Part shown: positions 1 through 42,206 of the stretch, piece by piece
Position numbering within the stretch: the first letter of the stretch is position 1
Layout of the letters: each line of letters opens with the position of its first letter
Notes under the pieces: generated by a model
The model's database searches: none
Told to the model about the DNA's origin: nothing
The model's input: only the letters and a program-made list of their open reading frames with translations
Source: a virus
Reading direction: 5' to 3' (one strand)
Virus record (IMG/VR): IMGVR_UViG_3300035523_000137
Coordinates: 1 to 42,206 of that record
Length of the DNA: 42,206 nt
Position numbers and translations under genes: made by a program

Positions 1-186
1 TCATGCCGCCCCCGCCTCGCGCTTCACGTCCATGGCGATGACATTCGCGCTGTCGGGCCCCACAGCCAAGCGTTCTCGGCGCAGTTGCTCCGGACCCTCG
101 GGGTAGCGCCGATGGAGGGCCTCCACGTAGCGAGCCAGGGCGGCGACGAGCGCATCACGCTCCACCGGCCGCACCTGCTCGCTCAT
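1..186 (-). CDS. Small basic protein, paralogue of the integrase-partner gene
   Basis: A 61-residue charged protein of unknown function. It is a close paralogue of the 62-residue protein at 41795-41983: both share an identical 26-residue block (VEALHRRYPEGPEQLRRERL lies inside it) and similar basic tails. Its TGA stop (1-3) overlaps an ATG (complement of 2-4) as ATGA, so another leftward gene almost certainly starts at base 4 and leaves the window. At the right end the equivalent overlap starts a serine integrase. There are no cysteines and no membrane segment. A role as integrase accessory or excision factor is a guess from position only. Confidence 0.65.
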   Translation of the reverse strand: MSEQVRPVERDALVAALARYVEALHRRYPEGPEQLRRERLAVGPDSANVIAMDVKREAGAA

Positions 187-190
187 CAGC

Positions 191-670
191 TCAGTTCGCG
201 CTCTGGATCGTGTAGGTGACCGCGATCGCCAGCGCCGACCAGACGTCCCGGGCGATCCCGTACAGCGGGCCAGGCGCCGCCTTCCGCCCGACCGCTGCCG
301 ACCCGCCGAAGCGGTCGAGGAGTGCCTGGCGGATGTTCGCGTCCTTGGCCCGCGAGTCGCCGCACAAGGCGAGCTTCACGGCGCGTCGCGGAAGGAGCAC
401 AACAGGCACCCGGTGGGCAGCCTCGGCGAAACGGCCCGCCCAGAGGACGGTGTCGAACACCTCGGCGCCGACCGCCATCCCGTAGGACTCGACCTTCTCG
501 ATCACCACGACGTCGGGCAGCCCGCCAGACCGAAGGGCCTTGACGAGGATGTTGTTCTCAGTGATCCCGAAGCCCTGCGGCCGGCTGCCGTCGTACCGCA
601 GCCAGGCGGACTGGCTGGTCCCGGGGTCGATCGCGAGGATCGTCGTCACGCCGCCTTCTCCTTCGCCCAT
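191..670 (-). CDS. RuvC-like Holliday junction resolvase
   Basis: A 159-residue RNase H-fold nuclease expected to cut branched DNA during phage replication or before packaging. Visible motifs are the first strand with ILAIDPGTS (Asp15), the second acidic strand VVVIEKVES (Glu58/Glu61), a KDANIRQALL segment near 109-117 and the C-terminal RDVWSALAIA helix (Asp142). This is the usual order of RuvC acidic residues, in a length typical of phage RuvC-like proteins. It overlaps the upstream exonuclease gene by 25 bases, so the two are probably co-translated. It is more divergent than cellular RuvC; the fold is well supported and the exact substrate is inferred. Confidence 0.8.
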   Translation of the reverse strand: MGEGEGGVTTILAIDPGTSQSAWLRYDGSRPQGFGITENNILVKALRSGGLPDVVVIEKVESYGMAVGAEVFDTVLWAGRFAEAAHRVPVVLLPRRAVKLALCGDSRAKDANIRQALLDRFGGSAAVGRKAAPGPLYGIARDVWSALAIAVTYTIQSAN

Positions 671-1419
671 CCGTGGAGGGCGAGGCAGGCGCGGAACGCG
701 ATCCAGTCGCGGGGGGTGACGGCCGCCTCGTACAGCCGCGTGCCGCCGTCGGTGACGTGGACGAGCCCGTAGCGGGTGATCGCGGGGAGGGCGTGCCGCT
801 CCGGGTCGTTCGGGCGGGCGATGAACTCGGCGTTGGCGTACGCCGCCAGCTGGAGCCGGTGGTCGCGATACACCGTCCCGTCAGGCGTCGCGACCGACGA
901 TCCCGTCTTCCAGTCGAGCAGCCAGACCTCGCCGTCGAGCTCGGCGATGAGGTCGCACGTGCCGCCGTAGCCGAGCGTCTCGTGGAGGAGGAACGCCTCC
1001 ACCTCGAGCGGCCGCAGCCCGTGCTCCCGGACCTGCGCGTTGAGCCAGGCGCGGGCACCCGCGACCGCGGCCTCGTCGCGCGGGTCGATCGTCACCGGCT
1101 CCCGCCGGAGGATCTGCTCGATGGCGGCGTGGATCCGCGAGCCGCGGTCCATGGCGGACGTCGAGAGCGTTGTGAGGTACTTCACCGCCGCGTCGACCTT
1201 GCCGGCCTCGCGGTCCTCGATGAGGCGCTCGGCGCCGGCGATCGCCGCCTGCGCGACCTGGTTCATCTTCCAGTACGTCAGCGCGGGGGCATCGAGCACC
1301 TTCGTGATCGACGTCACACCCGGCCAGGGGCCTGCGCCGTTGAAGTAGTACTGGTGTGTCTTCGTCCGGTGGACGCCGGCGATCGGTGTCTTGGAGCGCG
1401 GTGCCGTCGCGGTGGTCAT
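646..1419 (-). CDS. PD-(D/E)XK exonuclease (Cas4/RecB-like)
   Basis: A 257-residue nuclease of the phage-encoded PD-(D/E)XK_1 type, probably a DNA-end processing exonuclease for recombination. Motifs in order are His97 in RGSRIHAAIE, Glu141 in LEVEAFLLHE, Asp156 in GGTCDLIAEL, the core LLDWKTG (Asp169, Lys171), and the QLAAYA helix (Gln190) typical of RecB-family nucleases. No four-cysteine Fe-S cluster like that of Cas4 is visible. The start is the ATG at 1419, which overlaps the primase stop as ATGA; the frame stays open to 1662, but that extension would run inside the upstream gene. Confidence 0.85.
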   Translation of the reverse strand: MTTATAPRSKTPIAGVHRTKTHQYYFNGAGPWPGVTSITKVLDAPALTYWKMNQVAQAAIAGAERLIEDREAGKVDAAVKYLTTLSTSAMDRGSRIHAAIEQILRREPVTIDPRDEAAVAGARAWLNAQVREHGLRPLEVEAFLLHETLGYGGTCDLIAELDGEVWLLDWKTGSSVATPDGTVYRDHRLQLAAYANAEFIARPNDPERHALPAITRYGLVHVTDGGTRLYEAAVTPRDWIAFRACLALHGWAKEKAA

Positions 1420-3506
1420 GCCGGTCCCTCCTCTGGGTAGCAGGCGTCGCACGTCCACCCGGACGGCGTCTGGCGGTGCTTGAACTGGTGGTCGCGATAC
1501 CAGTGGCAGGGGTTGGCCCAGCCGGTGGGGTCGGCCGGGACGACCCGGAGCACCGGCGCTGCCTCGCGGGCACCCACGCGCGATACGCGTGTCCCCGCTC
1601 CCTCCGCTCCCTCTCCAACCCTTTCCGAGTGAGGGGAGTGAGTGGAGTGAGTGGTCCCACACGCGGGCGCGCCCGCGAGGGAGGAGTGAGTGGAGTGAGC
1701 GAGATCGTCGATATCGGCCTCGTCCGCTCCCTCCGCGTCCTCGTCGATGCGAACGCGGGCGACGACGTAGCCACCCCGGGCCCGGGCCACGGATCCGCCG
1801 GCCACGAGCTTCTCGACGAGCTTCTGGACCGCATCGCGGGTCGACCCGATCAGGTCCGCGATCGCCTTCGGGAAGATCGGGCCTTCGGCCTCGATGACCT
1901 TGTAGACCTCGGCCTGCTCGAAGCTCGCCTCGGCCAGCGATCGCGGCGCTGATGACCAGGTCATCCCGTTGAACTGGACCGGCTCCTCGACCTCCTGGAC
2001 GTCGCGCCCGGTCACAACGAGCTTCCCAAACGTCTCGAGGCGCTTGCGCTGGATGACGAGGGTGGTGTCCGCGGAGCCCGTGATGCCATATGTGCCGGAC
2101 ACGGACGCCAGGAAGTCGTCGCCGGCGTCCTTCTTGCTGTGGTGGACGATGAGCAGGCCGACCGCCCGGTCCTTGAAGATGTCCTGCAGCCGGGCGAGGT
2201 CCTCGACGTCGACCTCGTACGCGTTGCGCCGGGCGTCGCCGCGTGCGCGGACGCGCTGCAAGGTATCGATCGCCACGAGGCGGGCGTCGGGGTGCTGGTC
2301 CAGCCAGTCGACGAGCTCCGCCTCCAGGCCCTCGCCGAGCTTCGCGGCGGCCCAGCGGACCTCGAGCCGGCCACGGGGCATGGAGCGGTCGCCCAGGGCG
2401 GCCCGGAGGCGTGTCTGCCCGCGCCGCTTGCCGTCTTCCAGCGCCAGGTACAGGACGTCGCCCTGCTCGATCTCGCGGCCCAGGAGCTCACCGCCGAGGG
2501 CGACCTCGACCGCGACCTGGTAGACGAGGCAGCTCTTGCCGAGCTTCGGAGGACCGGCGAGGACCGTTGTGCCCTCGGGCAGCAGGTCCGGCACGATCCA
2601 CTGCAGCGGCGGGATGTCGAGCTCGAGGAGGTCGGTGGCGTCGATCGAGCTCGCCTCGACCTCCTGCATCGATCGCGGCTGGCGGGGCGCGTGCGCCGGC
2701 GCCCCGAGGCGCTCGCCAATCTTCGCGGTGACGCGCTCGAAGTCGGAGCGGAGCTCCTCCTCGGTCTTGGCGACCTCGAAGCGCGGGGCGACCTGCGTGC
2801 GCACGAGATCCCAGATCTCATCGATCCCCAGGCCGGCGTTGTAGCGGCTGGCCACGTAGTCGCGGACGGCAGCGTACCGCCGACCGCTGGGGATCCGGTC
2901 GGGGAGCGTGAAGCCGCCGGCGATGGTGATGACCCCCGGGTCGGCCGCCTGGCCGCGGGCAGCGGGCCGCTCCGCGACCGCGGCGGCGACCCAGCCAGCC
3001 GGGAGCATCGCGATGTCGGTCACCGGGCCCGCCGTGTACTCGCGGTCGCCGATTCGGCTTCCGGGCCCGACGAGGTAGCCGCGCCCCGGCCAACGGACGG
3101 TGAAGCCGAACAGCTCGTCGCCCGCGGGAATCGGCACGTCAGAAGGCCAGCGGTAGAAGGCGTGGCGGCCGCCTGAGGGCGTGGTCGTGATCTTCGTGGC
3201 GGGCAGTGGCCCGTGCTGCGCGACGAGGTCGAGCATGCGATCGCGCCAGGGGCGGTCCGCGCCACCACCGTCGTCGAGGTCGAACACGACGACGCGCTCG
3301 GGCCGGTCGACCGGCCAGACGAGCCCGTAGTTCCCGGCGGCCGGGGCCTCGAGCTGTCGGCGGATCCAGTCCGGGCGCGTCGTCGCGTTCTTGAAGCCGT
3401 GCTCCGTCACCGGGACCTTCGCGTCCGCCCGCAGGGCGAACACGGCGAACCCCTGCTCGATCTGCTCGAGCGCGGCGACGACGACCGACTCCGGAGCGGG
3501 CATCAC
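1416..3506 (-). CDS. Prim-Pol primase / RepA-like AAA ATPase fusion
   Basis: A 696-residue replication protein. The N-terminal ~175 residues resemble the archaeo-eukaryotic bifunctional primase/polymerase domain: VVVFDLDD (Asp76, Asp78) and SGGRHAFYRW (His115). A linker leads to a RecA/RepA-like ATPase with Walker A GPPKLGKS (318-325), LYLALED downstream, and Walker B ARLVAIDTL near 395-402. A winged-helix-like segment follows (KVIEAEGPIFPKAIADLIGS). The tail carries a Cys-x-x-Cys in TCDACYPEE. The expected role is priming and unwinding at the phage origin. It overlaps the exonuclease by 4 bases, and the SSB-like gene ends up just ahead of it in the same operon. Confidence 0.85.
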   Translation of the reverse strand: MMPAPESVVVAALEQIEQGFAVFALRADAKVPVTEHGFKNATTRPDWIRRQLEAPAAGNYGLVWPVDRPERVVVFDLDDGGGADRPWRDRMLDLVAQHGPLPATKITTTPSGGRHAFYRWPSDVPIPAGDELFGFTVRWPGRGYLVGPGSRIGDREYTAGPVTDIAMLPAGWVAAAVAERPAARGQAADPGVITIAGGFTLPDRIPSGRRYAAVRDYVASRYNAGLGIDEIWDLVRTQVAPRFEVAKTEEELRSDFERVTAKIGERLGAPAHAPRQPRSMQEVEASSIDATDLLELDIPPLQWIVPDLLPEGTTVLAGPPKLGKSCLVYQVAVEVALGGELLGREIEQGDVLYLALEDGKRRGQTRLRAALGDRSMPRGRLEVRWAAAKLGEGLEAELVDWLDQHPDARLVAIDTLQRVRARGDARRNAYEVDVEDLARLQDIFKDRAVGLLIVHHSKKDAGDDFLASVSGTYGITGSADTTLVIQRKRLETFGKLVVTGRDVQEVEEPVQFNGMTWSSAPRSLAEASFEQAEVYKVIEAEGPIFPKAIADLIGSTRDAVQKLVEKLVAGGSVARARGGYVVARVRIDEDAEGADEADIDDLAHSTHSSLAGAPACGTTHSTHSPHSERVGEGAEGAGTRVSRVGAREAAPVLRVVPADPTGWANPCHWYRDHQFKHRQTPSGWTCDACYPEEGPA

Positions 3507-3508
3507 GG

Positions 3509-3961
3509 CTAGAAGGGGAGGGCGTCGTCGGCCACGACGGGCTGCGCCGGAGCGGTGGCCACGGGCGCGGCCGCCCGCGCCTTGGGCCGCGCCGAGAGGT
3601 TCGCGATCTTGGCCCAGCCGCCGTCGTCGATCGCGATCGTCGCGAGCGCCTCGCGGCCGAGCAGCTGCGACTTCGGGTAGGACTGGCCCACCGCAGGCGG
3701 GGTGCCGCCCAGGAGCGCGGTCAGCCAGGCGTAGGTCTTGGACTTCGGGCCGGACGCGGTGGAGGCCGAGCCCGTGACCTCGGAGCCATCCTCGAGGGCG
3801 AACGTCCAGTCCCGGAGCTGGACCTCCTTGCCCGCGTTCGGACCCGACTGCGGGTAGATCGTGCGGGGCTCGGAGATGTCGGTGAGGGTGACCTCGTAGA
3901 CGCCGGGCGTGAGGTCGGTGGGCGGGGCGCCGGCGCTGATGGTGATGATGTCGTCGGTCAT
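3509..3961 (-). CDS. Single-strand DNA-binding-like protein with acidic tip
   Basis: A 150-residue protein with a predicted beta-rich body (LTPGVYEVTLTDI, a charged central region, REALATIAIDDGGWAKIANL), an Ala/Pro-rich linker, and the terminal residues DDALPF. That ending closely imitates the acidic D-D-x-x-P-F tip by which bacterial SSB recruits partners. Its position next to the primase-ATPase supports a role in binding ssDNA during replication. The body looks more like the DUF669-type phage ssDNA-binding group than classical SSB, so no symbol is given. It starts at ATG 3961. Confidence 0.65.
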   Translation of the reverse strand: MTDDIITISAGAPPTDLTPGVYEVTLTDISEPRTIYPQSGPNAGKEVQLRDWTFALEDGSEVTGSASTASGPKSKTYAWLTALLGGTPPAVGQSYPKSQLLGREALATIAIDDGGWAKIANLSARPKARAAAPVATAPAQPVVADDALPF

Positions 3962-4004
3962 GGTTCCTGGTCCTTCTGCGTGGCTGGGGGTGGAGTCGGG
4001 GCGG

Positions 4005-4193
4005 CTACGCGCGCTTCGTGGGCATCACCTCCTCCACGCCGGCCAGGCACACAGCGCAGCGCGGCATCGTCTCGGGCCAGCCGAACCGGGGATCGATCGG
4101 ACGCAGGCCGCATGGCGTCCGCACGCGTCGGGTGATCGCCGCGTGGGCCTGGCCGTCGCGGTCGGCGGTCCAGGTGACCCGGAGGCGGGTCAC
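4005..4193 (-). CDS. Small unknown protein with a CxxC pair
   Basis: A 62-residue protein that I do not recognise. A single pair of cysteines lies in PRCAVCLAG near the C-terminus, with another Cys in RTPCGLRP, which may form a minimal zinc site. The GTG start at 4193 overlaps the stop of the ribbon-helix-helix gene (GTGA), so it is translated from the same transcript. About 43 bases separate it from the SSB-like gene. Confidence 0.55.
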   Translation of the reverse strand: MTRLRVTWTADRDGQAHAAITRRVRTPCGLRPIDPRFGWPETMPRCAVCLAGVEEVMPTKRA

Positions 4194-4387
4194 GACTTGA
4201 CCTTCGCGGCGTCAGCTCCCGCCCGGGGAGCCCGTTGGCGCTTGGGCTGGGGCTCCGTGCCCTCGCGCTCGAGGGCGGCGAGGACTAGGACGGCGGCCTG
4301 TTGGCGCGGGCTGCGTCGCTCGCGCCGGGCGAGCTCACGGAGCCGGTCGGCGGCCTCGACGGGGATGGCGATCGAGATCGAGTGCAT
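4190..4387 (-). CDS. Ribbon-helix-helix DNA-binding protein
   Basis: About 65 residues from ATG 4387. The N-terminus HSISIAIPVEAADRLREL, followed by a second helix in PRQQAAVLVLAAL, is the beta-strand/helix/helix pattern of Arc/CopG-type repressors. The tail is basic (QPKRQRAPRAG). The frame is open to 4435, but the longer start would add a cysteine-containing, non-homologous stretch. Short direct repeats lie immediately upstream (4420-4537), as expected for an autoregulated repressor. Whether it controls the replication operon is inference. Confidence 0.7.
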   Translation of the reverse strand: MHSISIAIPVEAADRLRELARRERRSPRQQAAVLVLAALEREGTEPQPKRQRAPRAGADAAKVKS

Positions 4388-4419
4388 CACGACCGCAGCG
4401 TCCGCCAGGAGGGGGCAGA

Positions 4420-4537
4420 CGAAACAGGGTCGCAAACCGGTCTCTTATCCGGTCTCTTATCCGGGCCACCCGTCCGAAACCACGGCAGACCGTCCGAAAC
4501 CCTGCGGTCGGTGGAGGTCGCCCGACTGTACGAAACC
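4420..4537. repeat. Short direct repeats: possible operators or iterons
   Basis: Two repeat families occupy the gap between two minus-strand genes. A 12-bp unit CCGGTCTCTTAT is tandemly repeated at 4437-4460 and followed by another CCGG. The hexamer CGAAAC occurs at 4420, 4475, 4495 and 4531. The copies at 4475 and 4495 sit in a longer identical unit CCGTCCGAAACC (4470-4481, 4490-4501), and the last (CTGTACGAAACC) is a variant. The spacing is 20 and then 36 bases. They directly precede the ribbon-helix-helix gene in its direction of transcription, so operator sites are the simplest reading; replication iterons are the alternative. Confidence 0.55.
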
Positions 4538-4538
4538 C

Positions 4539-4991
4539 CTAGGCGGGCGGCAGCCCGAAGCGCTTGACGAGCTTGCGCAGATGGTCGGGCTCCGTGCCCA
4601 TCTCGCCGTCGAGCATCTCGAAGTGCGCGGCGATCGAGGCGTTCGTGCGGGCCGGCTCTGCCCGCGCGAGCGCGTCGCGGTAGTGCGTCCAGAACAGGTC
4701 GCACGTCCACGCGGGACGGCCCGGCCGGCGCGGGCGAGCGACGAGGGCCGGAGCCTCGCGCATCTTCGTCGTCACGGGCGGCAGGCCGAGGGTCACCCGG
4801 ATCGTCGCGTCGTCGAGGTGCGACGTGAGGTGGCCGATGTACTCACGCGCCTGGCGCAGTGTCGGCTGGCGGCCCGTGGTGAGGACCTGGTGCTGGTAGA
4901 TGCCGCGGACCACCGCCTCGTCGAGGTCGGGGTTCTCGAACGTGAGGCGCGCGACGTCAGCCAGCATGAGCAGGGGGTCTGAGCGGCTCAC
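4539..4991 (-). CDS. Unknown protein, first gene of the replication operon
   Basis: A 150-residue protein from GTG 4991, with a GAAGGA-like ribosome site about ten bases upstream. It is helical and basic with no recognised catalytic motif. A central basic Pro-rich patch (ARPRRPGRPAW) separates an N-terminal helical half from a C-terminal half that ends DHLRKLVKRFGLPPA. As the first leftward gene after the origin-like gap it could be a replication initiator or a regulator, but nothing in the sequence proves this. Confidence 0.6.
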   Translation of the reverse strand: MSRSDPLLMLADVARLTFENPDLDEAVVRGIYQHQVLTTGRQPTLRQAREYIGHLTSHLDDATIRVTLGLPPVTTKMREAPALVARPRRPGRPAWTCDLFWTHYRDALARAEPARTNASIAAHFEMLDGEMGTEPDHLRKLVKRFGLPPA

Positions 4992-5309
4992 TGGCCTGTC
5001 CTTCGCCGCCTCCAGGCGCGTGTGCAGATGTAGCGGGGCACAGTCGTCCCGCTGATGGGTTCGAACACGGGGGAAATGGCCCTCCGGAATGACATTCAGC
5101 CGAGAGGCTGGCCGGCGAGCAGGAGTGCTTCGAGCAGTTCAGTCTAGCCAGAGGCCGGTCGTGTGAACAGGTGTTCTATCCACGAACTTGAGGTGGCGGG
5201 CGGGGGATGTCCACAGGCTTCGCCGTGTATCCACAACGTGTTTCACGCGCGCCTGACTCCGTGACAGCTGAGGTGGCACGCGGGCATCTGATCGTGTGTC
5301 GTAATCTCG
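4992..5309. promoter_or_regulatory. Divergent intergenic region with DnaA-box-like sites
   Basis: A 318-base non-coding stretch separates the leftward replication operon from the rightward methylase operon, so it must hold promoters for both. Three matches to the DnaA box (TTATCCACA) lie within 60 bases on the same strand: CTATCCACG at 5176-5184, ATGTCCACA at 5207-5215 and GTATCCACA at 5227-5235 (8 of 9). This is compatible with a phage replication origin. I see no convincing AT-rich unwinding element, tRNA or small ORF here. Confidence 0.45.
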
Positions 5310-6185
5310 GTGCGCGGGGATCCCCGACGGACACTCCGCCAACGCACCAAGCCACGAGGGCCCGTGACCGCCTCGCCCACTCGCGCCGACCGCTCGGCGC
5401 CCATCTTGCTTGAGGAGCTGCGCACGCCGCCGCGAGACGCCCCGGGCGCCGTCCCCGTGTCCGGCTTGAGGCCCTTCTTCGGCTTCTACGGCGGCAAGTG
5501 GCGCGACGCAGTCAAGCACTACCCAGCACCCCGGTTGGGTACCGTGGTCGAGCCCTTCGCTGGGTCGGCGGGCTACTCCATGCGCTATGCCTCGGCGAAC
5601 GTCGTCCTCGGCGAGATCGACCCCGTCATCTACGGGGTCTGGCGGTACCTGACCCGCGTCAAGGCAAGGGAGATCCTCGCGATCCCTGACCTCGAGCCCG
5701 GGCAGACGGTGAACGACCTCGCCATCCCTCAGGAAGCCCGCTGGCTGGTCGGGTTCTGGATGAACCGGGGCGCCTCGCGGCCGCGGACGAGCCCGTCGGC
5801 GTGGATGCGCGACGGCATCCGCCCCGGCTCCTTCTGGGGCGAGCGGGTGCGCACGACGATCGCGGGGCAGGTCGACGCCATCCGCCACTGGAAGGTCTAC
5901 AACCGCTCCTACGAGCGTCTCCCGTTCCGCGGCGAGGCGACGTGGTTCATCGATCCGCCCTACCAGAAACAGGGCCAGCACTATCACCACGGCGCCGAAG
6001 GCATCGACTTCGCCGCGCTCCGTGCCTGGTGTGAATCGCGGCAGGGCCAGGTCATCGTCTGTGAGAACGCCGGCGCAGACTGGCTGCCGTTCGAGCCGCT
6101 CGCCGACGTGAAGACGACCCGTCGCGGCTCGCGGTCGGTGGAGGTTGCCTGGATCCGCGACGAGGACCCGGTGGGGGGACGATGA
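5310..6185 (+). CDS. D12-class DNA adenine N6-methyltransferase
   Basis: A protein of up to 291 residues that should transfer a methyl group from S-adenosylmethionine to adenine N6. Motifs fit the Dam/D12 class: FFGFYGGKWR near the N-terminus, the SAM loop VVEPFAGSAGYS, and the catalytic FIDPPYQ followed by GQHYHH. The reading frame starts at GTG 5310; a second GTG at 5364, preceded by GAGGG, is an equally good start and removes 18 poorly conserved residues. Its TGA overlaps the next ATG (ATGA at 6182), making it the first gene of a six-gene coupled operon. It may protect self DNA for the downstream helicase-nuclease genes, or be an ordinary phage orphan methylase. Confidence 0.85.
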   Translation: MRGDPRRTLRQRTKPRGPVTASPTRADRSAPILLEELRTPPRDAPGAVPVSGLRPFFGFYGGKWRDAVKHYPAPRLGTVVEPFAGSAGYSMRYASANVVLGEIDPVIYGVWRYLTRVKAREILAIPDLEPGQTVNDLAIPQEARWLVGFWMNRGASRPRTSPSAWMRDGIRPGSFWGERVRTTIAGQVDAIRHWKVYNRSYERLPFRGEATWFIDPPYQKQGQHYHHGAEGIDFAALRAWCESRQGQVIVCENAGADWLPFEPLADVKTTRRGSRSVEVAWIRDEDPVGGR

Positions 6186-6694
6186 GCAACGCGTGGACGA
6201 CGCGCCTTCACACGGCGTTCGTGGGCGCGCTCGATGGCCGCGTCTCAGCGGCCGGCGATGTCCGGCGCAAGCCGCTCGATCTCGACCTCGTCCCGCCGCT
6301 GCCCGGCCGCGTTCGCCTCTACATGTACTCGCTGGTGGCGGGCGGGCCGACGCGCGCCAGGGAGTACAAGGCGATCCTGCGTGTTCCCGGACAGGAGAGG
6401 GGCGAATACGGCTCGTTCGAGCACGCCGACGGGCGACTCACTCTGCTCGTCGCGCATCGGTCCGACCTGGACGTGTTTGTGCTATGGGACGCGACCCTCC
6501 ACCGGACCTTCAAGTGGGCGGGCAACATCCAGGTGCACTCCGACACCGTGCTCGACGCGGCAGCCACGGGCTGGGCCGAGCAGCGTCGACCGCTCACATC
6601 GGGGGTGGATGAGGTAGTCCTCGCCTGCACTAGCCGGCACCTCCCGCGGGCCATCGAGCGGCGCGTGGCGTGGACGGGCGGGATCCGGGGATGA
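6182..6694 (+). CDS. Unknown 170-aa protein, possible restriction-associated domain
   Basis: A 170-residue single-domain protein with a G-rich ribosome site (GGGGGG at 6174-6179) and ATGA overlaps on both sides. The central block EYKAILRVPGQERGEYGSF and the hydrophobic strand DLDVFVLWDATLHRTFK alternate like a beta-rich substrate- or DNA-recognition domain. I recall similar sequence in proteins encoded beside DNA methylases and restriction enzymes, but cannot verify it. No complete PD-(D/E)XK triad is evident. By position it could be a specificity or modification-sensing subunit of the operon. Confidence 0.6.
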   Translation: MSNAWTTRLHTAFVGALDGRVSAAGDVRRKPLDLDLVPPLPGRVRLYMYSLVAGGPTRAREYKAILRVPGQERGEYGSFEHADGRLTLLVAHRSDLDVFVLWDATLHRTFKWAGNIQVHSDTVLDAAATGWAEQRRPLTSGVDEVVLACTSRHLPRAIERRVAWTGGIRG

Positions 6695-8817
6695 CGATGG
6701 GGCTCGACGGTCTCGACCTGCTCACGTCGTACCATCGCGGCGAGAACAACATCGCCGAGGAGTTCTACCTCCCCGCGATGCGGCGGGCGACGCGTTACGA
6801 CCGGGCGGTCGGCTTCTTCCGGAGCGCGGCGTTCATCATCTCGTGGCCGGCCCTGCGCGACTTCGTGGCCCGCGGGGGCAGGATGCGAGTCCTGTGCTCG
6901 CAGGTGCTCAGCCCCGAGGACATCGGCGCCTTGGACGAGGGGTACGCCGCGCGCATCGACGTGCAGGTCGCCGCGCGCCTGCGCGCCGAGGTCGCCAGCC
7001 TCCTGGCTGACCCGGAGATGGGGCAGCCGGCGCGGATCCTGGCCGCGCTCGTGGGGTCGGGTGTGATCGAGTTCCGGGTCGCGATCTGGCGGCCGTCGGA
7101 CAAGGGTCCCCTCTCCAGGATCTTCCACGACAAGCTCGGCTTCTTCCGCGACGACGCTGGCGCCGTCGTGATGTTCAAGGGATCGATGAACGAGACGTGG
7201 ATGGGGCTCGCGGCCGACGGGAACCTCGAGTCCGTCGACGTAGCCCTCTCGTGGTTCGACGGTCGCGAGCGTGAGCGAGTGGAGCGCGAGGACGCCTATT
7301 TCGAGCGCATCTGGGACGGGACGTACCCGGGGCTGATCGTCCGGCCATTCCCGGACACGGCGCGCGACGACCTCGTCCGGGCGGCCGACCCGGACTGGGA
7401 GGGGAGCATCGAGCGGATGCTGCGCGACTCGGCCGGCGAGCCAGAAGACGAAGGGGACCTGGACCCGCTGCGACTGGGCCGGCCGCTAATGAGGCACCAG
7501 ACCGACGGTCTCGAGGCGTGGCGCACCAACGGACGGCGCGGCATCTTCGCGTTCGCAACGGGAGCAGGCAAGACCTTCACGGCACTCATCGCGGCGGAAG
7601 AGTCGATCACTCGATACGGTGAGGTGCCGGTCATCGTCGTGCCCGACCGCACGCTGTTTGACCAGTGGCTCCGAGACGTCATCCCCTTCGCGGATCGCCT
7701 TGACGCGAGGCTCCTCCGGGTCGGGTCGGGCAACAACCGGTGGCGCGACTACCTGCGGTCGTGGACCGCTCCTGGCGCGGGCCGGCGCATCGTCCTTGCC
7801 ACGCTGCCCACTGCGCGGTCGGAGGACTTCCGGCGGCGTCTTGCGGGCGGGCGTCACCTGCTGCTCATCGGCGACGAGGCCCACAGGCTCGGCTCCCGAG
7901 GCGGCCAAGCTCTGCTTGACGAAGCGCTGTTCGGGCCGAGACTCGGGCTGTCGGCGACGCCAGAGCGAGCCGGTGACCAAGTGGGGACTGCGGCCATCCT
8001 CGGCTTCTTCGGTGGCGTTCTCGAGCCGCGCTTCACGCTCGACGACGCCATTGCCGCCGACGTGCTCACGCCGTACTTCTACCGCCCGCACAGGGTTGAG
8101 CTCTCGGACGACGAGATTGAACAGTGGCGCGAGGTCTCCCGGCGGCTTGCGCGGGCGATGTTCGCAGGCGGTGAGCCCGCCGACGGCGGCATCCCGCGCA
8201 GCGCGGAGATGCTGCTGTTCGAGCGCGCCAGGATCGTGAAGGCTGCGGCGGCGAAGGTGCCGCTCGCCGTCGACATCCTGTCCGCGGAGTACCGGCCCGG
8301 CCAGCGCTGGATCGTGTACTGCGACTCCGAGGCCCAGCTAGCCGACGTCCGGGGTGCGCTCCGCGCCGCCGGGTTCACCCCCCGGGCCTACACATCCGCA
8401 ATGCCCGCGGACCGCGAGGCGACCATCCGCTGGTTCACGGAGATCGGCGGGGTCCTCGTTGCCATCCGGTGCTTCGACGAGGGGGTCGACATCCCCGGGA
8501 TCACCCACGCGCTGATCCTCGCTTCGTCGAAGAACCCGCGGGAGTTCATCCAGCGGCGAGGCCGGGTGCTGCGCAAGGCGGACGGCAAGACGCTCGCGTA
8601 CGTCCACGACGCGATCGTCGTCCCGCCCCCGCCGCGCGCCGGCGAGGACGCGCAGCCCGACCCGATCACTGCGGGAGAACTCTCCCGAGCTCTACAGTTC
8701 GCACAAGGTGCGTCCAACCACGGTGCCGCAGCCGACCTGCTCGATATCGCGATCGACGCGGGGATCGACTGGCGCACGATGTTCTCCATGGGGGTCGAGG
8801 ACCAAGACGATGACTGA
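6691..8817 (+). CDS. PLD-family nuclease fused to SF2 DEAH helicase
   Basis: A 708-residue protein from ATG 6691, which overlaps the upstream stop as ATGA. Residues ~10-215 look like a phospholipase D-type nuclease domain: IFHDKLGFFRD (His146, Lys148, Asp154) followed by FKGSMNET (Ser165, Asn167). Residues ~260-660 are a superfamily 2 helicase with a Q-like RHQTDGL, Walker A FATGAGKT (288-295), GDEAHRL (DEAH 395-398) and LSATPER (420-426), then C-terminal EGVDIPG and IQRRGRVLRK arginine-finger motifs. It is probably a DNA translocase-nuclease effector. The architecture matches helicases annotated as restriction components of DNA phosphorothioation clusters, although no sulfur-modification genes are present here. 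Confidence 0.85.
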   Translation: MTMGLDGLDLLTSYHRGENNIAEEFYLPAMRRATRYDRAVGFFRSAAFIISWPALRDFVARGGRMRVLCSQVLSPEDIGALDEGYAARIDVQVAARLRAEVASLLADPEMGQPARILAALVGSGVIEFRVAIWRPSDKGPLSRIFHDKLGFFRDDAGAVVMFKGSMNETWMGLAADGNLESVDVALSWFDGRERERVEREDAYFERIWDGTYPGLIVRPFPDTARDDLVRAADPDWEGSIERMLRDSAGEPEDEGDLDPLRLGRPLMRHQTDGLEAWRTNGRRGIFAFATGAGKTFTALIAAEESITRYGEVPVIVVPDRTLFDQWLRDVIPFADRLDARLLRVGSGNNRWRDYLRSWTAPGAGRRIVLATLPTARSEDFRRRLAGGRHLLLIGDEAHRLGSRGGQALLDEALFGPRLGLSATPERAGDQVGTAAILGFFGGVLEPRFTLDDAIAADVLTPYFYRPHRVELSDDEIEQWREVSRRLARAMFAGGEPADGGIPRSAEMLLFERARIVKAAAAKVPLAVDILSAEYRPGQRWIVYCDSEAQLADVRGALRAAGFTPRAYTSAMPADREATIRWFTEIGGVLVAIRCFDEGVDIPGITHALILASSKNPREFIQRRGRVLRKADGKTLAYVHDAIVVPPPPRAGEDAQPDPITAGELSRALQFAQGASNHGAAADLLDIAIDAGIDWRTMFSMGVEDQDDD

Positions 8818-9010
8818 ACGCGACGACTTGCTCGCCGTGGTGACTGCCGCGCGGGACGCGCTCCACCCCGAGATCGACGACGGATTCCTCACCGATGTGC
8901 TCGATGCGGAGCGGGCCAACCCCGACCAGGAGAACGCCGAACAAGCGGCCGCGGCCCTGCGTTCCGTTGAGGCTGCAGCAGACAGCGCTTTGGCGAGGAG
9001 CGCCCGCTAA
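8810..9010 (+). CDS. Small acidic helical protein of the defence-like operon
   Basis: A 66-residue protein starting at ATG 8810 inside the end of the helicase gene (8-base overlap). Its TAA shares a base with the ATG of the ATPase gene (TAATG at 9008-9012). It is acidic and Ala-rich (EIDDGFLTDVLDAERANPDQ, then a long helix), with no known motif. Double coupling makes it very probably real. It could be an assembly or regulatory subunit bridging helicase and ATPase. Confidence 0.7.
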   Translation: MTERDDLLAVVTAARDALHPEIDDGFLTDVLDAERANPDQENAEQAAAALRSVEAAADSALARSAR

Positions 9011-10962
9011 TGCTCTGGCTGTCCCGAGTCGAGATCGACGGCTTCGGCCCCTACGCCAAGCGCACCGAGTTCACGTTCCCGGACGTGCCGGGCGTAGTCA
9101 TCGTCCATGGCCTCAACAATCGCGGGAAGACGAGCCTTCTCAACGCGATGTACTTCGCGTTCTTCGACATCGTCCGCGACCGGGATCTGCGTCCGTGGCC
9201 CCTCGTCGAGGCGGAGAACGAAGAGAACGCCGCCGCCGGGCAGCACGGGTTCTCGGTCAAGCTCGTATTCCGCTTCGAGGGCGCGACCTACGAGCTCGAC
9301 CGGCGCGTCGCGCTACGCCGCGGCATCGCGAAGCCAGCGGTCGACGAGGACTACGAGCGCTCCTGGTTCCTCGCCCGCGACGGCGACCAGCTGGACTCGC
9401 TCGAGGCGGCCCGGACGATGAGCCGCGTCTTGCCGCAGGACGTCGCCCGCTTCTTCCTCTTCGACGGCGAGCTGCTCACCGAGTACTCGCGGCTTCTCGA
9501 CGACGCCGACATCGCGGGGCGCAAGATCTCCGCAGCGATCGAGATGATCCTCGGCGTCCCGGTTCTCAAGGCGGCCCGCGCGCACGTCTCCGCCGCCGCC
9601 GAGGCTGCAGGAAGGGCCGTCGAGCGCGAGGCTGCCAAGGATGCGCAAACCGCGCAGATCGGCGAGGCCATCCGGCGCACACGCGAGGCGCGCGATGCCC
9701 ACATCGCCGAGCGCGGGCGCAAGCAAGATGACCTTCAGGCGCACGCCGCTGACCTCGAAGAGGTTGACGGCTACCTTCGCGCCCGGGATCGCTACCGCGA
9801 TGCGATGGAGCGCCGGGAGCGGGCCGAGAAGGCCCGCGACGCCGCACGCGACGAGGAGGCCCGTCTGCGGGACCAGTTGCGGACGCAGATGTCGGACGCG
9901 TGGCGAACGGTCGTCGGCGACAAGGTGCGGGAGGCGCGCGAGGCCGCGTCGGACTCGGTCGCCGGGCTGATCGCAGAGGTGGGGCTGGGCCTCCGGATCG
10001 GTGCGATCGAGGCGTGCCACTGCGGGACATGCGACCAGGATGTGCCGCCGGACGTGATCACGCGCCTCAAGGCCTTGCTGCCCGCTGGTGCCAGGCCGGG
10101 CGACGCGGCGACCCCTGTGGGCATCGCCGCCTTCGGCCGCTCCAAGGTTCTGAACGCTTTCCGCGAGACGGACGTCCGGCCGGCCGTGACCATCCTTGCG
10201 GCAGGGATCGAGCGCGCCCGGATGGAGCAGATCGCGCGGGCCGACGAGATCCGTGACCTCGACGCCGACCTTGGCCACGCGGACGAGGACACCCTTCGCG
10301 ACAAGAGCACGACACGAGCGGCGCTCCTGGCCAAGATCGCCGGGGCCGAGAAGGCAATCGAAGATGAGACACGCGAGATCGACGCGGCGACTGCCTCGAT
10401 CACCCGCATGAACGGCTTGCTCGAGGCAGCCGGCGATTCGCCGCTCGCCGCCTTCAAGCGGCGAGCGGCCTTCCTGACGGCGGCAGGCGAGGTGTTCGAG
10501 TCGTCCGTCGAGCGGTTCAAGTCGGACTTGCGCGACAAGGTGGAGGCGACGTCCTCGGCGTACTTCGCGCGGATGACCACGGAGCCCGACTACACGGGGC
10601 TCCGGATCAACGAGTCCTACGGGCTCACTGTGGTCCACCGCGACGGCCGCCTCGTCCGGCGGCGCGCCGCGTCGACCGAGCAGGTCGTGGCCCTCGCGCT
10701 CATGGGCGCCATCCAGGCGAACTCGCCCCTCAAGGGCCCGATCATCATGGACACCCCGTTCGCCCGCCTCGACCCCTACCACACGGCCAAGGTCGTGCAG
10801 GTGGTGCCGGACATGGCGCAGCAGGTGATCTTGCTGGTACAGGAGGGCGAGCTGCGGCGCGACGAGGCGGAACGCCTGCTCGGGACCCGGCTCGTCTATG
10901 AGTTCACCCTCCATCGCGAAGGTGCGTTCGAGACGTCCGTCACTGGAGGTGCGCCGGCATGA
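9010..10962 (+). CDS. DndD/Rad50-like SMC ATPase
   Basis: A 650-residue ABC/SMC-type ATPase. The N-terminus has RVEIDGFGPY and Walker A GLNNRGKTS (34-42), then FFLFDGELL near 155, as in DndD. Two long Arg/Glu/Ala-rich coiled-coil arms flank a zinc-hook-like apex CHCGTC (Cys336, Cys338, Cys341). The C-terminal lobe has a signature-like region (RRRAASTEQVVALALMGAI) and Walker B GPIIMDTPFARLD (577-589). DndD belongs to the phosphorothioation machinery, where it is thought to open or structure DNA. Here it is coupled to a helicase-nuclease instead of DndC. It could equally be a defence SMC-like sensor of DNA ends. Confidence 0.85.
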   Translation: MLWLSRVEIDGFGPYAKRTEFTFPDVPGVVIVHGLNNRGKTSLLNAMYFAFFDIVRDRDLRPWPLVEAENEENAAAGQHGFSVKLVFRFEGATYELDRRVALRRGIAKPAVDEDYERSWFLARDGDQLDSLEAARTMSRVLPQDVARFFLFDGELLTEYSRLLDDADIAGRKISAAIEMILGVPVLKAARAHVSAAAEAAGRAVEREAAKDAQTAQIGEAIRRTREARDAHIAERGRKQDDLQAHAADLEEVDGYLRARDRYRDAMERRERAEKARDAARDEEARLRDQLRTQMSDAWRTVVGDKVREAREAASDSVAGLIAEVGLGLRIGAIEACHCGTCDQDVPPDVITRLKALLPAGARPGDAATPVGIAAFGRSKVLNAFRETDVRPAVTILAAGIERARMEQIARADEIRDLDADLGHADEDTLRDKSTTRAALLAKIAGAEKAIEDETREIDAATASITRMNGLLEAAGDSPLAAFKRRAAFLTAAGEVFESSVERFKSDLRDKVEATSSAYFARMTTEPDYTGLRINESYGLTVVHRDGRLVRRRAASTEQVVALALMGAIQANSPLKGPIIMDTPFARLDPYHTAKVVQVVPDMAQQVILLVQEGELRRDEAERLLGTRLVYEFTLHREGAFETSVTGGAPA

Positions 10963-11312
10963 CCGCGGAGATCGACCGCCGGCAGATCGGCCTTACGGCC
11001 GAGGGCAAGCGGACCGTCGCGATCCTCACGACGGACCTCGGGTGGTTCACGGAGGCACAGGAGGCAGGGCGGTTCGCCCTCGCTGTCGCGGTCCGCGAGG
11101 GCGTCGCCGCGGGCACGACTCCAGGCGTAGATACCGTCTGGTCCGTAGACGGCTTCGATGCGAGCGGCGAGATCCGCGCCCTTCTCGCTGCCCTCTACGG
11201 CGACACCGCCACGCCCGTGCGCCTGATGGAGCACCTCATCAACGAGGGGCTCCACCTGATCGCCGATCGCGTGGATGCGGGTGAGCGCAACCCGGCTTCC
11301 CTCCTCGGCTAG
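10959..11312 (+). CDS. Small DndE-like protein (tentative)
   Basis: A 117-residue protein whose ATG overlaps the ATPase stop (ATGA). It opens with IGLTAEGKRTVAILTTDLG, continues RFALAVAVREG, and ends in two helices around LLAALYGDTATPVRLMEHLI. The size, the helical pattern, the position right after a DndD-like gene and the opening L-[ST]-x-E-[AG]-K segment recall DndE, the small DNA-binding partner of DndD. Sequence similarity is weak, so this stays tentative. It is the last gene of the coupled operon; the next 280 bases hold no clear gene. Confidence 0.6.
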   Translation: MTAEIDRRQIGLTAEGKRTVAILTTDLGWFTEAQEAGRFALAVAVREGVAAGTTPGVDTVWSVDGFDASGEIRALLAALYGDTATPVRLMEHLINEGLHLIADRVDAGERNPASLLG

Positions 11313-11598
11313 ACGGCACGAGACTCATGGCCGTACCGGCGCCAAAGGAACCGCCAAGGGGAAGACCCCCGACGCCGTCCGTCAGGCTGTCACGACGCAG
11401 CGAACGCGCGGAGCGGGGGCCAAGCGAGACAGTATCGGGCTCGGCTTAGCTACGGCTTACGTGTGCCGAACCGACACAGGTGGATGACGGCGTTGGCGCC
11501 GAGGCAACACTCGTCGCGTCACCCCCGAACAGGGCAATGCCATCGCAAGGTCCGGGATGTACTGTTACCGTCCGACACGGGCACCCTAGGAGCAAGTG
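11313..11598. other. Intergenic region after the defence-like operon
   Basis: About 286 bases with no supported gene. A 40-codon ATG frame from 11327 has no ribosome site and looks accidental. I see no strong rho-independent terminator after 11312 and no tRNA. The end (11588-11592) holds an AGGAG ribosome site for the small ORF that follows. Confidence 0.4.
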
Positions 11599-11856
11599 AT
11601 GGACGGCGAATACAACCTGCGATGGTCATTCGATGATCGGCTAGATCGGTCGGTCACGACGGCTGCGGGTCGCGACATGCTCGTCCCACAGTCGTACCGA
11701 GAGCGCGAGCACTCGAACACTCTCGCTGGCCTGCTCGACCTCACAGCTCCGAACTCGATCGAGGCGGCCCCGGCCGGGCGGAGCACCGAGGAGACGGTCA
11801 GGCCGGAAGAGGAGAGCCTCCCGGTCCGAGTCGCCACTTCGACTGCCAGCTGGTGA
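11599..11856 (+). CDS. Possible small ORF of unknown function
   Basis: An 85-residue frame from ATG 11599 with a good AGGAG site six bases upstream (11588-11592). The product begins MDGEYNLRWSFDDRLDRSVT, is polar, and resembles nothing I know. Its 3-prime end overlaps the convergent serine proteinase gene by 59 bases. The ribosome site is the main argument for it; the overlap and the lack of family similarity argue against. Confidence 0.35.
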   Translation: MDGEYNLRWSFDDRLDRSVTTAAGRDMLVPQSYREREHSNTLAGLLDLTAPNSIEAAPAGRSTEETVRPEEESLPVRVATSTASW

Positions 11857-12925
11857 CTTGCATCGTCGCGTCGTCGAGCTGCGTGGCGACCACCCCGATC
11901 GTCGTCCCGGCAACCGAGTTGATGTGGCCGACGCGCCCGACCCGTGCCTTCTTGCCGTTGACTTCGCCCTCGCCCTCGACGCGAAGGTTGGCGTAGGCGT
12001 TGTAGAGCGCCCACATCGCCTCTGCCTCGGCGGCAGTGGCGTCGCGCACCTTGAGGCCGATCTCCTTAGCCTCTTTGCGGTTGATCTGGTACAGGTGCGA
12101 CTTGTAGAAGTCGCTGAGCTTGTCCACGATCGACTTGATCTCGTCGGCCTGTGCGCCCGGATCCATGTGGGTTGAGAGGACGCGCTCGCAAACCTGTTGG
12201 GCGAGCGCCCACGACTGCTCAAGGGCGCCGATGGCGAGCGGATGAACCTTCTCGAACAGCGCCGTATAGATGGTGGCCGCCACCTCGGGTGGGATGTCCT
12301 CGCCGAGTTCGCGCTGGAGGAACTTGAGGACGTGGCGGAGGTCCTGAACGGAGATCGGGATAGGGACCTTCTTGCCGTTGGGCTGGTCCTCGGTCGGGAG
12401 TAGCGGATGGCGGCGCGTCGGATCAACAGGTCCGAGCTCCGACATCTCCGTCATCACAATCTCGTCCGCTCCGACCGCCGTGAGCGTGGCCGCGCTGTGT
12501 GCCCTGTATGGAACAAGCACCACGAAGCGCGTCGCGAACTCCCGGAACAACGAGACGATCTTCCACGGGACTTCCGTCGCTCCCCCTCGACTGCTTAGCC
12601 AGAGGCCCAGCGTGTCGTGGCGTCCGACGCGACGGAGGTGCTCGTAGAGGTGGAGCATCTGTTCGTCCGCGAGAGCAGCGTTGCTCCCATCATCCAGGAA
12701 GTAGCTGATGACGGGACTCCCGAAGGCCTCGGTGACGGTGGCGAGCACGGGATCGATGGCCGTCGCGATGAAGGCGTAATCCGGCTCCTGCGACTGCCTC
12801 TGCTGCTGCTGCTGGGGACCGGGCACCGCGGCTCCTCCTGGGCTTCCTGAGGACGGCAAGGGCTGGCGAGCGGGTCTGCCACGTTGGGGCGGCGTCCGTC
12901 GCTGCTGGCGCTGTTTCGCTGGCAT
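11798..12925 (-). CDS. ClpP-fold serine proteinase, SDH/SppA-like
   Basis: A 375-residue protein of the serine dehydrogenase proteinase (SDH) type, a ClpP/crotonase-fold family related to SppA. The first ~48 residues are basic and low complexity (a Gln/Pro run at 37-46). The core has LWLSSRGGATEVPW, with Gly114-Gly115 as the likely oxyanion site, and RAHSAATLTAVGADEIVM with Ser144 as the expected nucleophile; TEMSELGPVDP follows as usual. No signal peptide or membrane helix is evident, so it is probably cytosolic. The start is ATG 12925; the frame is open to 13027, but that would run into the divergent gene. It shares a 72-base promoter gap with the HNH-like gene. Its role in a phage is unknown. 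Confidence 0.8.
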   Translation of the reverse strand: MPAKQRQQRRTPPQRGRPARQPLPSSGSPGGAAVPGPQQQQQRQSQEPDYAFIATAIDPVLATVTEAFGSPVISYFLDDGSNAALADEQMLHLYEHLRRVGRHDTLGLWLSSRGGATEVPWKIVSLFREFATRFVVLVPYRAHSAATLTAVGADEIVMTEMSELGPVDPTRRHPLLPTEDQPNGKKVPIPISVQDLRHVLKFLQRELGEDIPPEVAATIYTALFEKVHPLAIGALEQSWALAQQVCERVLSTHMDPGAQADEIKSIVDKLSDFYKSHLYQINRKEAKEIGLKVRDATAAEAEAMWALYNAYANLRVEGEGEVNGKKARVGRVGHINSVAGTTIGVVATQLDDATMQVTSWQSKWRLGPGGSPLPA

Positions 12926-12997
12926 CGCCCGAGCGTACACCGCGGCGCGTGACGCGGGCGGGACAGCGTTCGTCGCCACGGGCACTACTCTGCTTGG

Positions 12998-14536
12998 GTG
13001 ACGTGTCCATGCGGAGGCAACTGTCAACCGCGCCGACTCCCGGAGTGGCTAGTCGCGCAACTCAACGACGCGCGAAGCGGTCTCCTGGCGATTGCGGGGA
13101 TCGTCTCCGAAGGCTTCCTGTGCCCACTGTGCCTGCGGATCCTTCCGGAGTCCTGTGCCACGCTTGCACATGCGCCCAGCAAGGAGGTTGGAGGCAGCGG
13201 CCAGACCTTCCTATGCAAGGCGTGCAACAGCTTCCTGGGCACGGCGTATGAGGCGGCCGCCGACGAGGTCATCTCGTCCATCGAGGAAGCGAAGGCAACG
13301 GGGTCCGTTGCGCAGAAGATCACGCTTCGCCATCGGACCGGACCGCACCTCTACCTGGATGCTGTGTTCTCAGGCTCCACGGATGCGGACAGGGGCATCA
13401 CAGCTGAGCCGATCCGGCGCAACCCCGATGCGGAGAAGCGCTTCGGGGACGCACGCAAGCCGGGCGAGCCGCTCTTCCTCACCTTCCGAGTGCCAAGCGA
13501 AGATCACGTAAAGCTCGCCTACCTGTCGTGGGCATTCCTGCTCTTGTTCCGGCGCCTGGGCTACGCGTTCATCTTCAGCGTGTCGGGCAGGCTGGCACGG
13601 CTGTCGCTGCTGACGGGCAAAGCAACCGACCTCAGTCCCGCCTACTTCTTCACGTACGGCGAGTTCACTGGCGAGGCTTCCCCAGCCACCACGGGTCTCC
13701 TGGTGCGGGCCGAGGCTCCGGACTTCGACCGGTTTCCGCCCATTGCGATCGGCGCTGAGATTGGCAGCACCGTAATCGCCCTGCCGCTGACGGACGACCC
13801 CTTGGGCGCATACGGCCACCTACTCGAGTACACGGCAGATGACAGTCGGCTGCTCGTCCTGCCCTTCGATGAGATCTATCCGGATCACTCCACGGCCATG
13901 CCGGGCATCGCCGCATACCGCTGGCAGAGCGCGGTCGGCACGCTCCATCGGGTCCTTGGTGGCACGCGGAATGAGTTGACAAGCGATCTCGCGGCGGCCG
14001 CGGCGCCGCCGTCCAGCCGGCCGAAGGTCCGCGGGCCGTTGCGCGACAACCCGGACTGGCCACCACCCCCTCTGCCACTTCCCCCGAGGCCTTGGCAGGC
14101 GACATGGCGCGCGACAGCAACCGAATACGTTGCCGCCCGAGGTGTTGCCGTTGCGCCATCGGCGAGTGATGTCGACGACGACGCGTGGATCGCCGAACTC
14201 GCGCTCGTTGACGCGGTTGCCGCGCGGCACGTTGCCGACATGCGCGACCTCTTCCTGCGCGGCGAGGATCCCCGGCGTCGGACTGAGCCACGGGGCGTCG
14301 AGGTGATGCGAGACCTGAACCGAGTAGCTGGCGAGGTGGACAACACGGCACGGGTCGTTGCCGGTGACTTCCGGCTCGTCGACCCAGCCGAGGATTTCTC
14401 ATCGCTGTCAGTGCGCGTCCTGTGCGGCGGCGACGATCTCGTCGTCGGTCCCCACTACGCGTACGAGACGCTCGTCTTCGCCCTGCGCGACGCACTTGGG
14501 GCCGGGAGTCGGCGAGAGGGTAGGCCTACGCCTTAA
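12998..14536 (+). CDS. HNH_5-like zinc protein, large unknown
   Basis: A 512-residue protein from GTG 12998. It opens with a Cys-rich segment (CPCGGNC) and then an HNH-like treble clef: LCPLC (Cys42, Cys45), LAHAPSKEVGG (His58) and LCKACNSFLG (Cys73, Cys76, Asn77), a spacing that fits the HNH_5 family. The remaining ~420 residues are unrecognised, with a Pro-rich linker near 350-370 and a helical C-terminal part. It could be a nuclease effector or a zinc-binding scaffold. It is divergent from the SDH-type proteinase and converges with the tail gene, overlapping it by 11 bases, which marks it as an inserted cargo gene. Confidence 0.65.
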   Translation: MTCPCGGNCQPRRLPEWLVAQLNDARSGLLAIAGIVSEGFLCPLCLRILPESCATLAHAPSKEVGGSGQTFLCKACNSFLGTAYEAAADEVISSIEEAKATGSVAQKITLRHRTGPHLYLDAVFSGSTDADRGITAEPIRRNPDAEKRFGDARKPGEPLFLTFRVPSEDHVKLAYLSWAFLLLFRRLGYAFIFSVSGRLARLSLLTGKATDLSPAYFFTYGEFTGEASPATTGLLVRAEAPDFDRFPPIAIGAEIGSTVIALPLTDDPLGAYGHLLEYTADDSRLLVLPFDEIYPDHSTAMPGIAAYRWQSAVGTLHRVLGGTRNELTSDLAAAAAPPSSRPKVRGPLRDNPDWPPPPLPLPPRPWQATWRATATEYVAARGVAVAPSASDVDDDAWIAELALVDAVAARHVADMRDLFLRGEDPRRRTEPRGVEVMRDLNRVAGEVDNTARVVAGDFRLVDPAEDFSSLSVRVLCGGDDLVVGPHYAYETLVFALRDALGAGSRREGRPTP

Positions 14537-15128
14537 CCCACACCCCGCCGCGCCGCACGTAGACATCCGGCCCCACGTCGGCCCACGCGCCAGAGCGGCG
14601 GACCTGGACGGCATCCGCCTTGATCCAGGCGCCCGATCGGCGGACGTACGTCTCCGAGCCGACCTCGTACACGACGTACACGCCCATCCGGCGGCTGGAG
14701 TGGCTCGACTCGCCGCTCATCCCCGACGGGTTGGACGACCCGTTGTCGTCGTCGTAGTGGGAACCCGTATTGTCGAACCCGAACTGCATCGCCCCGGTCG
14801 GGTTGCGCGTGAAGCCGACGTAGATCGTGCCGGCCGCGACGTCGAACGACGTGGTGACTGCCGCCTCGTACTTTGACGAGGCGCCGATCGCGAGGGCGGC
14901 ACCCGAGGCGGTCTGGAGGGCCGTCTGACCGAGGACGGTGTTGCGCGTGCTGTTCCACACCACGCCGCGGAACGAGCACGAGGCGTCCTTGCCGCGCAGC
15001 CACACGCCGATCCTCGTGATCCGCCCGGCCTCCGGCATCGTGACCGCGGAGCAGTGCTGGTTCTCGACGCCAGAACCCCACCACTCGGAGCCGTAGTCAG
15101 GTTCGGCGGTATAGCCCGCGGTCGGCAT
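14526..15128 (-). CDS. Tail tip / minor structural protein with C-terminal repeats
   Basis: A 200-residue protein at the distal end of the leftward tail operon. The first ~145 residues are a beta-rich, carbohydrate-binding-like domain (ITRIGVWLRGKDASCSFRGV, then GTIYVGFTRNPTGAMQF). The last ~45 residues contain three near copies of a short unit (YVRRSGAW, VQVRRSGAW, YVRRGGVW) separated by 10-14 residues. It is probably a receptor-binding or fibre-cap protein, inferred from position and composition. A gap of 16 bases separates it from the fibre gene. Confidence 0.6.
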   Translation of the reverse strand: MPTAGYTAEPDYGSEWWGSGVENQHCSAVTMPEAGRITRIGVWLRGKDASCSFRGVVWNSTRNTVLGQTALQTASGAALAIGASSKYEAAVTTSFDVAAGTIYVGFTRNPTGAMQFGFDNTGSHYDDDNGSSNPSGMSGESSHSSRRMGVYVVYEVGSETYVRRSGAWIKADAVQVRRSGAWADVGPDVYVRRGGVWVKA

Positions 15129-15144
15129 CTTCTACCTCCCCGGC

Positions 15145-16221
15145 TTACTTCTTGACCCAGATGTCGCCCTCGGTGGCCGAGGCGCCGGGGTCCGTCGTGC
15201 CGACCCAGACCTTCACGCCCGCCGCGCCGCCGCCTGCCGACGCCTGGGCCCAGGCGTTGATGTCGTCCGCGGTGCCCGTGTGGGAGTTGAGGGCGTGGAC
15301 CTGGCTGTGGTGGGCGTCGGGCAGGTAGCCCGAGCCGTGGGCGTGGACGTGCCCGGCTCGCGCCAGGGCACCGGTTGCGCCTGCGCCGCCCGCGGCCGCC
15401 ACGTCCGCTGGCGTCGCGCCCGACGTCGCCACCTGGTGGCCGTGTGTCGAGCGGGCGAACGTCGCGGCCGTGCCCGCCGCGCCCGCGGCGTCGACCGTGA
15501 CGTTGGCGTCTGGGCCCGCGGCCGGCGCCGGGTGGTGGTCGGTCGCCGTCTGGCCGGTCGTCGCCGCGTGGGCGATGGATCCCGACCCATCGCCGCTGTG
15601 GGTGTGGGACTTGGCGTGGTGGTTGTCGGTCGTGAGCCCGTCCAGGTCGGCGTGGCGGACCCTGCGGCCCGTGCCAGCCGTGCCCTCGTGGCGATGGCCG
15701 CCCGTAGGGTCCAGGAGCGTCGTCTGCAGGTTCTCGATGTCGGTGCCGGTCGCCCGCGGGCCGCGCTCGTCGGTGATGTTGCCGTCGACGATCGACGCCG
15801 CGGCTGCCGCGACCGCGACGGACGCCAGGGCGATCTCCCAGACCCCCGCCGCCGCCTGCGTAAGGGCGGGTGCCGCCGGCGGGTCGGCCGGCGTGCCCGT
15901 CAGCACGGCCAGGACCGCGGTCCGGCCGGCTAGGTCGCGGCGGACGACGACCCGGTCGATCCGGGCGAGGGTCGGGTGTGCCGCCGCGATCGCCAGCGCC
16001 TCCTGACCCGTGTGGACCTCGAAGTAGTAGCCCCCGATGAACGCCTTGCCGGTGTTCACCCGGACGCTCATCGCGGGCGGGCTGGCCTCTGCCACGGCGA
16101 GCTCGTTGCCGGTCGCGACGACGCCGTCGCCGATGATCGCGCCAAGGACCTGTGCCCAGGCCTCGGAGGTGTAGATCCGGTCGCCGCCGGAGCTGTCGAA
16201 GAACCGGGATCGCTGGGCCAT
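15145..16221 (-). CDS. Tail fibre / baseplate-like protein, His- and Ala-rich
   Basis: A 358-residue structural protein. The N-terminal ~160 residues (SRFFDSSGGDRIYTSEAWAQ to VWEIALASVAV) match the head domain common in siphophage baseplate and fibre proteins that have a hydrophobic GxxFxGGYYFEV strand. The remainder is Ala/Gly/His-rich, with TGGHRHEGTAGTGRRV, NHHAKSHTHSGDGSG and GHVHAHGSGYLPDAHH, like trimeric fibres whose shafts coordinate metal through His-x-His. It lies between two other tail-tip genes. Confidence 0.7.
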   Translation of the reverse strand: MAQRSRFFDSSGGDRIYTSEAWAQVLGAIIGDGVVATGNELAVAEASPPAMSVRVNTGKAFIGGYYFEVHTGQEALAIAAAHPTLARIDRVVVRRDLAGRTAVLAVLTGTPADPPAAPALTQAAAGVWEIALASVAVAAAAASIVDGNITDERGPRATGTDIENLQTTLLDPTGGHRHEGTAGTGRRVRHADLDGLTTDNHHAKSHTHSGDGSGSIAHAATTGQTATDHHPAPAAGPDANVTVDAAGAAGTAATFARSTHGHQVATSGATPADVAAAGGAGATGALARAGHVHAHGSGYLPDAHHSQVHALNSHTGTADDINAWAQASAGGGAAGVKVWVGTTDPGASATEGDIWVKK

Positions 16222-16232
16222 CGGGCGCTCCT

Positions 16233-18170
16233 TCAGGCTGCCTTGATGATGTAGTTGGCGACGATCGAGGGCTGGACCACGGACAGCGCCGCGTGGTCGC
16301 CGACCGCGGCGCCGGTGTGGGCGGACACCGCGGCGCCGGTGTGGGCGGAGTGCGCGTCGACCGCGGCGCCGGCATGGCTCTGGGCGGCGTGGTCGCTGTG
16401 CGCGCCCGGCTGGGTGACCGTGTGATCGGACGGTTGGGTGACCGAGTGCGCGCTGACACCGACGGCCTGGGACTTGGCCACCGCGTACGACCCCGACGCC
16501 GACGACACGGCAGCCGTCCAGTTGCGCGTCCGGGCGGTGCCGGACCCGAACACGCCCGCGTCAAGCGAGCTGATCGCGTGGGTGTCATCGATGATGAACG
16601 GCAGCTCGTGGCTGTGGTTCGAGTGCGCGGCTACTGCCGCGCCCGCGTGTGCCGAGACGTCGGTGCCGGTGTGCGCGCTGTGCGCCAGCGCCGCGTGCGC
16701 CGAGGGCTGGGTCACCACGTGGTTCGCGTGCGCCGCGGGCTGGGTCACCGTGTGGGCGGCCGGCTGGGTGACCGCGTGGGCCGACGGTGTCGCGGTCTTC
16801 GCGCCGCTCGTCTCGCCGAGCGTGTCGAAGTCGCTGTCCCCGGCCTTCAAGCCCACCGGCACCCGGCCCCGGTAGTCGGGGAGGGAGAAGTGCGTCCCGT
16901 CGGCGGCCCCGTAGGTCGTGCCGATGACCGTGAACAGGGCCGGGAAAGCCGACCGCAGGAGCGACGCGCCGTCGCAGGTGAGCCAGTCGGTGGGCGGGGC
17001 AGCCGCGAGCCAGAGGACGACCGACCCCACGGGCACGCCGCCCGATGCGGCGCTGACCGCCCCGTCGGCGGTCGCCGCGGCGCGGCCCGTTGAGGCCTGC
17101 GACGCCAGGGTCGGGAACGGCCGCCCGAGCGTCGCCCTGACTGTGGGCGCGGCGGCACTCCGCTCGAAGGCCTTGGTGACCTCGACGATGCGGGCTGGGT
17201 ACGCGAGGCCGCGCTCGGCGTTGCGCACCGTGACGACGTCACCGACATCCCAGTGCTCGCGGTACCGGAAGCCGCCGTACTGATGGACGTCGGCCTCGAG
17301 GCTCGTCTCGGCTCCGGTCGCCGCGAGGTACGCGTCGCCCCGCTGGGCGAGCACGGTCGTCTCGCCGAGCTCCACGTCGCGCGCGTCGAGGAACGCTTCG
17401 CGCCGGTCGAAGCCGGATGGCTCGTTGCCTGACCAGCGCGTCACGAGATCGCGGGCGGTGCCCTCGCCCTGGCCAGCGACGAGTGCGACCGTCTTGGCGT
17501 CGATGACCGAGTCGAGCTCCTCCCACCGTTCGAGCGTCTCGAACGCGAAGTCGAAGAACACGGACGCCGAGCGGTCGATGCCGTCGACGACGTCGAACAC
17601 GAAGTCGCCACTGCCGGGGTCGTAGGTGATCTCCCAGCCGATCCCCGCGAGGAGGCCGATCTCGCGGATGAGGTCGAGCACGGTCTGGTAGCGCCCGTTG
17701 ACGGTGACGGTCGGGCCCCGGGCCGCGTCCGCCGCGGCGACGAGTCCGGGCACCGCTCGCGCGGGCGTGGCGAGGTCGGCGGCGTGGGCGCGGAGGTAAT
17801 GCTTCATCGCGGTCTCGGCGGCGACGCCGGTCTGGCGGTCGTGGCTCTCGCCCACTGGCGGCTCGACGAGGCGCTCGGCCATCGCGATCCCCTCGAGCGA
17901 GCGCCCCGTGACCGTCATCTCGTCGTTGCGCGTGCTCCCCTCGGCGACGCTCGCGATCTGCTCGATGAGGAACACGAGGTCGCCCTCGTCTGGCAGGTAG
18001 AGGAGGCGCTTGGTGGCGAGCTCGCTGGCCCACAGGCGCGTCCGGTTGATGACGAGCTCGAAGGTGTCCATCGCGACGTACCGGCGCACGTACGAGAGGC
18101 GCTCCCAGCTCTGGTCGACGAGCCCCAGGGTGGCGCGGGTCACGGGGTCCAGGACGTAGGCGCGAGTCAC
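16233..18170 (-). CDS. Gp37-like tail protein fused to a collar domain and His-rich shaft
   Basis: A 645-residue protein from GTG 18170. Residues 1-~345 resemble the ReqiPepy6 gp37-like siphophage tail protein (MTRAYVLDPVTRATLG, then WERLSYVRRYVAMDTFELVI). Residues ~370-440 are a phage collar domain (VLWLAAAPPTDWLTCDG, then FSLPDYRGRVPVGL). The C-terminal ~200 residues are a degenerate heptad-like repeat rich in AH.VTQP and SAHTGAAV units, ending VQPSIVANYIIKAA. At DNA level a 22-bp unit repeats at 16304 and 16328 (period 24). It probably forms the central baseplate and part of the fibre. The fused layout is less usual than separate proteins. Confidence 0.8.
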   Translation of the reverse strand: MTRAYVLDPVTRATLGLVDQSWERLSYVRRYVAMDTFELVINRTRLWASELATKRLLYLPDEGDLVFLIEQIASVAEGSTRNDEMTVTGRSLEGIAMAERLVEPPVGESHDRQTGVAAETAMKHYLRAHAADLATPARAVPGLVAAADAARGPTVTVNGRYQTVLDLIREIGLLAGIGWEITYDPGSGDFVFDVVDGIDRSASVFFDFAFETLERWEELDSVIDAKTVALVAGQGEGTARDLVTRWSGNEPSGFDRREAFLDARDVELGETTVLAQRGDAYLAATGAETSLEADVHQYGGFRYREHWDVGDVVTVRNAERGLAYPARIVEVTKAFERSAAAPTVRATLGRPFPTLASQASTGRAAATADGAVSAASGGVPVGSVVLWLAAAPPTDWLTCDGASLLRSAFPALFTVIGTTYGAADGTHFSLPDYRGRVPVGLKAGDSDFDTLGETSGAKTATPSAHAVTQPAAHTVTQPAAHANHVVTQPSAHAALAHSAHTGTDVSAHAGAAVAAHSNHSHELPFIIDDTHAISSLDAGVFGSGTARTRNWTAAVSSASGSYAVAKSQAVGVSAHSVTQPSDHTVTQPGAHSDHAAQSHAGAAVDAHSAHTGAAVSAHTGAAVGDHAALSVVQPSIVANYIIKAA

Positions 18171-18173
18171 AGT

Positions 18174-19064
18174 TCAGAACCCGCTCTGGCGCTGGCGCCA
18201 GTAGAGCTCGGCCCGCCCGCTGACGTTGACGTCGGCCTCGAAGGTCACCACGTTGAGGCCCGGACGGAGCGCCCAGAAGTCGGGCTTCGCGAGGTTGATC
18301 CGGTCCATGACCGCGGTGCGCACGCCGGTCGCGATCACCACGAGCTCGACCCGCTTGTCGCCGAAGGCTGTGCTCACCTCGACGTACTCCGTGCCCGCGA
18401 TGTGCCCGGTGATCTCGAGCTCCTCGCCGGTGGTGAGGTTGCGGATCCGGGCGGTCGTCACGTCGCCGTACAGGCGGGCTGTGATCGGCGCGTCGACGTC
18501 GCCGAGGTTCGCGATCTCGACCTCGACGTTGTTGCTGGTCATCTCGAGGGGGTACTCGAGGGCGAACCCGAAGCCGCCCGCGCCCGTGAACAGGACCTGC
18601 GTGTCGGCGACAGCGCGCCAGTAGGGCTCGGGCGCGACCCACTCGATGTCGAATGGGGCGATCGCCTTTGTGCCAGCCGGGCGCTCGACCGAGCTGCTGC
18701 GCGGCAGGGCCCGGAGCTCGAGCGGCTGGCGGCCGTCGAGGGTCACCCGGAGCCGCCCGAGGCCGTACGCCTCACCCAGGCGCGTCGGCTGCTGGGCGAG
18801 CGAGCGGAGCAGACCGGCCCGCAGGTCCCAGGCGTCGCCTGGGCTGGCCGCCTGGAGCAGGCCGCCGAGGGCGACGACGCGCGGCGGGACGACGACGTCG
18901 ACCGCCGTCGCGCCCGGCTGGTTTGGGGACTTGATCGTCACGGGCTCGACCGCCACGGGCTCGGTCCCCTCGAGGCGCATGAGGCGCAGCGGTGCATCTG
19001 GGCCCGTCGTGAACCGGACGGGCGACGAGCCGTCGGCCGGGAACCACTCGACGAGCGTGGCCAT
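18174..19064 (-). CDS. Distal tail protein (siphovirus tail component)
   Basis: A 296-residue protein from ATG 19064; the frame is open to 20138, but that extension overlaps the tape measure gene. Features of the distal tail family are GLLRSLAQQPTRLGEAYGLG in the first half, then APFDIEWVAPEPYWRA, and the C-terminal galectin-like half with ARIRNLTTGEELEITG and FWALRPGLNVVTFEA. It forms the ring connecting tail tube to baseplate. It sits in the standard place between tape measure and tail-tip genes, 2-3 bases from each. Confidence 0.8.
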   Translation of the reverse strand: MATLVEWFPADGSSPVRFTTGPDAPLRLMRLEGTEPVAVEPVTIKSPNQPGATAVDVVVPPRVVALGGLLQAASPGDAWDLRAGLLRSLAQQPTRLGEAYGLGRLRVTLDGRQPLELRALPRSSSVERPAGTKAIAPFDIEWVAPEPYWRAVADTQVLFTGAGGFGFALEYPLEMTSNNVEVEIANLGDVDAPITARLYGDVTTARIRNLTTGEELEITGHIAGTEYVEVSTAFGDKRVELVVIATGVRTAVMDRINLAKPDFWALRPGLNVVTFEADVNVSGRAELYWRQRQSGF

Positions 19065-19066
19065 CG

Positions 19067-21070
19067 TCAGGTGCCTCCGAGCGACCAGGCGAGGGCAGCT
19101 CGTCGGAGGGCGCGGCGGGTCTCGCGCTCGACGTCGCCCGGCTGGACCCCGTTGATCGTCTGGCTGCCGATGAGCGGACCCGATCGTCCGGATCCGCCTG
19201 CGAGCAGGTCGCGGCTCTGGGCGGCGGTGAAGACTTCGGTCCCTCGCGGAAGTCGGGCGAGCTCGGGCCCGCGCTCGCCGAGCATCGCCCAGCCACCGCC
19301 GAAGTCGCGGGTGCCGACAGCCAGCCGCGGGATGGTGCCGAGATTGAGCCCGTTCCAGTCGAACGGACCGACGGCGACGTCGCCGACGCCGACCCGCGGG
19401 ATGTGGATCTGGATGCCGTTGAGCGCCCGGATCATCCCGTTGACGGCGTCGATCACGGTGTTGATCGCGCCCTTGATGATCGAGGTGATCCCGTCCCAGA
19501 CGACCTTGATCCCGCGCTTCAGGCCGTCGAACGCATCGCCGATGCCCTTGGTCACCCCGGTCGCCGCGTCCCAGGCGGTCTGCCAGACCACGCCGATCGC
19601 GTCGAACACGGTCGACATGACCTCGAGCAGGACGCTCGCGGCGGCGCCAACCACCGGGAACGCGACGTCGGCGACCTTCGTGATGACCGGCATGACCGCC
19701 TTGAACACCGCCGCGACCCCGTCCATCGCGCTCTTCACGAAGCCTGCGACCTGGCCGATCACCTTGGAGATGAGTGGCCAGTTGTCCGAGATCCAGCCCT
19801 GGACGAACGCGAAGGCACGCTGCAGCGCGGGCAGGACGTTCTCCGCCCACGTCGCGAAGATGCTCTGCAGGGGCGGCAGGATGTTGGCGACGAGCCAGTC
19901 GATCACCATCCCGAACGCCGGGACGACCTCGTTGGAGAAGACGGCAAAGGCCGCCGCCAGCGGTGGGATGACGTTCGCGACGAGCCAGTCGATGGCCGTC
20001 CCGATCGCGCCGAAGGCCGCATCGACCGTGGCCTCGATCGCGGGCAGGTTGGCCGTGATCCATGCGAGCATGCCGTCGAGGACCGGGAGGAGCTTCTCGC
20101 CGACCGCTACGGTCGCGGTGTTGAAGATCTGCGACCACAGGTCGCCGAGGTCCTTGGTGTCGGCAGTCGCCGCCGCGATCGTGTCGCTGCCGTTCATGAT
20201 CGAGGCCACGAGGTCGTCAGTGGCGAAGCGGCCCTCGAGGATCGCTGCGGCGAGGTCGGGGCCTGCGCGCAGGCCGAACGTCTTGATGCTCTCGCCGACC
20301 GGGTCGGCCGATGCGCCGATCGCCTCGATCTTGGTGCGCAGGGCCTCGCCCATGTCGGCAGCCTTCACGCCCTCGCCAGCGAGCGTCTTCACGCCGAACT
20401 TGAGGCCCGAGAGCATTGTCTCGGTGTTGACGCCCTCCTTCTCCCACTTGCCCAGCAGCGCGGCGGATTCCTCGAAGGAGAAGCCCAGCAGGCGCATCGG
20501 GGCGCCGAAGTCGACGACGAGCTGCTGGAGCCGGTCGACGCCGATCCCGGTCAGCTGGCTCGCCCGGAAGACCTCATCGAGCGTCTTCGCCTGATCCTGC
20601 GTCGCGATCGACCAGTCACCGAACAGCCGCGTCGACGCGCGCACGTTGTCGTTGACGTCGGTCTTCGTGATCCGGGAGAAGTCGAGGAGGTTGACCGCGA
20701 GGTCTTCGAGCGTGTCCCCGGTCGCGCCGGTCCGGGTGTTGAGCTCGGCGATCACCGTGCCGACGGTCGCAAGGTCCTCCGGCACGCGCTTCGCCGCCCG
20801 GCCGAACGTGTCCACGAGGCCCTCGAGCGCCTTGCCGGTCGCGCCCGTCCCGGCACGGATCGCATCCACGCCGGCGTCGTAGTCGGTGACCATCTTGACC
20901 GCCGCCGCGCCGACCGCCAGGAGCGCCGCCCCGATGACGAGGGCGGACGCCTTGGCGACGTCCGCGAGGCTGGCAAAGAGGCCCTGGCTGCTCTTGACCT
21001 CCGCCTCGAACTTGCTCTTGTCCAGCGCGAGCGAGGCGTAGAGCGAACCGACCGAGATCCCCGACGCCAC
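19067..21070 (-). CDS. Tape measure protein
   Basis: A 667-residue protein from GTG 21070 that sets tail length. The N-terminus (SVGSLYASLALDKSKFEAEV) and the TP901-type core (TDYDAGVDAIRAGTG, then TKTDVNDNVRASTRLFGDW and GFSFEESAALLGKWEKEGVN) are typical. The middle (330-560) has several hydrophobic stretches and Trp-spaced repeats (AIDWLVANVIPPLAAAF and VIDWLVANILPPLQSIF). The C-terminus carries the usual AMLGERGPELARLPRGTEV. The modest length predicts a tail of roughly 100 nm. It is preceded by the tail chaperone frameshift pair. Confidence 0.9.
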   Translation of the reverse strand: MASGISVGSLYASLALDKSKFEAEVKSSQGLFASLADVAKASALVIGAALLAVGAAAVKMVTDYDAGVDAIRAGTGATGKALEGLVDTFGRAAKRVPEDLATVGTVIAELNTRTGATGDTLEDLAVNLLDFSRITKTDVNDNVRASTRLFGDWSIATQDQAKTLDEVFRASQLTGIGVDRLQQLVVDFGAPMRLLGFSFEESAALLGKWEKEGVNTETMLSGLKFGVKTLAGEGVKAADMGEALRTKIEAIGASADPVGESIKTFGLRAGPDLAAAILEGRFATDDLVASIMNGSDTIAAATADTKDLGDLWSQIFNTATVAVGEKLLPVLDGMLAWITANLPAIEATVDAAFGAIGTAIDWLVANVIPPLAAAFAVFSNEVVPAFGMVIDWLVANILPPLQSIFATWAENVLPALQRAFAFVQGWISDNWPLISKVIGQVAGFVKSAMDGVAAVFKAVMPVITKVADVAFPVVGAAASVLLEVMSTVFDAIGVVWQTAWDAATGVTKGIGDAFDGLKRGIKVVWDGITSIIKGAINTVIDAVNGMIRALNGIQIHIPRVGVGDVAVGPFDWNGLNLGTIPRLAVGTRDFGGGWAMLGERGPELARLPRGTEVFTAAQSRDLLAGGSGRSGPLIGSQTINGVQPGDVERETRRALRRAALAWSLGGT

Positions 21071-21071
21071 G

Positions 21072-21329
21072 TCAGTTCACCCGGCCAGCCGGACGGCCGA
21101 AGAAGCCTGCGAGGACGGACTCGGACTCCGCCGGCGTCCGCGCCATCCGCGAGGCCCCGCTCCCGCCCATGTGGTGACGGGCGACCTGGCGGTTGGCGAC
21201 GGCACTCTGCGGGCCGAGCCCGCGGACGAGGACCATGAACCGGCGCAGGGTGAGGCGCGGCAGGTCGGTCACGAGGTCGATCCGGTACTCGCGCATGAAG
21301 TCGGCCTCGACGAGCGCCCAGCTCTCCAT
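21072..21329 (-). CDS. Tail assembly chaperone, downstream (T) part
   Basis: An 85-residue frame starting at ATG 21329, which overlaps the stop of the upstream chaperone as ATGA. It begins MESWALVEADFMREYRIDL, the sequence that normally lies inside the frameshifted chaperone extension of siphophages. The same frame is open upstream to about 21370 and reads SGEPADAAPDPFDL directly into it. It is therefore most likely made as a -1 frameshift fusion with the gene at 21329-21697 rather than only from its own ATG. Confidence 0.8.
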   Translation of the reverse strand: MESWALVEADFMREYRIDLVTDLPRLTLRRFMVLVRGLGPQSAVANRQVARHHMGGSGASRMARTPAESESVLAGFFGRPAGRVN

Positions 21330-21697
21330 CAGGTCGAAGGGGTCCGGCGCTGCGTCCGCCGGCTCGCCCGATTTGGGGGTGGGCTGGCCTCGGCGGCGTA
21401 GATGTCCATGACCGATGTGATCAGCGCCTGGAGCTCGGCGACGGTGAGGCGGTGGACCCCGATGAGCTCGTCGAGGACCGCCTTGCCGAACAGGCCCTCG
21501 GCCAGGCTCGCCACCTCGTCGGCCGGCACGCTCGTCGCGCCGCTCCGGCTGAGCCGGATCCCCTCGAGCGCGACCGAGGCCGGCGGACTCGATGGCAGGG
21601 CGTAGTCCTGGCCGCCGATGCGGATGATGAGCGGACGCCCCTGCTGCTCGGCGCGATACGCGTCGAAGTCGATGAGCAGCGGGTCAGGGGTGATCAT
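21329..21697 (-). CDS. Tail assembly chaperone, upstream (G) part
   Basis: A 122-residue protein beginning MITPDPLLIDFDAYRAEQQG, with a body ending ALITSVMDIYAAEASPPPNR. It is expected to bind the tape measure protein and recruit tail tube subunits. A slippery heptamer at codons 108-109 allows a fraction of ribosomes to make a longer fusion with the downstream frame. Its ATG overlaps the tail tube stop (ATGA). Confidence 0.8.
   Translation of the reverse strand: MITPDPLLIDFDAYRAEQQGRPLIIRIGGQDYALPSSPPASVALEGIRLSRSGATSVPADEVASLAEGLFGKAVLDELIGVHRLTVAELQALITSVMDIYAAEASPPPNRASRRTQRRTPST
21371..21377 (-). other. Programmed -1 frameshift slippery site CCCAAAT
   Basis: On the coding strand the sequence is C CCA AAT in the frame of the upstream chaperone, a canonical X-XXY-YYZ heptamer. 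Slipping back one base yields CCC AAA and enters the frame of the downstream chaperone 14 codons before the normal stop. The position near the end of the first chaperone and just before the tape measure gene is where this conserved event occurs in tailed phages. No pseudoknot was modelled. Confidence 0.8.
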
Positions 21698-22137
21698 CAG
21701 GCGTGGGTGACCGGGCCCGAGATCGTGAGCTTGGCCGACCAGGCCGCGGGATCGTTGTGGCCGCCGCCCGCAGTCGTCACCTCAGCCGAGGCGAGGAAGC
21801 TGTCGACGGTGCCGCCAGGACTCGTGACCCGGAAGCTGCCCATGGCCGCGAGCCCCACCGCTCGGGCGAGCGTCTCGACCGCCGCCTGGCCCGGGTCGCG
21901 GTCGCCCGTGAGGGCGTCTTCGAGGTGGTGGCCGGCGATCGTGAACTCCAGACCGCGCTCCATGACCAGGTGCTCGGCCACCCCGTTCGAGTCGAAGTCG
22001 GTCGTGTCGGCGCGGTTCGTCGATGGCGACGGGGTGAGCGAGTTGAGGCCCCCGATCGGCGTCCACGCCGGCGTCCCCGGGTATGCCGTGTCGATCTCGA
22101 TCGTGAAGTCCCGCGCCGGGATCTTGGTGACGGCCAT
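21697..22137 (-). CDS. Major tail (tube) protein
   Basis: A 146-residue protein from ATG 22137 with a strong AAGGAG ribosome site, as expected for an abundant structural protein. The sequence MAVTKIPARDFTIEIDTAYP, then TPIGGLNSLTPSPSTNRADT and FDSNGVAEHLVMERGLEFTI, follows the tail tube fold (WxxIGGLxSLxxSPSxxxxDTTDFDSxG). Its position between neck genes and tail chaperones agrees. The frame is open upstream to 22455, but the ribosome site and homology favour this start. Confidence 0.85.
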   Translation of the reverse strand: MAVTKIPARDFTIEIDTAYPGTPAWTPIGGLNSLTPSPSTNRADTTDFDSNGVAEHLVMERGLEFTIAGHHLEDALTGDRDPGQAAVETLARAVGLAAMGSFRVTSPGGTVDSFLASAEVTTAGGGHNDPAAWSAKLTISGPVTHA

Positions 22138-22165
22138 GGTCAGTCTCCTTTCCGCTGGCGGGGCA

Positions 22166-22522
22166 TCAGCCCGGCCAGCCGCTCTTGAACGCCTCGGCGA
22201 TGACCCGGCCGATCGACTCGGCCTCGGCGTCGATCGTCTCCTCCAGCCACCGCCCCGAGCGCCCGATCCCGAAGGTCCAGTCGTCCGCGCGGGCGTGCAG
22301 GACGCGGGCGTACCAGCGGCTGTACCCGATCGCCACGCCCCGCTCGTCGGCCCGAAGGCGCGCGCTCCGGGCCAACCTGCCCGTCCGGTACGGCACGCGC
22401 CCGCGGGCGAGCTCGAGCAGGAGCTCGCCGCCTCGGACGGTCGTCTCGCGGCCAAGCTGCTCCGCGGTCGAGAGGGCGCGGTCGGGGTCCCACCGCACCC
22501 GGGTGATCACGAGGCCGCTCAC
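22166..22522 (-). CDS. HK97 gp10-like tail completion / neck protein
   Basis: A 118-residue protein starting at GTG 22522, overlapping the previous stop (GTGA). Features shared with the HK97 gp10 group are ELARGRVPYRTGRLARSARL followed by AIGYSRWYARVLHARADDW and a helical C-terminus (WLEETIDAEAESIGRVIAEA). This type of protein sits between head-tail connector and tail tube genes and helps join the tail. Confidence 0.7.
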   Translation of the reverse strand: MSGLVITRVRWDPDRALSTAEQLGRETTVRGGELLLELARGRVPYRTGRLARSARLRADERGVAIGYSRWYARVLHARADDWTFGIGRSGRWLEETIDAEAESIGRVIAEAFKSGWPG

Positions 22523-22737
22523 GCCTCGCCCTCCGGGACCTTGAGCGCCCGTGACGCCCGCGGGCTGCGCTCCTCGACAATCCCGATCGACGGGTGGGCC
22601 CGGGCATAGGCGCGGACCGCAACGGCATCGGATCGGGCGACCGCCAGGCGGCCGCCGACGAACTTGTAGCCCCGGCCGGCGCGGACGTAGTGGGCCGGCT
22701 GGCGCGGCGAGCGGAAGCGGACGAGGGTGTCGCTCAT
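22519..22737 (-). CDS. Small neck-region protein
   Basis: A 72-residue protein (MSDTLVRFRSPRQPAHYVRA start, SRALKVPEGEA end) with overlapping start and stop signals on both sides. It has no recognised domain. Small proteins of this kind are common between connector genes and can be head-tail stoppers or decoration-like; a specific role cannot be assigned. Confidence 0.6.
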   Translation of the reverse strand: MSDTLVRFRSPRQPAHYVRAGRGYKFVGGRLAVARSDAVAVRAYARAHPSIGIVEERSPRASRALKVPEGEA

Positions 22738-23165
22738 CACGCTGCGTCGATCCGGACGACGAGGTCGAACCCGAGGCCGCGCACGTCCGCCGTCCGCACG
22801 GCGTCCGGGACGACGCCCTCGATGTAGACGTCCCACCACAGCTCGCCGCGGCGGTTTGCATCGATCGCGGCGACGACGTCGGGCACGATCGCGTCGAGGG
22901 CGAGCGTGACCGCCCGGTCGTTCCGCTGGACCCGGGGCTCGCCCCTGGCGCCGACCGTGTAGAGCACGCGGAGGCGGACGCCCGCCTCATCGAAGCGCCC
23001 GTCGGCCTCCTCGACGCGCTGGGGTGCCAGCCGCCGCGGCCAGACGTACAGGCGCCGCGGCTTGGGCAGCGTCGGCTCCGTCGCCCCATCGTCCGCGGTG
23101 AAGCCGGCCGGCAGCGGCAGGAGGGCGCGAACGGCGTCGACGATCGGGACGAAGACGCCGCTCAT
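22737..23165 (-). CDS. Neck / tail-terminator-like protein
   Basis: A 142-residue protein from ATG 23165, overlapping the upstream stop. It begins MSGVFVPIVDAVRALLPLPA; the middle alternates strands (VRLRVLYTVGARGEP, ELWWDVYIEGVVPDAV) and it ends GLGFDLVVRIDAA. Size, alpha/beta pattern and position resemble tail terminator proteins that cap the tube, but identity is inferred from gene order. Confidence 0.6.
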   Translation of the reverse strand: MSGVFVPIVDAVRALLPLPAGFTADDGATEPTLPKPRRLYVWPRRLAPQRVEEADGRFDEAGVRLRVLYTVGARGEPRVQRNDRAVTLALDAIVPDVVAAIDANRRGELWWDVYIEGVVPDAVRTADVRGLGFDLVVRIDAA

Positions 23166-23713
23166 GCGGTCACCCGGCCACTCTCGAGACCGGTGCGGAG
23201 CCTCGTGCTCAACACGCGGCGGTGGGGCCACAGCGAACGCGCCAGGCGCGAGCGAGTCACGCCCTGGTCGGCCGGGCGCGTGTAGCTGTGGCCGTCCGAT
23301 GACTCCTGCTGGTACGGGCTCGCCGAGAGCGTCAGACGGACGAGCTCGAGCAGGACCCGCTCGACTGCCGGCTGGTCGGTCGGCGTCGAGGTGACGGTGA
23401 CGGTCGGACCGCGCCAGGCGCCCGCTGGCTCGAGCCGGGTCCCGCCGAGCAGGTGGATCTCCTCGGCGCCAAGCGCGACCCCGCCGTCGACGACCTCGAC
23501 CGCGGTCGTCGGCCGGCGCAGGAGCAGGGGCCGGTCGTCGCCGGGCGTGACCCAGATCACATCGACCCGCTCGCCGACCAGCTGGCCGATCCCATCGACC
23601 GGGTCGTTGGCCAGCCAGTCTTCCTCGCGCTCGATGACGAGCACAAGGTCGGCCGCCTCGATGCCCGGGGACATCAGGGCGGCCACGTGGTCCGGATCAA
23701 GGAGGGTCGCCAT
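23162..23713 (-). CDS. Head-tail connector (adaptor-like) protein
   Basis: A 183-residue protein starting MATLLDPDHVAALMSPGIEA. The N-terminal helical part and the following strand-rich part (VDVIWVTPGDDRPLLLRRPT) are followed by a basic C-terminus (RSLWPHRRVLSTRLRTGLES). Location just after the capsid genes suggests the gp6/gp15-type adaptor that docks on the portal. No diagnostic motif is visible, so the role is positional. Confidence 0.55.
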   Translation of the reverse strand: MATLLDPDHVAALMSPGIEAADLVLVIEREEDWLANDPVDGIGQLVGERVDVIWVTPGDDRPLLLRRPTTAVEVVDGGVALGAEEIHLLGGTRLEPAGAWRGPTVTVTSTPTDQPAVERVLLELVRLTLSASPYQQESSDGHSYTRPADQGVTRSRLARSLWPHRRVLSTRLRTGLESGRVTA

Positions 23714-23719
23714 CGGGCG

Positions 23720-23959
23720 TCAGTCCTCCGGCTCGTCCACGGCGGTCGAGCCGTCGAGGTCAGCCTCGGCCGCCCGCGCCGGCGCGCGCCCCCGCTTGAT
23801 GGGTGCGGCCGGCTCGTCGAGGACGTAGCCGTGGCGGGCGAAGTAGGCGAGGGCCGAGGCGTTGTCGGCCTCGACCTCGCCCCGGCCGTCTTGGAACGTC
23901 ACGCCGGCCCGGGTGCCGGTGAAGTCCGGGTCGGGCGCGGTGACGGCGATGGCGGCCAT
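23720..23959 (-). CDS. Small capsid-associated protein
   Basis: A 79-residue acidic protein whose ATG overlaps the capsid stop. The folded part (AAIAVTAPDPDFTGTRAGVT, then NASALAYFARHGYVLDEP) resembles small phage head proteins in which an ALAYFxxxGY segment is conserved. The tail is charged and flexible. It may be a head decoration or head-completion protein. Confidence 0.6.
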   Translation of the reverse strand: MAAIAVTAPDPDFTGTRAGVTFQDGRGEVEADNASALAYFARHGYVLDEPAAPIKRGRAPARAAEADLDGSTAVDEPED

Positions 23960-24939
23960 CAGGACACCGTCACGCCGCGCAGGACGGTGGCGGCCTTCGT
24001 CGCCTTGAGCGCGACCGCGAGCGGGCCCATCTCGACCTCGCCCGTCTTGACGGCACCCGCCTCGGTGAAGTCGGGCAGCCAGGTCCGGACCAGGGGCTGG
24101 CCCGAGACCGTGACCCCGTGGAAGCCGTCGAGGCCGACCCGGTAGGCGTACAGGTCGGTCACGTTGAGTGCGACCGGGATGATCGGGTTGTTGCTCCCGG
24201 CCTTGGCGCCTGCGTCCACGAGCAGGGCGTTGCCGTAGAACTCGCGCCGGATCGGCGCGCCGGAACCGCCCGTCAGCCCCTCGACGGGGCGCTCGACGTA
24301 CTGGTTGGCCCGCCGCGCGACCGCCCGGAATTTCGCGATCGCGAGGCTGTTGCCGACGATGACCGAGGGCGGCCCGTCGAGCACCGAGAGCCACTGGTCG
24401 ATCGCGTCGAGGGCCTTCATGTAGCTGGTGGCCGCGACATCGAAGTCGGTCCAGTCGCCGCCGCCCGGGAGGCCGGACGCGGCGATCTCGGTCGAGGTCC
24501 CCGTGAGCGCGGCGTCGAGACCGTCGAAGCCGTCGGGGGTGACCGCGGTGTCGCCGTTGATCAGCTCGTCGGTGAACTTCGTCCGGGTCGCCTTGGCCAG
24601 CTGCTCGAGCTGGAAGGCGGTCTCCGCGCCGCGGGCGAGATCCGACAGGACGCGGTCGATCTGGAACGCGCCGCCGAGGGGCTTGAGGTCGACTGTGTAG
24701 CGCTCCTTGGCGGCCTCGGCCGGGGTGTACTCAGCGTTGATCGCGCGGAACGCGGCGGCTCGCTCGGTGATGACCCGGTGGTAGCCGTAGGTGAGGGTCG
24801 AGCCGCCGCCCATCGGGTTGACGGTGTCGTGGAAGAGCAGGCTGTCGAGCAGGGCCGACTGCTTGCGGAACTCGTCGATGACGAGGCGGTCGACGTCGTC
24901 CTGGGTGTTGAGCGCCGCCTCGGCGAGGGTCACGGGCAT
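23959..24939 (-). CDS. Major capsid protein, HK97-fold
   Basis: A 326-residue protein with a strong GAGAGGAG ribosome site. MPVTLAEAALNTQDDVDRLV, the E-loop-like region with FHDTVNPMGGGSTLTYGYHR, and the later PSVIVGNSLAIAKFRAVARR and YRVGLDGFHGVTVSGQPLVR are typical of phage major capsid proteins of the family seen with gp6-like portals. It lies after the scaffold gene and before a small head protein. The N-terminus is short and no protease is encoded nearby, consistent with a separate scaffold. Confidence 0.85.
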   Translation of the reverse strand: MPVTLAEAALNTQDDVDRLVIDEFRKQSALLDSLLFHDTVNPMGGGSTLTYGYHRVITERAAAFRAINAEYTPAEAAKERYTVDLKPLGGAFQIDRVLSDLARGAETAFQLEQLAKATRTKFTDELINGDTAVTPDGFDGLDAALTGTSTEIAASGLPGGGDWTDFDVAATSYMKALDAIDQWLSVLDGPPSVIVGNSLAIAKFRAVARRANQYVERPVEGLTGGSGAPIRREFYGNALLVDAGAKAGSNNPIIPVALNVTDLYAYRVGLDGFHGVTVSGQPLVRTWLPDFTEAGAVKTGEVEMGPLAVALKATKAATVLRGVTVS

Positions 24940-24985
24940 CGGATGGTTCTCCTCTCAGGCCCGCTCCCTTCTGGGGCGGGCGGTG

Positions 24986-25627
24986 TCAGCGGTTCTGTGT
25001 GCCGAGCCGGGCTGCGACGGCGGTCGCGAGATCGGTCGCCCGCGGCGCTCCCGGTGCCCGGGGTCCGCCGTCGACCGAGCCCGGGCCGGGCGTGGCCGGC
25101 GCCCGATAGGCGTCCGGCACCCGCGAGCGGTGCGCCTTGAGCGCGTCGTCGAGGCCCGGGACCTGGTCGGTGTCGTCGACCACCAGGGCGGCGAACTCCG
25201 CGGCGTTGGCCAGGTCCTCGATGAGCGAGGGCACCGCACCGGCGCGCGCCAGCGCGAGCTTCGTCTCGGCCCGGCGAACCCTCGCGTGGAGCCGTTCGGT
25301 GACCTCGTCGGCGCCGGCCTTGCGCGCGGCGGCGATCGCCTTCTCGGTCTCGGACAGAGACGCGGTCCGGAGCTGCTCGAGCTCCCGCTCGGCGGCCTTC
25401 GACGCGGCGAGGGCGGCGTTGCGCTCGGCCTTCATCGCGTCGAGGGCCCGCTTGCCTGCGTCGCCGAGGCCCAGGGTGTCGTCCGGTGTGGACGGATCCG
25501 GGGCAGGGATAGCGGCAGGCTGGGCCTGCGGGGTCGGGGCCGGCGCGCTGGCCGCCGGCGGCGTCTGGGGAGGCGTTGCGCCTCCCGCGGCGGGCGTTGC
25601 GCCCGCAGGATTGGTCGGTTCGCTCAT
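24986..25627 (-). CDS. Capsid scaffolding protein
   Basis: A 213-residue protein with a Pro/Ala-rich N-terminus (~1-50), a charged helical core (KRALDAMKAERNAALAASKA, then ERELEQLRTASLSETEKAIA) and a flexible tail ending TDLATAVAARLGTQNR. This coiled-coil layout between portal and capsid genes is that of a phage scaffold. The ATG overlaps the portal stop as ATGA. Confidence 0.8.
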   Translation of the reverse strand: MSEPTNPAGATPAAGGATPPQTPPAASAPAPTPQAQPAAIPAPDPSTPDDTLGLGDAGKRALDAMKAERNAALAASKAAERELEQLRTASLSETEKAIAAARKAGADEVTERLHARVRRAETKLALARAGAVPSLIEDLANAAEFAALVVDDTDQVPGLDDALKAHRSRVPDAYRAPATPGPGSVDGGPRAPGAPRATDLATAVAARLGTQNR

Positions 25628-27183
25628 GAGGGTGCCTGCGCGCCTCCTGCGGTGTCAATCGGCTCGGGGATGGGGGTGCCCGGCACCGGGACGGGCGTGA
25701 CGGGCTGGGCGGGCTCCGGCGGCGCGGCTGCGAGTTCGGCCTCCCAGTCGAGGACCTGCTGCTGGCTGTAGCCGAGCTCGGCCCACAGCTGGCGGCGCGG
25801 GACGTCGAGGTCCTTCTTCTTGGTCACGGCATCGACGTGCTGGCTCTCGGACTTCGTCTCGGGGTTCCGGAACGCCGCCTCGGCCCCGGTCATCGCGGCC
25901 CACTTCTCGAAGCGGGCGGCGGCCGCGGCCGAGTTGCCGGGTGCACGGGCCTTGATCCGGAACGCGAGGCGCATCGCGTCTTCGAGCGGGTCCTTCCAGT
26001 CGTCGCCCCGTTCGCCCGCGACGGCGCTGATGCCGCGCTCGACGGCGGTGAGGGACTCGCCAGACGGGAAGGTGCCCTGCGTGCCGAGCAGGTAGTGGGG
26101 CGGGAAGCGGCTCGCCGTGGCGATCGCCTGGACGAGCGTCTCGTGGACCTTGATGTAGCCCGCGAGGTCGGTCTGGCTGAACTCCGCCAGCCGCGGCTCC
26201 GGCTCACCGGGCGCGTTCGGGGGCACGGTGATCAGCGAGTCGAGGGCGACATCGAAGGGCTGGACCGGCGCGCCGGTCGCCGGATCGACCTCGAGCGCGA
26301 AGTTGAGCATGACCTTCTGGCGGAAGGCGCCGTAGAGCCCGGCCAGCATGACGTTCGCGATGTTCGCGTTGATCGCGTCCTGGATCGGCACGACCTTGCC
26401 GAGCTCGGACTCGCCCGTGAGGTGCAGGTCGGGCTTGTTGGGGAAGGGGATGACCGGCACCACCCCGAGAGGATTGGGCAGCGGCCACGGTTCGCCCGGA
26501 ACGATCCGGCGCTCCCAGGACGTGCCGCCCAGGGTCGCGAGCTCGGCGCCCGCGGTGTTCGCCGCGAGTGGCGTGCGGTACTTGTAGACCGCGTCGGGCA
26601 GGAACAGGTTGGCGAACAGCGCGCCCGGCTCGTCCTCGTCGGCCCAGCGCTTGAGCGCGGCCCGGCGCACCCCGGTCTCGGGGTGGACCGAGGTGATGAC
26701 CTCGGCGCCGTCCTCGACCCAGATGCGCGGTGCCCAGTCCTCGTCGGGCCAGAGGACGAGGCTGAACTCGCCCTTGATGAGGCCGCTCCGCATGCCCCGC
26801 TTGAAGCCCGCGTCGAGGTTGTTGTCCTGCCAGATCTCCCAGGCGGCCGCAGAGGCCCGGTCGTCACCGCCGAACGTGAAGCCGTCGACCCCGAGGCGCT
26901 CGCTGATCGAGTCGACGACGACGCCCGCGTAGTTGACGTAGATCGGCATCCGCAGGCCGAAGGCCTCGATGACGCGGCGGATCTTGTACGTCTCGCGGTG
27001 CCGGCCCTCGTAGTACGCCTGGTAGAGGGCCATGCCGGTCGCGTCGACGAGGCGCCGATCGACGCCAACATCGTCGCGCCGCCCGGCGCGCGTGAACGTC
27101 GCCCGGCCCGCCCGCTCAGTCAGGCGGCGGCCGAGGCGGTCGAGCCACCACTCCGGGCTGCCGACGGCGGGTGCCGCGCTCAC
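25624..27183 (-). CDS. Portal protein, SPP1 gp6-like
   Basis: A 519-residue protein. The start is GTG 27183, whose codon overlaps the terminase stop (GTGA). The frame is open far upstream, but only by running through the terminase gene. Portal signatures include RRVIEAFGLRMPIYVNYAGV, FKRGMRSGLIKGEFSLVLWP, LGVVPVIPFPNKPDLHLTGE and PHYLLGTQGTFPSGESLTAV. It forms the dodecameric DNA entry ring. The C-terminus is Pro-rich. Confidence 0.9.
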   Translation of the reverse strand: MSAAPAVGSPEWWLDRLGRRLTERAGRATFTRAGRRDDVGVDRRLVDATGMALYQAYYEGRHRETYKIRRVIEAFGLRMPIYVNYAGVVVDSISERLGVDGFTFGGDDRASAAAWEIWQDNNLDAGFKRGMRSGLIKGEFSLVLWPDEDWAPRIWVEDGAEVITSVHPETGVRRAALKRWADEDEPGALFANLFLPDAVYKYRTPLAANTAGAELATLGGTSWERRIVPGEPWPLPNPLGVVPVIPFPNKPDLHLTGESELGKVVPIQDAINANIANVMLAGLYGAFRQKVMLNFALEVDPATGAPVQPFDVALDSLITVPPNAPGEPEPRLAEFSQTDLAGYIKVHETLVQAIATASRFPPHYLLGTQGTFPSGESLTAVERGISAVAGERGDDWKDPLEDAMRLAFRIKARAPGNSAAAAARFEKWAAMTGAEAAFRNPETKSESQHVDAVTKKKDLDVPRRQLWAELGYSQQQVLDWEAELAAAPPEPAQPVTPVPVPGTPIPEPIDTAGGAQAPS

Positions 27184-28700
27184 CGGAAGCTCCCCATGAC
27201 CCGGGGCTTCGGCGGGGGCGGCGGGTCCTGCATCGCCATCGCGATCGCCCGGACCATCGCAACGGCCGCCGTGTTGGGGCGCGTCGAGTCGTGCTTGGAG
27301 CGAGTGACCTTCATGCCCCGGTCCGTCAGGACCGCGGTCGTGTTCGCGACGTGGGCGGCGAGGATCGGGTCGGCCTCGTGGACGAGCCGCCCGGTGGTGA
27401 TGAGCTCGTACGCTAGGGTCGACGGCGGGCCCATGACCGCCGCCGTCATCGGCACCTCGACCATGTTCAGCCCGTCGTGCCCGAGGATCTCGGCCGACTC
27501 GCCGAACGCCTGGCGGTCGAAGGCGAAGGCAGGCCCCGGCAGGACCCGCTTCGTCCGCTCGTCGCGCGCCTGGGGCGCGGGGTAGGCGGCGCGGAGCTCG
27601 CGGAGGCGGACGCGCATCGCCTCGGTGCTGGCCATCCCGGTCGCCGACTCGGGCGCGAACACCTGCGCCCTCACCACGACCCGATCCCCCTGGCGCTGCG
27701 CCACCGCGATCGCGCCGTGCTCGCCGCCCGGGCTGCGGTCGATGCCGACGCCGATCGGGAGGGCCGGATTGAGCGGCAGGTCGCCGGTCGTCGCCCGCCA
27801 GGCGCCGTCGCGCAGCCAAGCGTCCTCGAAGCCGACGAACTGGTTGAGGTGGTAGCGGCGCCACTCCAGGAGCGCCCCGCGCGCCCGAAGCCGCGCGAAC
27901 TGGGCGCCCAGGTACTTGCCGTCGTGGAGCCAGGAGACGGGGTTTGCGGCGTGCCAGACCGCGGGGTCCTCGATGTCCGCGTCGCGCGGCGCGCCGTACC
28001 AGTAGATGAGGGTGCCGTTGACCCGGTCGCGGTAGATGAGCAGCGAGCCCCGATCCTCGAGCTCGCCCGATCCTGTGAACATCGACTCGAACAGCTCGGC
28101 GAGGATGCCCTCGCCGGCCACGCCGGCGGTCGTGATCCAGAGCGTGAACGGCTGCTCGCGGGCGCCGGTGCCGGTCGTGAGCGCGGTGTACAGCTCGGCC
28201 GACTTGTGGGCGTGGAGCTCGTCGACGATGTTGGCCGACGGGTTGAGCCCGTGCTGGAGGGCGGCATCGGAGCTGAGGGAGCGCATGATCCCGCCGTTGC
28301 GGGGGCACTCGATCGTGTACCGGTGGGGGACGAGCCGGTCGAGCAGGAGCGGGCTGCGGCTGACCATGCTCCGGGCCTGGCCGAGCACGATGCCGGCCTG
28401 GTTGCGGGCGGCCGCGGCGACGTAGACCTCGGGCTCGGGCTCGCCGTCGGCATCGAGCATGTACAGGCCCGCAGCGCTGGCCATCGTGGACTTCGTGTTC
28501 TTGCGCGGGATGCCGAGGCCGACCTCGTTGTAGATGCGGAGGCCGGTCGCGGGGTCGAACTCGAGGGCCTCCCACCAGAAGTCGCGCTGCCAGGGCTCGT
28601 AGATGAGGGGCCGGCCCGCCCAGCGGCCCTTGGTGTGGCGGATGTAGCGCTCGCAGTACGCAGCGAAGTGGGGACCGCCAGAGAGGGCATCGGGGACCAC
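27180..28700 (-). CDS. Terminase large subunit
   Basis: A 506-residue packaging ATPase-nuclease from GTG 28700. The Terminase_1 pattern is clear: YEPWQRDFWWEALEFDPATG, a Walker A-like GIPRKNTKST, YVAAAARNQAGIVLGQARSM, Walker B ANIVDELHAHK and motif TLWITTAGVAGEG. The nuclease lobe contains VGIDRSPGGEHGAIAV and later PNTAAVAMVRAIAMAM. It is flanked by the small subunit and the portal with 3-4 base contacts. Confidence 0.92.
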   Translation of the reverse strand: MVPDALSGGPHFAAYCERYIRHTKGRWAGRPLIYEPWQRDFWWEALEFDPATGLRIYNEVGLGIPRKNTKSTMASAAGLYMLDADGEPEPEVYVAAAARNQAGIVLGQARSMVSRSPLLLDRLVPHRYTIECPRNGGIMRSLSSDAALQHGLNPSANIVDELHAHKSAELYTALTTGTGAREQPFTLWITTAGVAGEGILAELFESMFTGSGELEDRGSLLIYRDRVNGTLIYWYGAPRDADIEDPAVWHAANPVSWLHDGKYLGAQFARLRARGALLEWRRYHLNQFVGFEDAWLRDGAWRATTGDLPLNPALPIGVGIDRSPGGEHGAIAVAQRQGDRVVVRAQVFAPESATGMASTEAMRVRLRELRAAYPAPQARDERTKRVLPGPAFAFDRQAFGESAEILGHDGLNMVEVPMTAAVMGPPSTLAYELITTGRLVHEADPILAAHVANTTAVLTDRGMKVTRSKHDSTRPNTAAVAMVRAIAMAMQDPPPPPKPRVMGSFR

Positions 28701-28703
28701 GCC

Positions 28704-29195
28704 TCAGCCCACATCGCCAACCACCCGAAGCCGCGGCGGAAGCCCGATGTCGGCGGTGAGCGAGTCGAGCGAGCGCGCCCCATCGATCCGCAGGCCGACG
28801 CGAGCCGAGGGGGAGAGGCCGAGCTCGCGGGCGAACTGGCGGACCTCGTCGGCGTTGTCGCGGGCGACCTGGTGGAGCGGGTTCTTCACGAGGTTCCCGT
28901 CGCGCCGGGTGAGGGGTCCGGTCTGCGCGTACAGCCGGGCCGCCGCCGCGTAGCGGCTGACCGCCTCGCAGTAGCAGCGCAGGACGTCGGCGTCCGCGCT
29001 CCGGATCACCCCGGTGTGGCCCATGTCGCGGATGACCCGCCGCCAGACGACCTTGGCGTCCGGGTCCATGTCGGTCGGCATCCTGGGAAGGTCCGCCGAC
29101 GGAATCGGCTCGTGGACGTTGAGCCGCGACGGGCGCGTCTCGCCCCGAAGACGCTTGACCTTCGTCGGCGTCGGCGCCGGGCCCCGCCTACCCAT
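28704..29195 (-). CDS. Terminase small subunit, P27 family
   Basis: A 163-residue DNA-recognition subunit. It begins GRRGPAPTPTKVKRLRGETR, the hallmark start of P27-type small terminases (GRxGxxPxPxxLKxLxGx), then LPRMPTDMDPDAKVVWRRVI and a C-terminal LGLSPSARVGL. The start lies 8 bases inside the preceding methyltransferase gene. It probably binds a cos or pac site that I could not locate. Confidence 0.9.
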   Translation of the reverse strand: MGRRGPAPTPTKVKRLRGETRPSRLNVHEPIPSADLPRMPTDMDPDAKVVWRRVIRDMGHTGVIRSADADVLRCYCEAVSRYAAAARLYAQTGPLTRRDGNLVKNPLHQVARDNADEVRQFARELGLSPSARVGLRIDGARSLDSLTADIGLPPRLRVVGDVG

Positions 29196-30552
29196 CGACG
29201 CGCTCCGCAGTGCGCCCGGTGAAGCGCTGCCAGCGCTCGATCGCGACCTGGGCGTACTTCGGGTCGATCTCCATCGCGTAGCAGCGCCGGCCCAGGGTCT
29301 CGGCGGCCATCAGGGTTGTGCCCGATCCCGAGAACGGCTCGTACACCGCCTCGCCGGGTCGGAGGTGGTTGCGGATCGGAATCTCGGACAGGAGGACCGG
29401 CTTCTGAGTCGGGTGGTCCTCCTTCTCCTCCTTGGACCCGCCGCCGATCCGCTTGGGCGACGGCGCGCGCCAGATCGTCGCCTGGTCGCGCTCGCCGATG
29501 AACAGGTTCGGGACGCCCGGTCGGCGGACCACGACGCACGGCTCGTGGTTCCAGTGGTACCAGGAGCGCCCGACCGAGAAGAGGCCCTTGTCCCAGATGA
29601 TCTGGCCCGCGAGCTCGAACCCGATGCGCTCGAGGCCCGAGAGGACCTCGAGCGTGTGGATGCTCGCGTACCAGACGTAGCCAACCTGGAGCGAGGGCAC
29701 GAGCGCGTACGCCTCGGACCAGTCGGCGCGGACGTCCATGCTGATGCTGGTGTTGCGATGCCCGGCGGTGTGGTGACCGCGCTTGGCCTTCGGGGCGGCC
29801 TCGCCCTCGGACTCGGGGACCTCGGCCATCATGTACGGCTTCGCCGCGCCGGCGACCACGCCCCAGCCGTTCACCCGCTTGCGCGGCCCGTTGTAGACGC
29901 CGTCGCGCCAGGTCTGGTCGAGCTGGACGCCGTATGGCGGGTCGGTCGCGAGCAGCGTTGGCGCTGCTCCGTCGAGGAGGCGCTCGACGGCGGCCGGGTC
30001 GGTCGCGTCGCCGCATAGGATCCGGTGGTCGCCGAGGCGGTACAGGTCGCCCGGTTGGACGTACGGCTCCTCGGGTGGCTCGGGGAGCTCGTCGGGGTCG
30101 GTCAGCCCAGCCTTCGGCTCGCTGCCGCGCAGGTCGCCGAGCAGGGCGAGGAGGCCCGCGTCGTCGACCGTGACGTCCGCCAGGAGCTCTCGCAGCTTCT
30201 CGTCGTCGCGGCCGGCCATCGCGCCGATCGGGTCGAGCGTCGCGAGGACGAGCGCCTCCTCGTCAGCATCCAGGTCGACGTACAGAACCGGGACGCTCGG
30301 CTCGCCGCGGGACAGGGCAAGCGCGACCCTGGCGTGGCCGTCGACGACGAACCCGGTTCGCCGGTTGACGAGGACCTGCTGCACCCAGCCGACCGCATCG
30401 AGCGCGCCGGCGAGGGCGTCCTGCTGCGCCTTGGGGTGGATCCGCCAGTTGGCGGGGTTGGCGAGGAGCCGGTCCGGCGCCTCCTCGCCGGCCCCGACGA
30501 TCCGGTTGCGCCAGCCCGCCGGGGGTGCGGCGACCGCGGTCTTCGCGCTCAT
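29188..30552 (-). CDS. ParB-like domain fused to N4/N6 DNA methyltransferase
   Basis: A 454-residue fusion. Residues ~25-130 look like a ParB/Srx-type domain (LLANPANWRIHPKAQQDALA, then GFVVDGHARVALALSRGEPS). The rest is a site-specific amino-methyltransferase with LATDPPYGVQ (catalytic DPPY near 217) and, downstream, YEPFSGSGTTLMAAETLGRR, the SAM-binding FxGxG after the catalytic motif (beta-class order). It probably modifies phage DNA to escape restriction or regulate packaging. It is the first gene of the leftward morphogenesis operon, with the small terminase overlapping its end. Confidence 0.88.
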   Translation of the reverse strand: MSAKTAVAAPPAGWRNRIVGAGEEAPDRLLANPANWRIHPKAQQDALAGALDAVGWVQQVLVNRRTGFVVDGHARVALALSRGEPSVPVLYVDLDADEEALVLATLDPIGAMAGRDDEKLRELLADVTVDDAGLLALLGDLRGSEPKAGLTDPDELPEPPEEPYVQPGDLYRLGDHRILCGDATDPAAVERLLDGAAPTLLATDPPYGVQLDQTWRDGVYNGPRKRVNGWGVVAGAAKPYMMAEVPESEGEAAPKAKRGHHTAGHRNTSISMDVRADWSEAYALVPSLQVGYVWYASIHTLEVLSGLERIGFELAGQIIWDKGLFSVGRSWYHWNHEPCVVVRRPGVPNLFIGERDQATIWRAPSPKRIGGGSKEEKEDHPTQKPVLLSEIPIRNHLRPGEAVYEPFSGSGTTLMAAETLGRRCYAMEIDPKYAQVAIERWQRFTGRTAERVDG

Positions 30553-30653
30553 CGGGCGGCCGCCGATCTTCGGCCTTGCATCGTCGCGACGACAGCGTGA
30601 TGGATGTCGCCGGCACGCCAGATGGGCGTGTGCGATCGAAGGGAGGCACCGCG

Positions 30654-30890
30654 ATGCCGGAGCCGACGATGGGCGAGATGGCCCGGTGGACCTTCTACCA
30701 GCGGTTCATCGCCGAGCGGACGAAGGACATCGACCCGCGCCACGTCGAGGCCTGGATGCGCCTCGAGCACCCGACGCTCGACGGGCTGTCGCGCACCGAG
30801 TTCACCGAGGCGATGTACGCGGCGCTCGCTGCCGCCCTCGACGCGGGACCCGAGGAGAGCGAGGCGCTCGCCGTCTCGTTCGGCCTCTGA
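30654..30890 (+). CDS. Small unknown protein
   Basis: A 78-residue acidic protein from ATG 30654 with a strong AAGGGAGG ribosome site. It begins MPEPTMGEMARWTFYQRFIA, is helical throughout, and has no recognised motif. It is divergent from the methyltransferase gene across about 100 bases that must hold both promoters. It pairs with the following small gene 21 bases away, and both end before a strong terminator. Confidence 0.65.
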   Translation: MPEPTMGEMARWTFYQRFIAERTKDIDPRHVEAWMRLEHPTLDGLSRTEFTEAMYAALAAALDAGPEESEALAVSFGL

Positions 30891-30911
30891 GCCACGAAGG
30901 AGATCGACACC

Positions 30912-31211
30912 ATGACCACGGACGCGACCACGACGAAGCTGCGCCGCTGCATCGGGTCTGCGAAGTTCGGGATCGAGGCGCACGAGGCGCCGCCCGCCGA
31001 GTTCCCGGCCCAGCCCAGCCAGAAGGACGGCCTGGGAAGGATGTGCAAGCCCCACTGGAACGCCTACACGAGCGCCCTGCGCAAGGCGGCCCTGGCCCGC
31101 AAGACGGCCGAGGCCGCGCCGCCTGAGCCCGAGCCCGTCGCGACGCCCGAGCCCGCCCGGGCCAAGCGAGGGCGCAAGGCGGCCCTCGCGACGGAGGGCG
31201 ACGCCGCGTAG
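30912..31211 (+). CDS. Small basic protein with Cys/His residues
   Basis: A 99-residue protein from ATG 30912 preceded by GAAGGAG. The first ~55 residues hold Cys13 and a MCKPHW motif, which together could bind zinc. The tail is Ala/Pro/Lys-rich and ends with a histone-like basic stretch (AKRGRKAALATEGDAA). It may be a nucleic-acid-binding protein; nothing specific is recognised. Confidence 0.65.
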   Translation: MTTDATTTKLRRCIGSAKFGIEAHEAPPAEFPAQPSQKDGLGRMCKPHWNAYTSALRKAALARKTAEAAPPEPEPVATPEPARAKRGRKAALATEGDAA

Positions 31212-31232
31212 CGCCGTCGCCAGCCCAGCCTC

Positions 31233-31258
31233 GGGCCCCGGGCGCCAGCCCGGGGCCC
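31233..31258 (+). terminator. Strong hairpin terminator
   Basis: A perfect 10-bp GC stem (GGGCCCCGGG at 31233-31242 and CCCGGGGCCC at 31249-31258) with a six-base loop lies 22 bases after the stop at 31211 and is followed by TTCTCCGTT. It closes the two-gene plus-strand unit and may also stop transcription arriving from the leftward HNH gene. Confidence 0.8.
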
Positions 31259-31294
31259 TTCTCCGTTCTGTCGCGTCGTTGGCCACGCCCCGGC

Positions 31295-31807
31295 TCATCG
31301 CGCCGCGTCGGCCAACGTGGGCGCCCACGGGCCACCCACGCCGGATCCCTGATCGGCGACCGGGATAATCCGCGAAACCCGGCCGAGGGAACACAGTCGC
31401 CGGGCGCGGTCAGGGCGAGTGCTCGTCGCCACATGGGCTACCCCGCCCCCCTCCGTCGACGCACCCTTCGTCGAGTTGCACGAGCGGCACAGCACCGCGG
31501 TGTTGCCGATCTCGAACGGGGCACCGCCAGCGGCGAGCGGGATGACGTGATCGACGGTCAGGTCAGCAGCGACGTGGGCCGGGCGCTGGTAGCCAGGGCA
31601 CCAGTTGCCACGCTCGCCACGCCAGGCGCGCAGCACTCGGGCGCTGAGCCGCTGCCAGGCCCGCGTGCTGTAGACGGCGTTGTGCCGGCTGCGGTTGGAC
31701 TGGCGGGCGTGCTCGGAGCAGCGACTACCAGCGCGGCTGGTGACGACACCGCAGACCGTGCACAGCTTCACGTGCGAATCGTCGATGGGGTGGCTCGCCC
31801 GGTCCAT
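31295..31807 (-). CDS. HNH endonuclease
   Basis: A 170-residue nuclease. An N-terminal zinc-binding part (LCTVCG, then SRCSEH) precedes the HNH core: NWCPGYQRPAHVAADLTVDH (first His), VIPLAAGGAPFEIGNTAVLC and RSCNSTKGA with the final Cys-x-x-Cys-Asn. HNH proteins encoded near small terminases often assist DNA packaging cleavage, and this one lies upstream of the terminase operon. Here it is separated from it by two small rightward genes. Confidence 0.85.
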   Translation of the reverse strand: MDRASHPIDDSHVKLCTVCGVVTSRAGSRCSEHARQSNRSRHNAVYSTRAWQRLSARVLRAWRGERGNWCPGYQRPAHVAADLTVDHVIPLAAGGAPFEIGNTAVLCRSCNSTKGASTEGGGVAHVATSTRPDRARRLCSLGRVSRIIPVADQGSGVGGPWAPTLADAAR

Positions 31808-31835
31808 TCGCCTGCGGTGCTACGCCTGCGCGACC

Positions 31836-32405
31836 ATGGCAGTCCAAACCCGCACAGGATCAAAGGGCATGGACAGGTGGTCGATCCCGGCAGGGCAGCT
31901 CGAGGCGAGCTTTCAGCGTGCGGCGGTGCTTCAGCGGGAGATCGACCGCAAGGAGCGCCTCCTCGGGCGGAGAGTCCAGGTGCTCGCCAAAGGCCTCGCC
32001 GACCTGATGCAGCCGGGGGAGATGCACCACCGGCGGGGCATCGGACTCCACGCGTTCCCGGTGGATGGCGTCCTCTGCCTTGCTGCCGCCTGCCTTGAGA
32101 AGGAACGGGACAGCTACCGCTATCGATACGCCGTCCTATGCGGCGGGGAGGCGGCGAAGCGAGCGCTCAAGACGGCGGACCTCGACCCCGGGGACTCAGA
32201 CGAGCCGGGATCGCGTCGGATCGCGCTTGCCGACTACGACGACTATGTCGCCTTCGTCGATCGACTCCCCAAGTACCTCGACGACGTCACCCGAAACCTG
32301 GAGGCGCGAGTCCACCAAGCAGAGAGCACCGAGACGACGGCGCGGCAGGTCGGTCGCCAAGTGTCGGCTCGCGCTCGCAGGGCTGAGTCGCGTACGAAGA
32401 AGTAG
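31836..32405 (+). CDS. Unknown 189-aa cytosolic protein
   Basis: The frame is open from 31680, but upstream codons overlap the HNH gene; ATG 31836 or ATG 31869 (MDRWSIPAGQLEASF, with AAAGGG just before) are likely starts. The product is highly charged and mostly helical (RAAVLQREIDRKERLLGRRV), with a conserved-looking GIGLHAFPVDGVLCLAAACL stretch and a basic C-terminus (SARARRAESRTKK). Not recognised. It may be regulatory for the cargo cluster that follows. Confidence 0.6.
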   Translation: MAVQTRTGSKGMDRWSIPAGQLEASFQRAAVLQREIDRKERLLGRRVQVLAKGLADLMQPGEMHHRRGIGLHAFPVDGVLCLAAACLEKERDSYRYRYAVLCGGEAAKRALKTADLDPGDSDEPGSRRIALADYDDYVAFVDRLPKYLDDVTRNLEARVHQAESTETTARQVGRQVSARARRAESRTKK

Positions 32406-32475
32406 GGCGTTTGCCCCTGGCAACCCGGGCCGTTGCGTGCTGCGCTGCAACAGCCGTCGCGGGTATGCTCAATAG

Positions 32476-33258
32476 GTGGCGCACGGGGACGACTTGTTGA
32501 GGAAGCCGCTGGCCGAAGCGATCTTTGAGCTGCGGTGGAAGCTCTCAGGCACCCCGCCGGCCCCCCTCGTTGACCCGACCTACAAGCTCCTCGTTGGCAG
32601 CCTGTTCGGCGCGGTCCGAGACGAGTACCCGTACCACGAGCAGCTGCCAACCGCCGCTGTGCCCGACGAGATGGTGCCGTACCTGATCCAGCACAGATTC
32701 CGTCGGGCTGAGGCCGGCTACCCGCTCGTCCAGGTCGGACCGGGCGTCTTCGCGGTGAACGAGACGAGCGGGTACTCGTGGAGCACGTACCGCCCGCGGG
32801 TCCTCGGGGCGGTAGCGAAGCTCCGGGAAACGTACGCAGCTGGGTCGCCGCCGAACGCCCTTGTCCCGGTCGCCCTCACTCTCCGGTACATCAACGTTCT
32901 GCCTTTTGACCTGACCACCGGTGACGTGTTCGCGTACATGCGCGACAAGCTCAGGGTCAGCATCGCCTACCCACAGGGTCTGTTCGCCGAGCAGCCGGTG
33001 GCGGGTTCGCCGACGACCATCATCCTCCAATCCACTCATGCCCTGACGAGTCCCGCAGGGGTCGTGCTGCTCAAGTTCAGCGCCGGCGATGTAAACGGCG
33101 AGTCTCGCCTGCTGTGGGAGACGCAGGTGCAGTCGGTGGACGCAGACATCCCTGACCTTGATGACCTCGAGACCTGGTTGGAGCGCGCGCATAGCGTTGT
33201 TCGGGCGTGGTTCTTCACGCTGATCGAGGGTGAACTAGAAGGGGAGTTCAACTCCTGA
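32476..33258 (+). CDS. TIGR04255-like protein of unknown function
   Basis: A 260-residue protein from GTG 32476. The start LLRKPLAEAIFELRWKL and the later LTLRYINVLPF and GVVLLKFSAGDV blocks resemble the sporadically distributed TIGR04255 family (usual start xPxAPIxEAIFEIRF and a conserved YINxI). The biochemical role of that family is not known to me. It lies directly upstream of, and overlaps, a probable toxin-antitoxin pair, so a role in defence or in a three-component toxin system is conceivable. Confidence 0.65.
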   Translation: MAHGDDLLRKPLAEAIFELRWKLSGTPPAPLVDPTYKLLVGSLFGAVRDEYPYHEQLPTAAVPDEMVPYLIQHRFRRAEAGYPLVQVGPGVFAVNETSGYSWSTYRPRVLGAVAKLRETYAAGSPPNALVPVALTLRYINVLPFDLTTGDVFAYMRDKLRVSIAYPQGLFAEQPVAGSPTTIILQSTHALTSPAGVVLLKFSAGDVNGESRLLWETQVQSVDADIPDLDDLETWLERAHSVVRAWFFTLIEGELEGEFNS

Positions 33259-33605
33259 GCGCAACCTACGCCGACCTGGCCAGCCAACAGGCAGCCGGCG
33301 GGCTCGCCCGTTCGCCAGCGGGCAGGAGCATCGCCGACGCCCTGTCACGACTCGCGCTGCCGCTCGCGCTGGCCGGCACTCTCAGCATCGTCCCGAACGT
33401 CACCACGGCCGTGCGGGAGCGCGACTCCGGTCCGGTTCACATCTACGCTCGCGACAGCGCAACGTTCAACGAGCATTCCGGGCGCACCCACTACATCAGC
33501 GAGCTCGGCTGGACGCGTGAGCAGGCGGCTTCAGTGCGGCACCAACTCGCTGCCTGGGTCGAAGACTGGGACGACCCGGCGATGGACGTCTACGATGCCC
33601 TATAG
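33255..33605 (+). CDS. Probable antitoxin partner of the PemK/MazF toxin
   Basis: The frame overlaps the previous stop (CTGA at 33255-33258) and the next start, so up to 116 residues would be made if CTG 33255 initiates; the first GTG is at 33411 (64 residues). The extended version starts LSATYADLASQQAAGGLARS and includes a hydrophobic stretch, then VHIYARDSATFNEHSGRTHY and QLAAWVEDWDDPAMDVYDAL. A small acidic C-terminus immediately ahead of a MazF-type toxin is typical of an antitoxin. The start is unresolved. Confidence 0.5.
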   Translation: MSATYADLASQQAAGGLARSPAGRSIADALSRLALPLALAGTLSIVPNVTTAVRERDSGPVHIYARDSATFNEHSGRTHYISELGWTREQAASVRHQLAAWVEDWDDPAMDVYDAL

Positions 33606-33942
33606 CCGTGGCGAGGTTGTCCTCGTGCCGTTTCCGAGTTCCGACGACGACACCTACAAGCAGCGGCCCGCGTTGGTCGTCCAGTCCGATTCGTTGATCG
33701 TTGACTTCCCGCAGCGCGTCATGGCCCAGATCACCTCGAAGACGCGCGTGGGAGCAAGCCGTGTTCAGGTCAAGGTGGCGAGCGTTGAAGGCAAGGCGAT
33801 GGGCCTGCTCACCGACTCGTCACTGGTCTTGGACAAGCTCGAAACGCTGGACGACAGCCTCGTGATAAGGACCCTGGGCAAGGCGCCGCCGCAGACCATG
33901 GCCCTCGTCGAGAACGCCCTTCGGGCGACCTTCGATCTCTAG
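33595..33942 (+). CDS. PemK/MazF-family endoribonuclease toxin
   Basis: A 115-residue protein from ATG 33595. It opens MPYSRGEVVLVPFPSSDDDT and continues YKQRPALVVQS, the hallmark [RG]G-[DE]-[IV]-x-[LW]-[VA]-x-[FL]-P-x-x-[KR]-RP of PemK/MazF toxins (Arg24-Pro25). Later AQITSKTRV and LLTDSSLVLDKLETLDD fit the rest of the fold. It is expected to cleave mRNA when not bound by its antitoxin. It overlaps the upstream gene by 11 bases. In a prophage it may stabilise the element or abort infection. Confidence 0.82.
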   Translation: MPYSRGEVVLVPFPSSDDDTYKQRPALVVQSDSLIVDFPQRVMAQITSKTRVGASRVQVKVASVEGKAMGLLTDSSLVLDKLETLDDSLVIRTLGKAPPQTMALVENALRATFDL

Positions 33943-33969
33943 GGCGCGGGCCACCACCTCATCTGGCAG

Positions 33970-34215
33970 TCAAGCCTCGAGGCTCGGCACGACAAGCCAC
34001 CCCTCGGCCCGCCCCCGGTAGATCAGCTGCTCGGTCGTGAGGCCCGAGCGGGCTCGCAGGTCGGCGAGGTGCCGCTTGGCGGTGCTTGGTCGCACGCCGA
34101 CGCGCGCCGCCGCCTCCGCCACGGACCCGCCAGCGGCGACGAACGCGGCGAGGACATCGACCTGGCGAGCCGTCGGCGTTCGGGGGAGCGAGCCTCGCAG
34201 GTACCCGTCCCTCAC
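33970..34215 (-). CDS. LuxR/GerE-type HTH protein
   Basis: An 81-residue protein from GTG 34215, overlapping the holin stop (GTGA). The body is a single C-terminal-type LuxR HTH: TPTARQVDVLAAFVAAGGSV, then EAAARVGVRPSTAKRHLADL and RARSGLTTEQLIYRGRAEGW. It lacks a sensory domain. As the last gene after the lysis genes it may time late gene expression. It is a distant relative of the HTH at 39916-40245 and has the same start context (CCCTCACGC at the start codon). Confidence 0.75.
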   Translation of the reverse strand: MRDGYLRGSLPRTPTARQVDVLAAFVAAGGSVAEAAARVGVRPSTAKRHLADLRARSGLTTEQLIYRGRAEGWLVVPSLEA

Positions 34216-34514
34216 GCGGCACCCTTCGTCGCGCTCTTGACCGTGTCGTGGACACCCATGGCGATCTGCGCGATCCCGAACCACGCCAGGAACGCGCCGA
34301 ACAGCGCGGCCGGCGTGAACACGCCGACCGAGACCACCGCGACGGTGACGAGCACCGCCGACAGGACGAACGCGATGGTCGGCTCGCGGTCCGCCTGGAT
34401 CCACGGCCCGACGACCACGAGTCGCTTGAGGATCGCGATCAGGCCAGTGATGAGAGCGGCCGACGCGGTGGCGCCGGCGGCGGTGAGCACGACGGTGAAG
34501 GTGAGGTCCTCCAT
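34212..34514 (-). CDS. Holin-like membrane protein
   Basis: A 100-residue protein with three hydrophobic segments: FTVVLTAAGATASAALITGL at 6-25, TIAFVLSAVLVTVAVVSVGV at 46-65, and AALFGAFLAWFGIAQIAMGV at 69-88. The tail is short and charged (HDTVKSATKGAA). Size, topology and position next to a peptidase gene are those of a phage holin that releases the lysin. Confidence 0.75.
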   Translation of the reverse strand: MEDLTFTVVLTAAGATASAALITGLIAILKRLVVVGPWIQADREPTIAFVLSAVLVTVAVVSVGVFTPAALFGAFLAWFGIAQIAMGVHDTVKSATKGAA

Positions 34515-34523
34515 CGGGTCCTC

Positions 34524-35462
34524 CTACTTGAGCAGGCGGGTGTAGCCGCGGGCGACCCAGCCGGTGCGGATGCCGACCTTCACCTCGAGCCAGTCGGTGC
34601 GCACGGCGCCGTTGACCGCGTACCTGCCCCCGTACTTCTCGAGGCGCGTAGTGGCGACGTCGCGGCCATGTGGCAGCGACGCGACCTTGGCGGCTGCAGT
34701 GGTTGGGGCCCTGCGGACGTTGAGGCTCGGGCGCGCGGTGACATCGACCGTGTGCTCGTACGGGATCGGGTGCTCGATGACGTCGACGGTCTTCCAGGCA
34801 CCTGTTGTCCCGTCGGCGTTGAGGTACTCGCGCGGCAGGAGGAAGTCGCCGCCAAGCCCCCAGTCGGTCCCCCAGCTGTTCCGGGCCCGGACGTTGCCGC
34901 CGTCCCAGCCATAGCCGACGAAGAAGTGCCGGCCGACCTTCGTTGCGGGCGGCGGGAGAACACCGGCCACGGGATGGAACCAGGAGCGATACCAGGTCGA
35001 GCTGATCCCGACGGGACCGAAGTCGACGATGGCCTGGCGGATCGCGTCGAATGTTGGAGACACCGCGTAGTAGGCGGCGATCCGGTGTTGCCCTTCCTGG
35101 TCGAGCGAGACCACCGGGTAGCCGTGGCCGCGGAGCCGCTCCATCGCCACCCGCGGGATCGCGCCGTCGGCCGTCCCGCCGATGCGGGCGAAGAACAGCG
35201 GCTCGTTGAAGTCGAAGTACCGGAGCTGGTCGATCCGGTCCTGCTGGCCCTTGAGGGCGCTGCTCCCGAACGCGACGCACATCGGGCTCGAGCCCTGGTC
35301 GAGCACGGGAGGCATCCCCGGCACGCGGTAGGAGCCCGGCAGCGTGTCGACCGGCGTCGGGTCGATGCCCTCCGCGGCGTAGAGGGCGTCGAGCGGGTAG
35401 TCCCGGTCGTCAGGCGGATCGGGGAGCGCGCCGAGGCCGTAGGTGGCGAGGTCGTCGGTCAT
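34524..35462 (-). CDS. Papain-fold peptidase with SH3 domain, probable lysin
   Basis: A 312-residue protein. The N-terminal ~235 residues form a C1A (papain-like) cysteine peptidase: Gln56 and Cys62 in LDQGSSPMCVAFGSSAL, His179 in GRHFFVGYGWDGG and Asn195 in ARNSWGTDWGLGG. The C-terminal ~70 residues are a bacterial SH3-type domain (ARPSLNVRRAPTTAA, ending TGWVARGYTRLLK) that could anchor to the cell wall. No signal peptide is seen, so export would rely on the adjacent holin. Papain-like lysins are uncommon, so cleavage of a protein substrate is the alternative. Confidence 0.78.
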   Translation of the reverse strand: MTDDLATYGLGALPDPPDDRDYPLDALYAAEGIDPTPVDTLPGSYRVPGMPPVLDQGSSPMCVAFGSSALKGQQDRIDQLRYFDFNEPLFFARIGGTADGAIPRVAMERLRGHGYPVVSLDQEGQHRIAAYYAVSPTFDAIRQAIVDFGPVGISSTWYRSWFHPVAGVLPPPATKVGRHFFVGYGWDGGNVRARNSWGTDWGLGGDFLLPREYLNADGTTGAWKTVDVIEHPIPYEHTVDVTARPSLNVRRAPTTAAAKVASLPHGRDVATTRLEKYGGRYAVNGAVRTDWLEVKVGIRTGWVARGYTRLLK

Positions 35463-35472
35463 CTCGGATCCC

Positions 35473-35817
35473 TCATGGCAGGCTCGGGTTGACGGCCTTG
35501 GCCAGGGCGGCGACCAGCTGCATGCCGACGGCGAGCAGCGAGACGAGCGACGCGCCGAGGGCCCAGCGGGCGAGGACCATCGCGCCGTCGGCGCGGTTCT
35601 GCCAAGCCTGCATCCGGTCGAGGTCGCGGTCGTGGGCGTCGAGGCGGGCGTAGATCGCGTCGGCCGAGCGCTGCATGTTGGCCCGACGCTCGGCGCCCAG
35701 CGCCTGGTCCCGCGCGATCTCGTCGACGGTGGCCTTGAGCCCCCGGATGTCCTCGCGCATCTCGAGCAGGAGCTCGCGCTGCGTGATCGCGATCACGCCG
35801 GGCTCGTCACCGCTCAT
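35473..35817 (-). CDS. Coiled-coil protein with C-terminal membrane anchor
   Basis: A 114-residue protein. A long charged helix (LLLEMREDIRGLKATVDEIA, then ARLDAHDRDLDRMQAWQNRA) is followed by one hydrophobic segment (MVLARWALGASLVSLLAVGM). This is the XhlA/haemolysin-like layout of a small lysis accessory protein that can associate with a holin. It is the first gene of the leftward lysis operon, with a 123-bp repeat just upstream. Confidence 0.65.
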   Translation of the reverse strand: MSGDEPGVIAITQRELLLEMREDIRGLKATVDEIARDQALGAERRANMQRSADAIYARLDAHDRDLDRMQAWQNRADGAMVLARWALGASLVSLLAVGMQLVAALAKAVNPSLP

Positions 35818-35831
35818 CGGGCCTCAGGGGA

Positions 35832-35954
35832 GTTGACGGCGCGGACGTACCCGGTGGGGGGAACCGGGAGTCGACCTGGATCGGACCAGCGCGCCGTCAT
35901 GCCCTTTAGGGTGGCGGCGCGCGACTCCGACTACCAGTTGGCCGATTGGGCCAT
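35832..35954. repeat. 123-bp direct repeat, copy R1
   Basis: It matches 37365-37487 over the full 123 bases without a gap; most positions are identical. Conserved blocks include GGCGCGGACGTACCC, GGATCGGACCAGCGCGCCGT and GTTGGCCGATTGGGCCAT. It starts 15 bases before the start codon of the leftward coiled-coil gene, so it may carry that operon promoter. Confidence 0.85.
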
Positions 35955-35983
35955 CGGACGGGACTGAGTACGATGCTGACGCG

Positions 35984-36328
35984 ATGACCTTCGAAGACTT
36001 CGATGACCTGCTCGATCAGTCGGGGCGTCGTCCGCCAACGCTTCGACGACGGCTCCTGTTCATCCCGCTCGGCATGTTGTTCATCATCGCCGCGTTCCTC
36101 GTCACCGTCCCGGTCGATTGGTCCGATCCTGCGGCGGTGGTGCGGGCAGTGGCGATCGCGCTGGCCTCGTCGAGCTGGCTGTGGGGCTGGTGGGAGTTGG
36201 CGACCAGCTTCCGGAAGTGGCTCCGCCGACACCCGGGGTGGGGAGACGTGCGGTTCCTCGCGTACCTGCTCGGCTTCGCCGCCTATCCAGCGCTGTCGAT
36301 CGCGGTGCTCTTCATGGCTTCCCGCTGA
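35984..36328 (+). CDS. Small membrane protein of unknown function
   Basis: A 114-residue protein from ATG 35984. A basic N-terminal ~25 residues (DQSGRRPPTLRRR) precedes three hydrophobic segments: LLFIPLGMLFIIAAFLVTVP at 25-44, VRAVAIALASSSWLWGWWEL at 53-72, and FLAYLLGFAAYPALSIAVLF at 91-110. Not recognised. It is the only rightward gene between the two 123-bp repeats and may be a lysogenic-conversion or exclusion protein. Confidence 0.55.
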   Translation: MTFEDFDDLLDQSGRRPPTLRRRLLFIPLGMLFIIAAFLVTVPVDWSDPAAVVRAVAIALASSSWLWGWWELATSFRKWLRRHPGWGDVRFLAYLLGFAAYPALSIAVLFMASR

Positions 36329-36441
36329 CCCCGACCAATGTGAAATCCGGTCAGGGACTTGCCTCGCCGAGTGGGGCTCGCGTGCCGTCGCGAGGCATGC
36401 GGCAACGTCTCACCTAGAGACCGTCGCCGGCTGCAGTGACC

Positions 36442-36642
36442 TCAGGTGGAACTGCGATCGCGGCGAAGCCTCGTCCGCAGCCAAACCCCTCCGGCCACGA
36501 TGAGGCTGAGCATGAGGGTCGCGACAACGCCGCCCGCCAGAAGGGCAAGGTGTGTACCGGCGGGCGCGGTCAGGACGCTGCTGAGCGTTACGACGAGTCC
36601 GATGAAGAACACGAACGCAACGGCGTTCGGGATGCGGCTCAC
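36442..36642 (-). CDS. Small membrane protein of unknown function
   Basis: A 66-residue protein from GTG 36642 with two hydrophobic segments (NAVAFVFFIGLVVTLSSVLT and ALLAGGVVATLMLSLIVAGG) and a basic tail (TRLRRDRSST). No family is recognised. It is bracketed by gaps of about 110 and 66 bases that hold no gene. Confidence 0.5.
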   Translation of the reverse strand: MSRIPNAVAFVFFIGLVVTLSSVLTAPAGTHLALLAGGVVATLMLSLIVAGGVWLRTRLRRDRSST

Positions 36643-36708
36643 TCGTGCACGGTACCTACTGTCGCATCGGGTTGCACCGCGGACGGGTACGTCCCGTCGC
36701 CTCGGGCG

Positions 36709-36845
36709 CTACTCCTCCGGCTGCGCTCCGCCCTCCGGCTCCGGCAGCCGCTCCGCCAAGATCCAGACGAGCTGCGCCGTGGTCGCCGCCCCCACCTTAG
36801 ACCGGGCATTCGCCAGGTGGTGCTTCACGGTCGAGTGCGAAAGGT
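36709..36845 (-). pseudogene. Truncated LuxR-type HTH gene
   Basis: About 45 codons that are nearly identical to the C-terminal half of the HTH protein at 39916-40245: LSHSTVKHHLANARSKVGA, then QLVWILAERLPEPEG. The similarity ends abruptly at about 36842, where the stop of the lipoprotein gene lies, so the first half of the HTH gene is missing. The frame is technically open further upstream but antiparallel overlap with the lipoprotein shows no homology. It is most likely a remnant left by rearrangement. Confidence 0.75.
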
Positions 36846-37315
36846 CAGCGGCAGGAGTTGCCCCCGAAGCCCGATAAGGGCCGATCGCAGTAGATGCGCA
36901 TCTCCCCCTGCGGGTCGAGCCACCAGCCATTGGCGTCGCGGTGGACCACGAGACGCATCTGATTCCCGGACGACACGTCAGTTGCGCCGCCGATGGTGGT
37001 GGCGAGCAGGTGGACCTCCTGGGCCTGGGACGCACCATCCGGGATGGCGATCGTGACACCGCTGCCCGGACGCTGGACCTTGATCCCGGCCTGGAGGTAG
37101 CCGTCGAGTTGTTTCACGAGCACATCGAGCGAGCCGAACCGAGCGGGCGCGCCGGGAAGTGAACCGATCTCGAACGGATGCCATTCGTTCGCTTCCGCGA
37201 AGGCCGCCGGGAACGGCTCGTCTGGCGCCGTGACGACGGCGGGGTGGGTAAGCGCGCACCCGAGAGCCACGGTGCCGATCAGCGCAAGCCCCACTGCCTT
37301 CGTCGTCGCGTGCAT
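36845..37315 (-). CDS. Secreted lipoprotein of unknown function
   Basis: A 156-residue protein from ATG 37315. MHATTKAVGLALIGTVALGC is a signal peptide with a lipobox (VALG before Cys20). The mature part (WHPFEIGSLPGAPARFGSLD, then VKVQRPGSGVTIAIPDGA-like strands) is unrecognised and ends GEMRIYCDRPLSGFGGNSCR. A longer frame to 37351 would add residues ahead of the signal. It is probably a lysogenic-conversion surface protein. Confidence 0.65.
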   Translation of the reverse strand: MHATTKAVGLALIGTVALGCALTHPAVVTAPDEPFPAAFAEANEWHPFEIGSLPGAPARFGSLDVLVKQLDGYLQAGIKVQRPGSGVTIAIPDGASQAQEVHLLATTIGGATDVSSGNQMRLVVHRDANGWWLDPQGEMRIYCDRPLSGFGGNSCR

Positions 37316-37364
37316 CGGCAGGACCCTACGCACCGGGCAGCGCACCGTCAAGGGACACTGGGGC

Positions 37365-37487
37365 GTCGACGGCGCGGACGTACCCAGTGGGGAGAACCGG
37401 GAGTCGGTGTGGATCGGACCAGCGCGCCGTCATGCCCTCAAGGGTGGGGTCGGCTGGCTCTGGTGCCTAGTTGGCCGATTGGGCCAT
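37365..37487. repeat. 123-bp direct repeat, copy R2
   Basis: Second copy of the repeat at 35832-35954, in the same orientation. It lies 49 bases upstream of the leftward lipoprotein start, within a 297-base non-coding gap (37316-37612) that otherwise shows no gene. Copies R1 and R2 bound a 1.4-kb cargo segment. Confidence 0.85.
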
Positions 37488-37612
37488 GTCGTTGAGCACG
37501 GCTGTGGTCAACGTGGGCGAGGGTCCCGACGAGCCGCGCGGTGCGAGGCGAATCGCAGGTTCCTGTGCCAGCGGGCACCGGAGCCGTGCGTGGCCCGCGG
37601 TAGATTGAGCGC

Positions 37613-38674
37613 GTGAAGCCTGGAGAGCGGCCGTTCAGCGAGCGACTCGCTCGCGCCCTTCCGTATATCGCGACCGCCGCGGTCGTGATCGGCGTTGTCA
37701 ACTTCTTCTGGTTCATGGCCGAGTCGCTCGGTCCGGGTGATGCGTTCCAGGGAAAGATCGTCGAGGGCCACTACTTCCTCGGCAACAAAGGCACGTTCAC
37801 CGAGGTCGATCAGGCTGCGTGGCAGTGGAGTCTGGTCCACGGCGCGAGCATGTTCGTCACGCACGTGGTCGCGATGATCGGCGGGGCGTTCCTCGTCCTT
37901 CGCCGGTCGTTTCCTGCGCAGATGGCGGGTTCTGCCGCGGCGGATCCGGAGCTTGCGCGGCGGCGGATCGACCTCGTCCGCGGATCGGGTGGCCTGCTGG
38001 CCCGGGAGTCGATGGGCGGACGGGTCGGTCCCGTCCGCATGACCGCCCCGCTGCTGGAGGTTTCGGTCTACCCCATCGGCCTGATCATCAGGGCAAAGCT
38101 GATGTCCGAGCATGCGATCCTCGCCTCCGAGATCGTCGGAATCCGCGAGCGCCGCTCACTGCTCCAGAACGGGCTCGAGATCGAGCATCTCGGGATGGGG
38201 TCGAGGTCGCCGCTCGTCCTCTACCGCGCAATCGATGATCCGATCGTCATCGCGATTAGGGGGATGGTCGCTGACCAGGCAAGGGCAGTGGTCCCGGTCG
38301 TGGGACGCCTTCCGGAGCCCTCACCTGCGTCTCCGGGGCTGCCCTCGCCTCTGCCGAACCCCGCACCCGAGGCGGAACCACAGCTGGTCGCCGGCTGGAC
38401 CAGGGGCCCCGCCAACGAGCCGGCCATGCCGGGCCTCGAACCACGCTGGCTCGGTACCGTTCTCGAGTTGCTGGGGCTCTGCGTTGGGTTGCTGCTACTC
38501 GGGGCTGGGCTGCTATGGGCGATCCCGAAGCTTGGTGGGATCGGCCTGCTTTGGACGGTCGCCGTGTCGGCGATTCTCGCCTGGAATGGATCGAGGTTCG
38601 TCCAGCGCCACTTCATCACTTCGGATTCGAGGCCGCCTGCCGACGCGCATCGCGACGCCTCATCGAAGCGGTAA
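37613..38674 (+). CDS. Multi-span membrane protein of unknown function
   Basis: A 353-residue protein from GTG 37613. Two N-terminal hydrophobic segments (YIATAAVVIGVVNFFWFMAE, and FVTHVVAMIGGAFLVLRRSF) flank a short loop. A cytoplasmic or external central domain (130-275) follows with VRMTAPLLEVSVYPIGLIIR and ends in a Pro-rich linker. Two further segments (LELLGLCVGLLLLGAGLLWA and LLWTVAVSAILAWNGSRFVQ) complete a four-helix topology. Not recognised. It is followed 55 bases later by another membrane gene, probably in one operon. Confidence 0.6.
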   Translation: MKPGERPFSERLARALPYIATAAVVIGVVNFFWFMAESLGPGDAFQGKIVEGHYFLGNKGTFTEVDQAAWQWSLVHGASMFVTHVVAMIGGAFLVLRRSFPAQMAGSAAADPELARRRIDLVRGSGGLLARESMGGRVGPVRMTAPLLEVSVYPIGLIIRAKLMSEHAILASEIVGIRERRSLLQNGLEIEHLGMGSRSPLVLYRAIDDPIVIAIRGMVADQARAVVPVVGRLPEPSPASPGLPSPLPNPAPEAEPQLVAGWTRGPANEPAMPGLEPRWLGTVLELLGLCVGLLLLGAGLLWAIPKLGGIGLLWTVAVSAILAWNGSRFVQRHFITSDSRPPADAHRDASSKR

Positions 38675-38729
38675 TGGAAACGGGCGCGTTCATCGCCTCC
38701 AAGCCTCGAGCGGCAACCAGGACGTGCTC

Positions 38730-39956
38730 ATGACGCTCGGTGTCATCGCTGGAATCCTGGCGCTGGCCGGGGCCTTCGCGGCCGCCGCCGTCCGCAGGCG
38801 AGACGCCTTCTGGGCGATCTTGGCAGTGGTCCTCGTGATCTTCGTCGCGGTGACCATCGCGAGATCCGGCATCGATGCGACGTTTGTCAGAGACGTCGAT
38901 GACGTGGCGGTCGTCGTCGGCGCGTTCGTCTTGGCCGGCGTGGTGACCCTCGGGCTGGGCCTCCCGAAATCGCTGGAGGACCGCCTGCTGCTGGGTGACA
39001 GGCTGCGAGAGTGGACCTTCGACCAGGCCGTCATCCGGGGTCGTGAGCCATTCGTGGCCGCTGCCCGGAGTGGCGACGAGTCCGCCGCCGGCAAGGCGCA
39101 TTGGCGAGACACGCTCACGGTCCCGGCGCCCACCAGCGCCTGGGCGTCGTTGGCCGATGGTCTCGAGGAATGTGATGTCGAGTGGGTGGACCGCCAGCGA
39201 TCCGGTGCAGAGGCGGGAGACTGGCTGCCCTGGCAGGCTCGGACCGCGCAACTCACCGCCGACTGGGAATCCCTCCGAGGGCCGGTCGCCGAACGCCGAC
39301 GGAAGCGCGCGGCGATCGTCAGGGCTACGTTCAGGATCGGTACCGTCGCCGCAGCGGTGTGCCTCGTCATCGGCCTCGCTGGTGTCCCGACAGGCATCAC
39401 GAGTAGGGCACCGGAAGGCCGTGCGGCGATCGTCCCGGTCCATCCGCCCGGCAGGACCGTCTACCTCGCCCCGCTCGGCGGGCTCTCGGCTGCGGAGCTC
39501 CAGGACCTGGCCGACTTCTACGCTGTCCGTTACGACCTCGACGTCAGTATCCTCCCGCCCGCTCCCGTCCCAGCCGGCCTGAAGGACCCGGGGCGCCACC
39601 AGGTGGCTGCCGAGGACCTTATCGGGTTGCTGCCGTCGATCTATCCGGAAGCCGCCGACCCGAACAGTGTCGTGATCGGCGTGCTGCCGGCAGATATCTA
39701 CGTCCGAGGCATTCCCGAGTGGCGGTGGGCCTTCGGCAACCGCGCCCAAGGCCATCTCGCCGTGGTCTCGACCGCGCGAATGCACGCGACGGGCGTCTTC
39801 GGCGCCGGCCTCGCGGCGTCCCGACTTCGGAAGATGGTGACGCGAGACATCGGCGTGCTGTACTTCGGCCTCCCGCTGTCAAACGATCCGCACAGCGTCT
39901 TGTACTCCGAGATCCTCAGCGTCGCCGACCTGGATCGGCTCGGGGAGGACTTCTGA
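38730..39956 (+). CDS. Membrane protein with degenerate archaemetzincin-like domain
   Basis: A 408-residue protein from ATG 38730 (GTG 38724 is an alternative). Three hydrophobic segments lie in the first ~90 residues, and a fourth (FRIGTVAAAVCLVIGLAGVP) near 200-219 leads to a C-terminal domain. That domain follows the archaemetzincin order: VYLAPLGGLSAAELQDLADF, DLDVSILPPAPVPAG, SVVIGVLPADIYVRGI and LAVVSTARM, then KMVTRDIGVLYFGLPLSNDP where an active enzyme has HExxHxxGxxH and cysteines. The zinc ligands are absent, so it is probably a non-catalytic binding domain. Confidence 0.65.
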   Translation: MTLGVIAGILALAGAFAAAAVRRRDAFWAILAVVLVIFVAVTIARSGIDATFVRDVDDVAVVVGAFVLAGVVTLGLGLPKSLEDRLLLGDRLREWTFDQAVIRGREPFVAAARSGDESAAGKAHWRDTLTVPAPTSAWASLADGLEECDVEWVDRQRSGAEAGDWLPWQARTAQLTADWESLRGPVAERRRKRAAIVRATFRIGTVAAAVCLVIGLAGVPTGITSRAPEGRAAIVPVHPPGRTVYLAPLGGLSAAELQDLADFYAVRYDLDVSILPPAPVPAGLKDPGRHQVAAEDLIGLLPSIYPEAADPNSVVIGVLPADIYVRGIPEWRWAFGNRAQGHLAVVSTARMHATGVFGAGLAASRLRKMVTRDIGVLYFGLPLSNDPHSVLYSEILSVADLDRLGEDF

Positions 39957-40245
39957 ACTCCTGCGGGTCCAGACGGCTTCGAGCAGCCCGCTGCTCGTCC
40001 GTTTGGGCCACACCCTCCGGCTCCGGCAACCGCTCCGCCAGGATCCACACCAGCTGTGCGGTGGTCGTCGCACCGACCTTGGACCGGGCGTTCGCCAGGT
40101 GATGCTTCACGGTCGAGTGTGAGAGACCGAGCCGGTGGGCGGCAGCCTTCTCCGAGCCGGCAGCGAGGACCGCTGCGACCACCCGGAGCTCGCGATCCGT
40201 CGTGCGTTCGCCGGTGGCTCGACTGGCCGGGGGGCGGTCCCTCAC
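39916..40245 (-). CDS. LuxR/GerE-type HTH protein next to the integrase
   Basis: A 109-residue protein from GTG 40245, overlapping the integrase stop (GTGA). The HTH core is LRVVAAVLAAGSEKAAAHRL, then GLSHSTVKHHLANARSKVGA and QLVWILAERLPEPEG. No sensor domain is present. It may regulate integration or lysogeny. Its last 13 codons overlap the convergent membrane gene. A truncated copy is present at 36709-36845. Confidence 0.78.
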   Translation of the reverse strand: MRDRPPASRATGERTTDRELRVVAAVLAAGSEKAAAHRLGLSHSTVKHHLANARSKVGATTTAQLVWILAERLPEPEGVAQTDEQRAARSRLDPQEFRSPPRADPGRRR

Positions 40246-41798
40246 GCCCCCAGCCCCGCCGCAACCAACCACTCATCCCGGCCCTCGATCGGGATCTCGT
40301 AGGTTGTAATCCCGCGCCCAACACCTGTCGGGCGCGCCACTGCAACCTTTTCGGGCAGTGCCAGCGCGAATCCGTGGGCGTACGCCGACGGAGTGAGCCT
40401 GACGGACACGATCTTCCTCCCTGCGACGGTGATCCGGTCGTAGATGGCGTGGAGCAGGTCCGCCTTCTCGGCAGGAACCTCCGCCGCCCTCCACGTCGCT
40501 GACAGCTCCCGGAGCCAGGCGATTGCCCGCTCGGGCGAGATCCCATCGGCGCTCGTGCGCTCGAGGCTCTCCTTGGCGTCCCGGAGCTCGTGCAGCCGCT
40601 CGAGGTAGACCGCGTCCTCGAGACGGCCGGCAGCATGCTCCAGCGCGAGGTCGCGGATCTGGCGGTCGATCCGCGCCCGGTCGATGGCCACTGGACGCGG
40701 TCCTGACCCGAGGCTGGCGACGACGGCCGCGATCGTGGCGTCGCCGAGCTCGATCCCCTCGAGCTGCGCCAGGATCGGCTCCTCCCACACGTCGTCGCCG
40801 AGGCGAGCGCGCTTGCCCCAGTCCGGGCACGGTTCCGCGTGGAGCTTGCGGTGGCGCCCGTCGGCGAACGTCCCATCGCTCCGGAGCCGGCGTCCGCAGA
40901 CGCACTCGAGCAGGCCCTTGAGCAGGTCGACGCGGTCGGCGCGCTTCGGCCCGCCTGCACGGGTCTTGGACCGGCGCACGTCCTCGACGCGGGCCCAGAG
41001 CTCGTCGGAAACGGGCGGGTTCGAGCGCCAGGGCGCGGGCTTGCGGGTCTCGTTGCGGCTTCGGCGGTAGCGGCGGATCCAGCCGTTGTAGATCGGGTTC
41101 ATGAGGATCATCCGGATCCGGCTCTCGGCCAGCCCCGTCTCCTCGGCGAGGTTCTTGGCGCTCACGTTGCCGAGGGCGTAGCGCTCGAACAGGGCGATCG
41201 CCCGGCCGATCGTGTCCGGGTCGACCTCGAGCGTGTGCGGCCGCTCGGGCGAGCGCCGGAAGCCGAGGCCGGCGTGTCCGCCCTGGTCGGCGTGGCGGTC
41301 GAACTTCGCGGCGTAGCCGTCAGTGATCCGCTCCGACAGGCGGCGGCTGTACTTCTCGGCGCCGGCGGCCTCGCTGATCAGCTCGTCCCAGTCGTGCGGG
41401 TCGGAGGATAGGATCCGCCGATCGCACATGACGAGCGCGACCCCGGCTGGGTGGAGGCCGTCCTCGAGGAGCTCGAGTGTGCGCCGCAGGTTGCGCTGCC
41501 AGCGGTCGGAGTAGCCGGCCAGAAGCAGGTCGAACGACCCGGCCCGGGCGTCGGCGAGCATCTCGGTCATCGTCGCCGAGCGCCAGACGGTGGTCCCGCT
41601 GTGGGCGACCTGGAACACGAGCCCGGTGTCGACGAGGCCGTGGCGGTCGATGAAGCGGTCCTGCTGCTCGCGTTGGCTGGCCGGCCCGAAGCGGTCGTAC
41701 TGGCCCGCTGTCGACTCGCGGATCCAGCGGGCGACCCGCAGGCCCCGGATGTCGTCGAGCGAGCGGGGCAGGCGCTTGAGCGTCCGAGGCTCTCTCAT
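40242..41798 (-). CDS. Large serine recombinase (phage integrase)
   Basis: A 518-residue site-specific recombinase. The catalytic domain opens RVARWIRESTAGQYDRFG with nucleophile Ser29 and basic Arg residues around it, followed by ASQREQQDRFI and LLLAGYSDRWQRNLRRTLEL. The recombinase domain (GLGFRRSPERPHTLEVDPDT, then NPIYNGWIRRYRRSRNETRK) and a zinc ribbon (LECVCGRRLRSDGTF, then HAEPCPDW) follow, with a coiled-coil tail. It should integrate and, with a directionality factor, excise the element at an adjacent attachment site. The start is ATG 41798, overlapping the small upstream gene. Confidence 0.92.
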   Translation of the reverse strand: MREPRTLKRLPRSLDDIRGLRVARWIRESTAGQYDRFGPASQREQQDRFIDRHGLVDTGLVFQVAHSGTTVWRSATMTEMLADARAGSFDLLLAGYSDRWQRNLRRTLELLEDGLHPAGVALVMCDRRILSSDPHDWDELISEAAGAEKYSRRLSERITDGYAAKFDRHADQGGHAGLGFRRSPERPHTLEVDPDTIGRAIALFERYALGNVSAKNLAEETGLAESRIRMILMNPIYNGWIRRYRRSRNETRKPAPWRSNPPVSDELWARVEDVRRSKTRAGGPKRADRVDLLKGLLECVCGRRLRSDGTFADGRHRKLHAEPCPDWGKRARLGDDVWEEPILAQLEGIELGDATIAAVVASLGSGPRPVAIDRARIDRQIRDLALEHAAGRLEDAVYLERLHELRDAKESLERTSADGISPERAIAWLRELSATWRAAEVPAEKADLLHAIYDRITVAGRKIVSVRLTPSAYAHGFALALPEKVAVARPTGVGRGITTYEIPIEGRDEWLVAAGLGA

Positions 41799-41983
41799 GC
41801 AGCCCCGGCCTTGCGCTTCGCGTCCATCACGACCACATTCGCTCGGTTTCGCGCAGCAGCCAAGCGTTCCCGGCGCAGTTGCTCCGGACCCTCCGGGTAG
41901 CGCCGGTGGAGGGCCTCCACGTAGCGGGCAAGGGCGACGACGAGCGGATCACGCTCCACCGGCCGCCGCACCTGGTCTGCCAT
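41795..41983 (-). CDS. Small basic protein overlapping the integrase start
   Basis: A 62-residue protein from ATG 41983, with its stop overlapping the integrase start (ATGA). The body has RPVERDPLVVALARYVEALH and ends VVVMDAKRKAGAA. It is a paralogue of the gene at 1-186. The frame is open to 42085, but the paralogue defines the start. Tight coupling to the integrase suggests an accessory such as a directionality factor or architectural protein; this is inference. Confidence 0.68.
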   Translation of the reverse strand: MADQVRRPVERDPLVVALARYVEALHRRYPEGPEQLRRERLAAARNRANVVVMDAKRKAGAA

Positions 41984-41994
41984 CAGTTGCCCGA

Positions 41995-42021
41995 AGAACC
42001 GCGAGAACCGCGAGAACCACA
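41995..42021. repeat. Tandem 9-bp repeat upstream of the integrase unit
   Basis: The unit AGAACCGCG is repeated at 41995-42003 and 42004-42012, with a variant AGAACCACA at 42013-42021. It sits 11 bases ahead of the small gene start, on the promoter side of the integrase unit. It could be an operator or a recombinase/accessory binding site. The rest of 42022-42131 shows no gene. Confidence 0.5.
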
Positions 42022-42131
42022 CAGGGGTCGCGCGCAGACCCCAATACGTCCGCGCCAAGCCAATAACCACGTAAACCGCGGTCAAGTCCCAGCGAGTGGT
42101 GTAACAGCGCGTCGTCCTCGCGCCTGACGCT

Positions 42132-42206
42132 TCAGCTCGCGAGCAGCAGCGGCTGGCCCACCTCCTCGATGGCGACGGCGTCGATCGCCGCCATGGTCTC
42201 GGGCCG
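42132..42206 (-). CDS. C-terminal end of a gene entering from the right
   Basis: A 24-codon open frame to the window edge with stop at 42132-42134, ending MAAIDAVAIEEVGQPLLLAS. It may be the end of a chromosomal gene beyond the prophage, since it lies outside the integrase unit. Too short to identify; the ending is loosely like those of M16-type peptidases. Confidence 0.35.
   Translation of the reverse strand, partial: RPETMAAIDAVAIEEVGQPLLLAS

Follow-up and report, generated by a model that had tools for sequence, protein, structure and literature searches.

An IMG/VR virus record that probably covers the join of two related prophages at a Chloroflexota tRNA gene

Introduction

The sequence analysed here is the complete 42,206-bp IMG/VR record IMGVR_UViG_3300035523_000137 (hereafter the window), so that base 1 is also the left limit of the record. 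Two similar small genes lie at its two extremes, and the one on the right leads into a serine integrase gene. This raises the question of whether the left one, at which the record stops, belongs to a second recombinase gene beyond the edge, and whether the record then represents one element or parts of two. Phage serine integrases such as those of phiC31 and Bxb1 have a resolvase domain and act on an attP of ~50 bp, an imperfect dyad with a central dinucleotide, while targeting of tRNA 3′ ends is mostly seen among tyrosine integrases.

Two copies of a small ORF at the ends of the record

The small ORF on the left (copy B; 1–186, minus strand; 61 aa) and that on the right (copy A; 41795–41983, minus strand; 62 aa) had been reported in an earlier note to share an identical block of 26 residues, and the comparison confirmed this, with ALARYVEALHRRYPEGPEQLRRERLA as their longest common identical block. 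Copy B is 79% identical to copy A, and the DNA of the two is 84% identical over ~190 bp (E = 1e-56). No other direct repeat in the window is as long as this pair (D1, spacing 41794), and the likeness is therefore far beyond chance. Both ORFs are terminated by 5′-ATGA-3′ (TCATG on the plus strand), just as the note had described, and the possible start codons that are overlapped begin at 4 on the left, where the TGA of copy B meets the cut edge, and at 41798 on the right. The likeness ends where the small ORFs begin, and the DNA upstream is unlike. Copy B is preceded by a RuvC-like gene (191–670), and copy A by the upstream DNA of what is called element A below (41984–42206, minus strand), consisting of ~100 bp of non-coding sequence and then the end of another gene. 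Within the DNA upstream of copy A, 91 bp are 89% identical to the DNA that precedes the small ORF in two loci of the genome BP4.bin83 (L022 and L023), and this DNA is unlike the RuvC gene of copy B. With a 16% difference between the copies and unlike genes upstream of them, the two could share one circle only after a duplication. The ends of the record are only 84% identical and the DNA upstream of them differs, so a simple circular genome with exact repeats at its ends was rejected. Base 1 is the exact end of the copy B stop codon, so the record seems to have been trimmed at a gene boundary.

Neither copy matched Pfam or NCBIfam, and copy B had no match in annotated phage records or PHROGs. 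The AlphaFold model of the small ORF consists of two helices (residues 8–27 and 32–42), with a mean pLDDT of 67 and a pTM of 0.39, a quality too low for a fold search. Our guess is that the product could be an accessory or directionality factor.

The small ORF is coupled to serine integrases in relatives

The right-hand neighbour had been named a serine integrase from its sequence, and domain searches agree. The 518-aa protein (40242–41798, minus strand), read here as part of element A, contains the N-terminal resolvase catalytic domain (PF00239; 41.6 bits against a cut-off of 23.3, E 1.7e-10) with the catalytic-serine motif RESTAGQ at residue 27, and is covered by the phrog_95 integrase over residues 16–466 (E 1.7e-37). 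The Recombinase domain PF07508 scored 17.4 bits, below its cut-off of 21.1, the CcrB model gave a weak match (23.6 bits against a cut-off of 900), and no solved structure was matched by sequence.

Searches of viral contigs with the two small-ORF proteins found two other records only, both with a serine integrase immediately after the small ORF. Relatives of the integrase were collected by alignment from 6 viral loci (two of them in the records just mentioned) and from 32 loci in metagenome-assembled genomes, nearly all of the latter Chloroflexota. The small ORF directly precedes the integrase in all 15 close relatives with upstream DNA (as partial copies in L031 and L045), and its stop overlaps the integrase start as RTGA (ATGA or GTGA) in the 14 intact cases. 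The same pattern recurs with distant integrases of 34–53% identity (e.g., L019, L036, L038, L040, L042, L048, L049 and L053), where the ORF is often shorter, begins with the same D-P-[IL]-x-x-A-L-A and is coupled likewise. When the small-ORF profile was run by itself against 126 genomes, 13 matches appeared in 12 of the genomes, and an integrase directly follows 12 of the 13; the remaining match (L150) is a 28-aa remnant without an integrase. This pattern is best explained if temperate Chloroflexota elements carry, at one of their ends, an integration unit of two genes, in which the small ORF would be the leading cistron and would overlap the serine integrase gene by RTGA. In the window, such a unit is complete at the right, in element A; at the left, the record has the small ORF only, next to the replication end of element B.

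The genes next to copy B point in the same direction. The exonuclease–RuvC module of the window (191–1419) recurs in L049 (84.5% DNA identity over 1300 bp) and L048 (85.8% over 859 bp), and the RuvC proteins of L058 and L059 share 86–87% amino acid identity with that of the window. All four of these close relatives continue from the left module through an HTH gene or short ORF and the small coupled ORF into a serine integrase, which is 34–41% identical to the window integrase. At a further locus (L140), DNA like the RuvC gene at the left of the window (82.7% identity) abuts a P0003-type integrase of the window's own clade (78–84% DNA identity) at a tRNA-Arg(CCG); this locus is rearranged locally by a deletion and an inversion, and the small ORF and the integrase N-terminus have been lost. 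Because both the small ORFs and the left modules of relatives lead into serine integrases, and because of L140, the gene at base 4 is in all likelihood a serine integrase (int B) that lies outside the record, with its predicted first codon at 1–4 on the minus strand. The earlier suggestion that the left copy may belong to a second recombinase is thus supported by each of the comparisons given above (15/15, 12/13, 4/4 and L140). Int B may belong to another clade than the integrase of element A (int A), since most of the integrases behind the closest left-module relatives are divergent (34–41%), although copy B itself is so similar to copy A. A copy B that stands alone, as a stray paralogue or a remnant, next to a base-4 gene with no role in integration would agree with the 28-aa piece of L150 and with the more distant RuvC relatives, in which no integrase follows RuvC. 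Copy B, however, is of full length with its ATGA overlap intact, and the regular order seen in the left-module relatives and behind the small-ORF matches makes this reading extremely improbable.

Attachment sites and the integrase C-terminus

The 3′ end of int A contains a 48-bp attP-like dyad, AGGTTGCAGTGGCGCGCCCGACA-GG-TGTTGGGCGCGGGATTACAACCT (40301–40348, minus strand), with a central GG and arms of 23 positions, 18 of them complementary; none of 100,000 shuffles equalled it. Its left arm is the 3′ end of tRNA-Arg(CCG). After this core the integrase continues into a conserved 26-aa tail, VGRGITTYEIPIEGRDEWLVAAGLGA (40245–40322, minus strand), and among seven junctions the changes in this stretch are synonymous, with the amino acids kept. 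The core of the window has phage-type DNA on both sides; a tRNA search found no tRNA gene in the window, and the window contains no host DNA. The search for att sites proposed in the earlier note yielded an attP-like core, with no tRNA gene next to it. This dyad could be either the attP of a circle or the join between elements A and B.

The relatives indicate where such cores lie in a chromosome. In the genome G002, the integrase 3′ end runs into a tRNA-Arg(CCG) at 27.39 kb, which gives attL. Its 22-bp core recurs at 70.68 kb with host DNA on the far side (attR), and the two sites delimit a prophage of 43.3 kb that carries one full integrase gene. Behind the tRNA-Arg of this attL, the flanking DNA contains a tyrosine recombinase gene (L006 5710–6813; XerC/D-like by eye). 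Another element, in G001, measures ~42.1 kb, with integrase halves at both contig ends. A tRNA gene was found at the integrase 3′ end or within ~100 bp of it in 18 loci (G002 and 17 others), comprising 11 Arg-CCG, four Pro-CGG and one each of Arg-CCT, Arg-TCG and Arg-TCT.

Comparison of the two states gives a free C-terminus of ..ARPTGVGRGITTYEIPIEGRDEWLVAAGLGA and an integrated one of ..ARPTGFEPATFGSGG.., the latter read antisense to the tRNA (L012 5374–5393). As predicted proteins, the integrases are thus shown to end in the 26-residue tail before integration and in a tRNA-antisense tail after it. Because attP lies in the integrase 3′ end, integration into the tRNA would replace the last ~26 residues by a tail read antisense through the tRNA.

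Gene content of element B

The long element between the two units, B, has a near-complete phage gene set with terminase, portal, head, tape measure, tail and replication genes. Copy B at the left edge is followed, all on the minus strand, by the RuvC-like Holliday junction resolvase (191–670; phrog_1770, E 4.6e-18), whose relatives, at 86–90% amino acid identity, are followed by a serine integrase, then by a PD-(D/E)XK exonuclease (646–1419; PF12705, phrog_298) and a primase-polymerase/helicase replication module (1416–3503; PF09250, PF13481). A siphophage structural block (14526–30552, minus strand), annotated with PHROGs, encodes a tail fibre, a Dit-like protein, a tape measure, the major head protein, a portal, a terminase and a methyltransferase. 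Just inside the far end of B lies a LuxR-type HTH gene (39982–40221, minus strand; PF00196), whose homologues follow the integrase tail in L031 and G002.

Between the replication and structural genes, a defence-like block is found on the opposite strand (5364–10962). It encodes a methyltransferase (PADLOC MTase_II, E 3e-31), an MTaX1-domain protein, a PbeA-like helicase (E 1.7e-189) and a PbeC/DndD-like ATPase (E 3e-153), and looks like a prophage-borne, phosphorothioate-linked Pbe-type system paired with a methyltransferase. The stretch between this block and the structural block contains a gene for a ClpP-like SDH-type serine protease (11798–12826, minus strand; PF01972).

The right part of B contains further HTH sequences. 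One piece (36721–36843, minus strand) is a truncated copy of the HTH gene at the end, with 95% amino acid identity, and an HTH gene of a second type (33970–34215, minus strand) corresponds to one that follows the integrase tail in G001 and also occurs in L031. Together with the end gene at 39982–40221, these may be what is left of earlier element ends that became stacked here. A 136-bp repeat (82% identity; 35819–35954 and 37352–37487) lies each time just upstream of a minus-strand gene (35473–35817 and 36845–37315, respectively), and the repeats are possibly duplicated promoters.

A putative tandem of two prophages

The order integrase, core, tail and HTH gene at 39982–41798 places an element end directly against an integrase, and the core at 40.32 kb is separated from the left edge by roughly the length of one element; the same sequence could also be read as the attP of a circle. 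Comparable joins were found in chromosomes, in genomes that are metagenome assemblies. L031 has two short elements between a core at 2891 and a tRNA-Arg(CCG) at 13902, with an integrase/core/tail join at the core at 9414, and one contig (G046:C48) has two integrase/core/tail joins in the same orientation, 29.2 kb apart. In G002, a second copy of the tail and HTH gene is present at 66.97 kb. Within 30 kb, a Chloroflexota MAG contig (G005:C107:12339–41752; L168, L169) carries four genes or gene fragments of serine integrases, all on the same strand, and its genome, BP4.bin83, has 15 integrase matches; neither a tRNA nor a matching core was found there, and it was not counted as a proven array of this type.

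Combined with the prediction for base 4, these observations suggest that the record probably spans the join of two related prophages, a siphophage B in tandem with an element A, at a tRNA gene of a host that we infer to belong to the Chloroflexota. Int B would start at base 4 and continue for ~1.5 kb outside the record, as far as a core that lies at a tRNA-Arg(CCG) gene. Element B would then extend from that tRNA core to the core at 40.32 kb and measure ~41.9 kb with int B, a size like that of the relatives (43.3 kb from attL to attR in G002 and ~42.1 kb in G001). The far end of B, with its tail and HTH gene, would be joined at 40.32 kb to the integrase of element A, as in the chromosomal arrays, and the record would stop within the array on either side. 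Such a join could be formed by site-specific recombination, if an incoming circle used its attP on the attL or attR of a prophage already in place; homologous recombination would be another route.

Two other readings of the same anatomy were weighed. The record could be a chimeric assembly, in which B would be a ~41.8-kb circle whose one integrase is that at 40242–41798, and the final ~400 bp would stem from a different strain with an unlike small ORF and unlike upstream DNA. This would fit the distance from base 1 to 41795, which is one element length, and the junction at 40.32 kb, a good attP-type dyad with phage-type arms on both sides; the integrase halves at both contig ends of G001 would be expected of an opened ring, and related elements do coexist within one genome (G005). 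However, a fork in the assembly graph that led into the right-end integrase predicts an identical k-mer at both ends, whereas 1–190 and 41795–41986 are only 84% identical and differ from the first bases, and a base 1 placed exactly at a stop codon fits trimming better than a graph fork. We therefore regard a chimera as unlikely, although it is the more serious of the two alternatives.

The earlier note had left open whether the record comes from tandem prophages or from a two-integrase element. A single phage that had gained a second integration unit at its att end could explain two units one element length apart, and the stacked end-like pieces in the right part of B (36721–36843 and 33970–34215) would be in keeping with such gains. 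Against this, the attP-type junction between the units marks an element boundary, the G002 prophage, bounded by both attL and attR, has one full integrase gene, and tandem arrays in chromosomes account for the same anatomy. The two-integrase half of the proposal is thus improbable, while the tandem half is favoured by the attP-like junction and by the arrays in L031 and G046:C48.

If the tandem reading is correct, the place where two prophages meet can be contained in a single IMG/VR "virus" record, with consequences for the genome length, completeness and gene counts of such records. More speculatively, the relatives might represent a clade of serine integrases specialised on the 3′ ends of Chloroflexota tRNA-Arg and tRNA-Pro genes, always co-translated with a small helical partner that controls direction. 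In such a clade, the conserved C-terminal tail would be lost when integration cuts the integrase gene, so that the enzyme differs between the free and integrated states, and multi-element arrays would be built at single tRNA genes; we put this forward as a tentative picture. The swap of the C-terminus suggests a hypothesis on the silencing of excision that can be tested, and serine integrases of tRNA 3′ ends with a conserved, uncharacterised small partner could serve as tools for high-GC Chloroflexota.

Comparison with known systems

The window integrase resembles the phiC31 and Bxb1 type in its resolvase domain and in the imperfect attP-like dyad of ~50 bp with a central dinucleotide. Overlap with a tRNA 3′ end, as seen for its clade, is unusual for phage serine integrases. 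In Mycobacterium abscessus, a tRNA or tmRNA attB was given for 16 of 23 tyrosine-integrase systems and reported for none of six serine-integrase systems (PMC10654092).

Adjoining prophages are known from the same species, where two different but related prophages, prophiT36-2a and prophiT36-2b, occupy a single attB side by side. An att core that falls within a phage gene shows where they join, and the join is thought to result from two successive site-specific integrations (PMC9934374). There attP lies in a repressor gene, whereas in the window it lies in the 3′ end of the serine integrase gene, and the host phylum is different. Closer in host, the ssrA islands of Dehalococcoides (Chloroflexota) have a serine recombinase, DsiB, at the edge and form many tandem islands bounded by repeats of ~20 bp (PMC3146451). 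They are similar to the window system in the serine recombinase at the edge and in the RNA-gene 3′ end as target. They differ in that the target is tmRNA rather than tRNA-Arg or tRNA-Pro genes, and in that DsiB is preceded by a second, small serine recombinase, DsiA (PMC3146451), whereas the 62-aa ORF here has no recombinase domain match. Moreover, element B is a tailed phage, unlike these islands. The window was not assigned to the ssrA type: its core is a tRNA-Arg(CCG) 3′ end, and the ORF before its integrase has no Pfam or NCBIfam match.

The exchange of the integrase C-terminus has a parallel in streptococcal ICEs that use one serine integrase to insert at rumA. Their att repeat lies within the integrase gene, and integration exchanges 3′ ends and so alters the C-terminus (PMC4701971). 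The new C-terminus comes from a protein-coding target gene in those ICEs and from a tRNA read antisense here.

Tandem prophages (PMC9934374), serine-integrase tandem islands at a Chloroflexota RNA gene (PMC3146451) and a C-terminus swap (PMC4701971) are therefore already described separately, and the combination of a tailed phage, tRNA genes and a conserved coupled small ORF was not found in the literature searched, which covered few subscription-only papers. The new details, as read from sequence comparison, would be a serine integrase that targets tRNA genes, the small ORF coupled to it, and a C-terminus that is swapped on integration.

Follow-up and report, generated by a model that had tools for sequence, protein, structure and literature searches.

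The window, by which we mean the whole stretch of DNA analysed here (a virus record of 42,206 bases with a GC content of 70.5%), carries a pair of overlapping open reading frames (ORFs) that is very probably a siphophage tail assembly chaperone pair of the lambda gpG/gpGT type, its two frames joined by a programmed -1 ribosomal frameshift. This reading had been put forward in an initial annotation made from the sequence, and we regard the question as settled because relatives of the pair keep the -1 relation between the two frames, a slippery heptamer in register and the absence of start codons in the second frame. The result lends support to a predicted fusion protein whose two parts gene-finding programs would report as separate genes.

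On the minus strand of the window the genes follow the order terminase, major capsid protein, major tail protein, a 122-aa ORF (ORF 1), the second ORF and tape measure protein, and the position of the pair, flanked by the genes for the major tail and tape measure proteins, is the one characteristic of gpG/gpGT-type pairs (Table 1). ORF 1 ends in ...S P P P N R A S R R T Q R R T P S T, and its stop codon overlaps the ATG of ORF 2 in the sequence TGATGG. Both frames match tail assembly chaperone profiles of the PHROG collection, the second at positions 151-197 of the 318 positions of phrog_5813, which is the place expected for a C-terminal extension. AlphaFold2 models built from 50-row alignments have a mean pLDDT of 71.7 for ORF 1 and 75.5 for the second frame, with values below 50 over residues 106-119 of ORF 1, that is, the slip site region and beyond. 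The best fold match of ORF 1 in BFVD is a tail assembly chaperone (E 1.1e-5); among solved structures in the PDB its best match is weak (3fgx, E 0.69), and a PDB fold search with the model of the T-like part found nothing. The Pfam family PF06854 (Phage_Gp15) is matched by 37 of 50 aligned relatives of the second frame with E up to 0.01, and the window's own second-frame protein scores 13.3 bits against it, below the curated cut-off of 23 bits. It is through the PHROG profiles and BFVD, then, that the pair shows kinship to named chaperones, the PDB matches being weak.

Table 1. Coordinates of the chaperone locus and associated features in the window
Feature	Position	Strand	Remarks
Serine-recombinase gene	40242-41798		
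Major tail (tube) protein	21697..22137	-	directly upstream of ORF 1; phrog_3884, E 6e-30
Tail assembly chaperone ORF 1 (gpG-like), 122 aa, zero frame	21329..21697	-	phrog_6959, E 6.1e-7; BFVD fold matches
Shine-Dalgarno-like GAGG, candidate stimulator	21388..21391	-	end 10 nt upstream of heptamer
Slippery heptamer C_CCA_AAT	21371..21377	-	zero-frame register, read from 21377 to 21371; 46 nt before ORF 1 stop
Hairpin CCGGCG-7 nt-CGCCGG, putative stimulator	21344..21362	-	8 nt downstream of heptamer
-1 frame extension (T-like), 99 aa after slip plus stop	21072..21371	-	phrog_5813, E 4.6e-7
Second ORF as read from ATG (MESWALVEAD...)	21072-21329	-	starts inside -1 extension, at 21329
Tape measure protein	19067..21070	-	directly downstream of pair; phrog_991, E 1.6e-47

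Several other features of the window were recorded alongside the tail genes. A likely defence or modification operon at 5310-10962, on the plus strand and so opposite to the phage structural genes, contains a type II methyltransferase (PADLOC, E 4e-31), a protein with an MTaX1 domain (Pfam, E 1.4e-11), a PbeA-like helicase (E 1.7e-189) and a PbeC/DndD-like ATPase (E 3.1e-153). The minus strand encodes a ClpP-like SDH-type serine protease domain (11798-13027; Pfam, E 2.3e-9) at a distance from the head-tail module, a Gp37-like tail protein (16233-18170) with a collar domain followed by many AH[SDA]xVTQP-like histidine-rich repeats, recognised by eye, and an N6/N4 DNA methyltransferase (29188-30552; Pfam, E 3.8e-16) that adjoins the terminase genes.

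Codons 106-110 of ORF 1 are CCA CCC CCA AAT CGG, and the heptamer C_CCA_AAT, contained in codons 107-109 (CCC CCA AAT), falls in the X_XXY_YYZ register of ORF 1. The frame one base back begins CCC AAA TCG GGC GAG..., or (PK)SGEPADAAPDPFDLMESWALVEAD...GRVN, and has its stop codon at 21074-21072; readthrough of the -1 frame from the slip site gives SGEPADAAPDPFDLMESWALVEADFMREY... and terminates at that same codon. Heptamers of the form XXX(A/T)3N are rare in so GC-rich a window, and because it holds just 17 of them on both strands (9 on the minus strand) we take the one in the overlap to be more than chance, the probability of an in-register occurrence being approximately 0.7% per 100 nt by rough arithmetic from the window count.

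Most ribosomes would read ORF 1 to its stop codon and yield the 122-aa G-like chaperone. A minority, with CCA and AAT in the P and A sites, respectively, would slip one base back (CCA to CCC, AAT to AAA) and read on in the -1 frame, giving a predicted fusion of about 208 aa (109 + 99, with the A-site Asn kept) in which 109 residues of ORF 1 are followed by SGEPADAAPDPFDLMESW.... The A-site codon, here that of Asn, is normally decoded ahead of the slip, and the junction to be expected is therefore ...PPPN-SGEP... and not PK-SGEP...; the junction peptide of the fusion would be ...PPPNSGEPADAAPDPFDL.... The initial annotation had placed CCCAAAT at 21371-21377 in the right frame and position, which codons 107-109, the register and conservation in relatives confirm, and had slipped ribosomes entering the MESWALVEAD frame and joining the two ORFs; the -1 frame does read as described and ends at 21072. 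Its junction joined the frames correctly, but the PK-SGEP... reading is refined by the decoding of Asn before the slip, and its range of 21329-21697 covered ORF 1 but left the second ORF, from the slip site to 21072, outside.

We compared the window with six close relatives (L002-L007), all of them distinct viral loci, whose second frames show 80-91% identity. The heptamer is present in all seven sequences, as CCCAAAT in the window and as CCCAAAC in the six relatives, always 46 nt ahead of the stop codon of ORF 1, and the codons CCA CCC CCA are unchanged in all seven; elsewhere in ORF 1, third-base differences in one sequence or another are seen in many codons. The 39-nt overlap has too few changes for a verdict on dual coding: counts of synonymous and replacement codons are 2 and 4 in the -1 frame versus 0 and 5 in the zero frame, only a slight advantage in conservation for the former. 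The ATG of the second ORF in the window is ATC in L005 and L007, which are 80-85% identical to the window and retain the heptamer, and this argues against a rival view in which ORF 2 would be a gene in its own right, reached by re-initiation at the TGATGG overlap. In favor of such a gene are the TGATGG itself and the fact that ORF 2, read from its ATG, spans the conserved domain. Against it stand also the conservation of the heptamer in register and the distribution of start codons in a wider set of 130 sequences (the window and L002-L130), found mostly via the chaperone pair itself and representing 98 distinct loci, 85 of which have no ATG, GTG or TTG in the second frame from the slip site to the conserved IEADF motif (the scan began 60 nt upstream where a locus had no slip site). 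Just before the ATG of the window, inspection by eye found no Shine-Dalgarno (SD)-like motif. We consider re-initiation very unlikely, and a frameshift the far better account of how the second frame is reached.

The heptamers of the wide set are confined largely to a single register. Within the overlap, an in-register XXX(A/T)3N heptamer is found in 87 of the 98 loci, compared with 17 and 12 in the other two registers, where most are A-runs; for heptamers with X≠Y the count is 49 in register versus 1 and 0. Taking one heptamer per locus, the tally is AAAAAAC 18, CCCAAAC 17, AAAAAAA 15, GGGAAAC 14, GGGAAAA 10, AAAAAAG 6, AAATTTT and CCCAAAA 2 each, and CCCAAAT (the window), CCCTTTG and GGGAAAG 1 each. 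Conservation of the heptamer in relatives, which the initial annotation had proposed as a test of its own reading, is thereby borne out among both the close sequences (7/7) and, for heptamers of the same type, the distinct loci at large. These data also bear on whether it is RNA polymerase, slipping on a C5A3 run, and not the ribosome that shifts the frame. Such slippage is conceivable at the longer A runs of some relatives (e.g. L056 and L074), but the run in the window is merely CCCCCAAA, many relatives have GGGAAAC or CCCAAAC with no long run, and the dependence on register fits codon-anticodon re-pairing, leaving polymerase slippage scarcely credible next to a shift by the ribosome.

Relative to the first ORF, the second occupies the -1 register in 97 of the 98 distinct loci; each of these 97 has, ahead of the conserved W...[I/V]EADF motif and in the -1 relation to it, an ORF no shorter than 108 codons. 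An iterated chaperone profile matches 96 of these 97 first ORFs, with a marginal result for L130 and no match for L121. ORF 1 extends past the beginning of the IEADF motif in 28 of the 98 loci. The frame in the +1 register is longer than the -1 frame in six of the 98, five of which still have, in the -1 frame, an ORF matched by the chaperone profile; L058 is the sole exception to the -1 rule, its first chaperone ORF standing, around position 3010, in a +1 relation to the second that is unique among the 98 and reflects either an indel error or a +1 site. We also assembled an independent set of 46 loci, fetched via the major tail and tape measure proteins and not via the chaperone genes. It contributed 20 new distinct loci with matches to both chaperone profiles, all 20 in the -1 relation; 10 of the 46 lack one or both profile matches, some of them being cut short and others (L144, L147 and L178-L180) long enough. 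That a single gene was broken by a sequencing or assembly indel, which in one sequence from a viral contig record would look alike, is refuted by the same -1 relation in 96 further distinct loci plus these 20 and has a negligible probability.

The 118 distinct overlaps of the two sets (98 + 20) show the interchange of slippery sites among CCCAAAC, GGGAAAC, GGGAAAA, AAAAAAC and GGGGGAA. In the 20 new loci the overlap carries a heptamer of the above type in 8 (L146 among them) and an in-register GGGGGAA in 9, with neither in 3 (L148, L152 and L172). An in-register XXXYYYZ is missing in 11 of the 98 loci, of which five have an in-register GGGGGAA (L008, L107, L109, L117 and L121) and six lack that as well (L058, L071, L104, L112, L119 and L130). 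GGGGGAA replaces XXXYYYZ in 14 overlaps, namely those five and L159, L160, L163, L166-L170 and L173; the similar loci L008 and L009 have GGGGGAA and GGGAAAA, respectively, at the same place, and no GGGGGAA occurs in 27,389 nt of chaperone gene bodies. As reported for the SEA-PHAGES data, GGGGGAA is the only 'fivetwo' form there (PMC10885494), and it is described in corynephage phi16 as well (PMC5506516). CCCAAAT, with T in the last position, is scarce, occurring only in the window and L146 among the loci examined.

Possible stimulators of the slip were considered. An SD-like motif lies 8-17 nt upstream of 19 of 25 CCCAAA-type sites, compared with 2 of 25 at 28-38 nt and 0 of 25 at 48-58 nt, control intervals that belong to the folded region of the protein and whose amino-acid make-up is unmatched to that of the test interval. 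The anti-SD pairing energy peaks 7-18 nt upstream in the CCCAAA and GGGAAA groups, with synonymous shuffles giving about equal values, and 17 collapsed CCCAAA-type sites gave no synonymous-codon signal for an SD-like element (6 lower and 8 higher than shuffles). The SD-like peak is present by position and can be explained by amino-acid choice, codon-level selection receiving no support from the shuffles. Prediction of RNA structure downstream, a check suggested in the initial annotation, did not lend support either: folds of 55 nt and 61 nt were no better than dinucleotide shuffles (z 0.76 and 0.02), no Rfam family matched at 20900-22200 of the window, and the window shows no stable or covarying downstream stem of the kind that, in dnaX-type frameshift cassettes, accompanies an SD-like sequence about 10 nt upstream. 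Both arms of the hairpin, CCGGCG and CGCCGG, are the same in every close sequence (7/7) and show no covariation, and because they never vary their conservation is uninformative. Among 12 more distant relatives that were folded, L033 (z -5.6) and L021 (z -3.0) have a strong fold in the 55 nt after a CCCAAAC heptamer, possibly true stimulatory stems, in contrast to the fold after the heptamer of the window.

A nascent-chain polyproline stall, and not RNA structure, might supply the pause that drives slippage in the clade of the window, an idea we hold to be doubtful. At the slip site the zero frame encodes SPPPN; with the ribosome on the heptamer, the third Pro codon occupies the P site and the Asn codon the A site, and PPPN recurs in L032 and in every one of the seven close sequences. 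Just 8 of the 25 CCCAAA-type sites have a further two prolines ahead of the one in the P site, and a stall of this kind would therefore be at most a local device. If it did operate, slip efficiency, and hence tail assembly, would depend on the host EF-P.

The mechanism is long known and ordinary in long-tailed phages, and the window is a further instance of it with a slightly unusual slippery sequence. The -1 frameshift of the lambda tail assembly chaperone gpG/gpGT was reportedly described by Xu, Hendrix and Duda in 2004. The window resembles lambda in gene order, in the -1 direction, in a heptamer late in the first ORF and in a second frame predicted to be fused to the first; its heptamer is CCCAAAT, and the two are likened by arrangement. 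Pairs of this type are marked also by a fusion made in a small, constant proportion to the short product, and by the absence of both products from the virion. By analogy, the part common to both products may form a coat on the tape measure protein, and recruitment of the tail tube subunit may fall to the T-like part, with slip efficiency setting the ratio of G-like protein to fusion. As treated in the review of Atkins et al. 2016 (PMC5009743), gpG and gpGT of lambda are made near 30:1, G binding the tape measure and T the tail tube; G-T frameshifting is widely conserved, and C_CCA_AAG is highly shift-prone in E. coli. A search limited to part of the full-text literature, with the letters as query, found no paper on C_CCA_AAT in phages, and CCCAAAC together with frameshift and tail returned only unrelated papers from the same body of text.

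Nearer to the window are the Streptomyces phages Picard, Austintatious and ToastyFinz, in which a joined chaperone CDS is annotated at the homologous place, between the major tail and tape measure genes. The GenBank record of Streptomyces phage Alderaan (L132, 1555-2268) has a short chaperone only, without the joined CDS of its relative Austintatious, and is an actual case of the gap that the initial annotation had warned of, namely that annotation as two genes misses the fusion. The T-like part of the Streptomyces phages is homologous to that of the window, with 40-47% identity over the core, and the slippery sequences differ, the heptamer being GGGAAAA in Picard and CCCAAAT in the window, where the ORF 1 stop overlaps an ATG.
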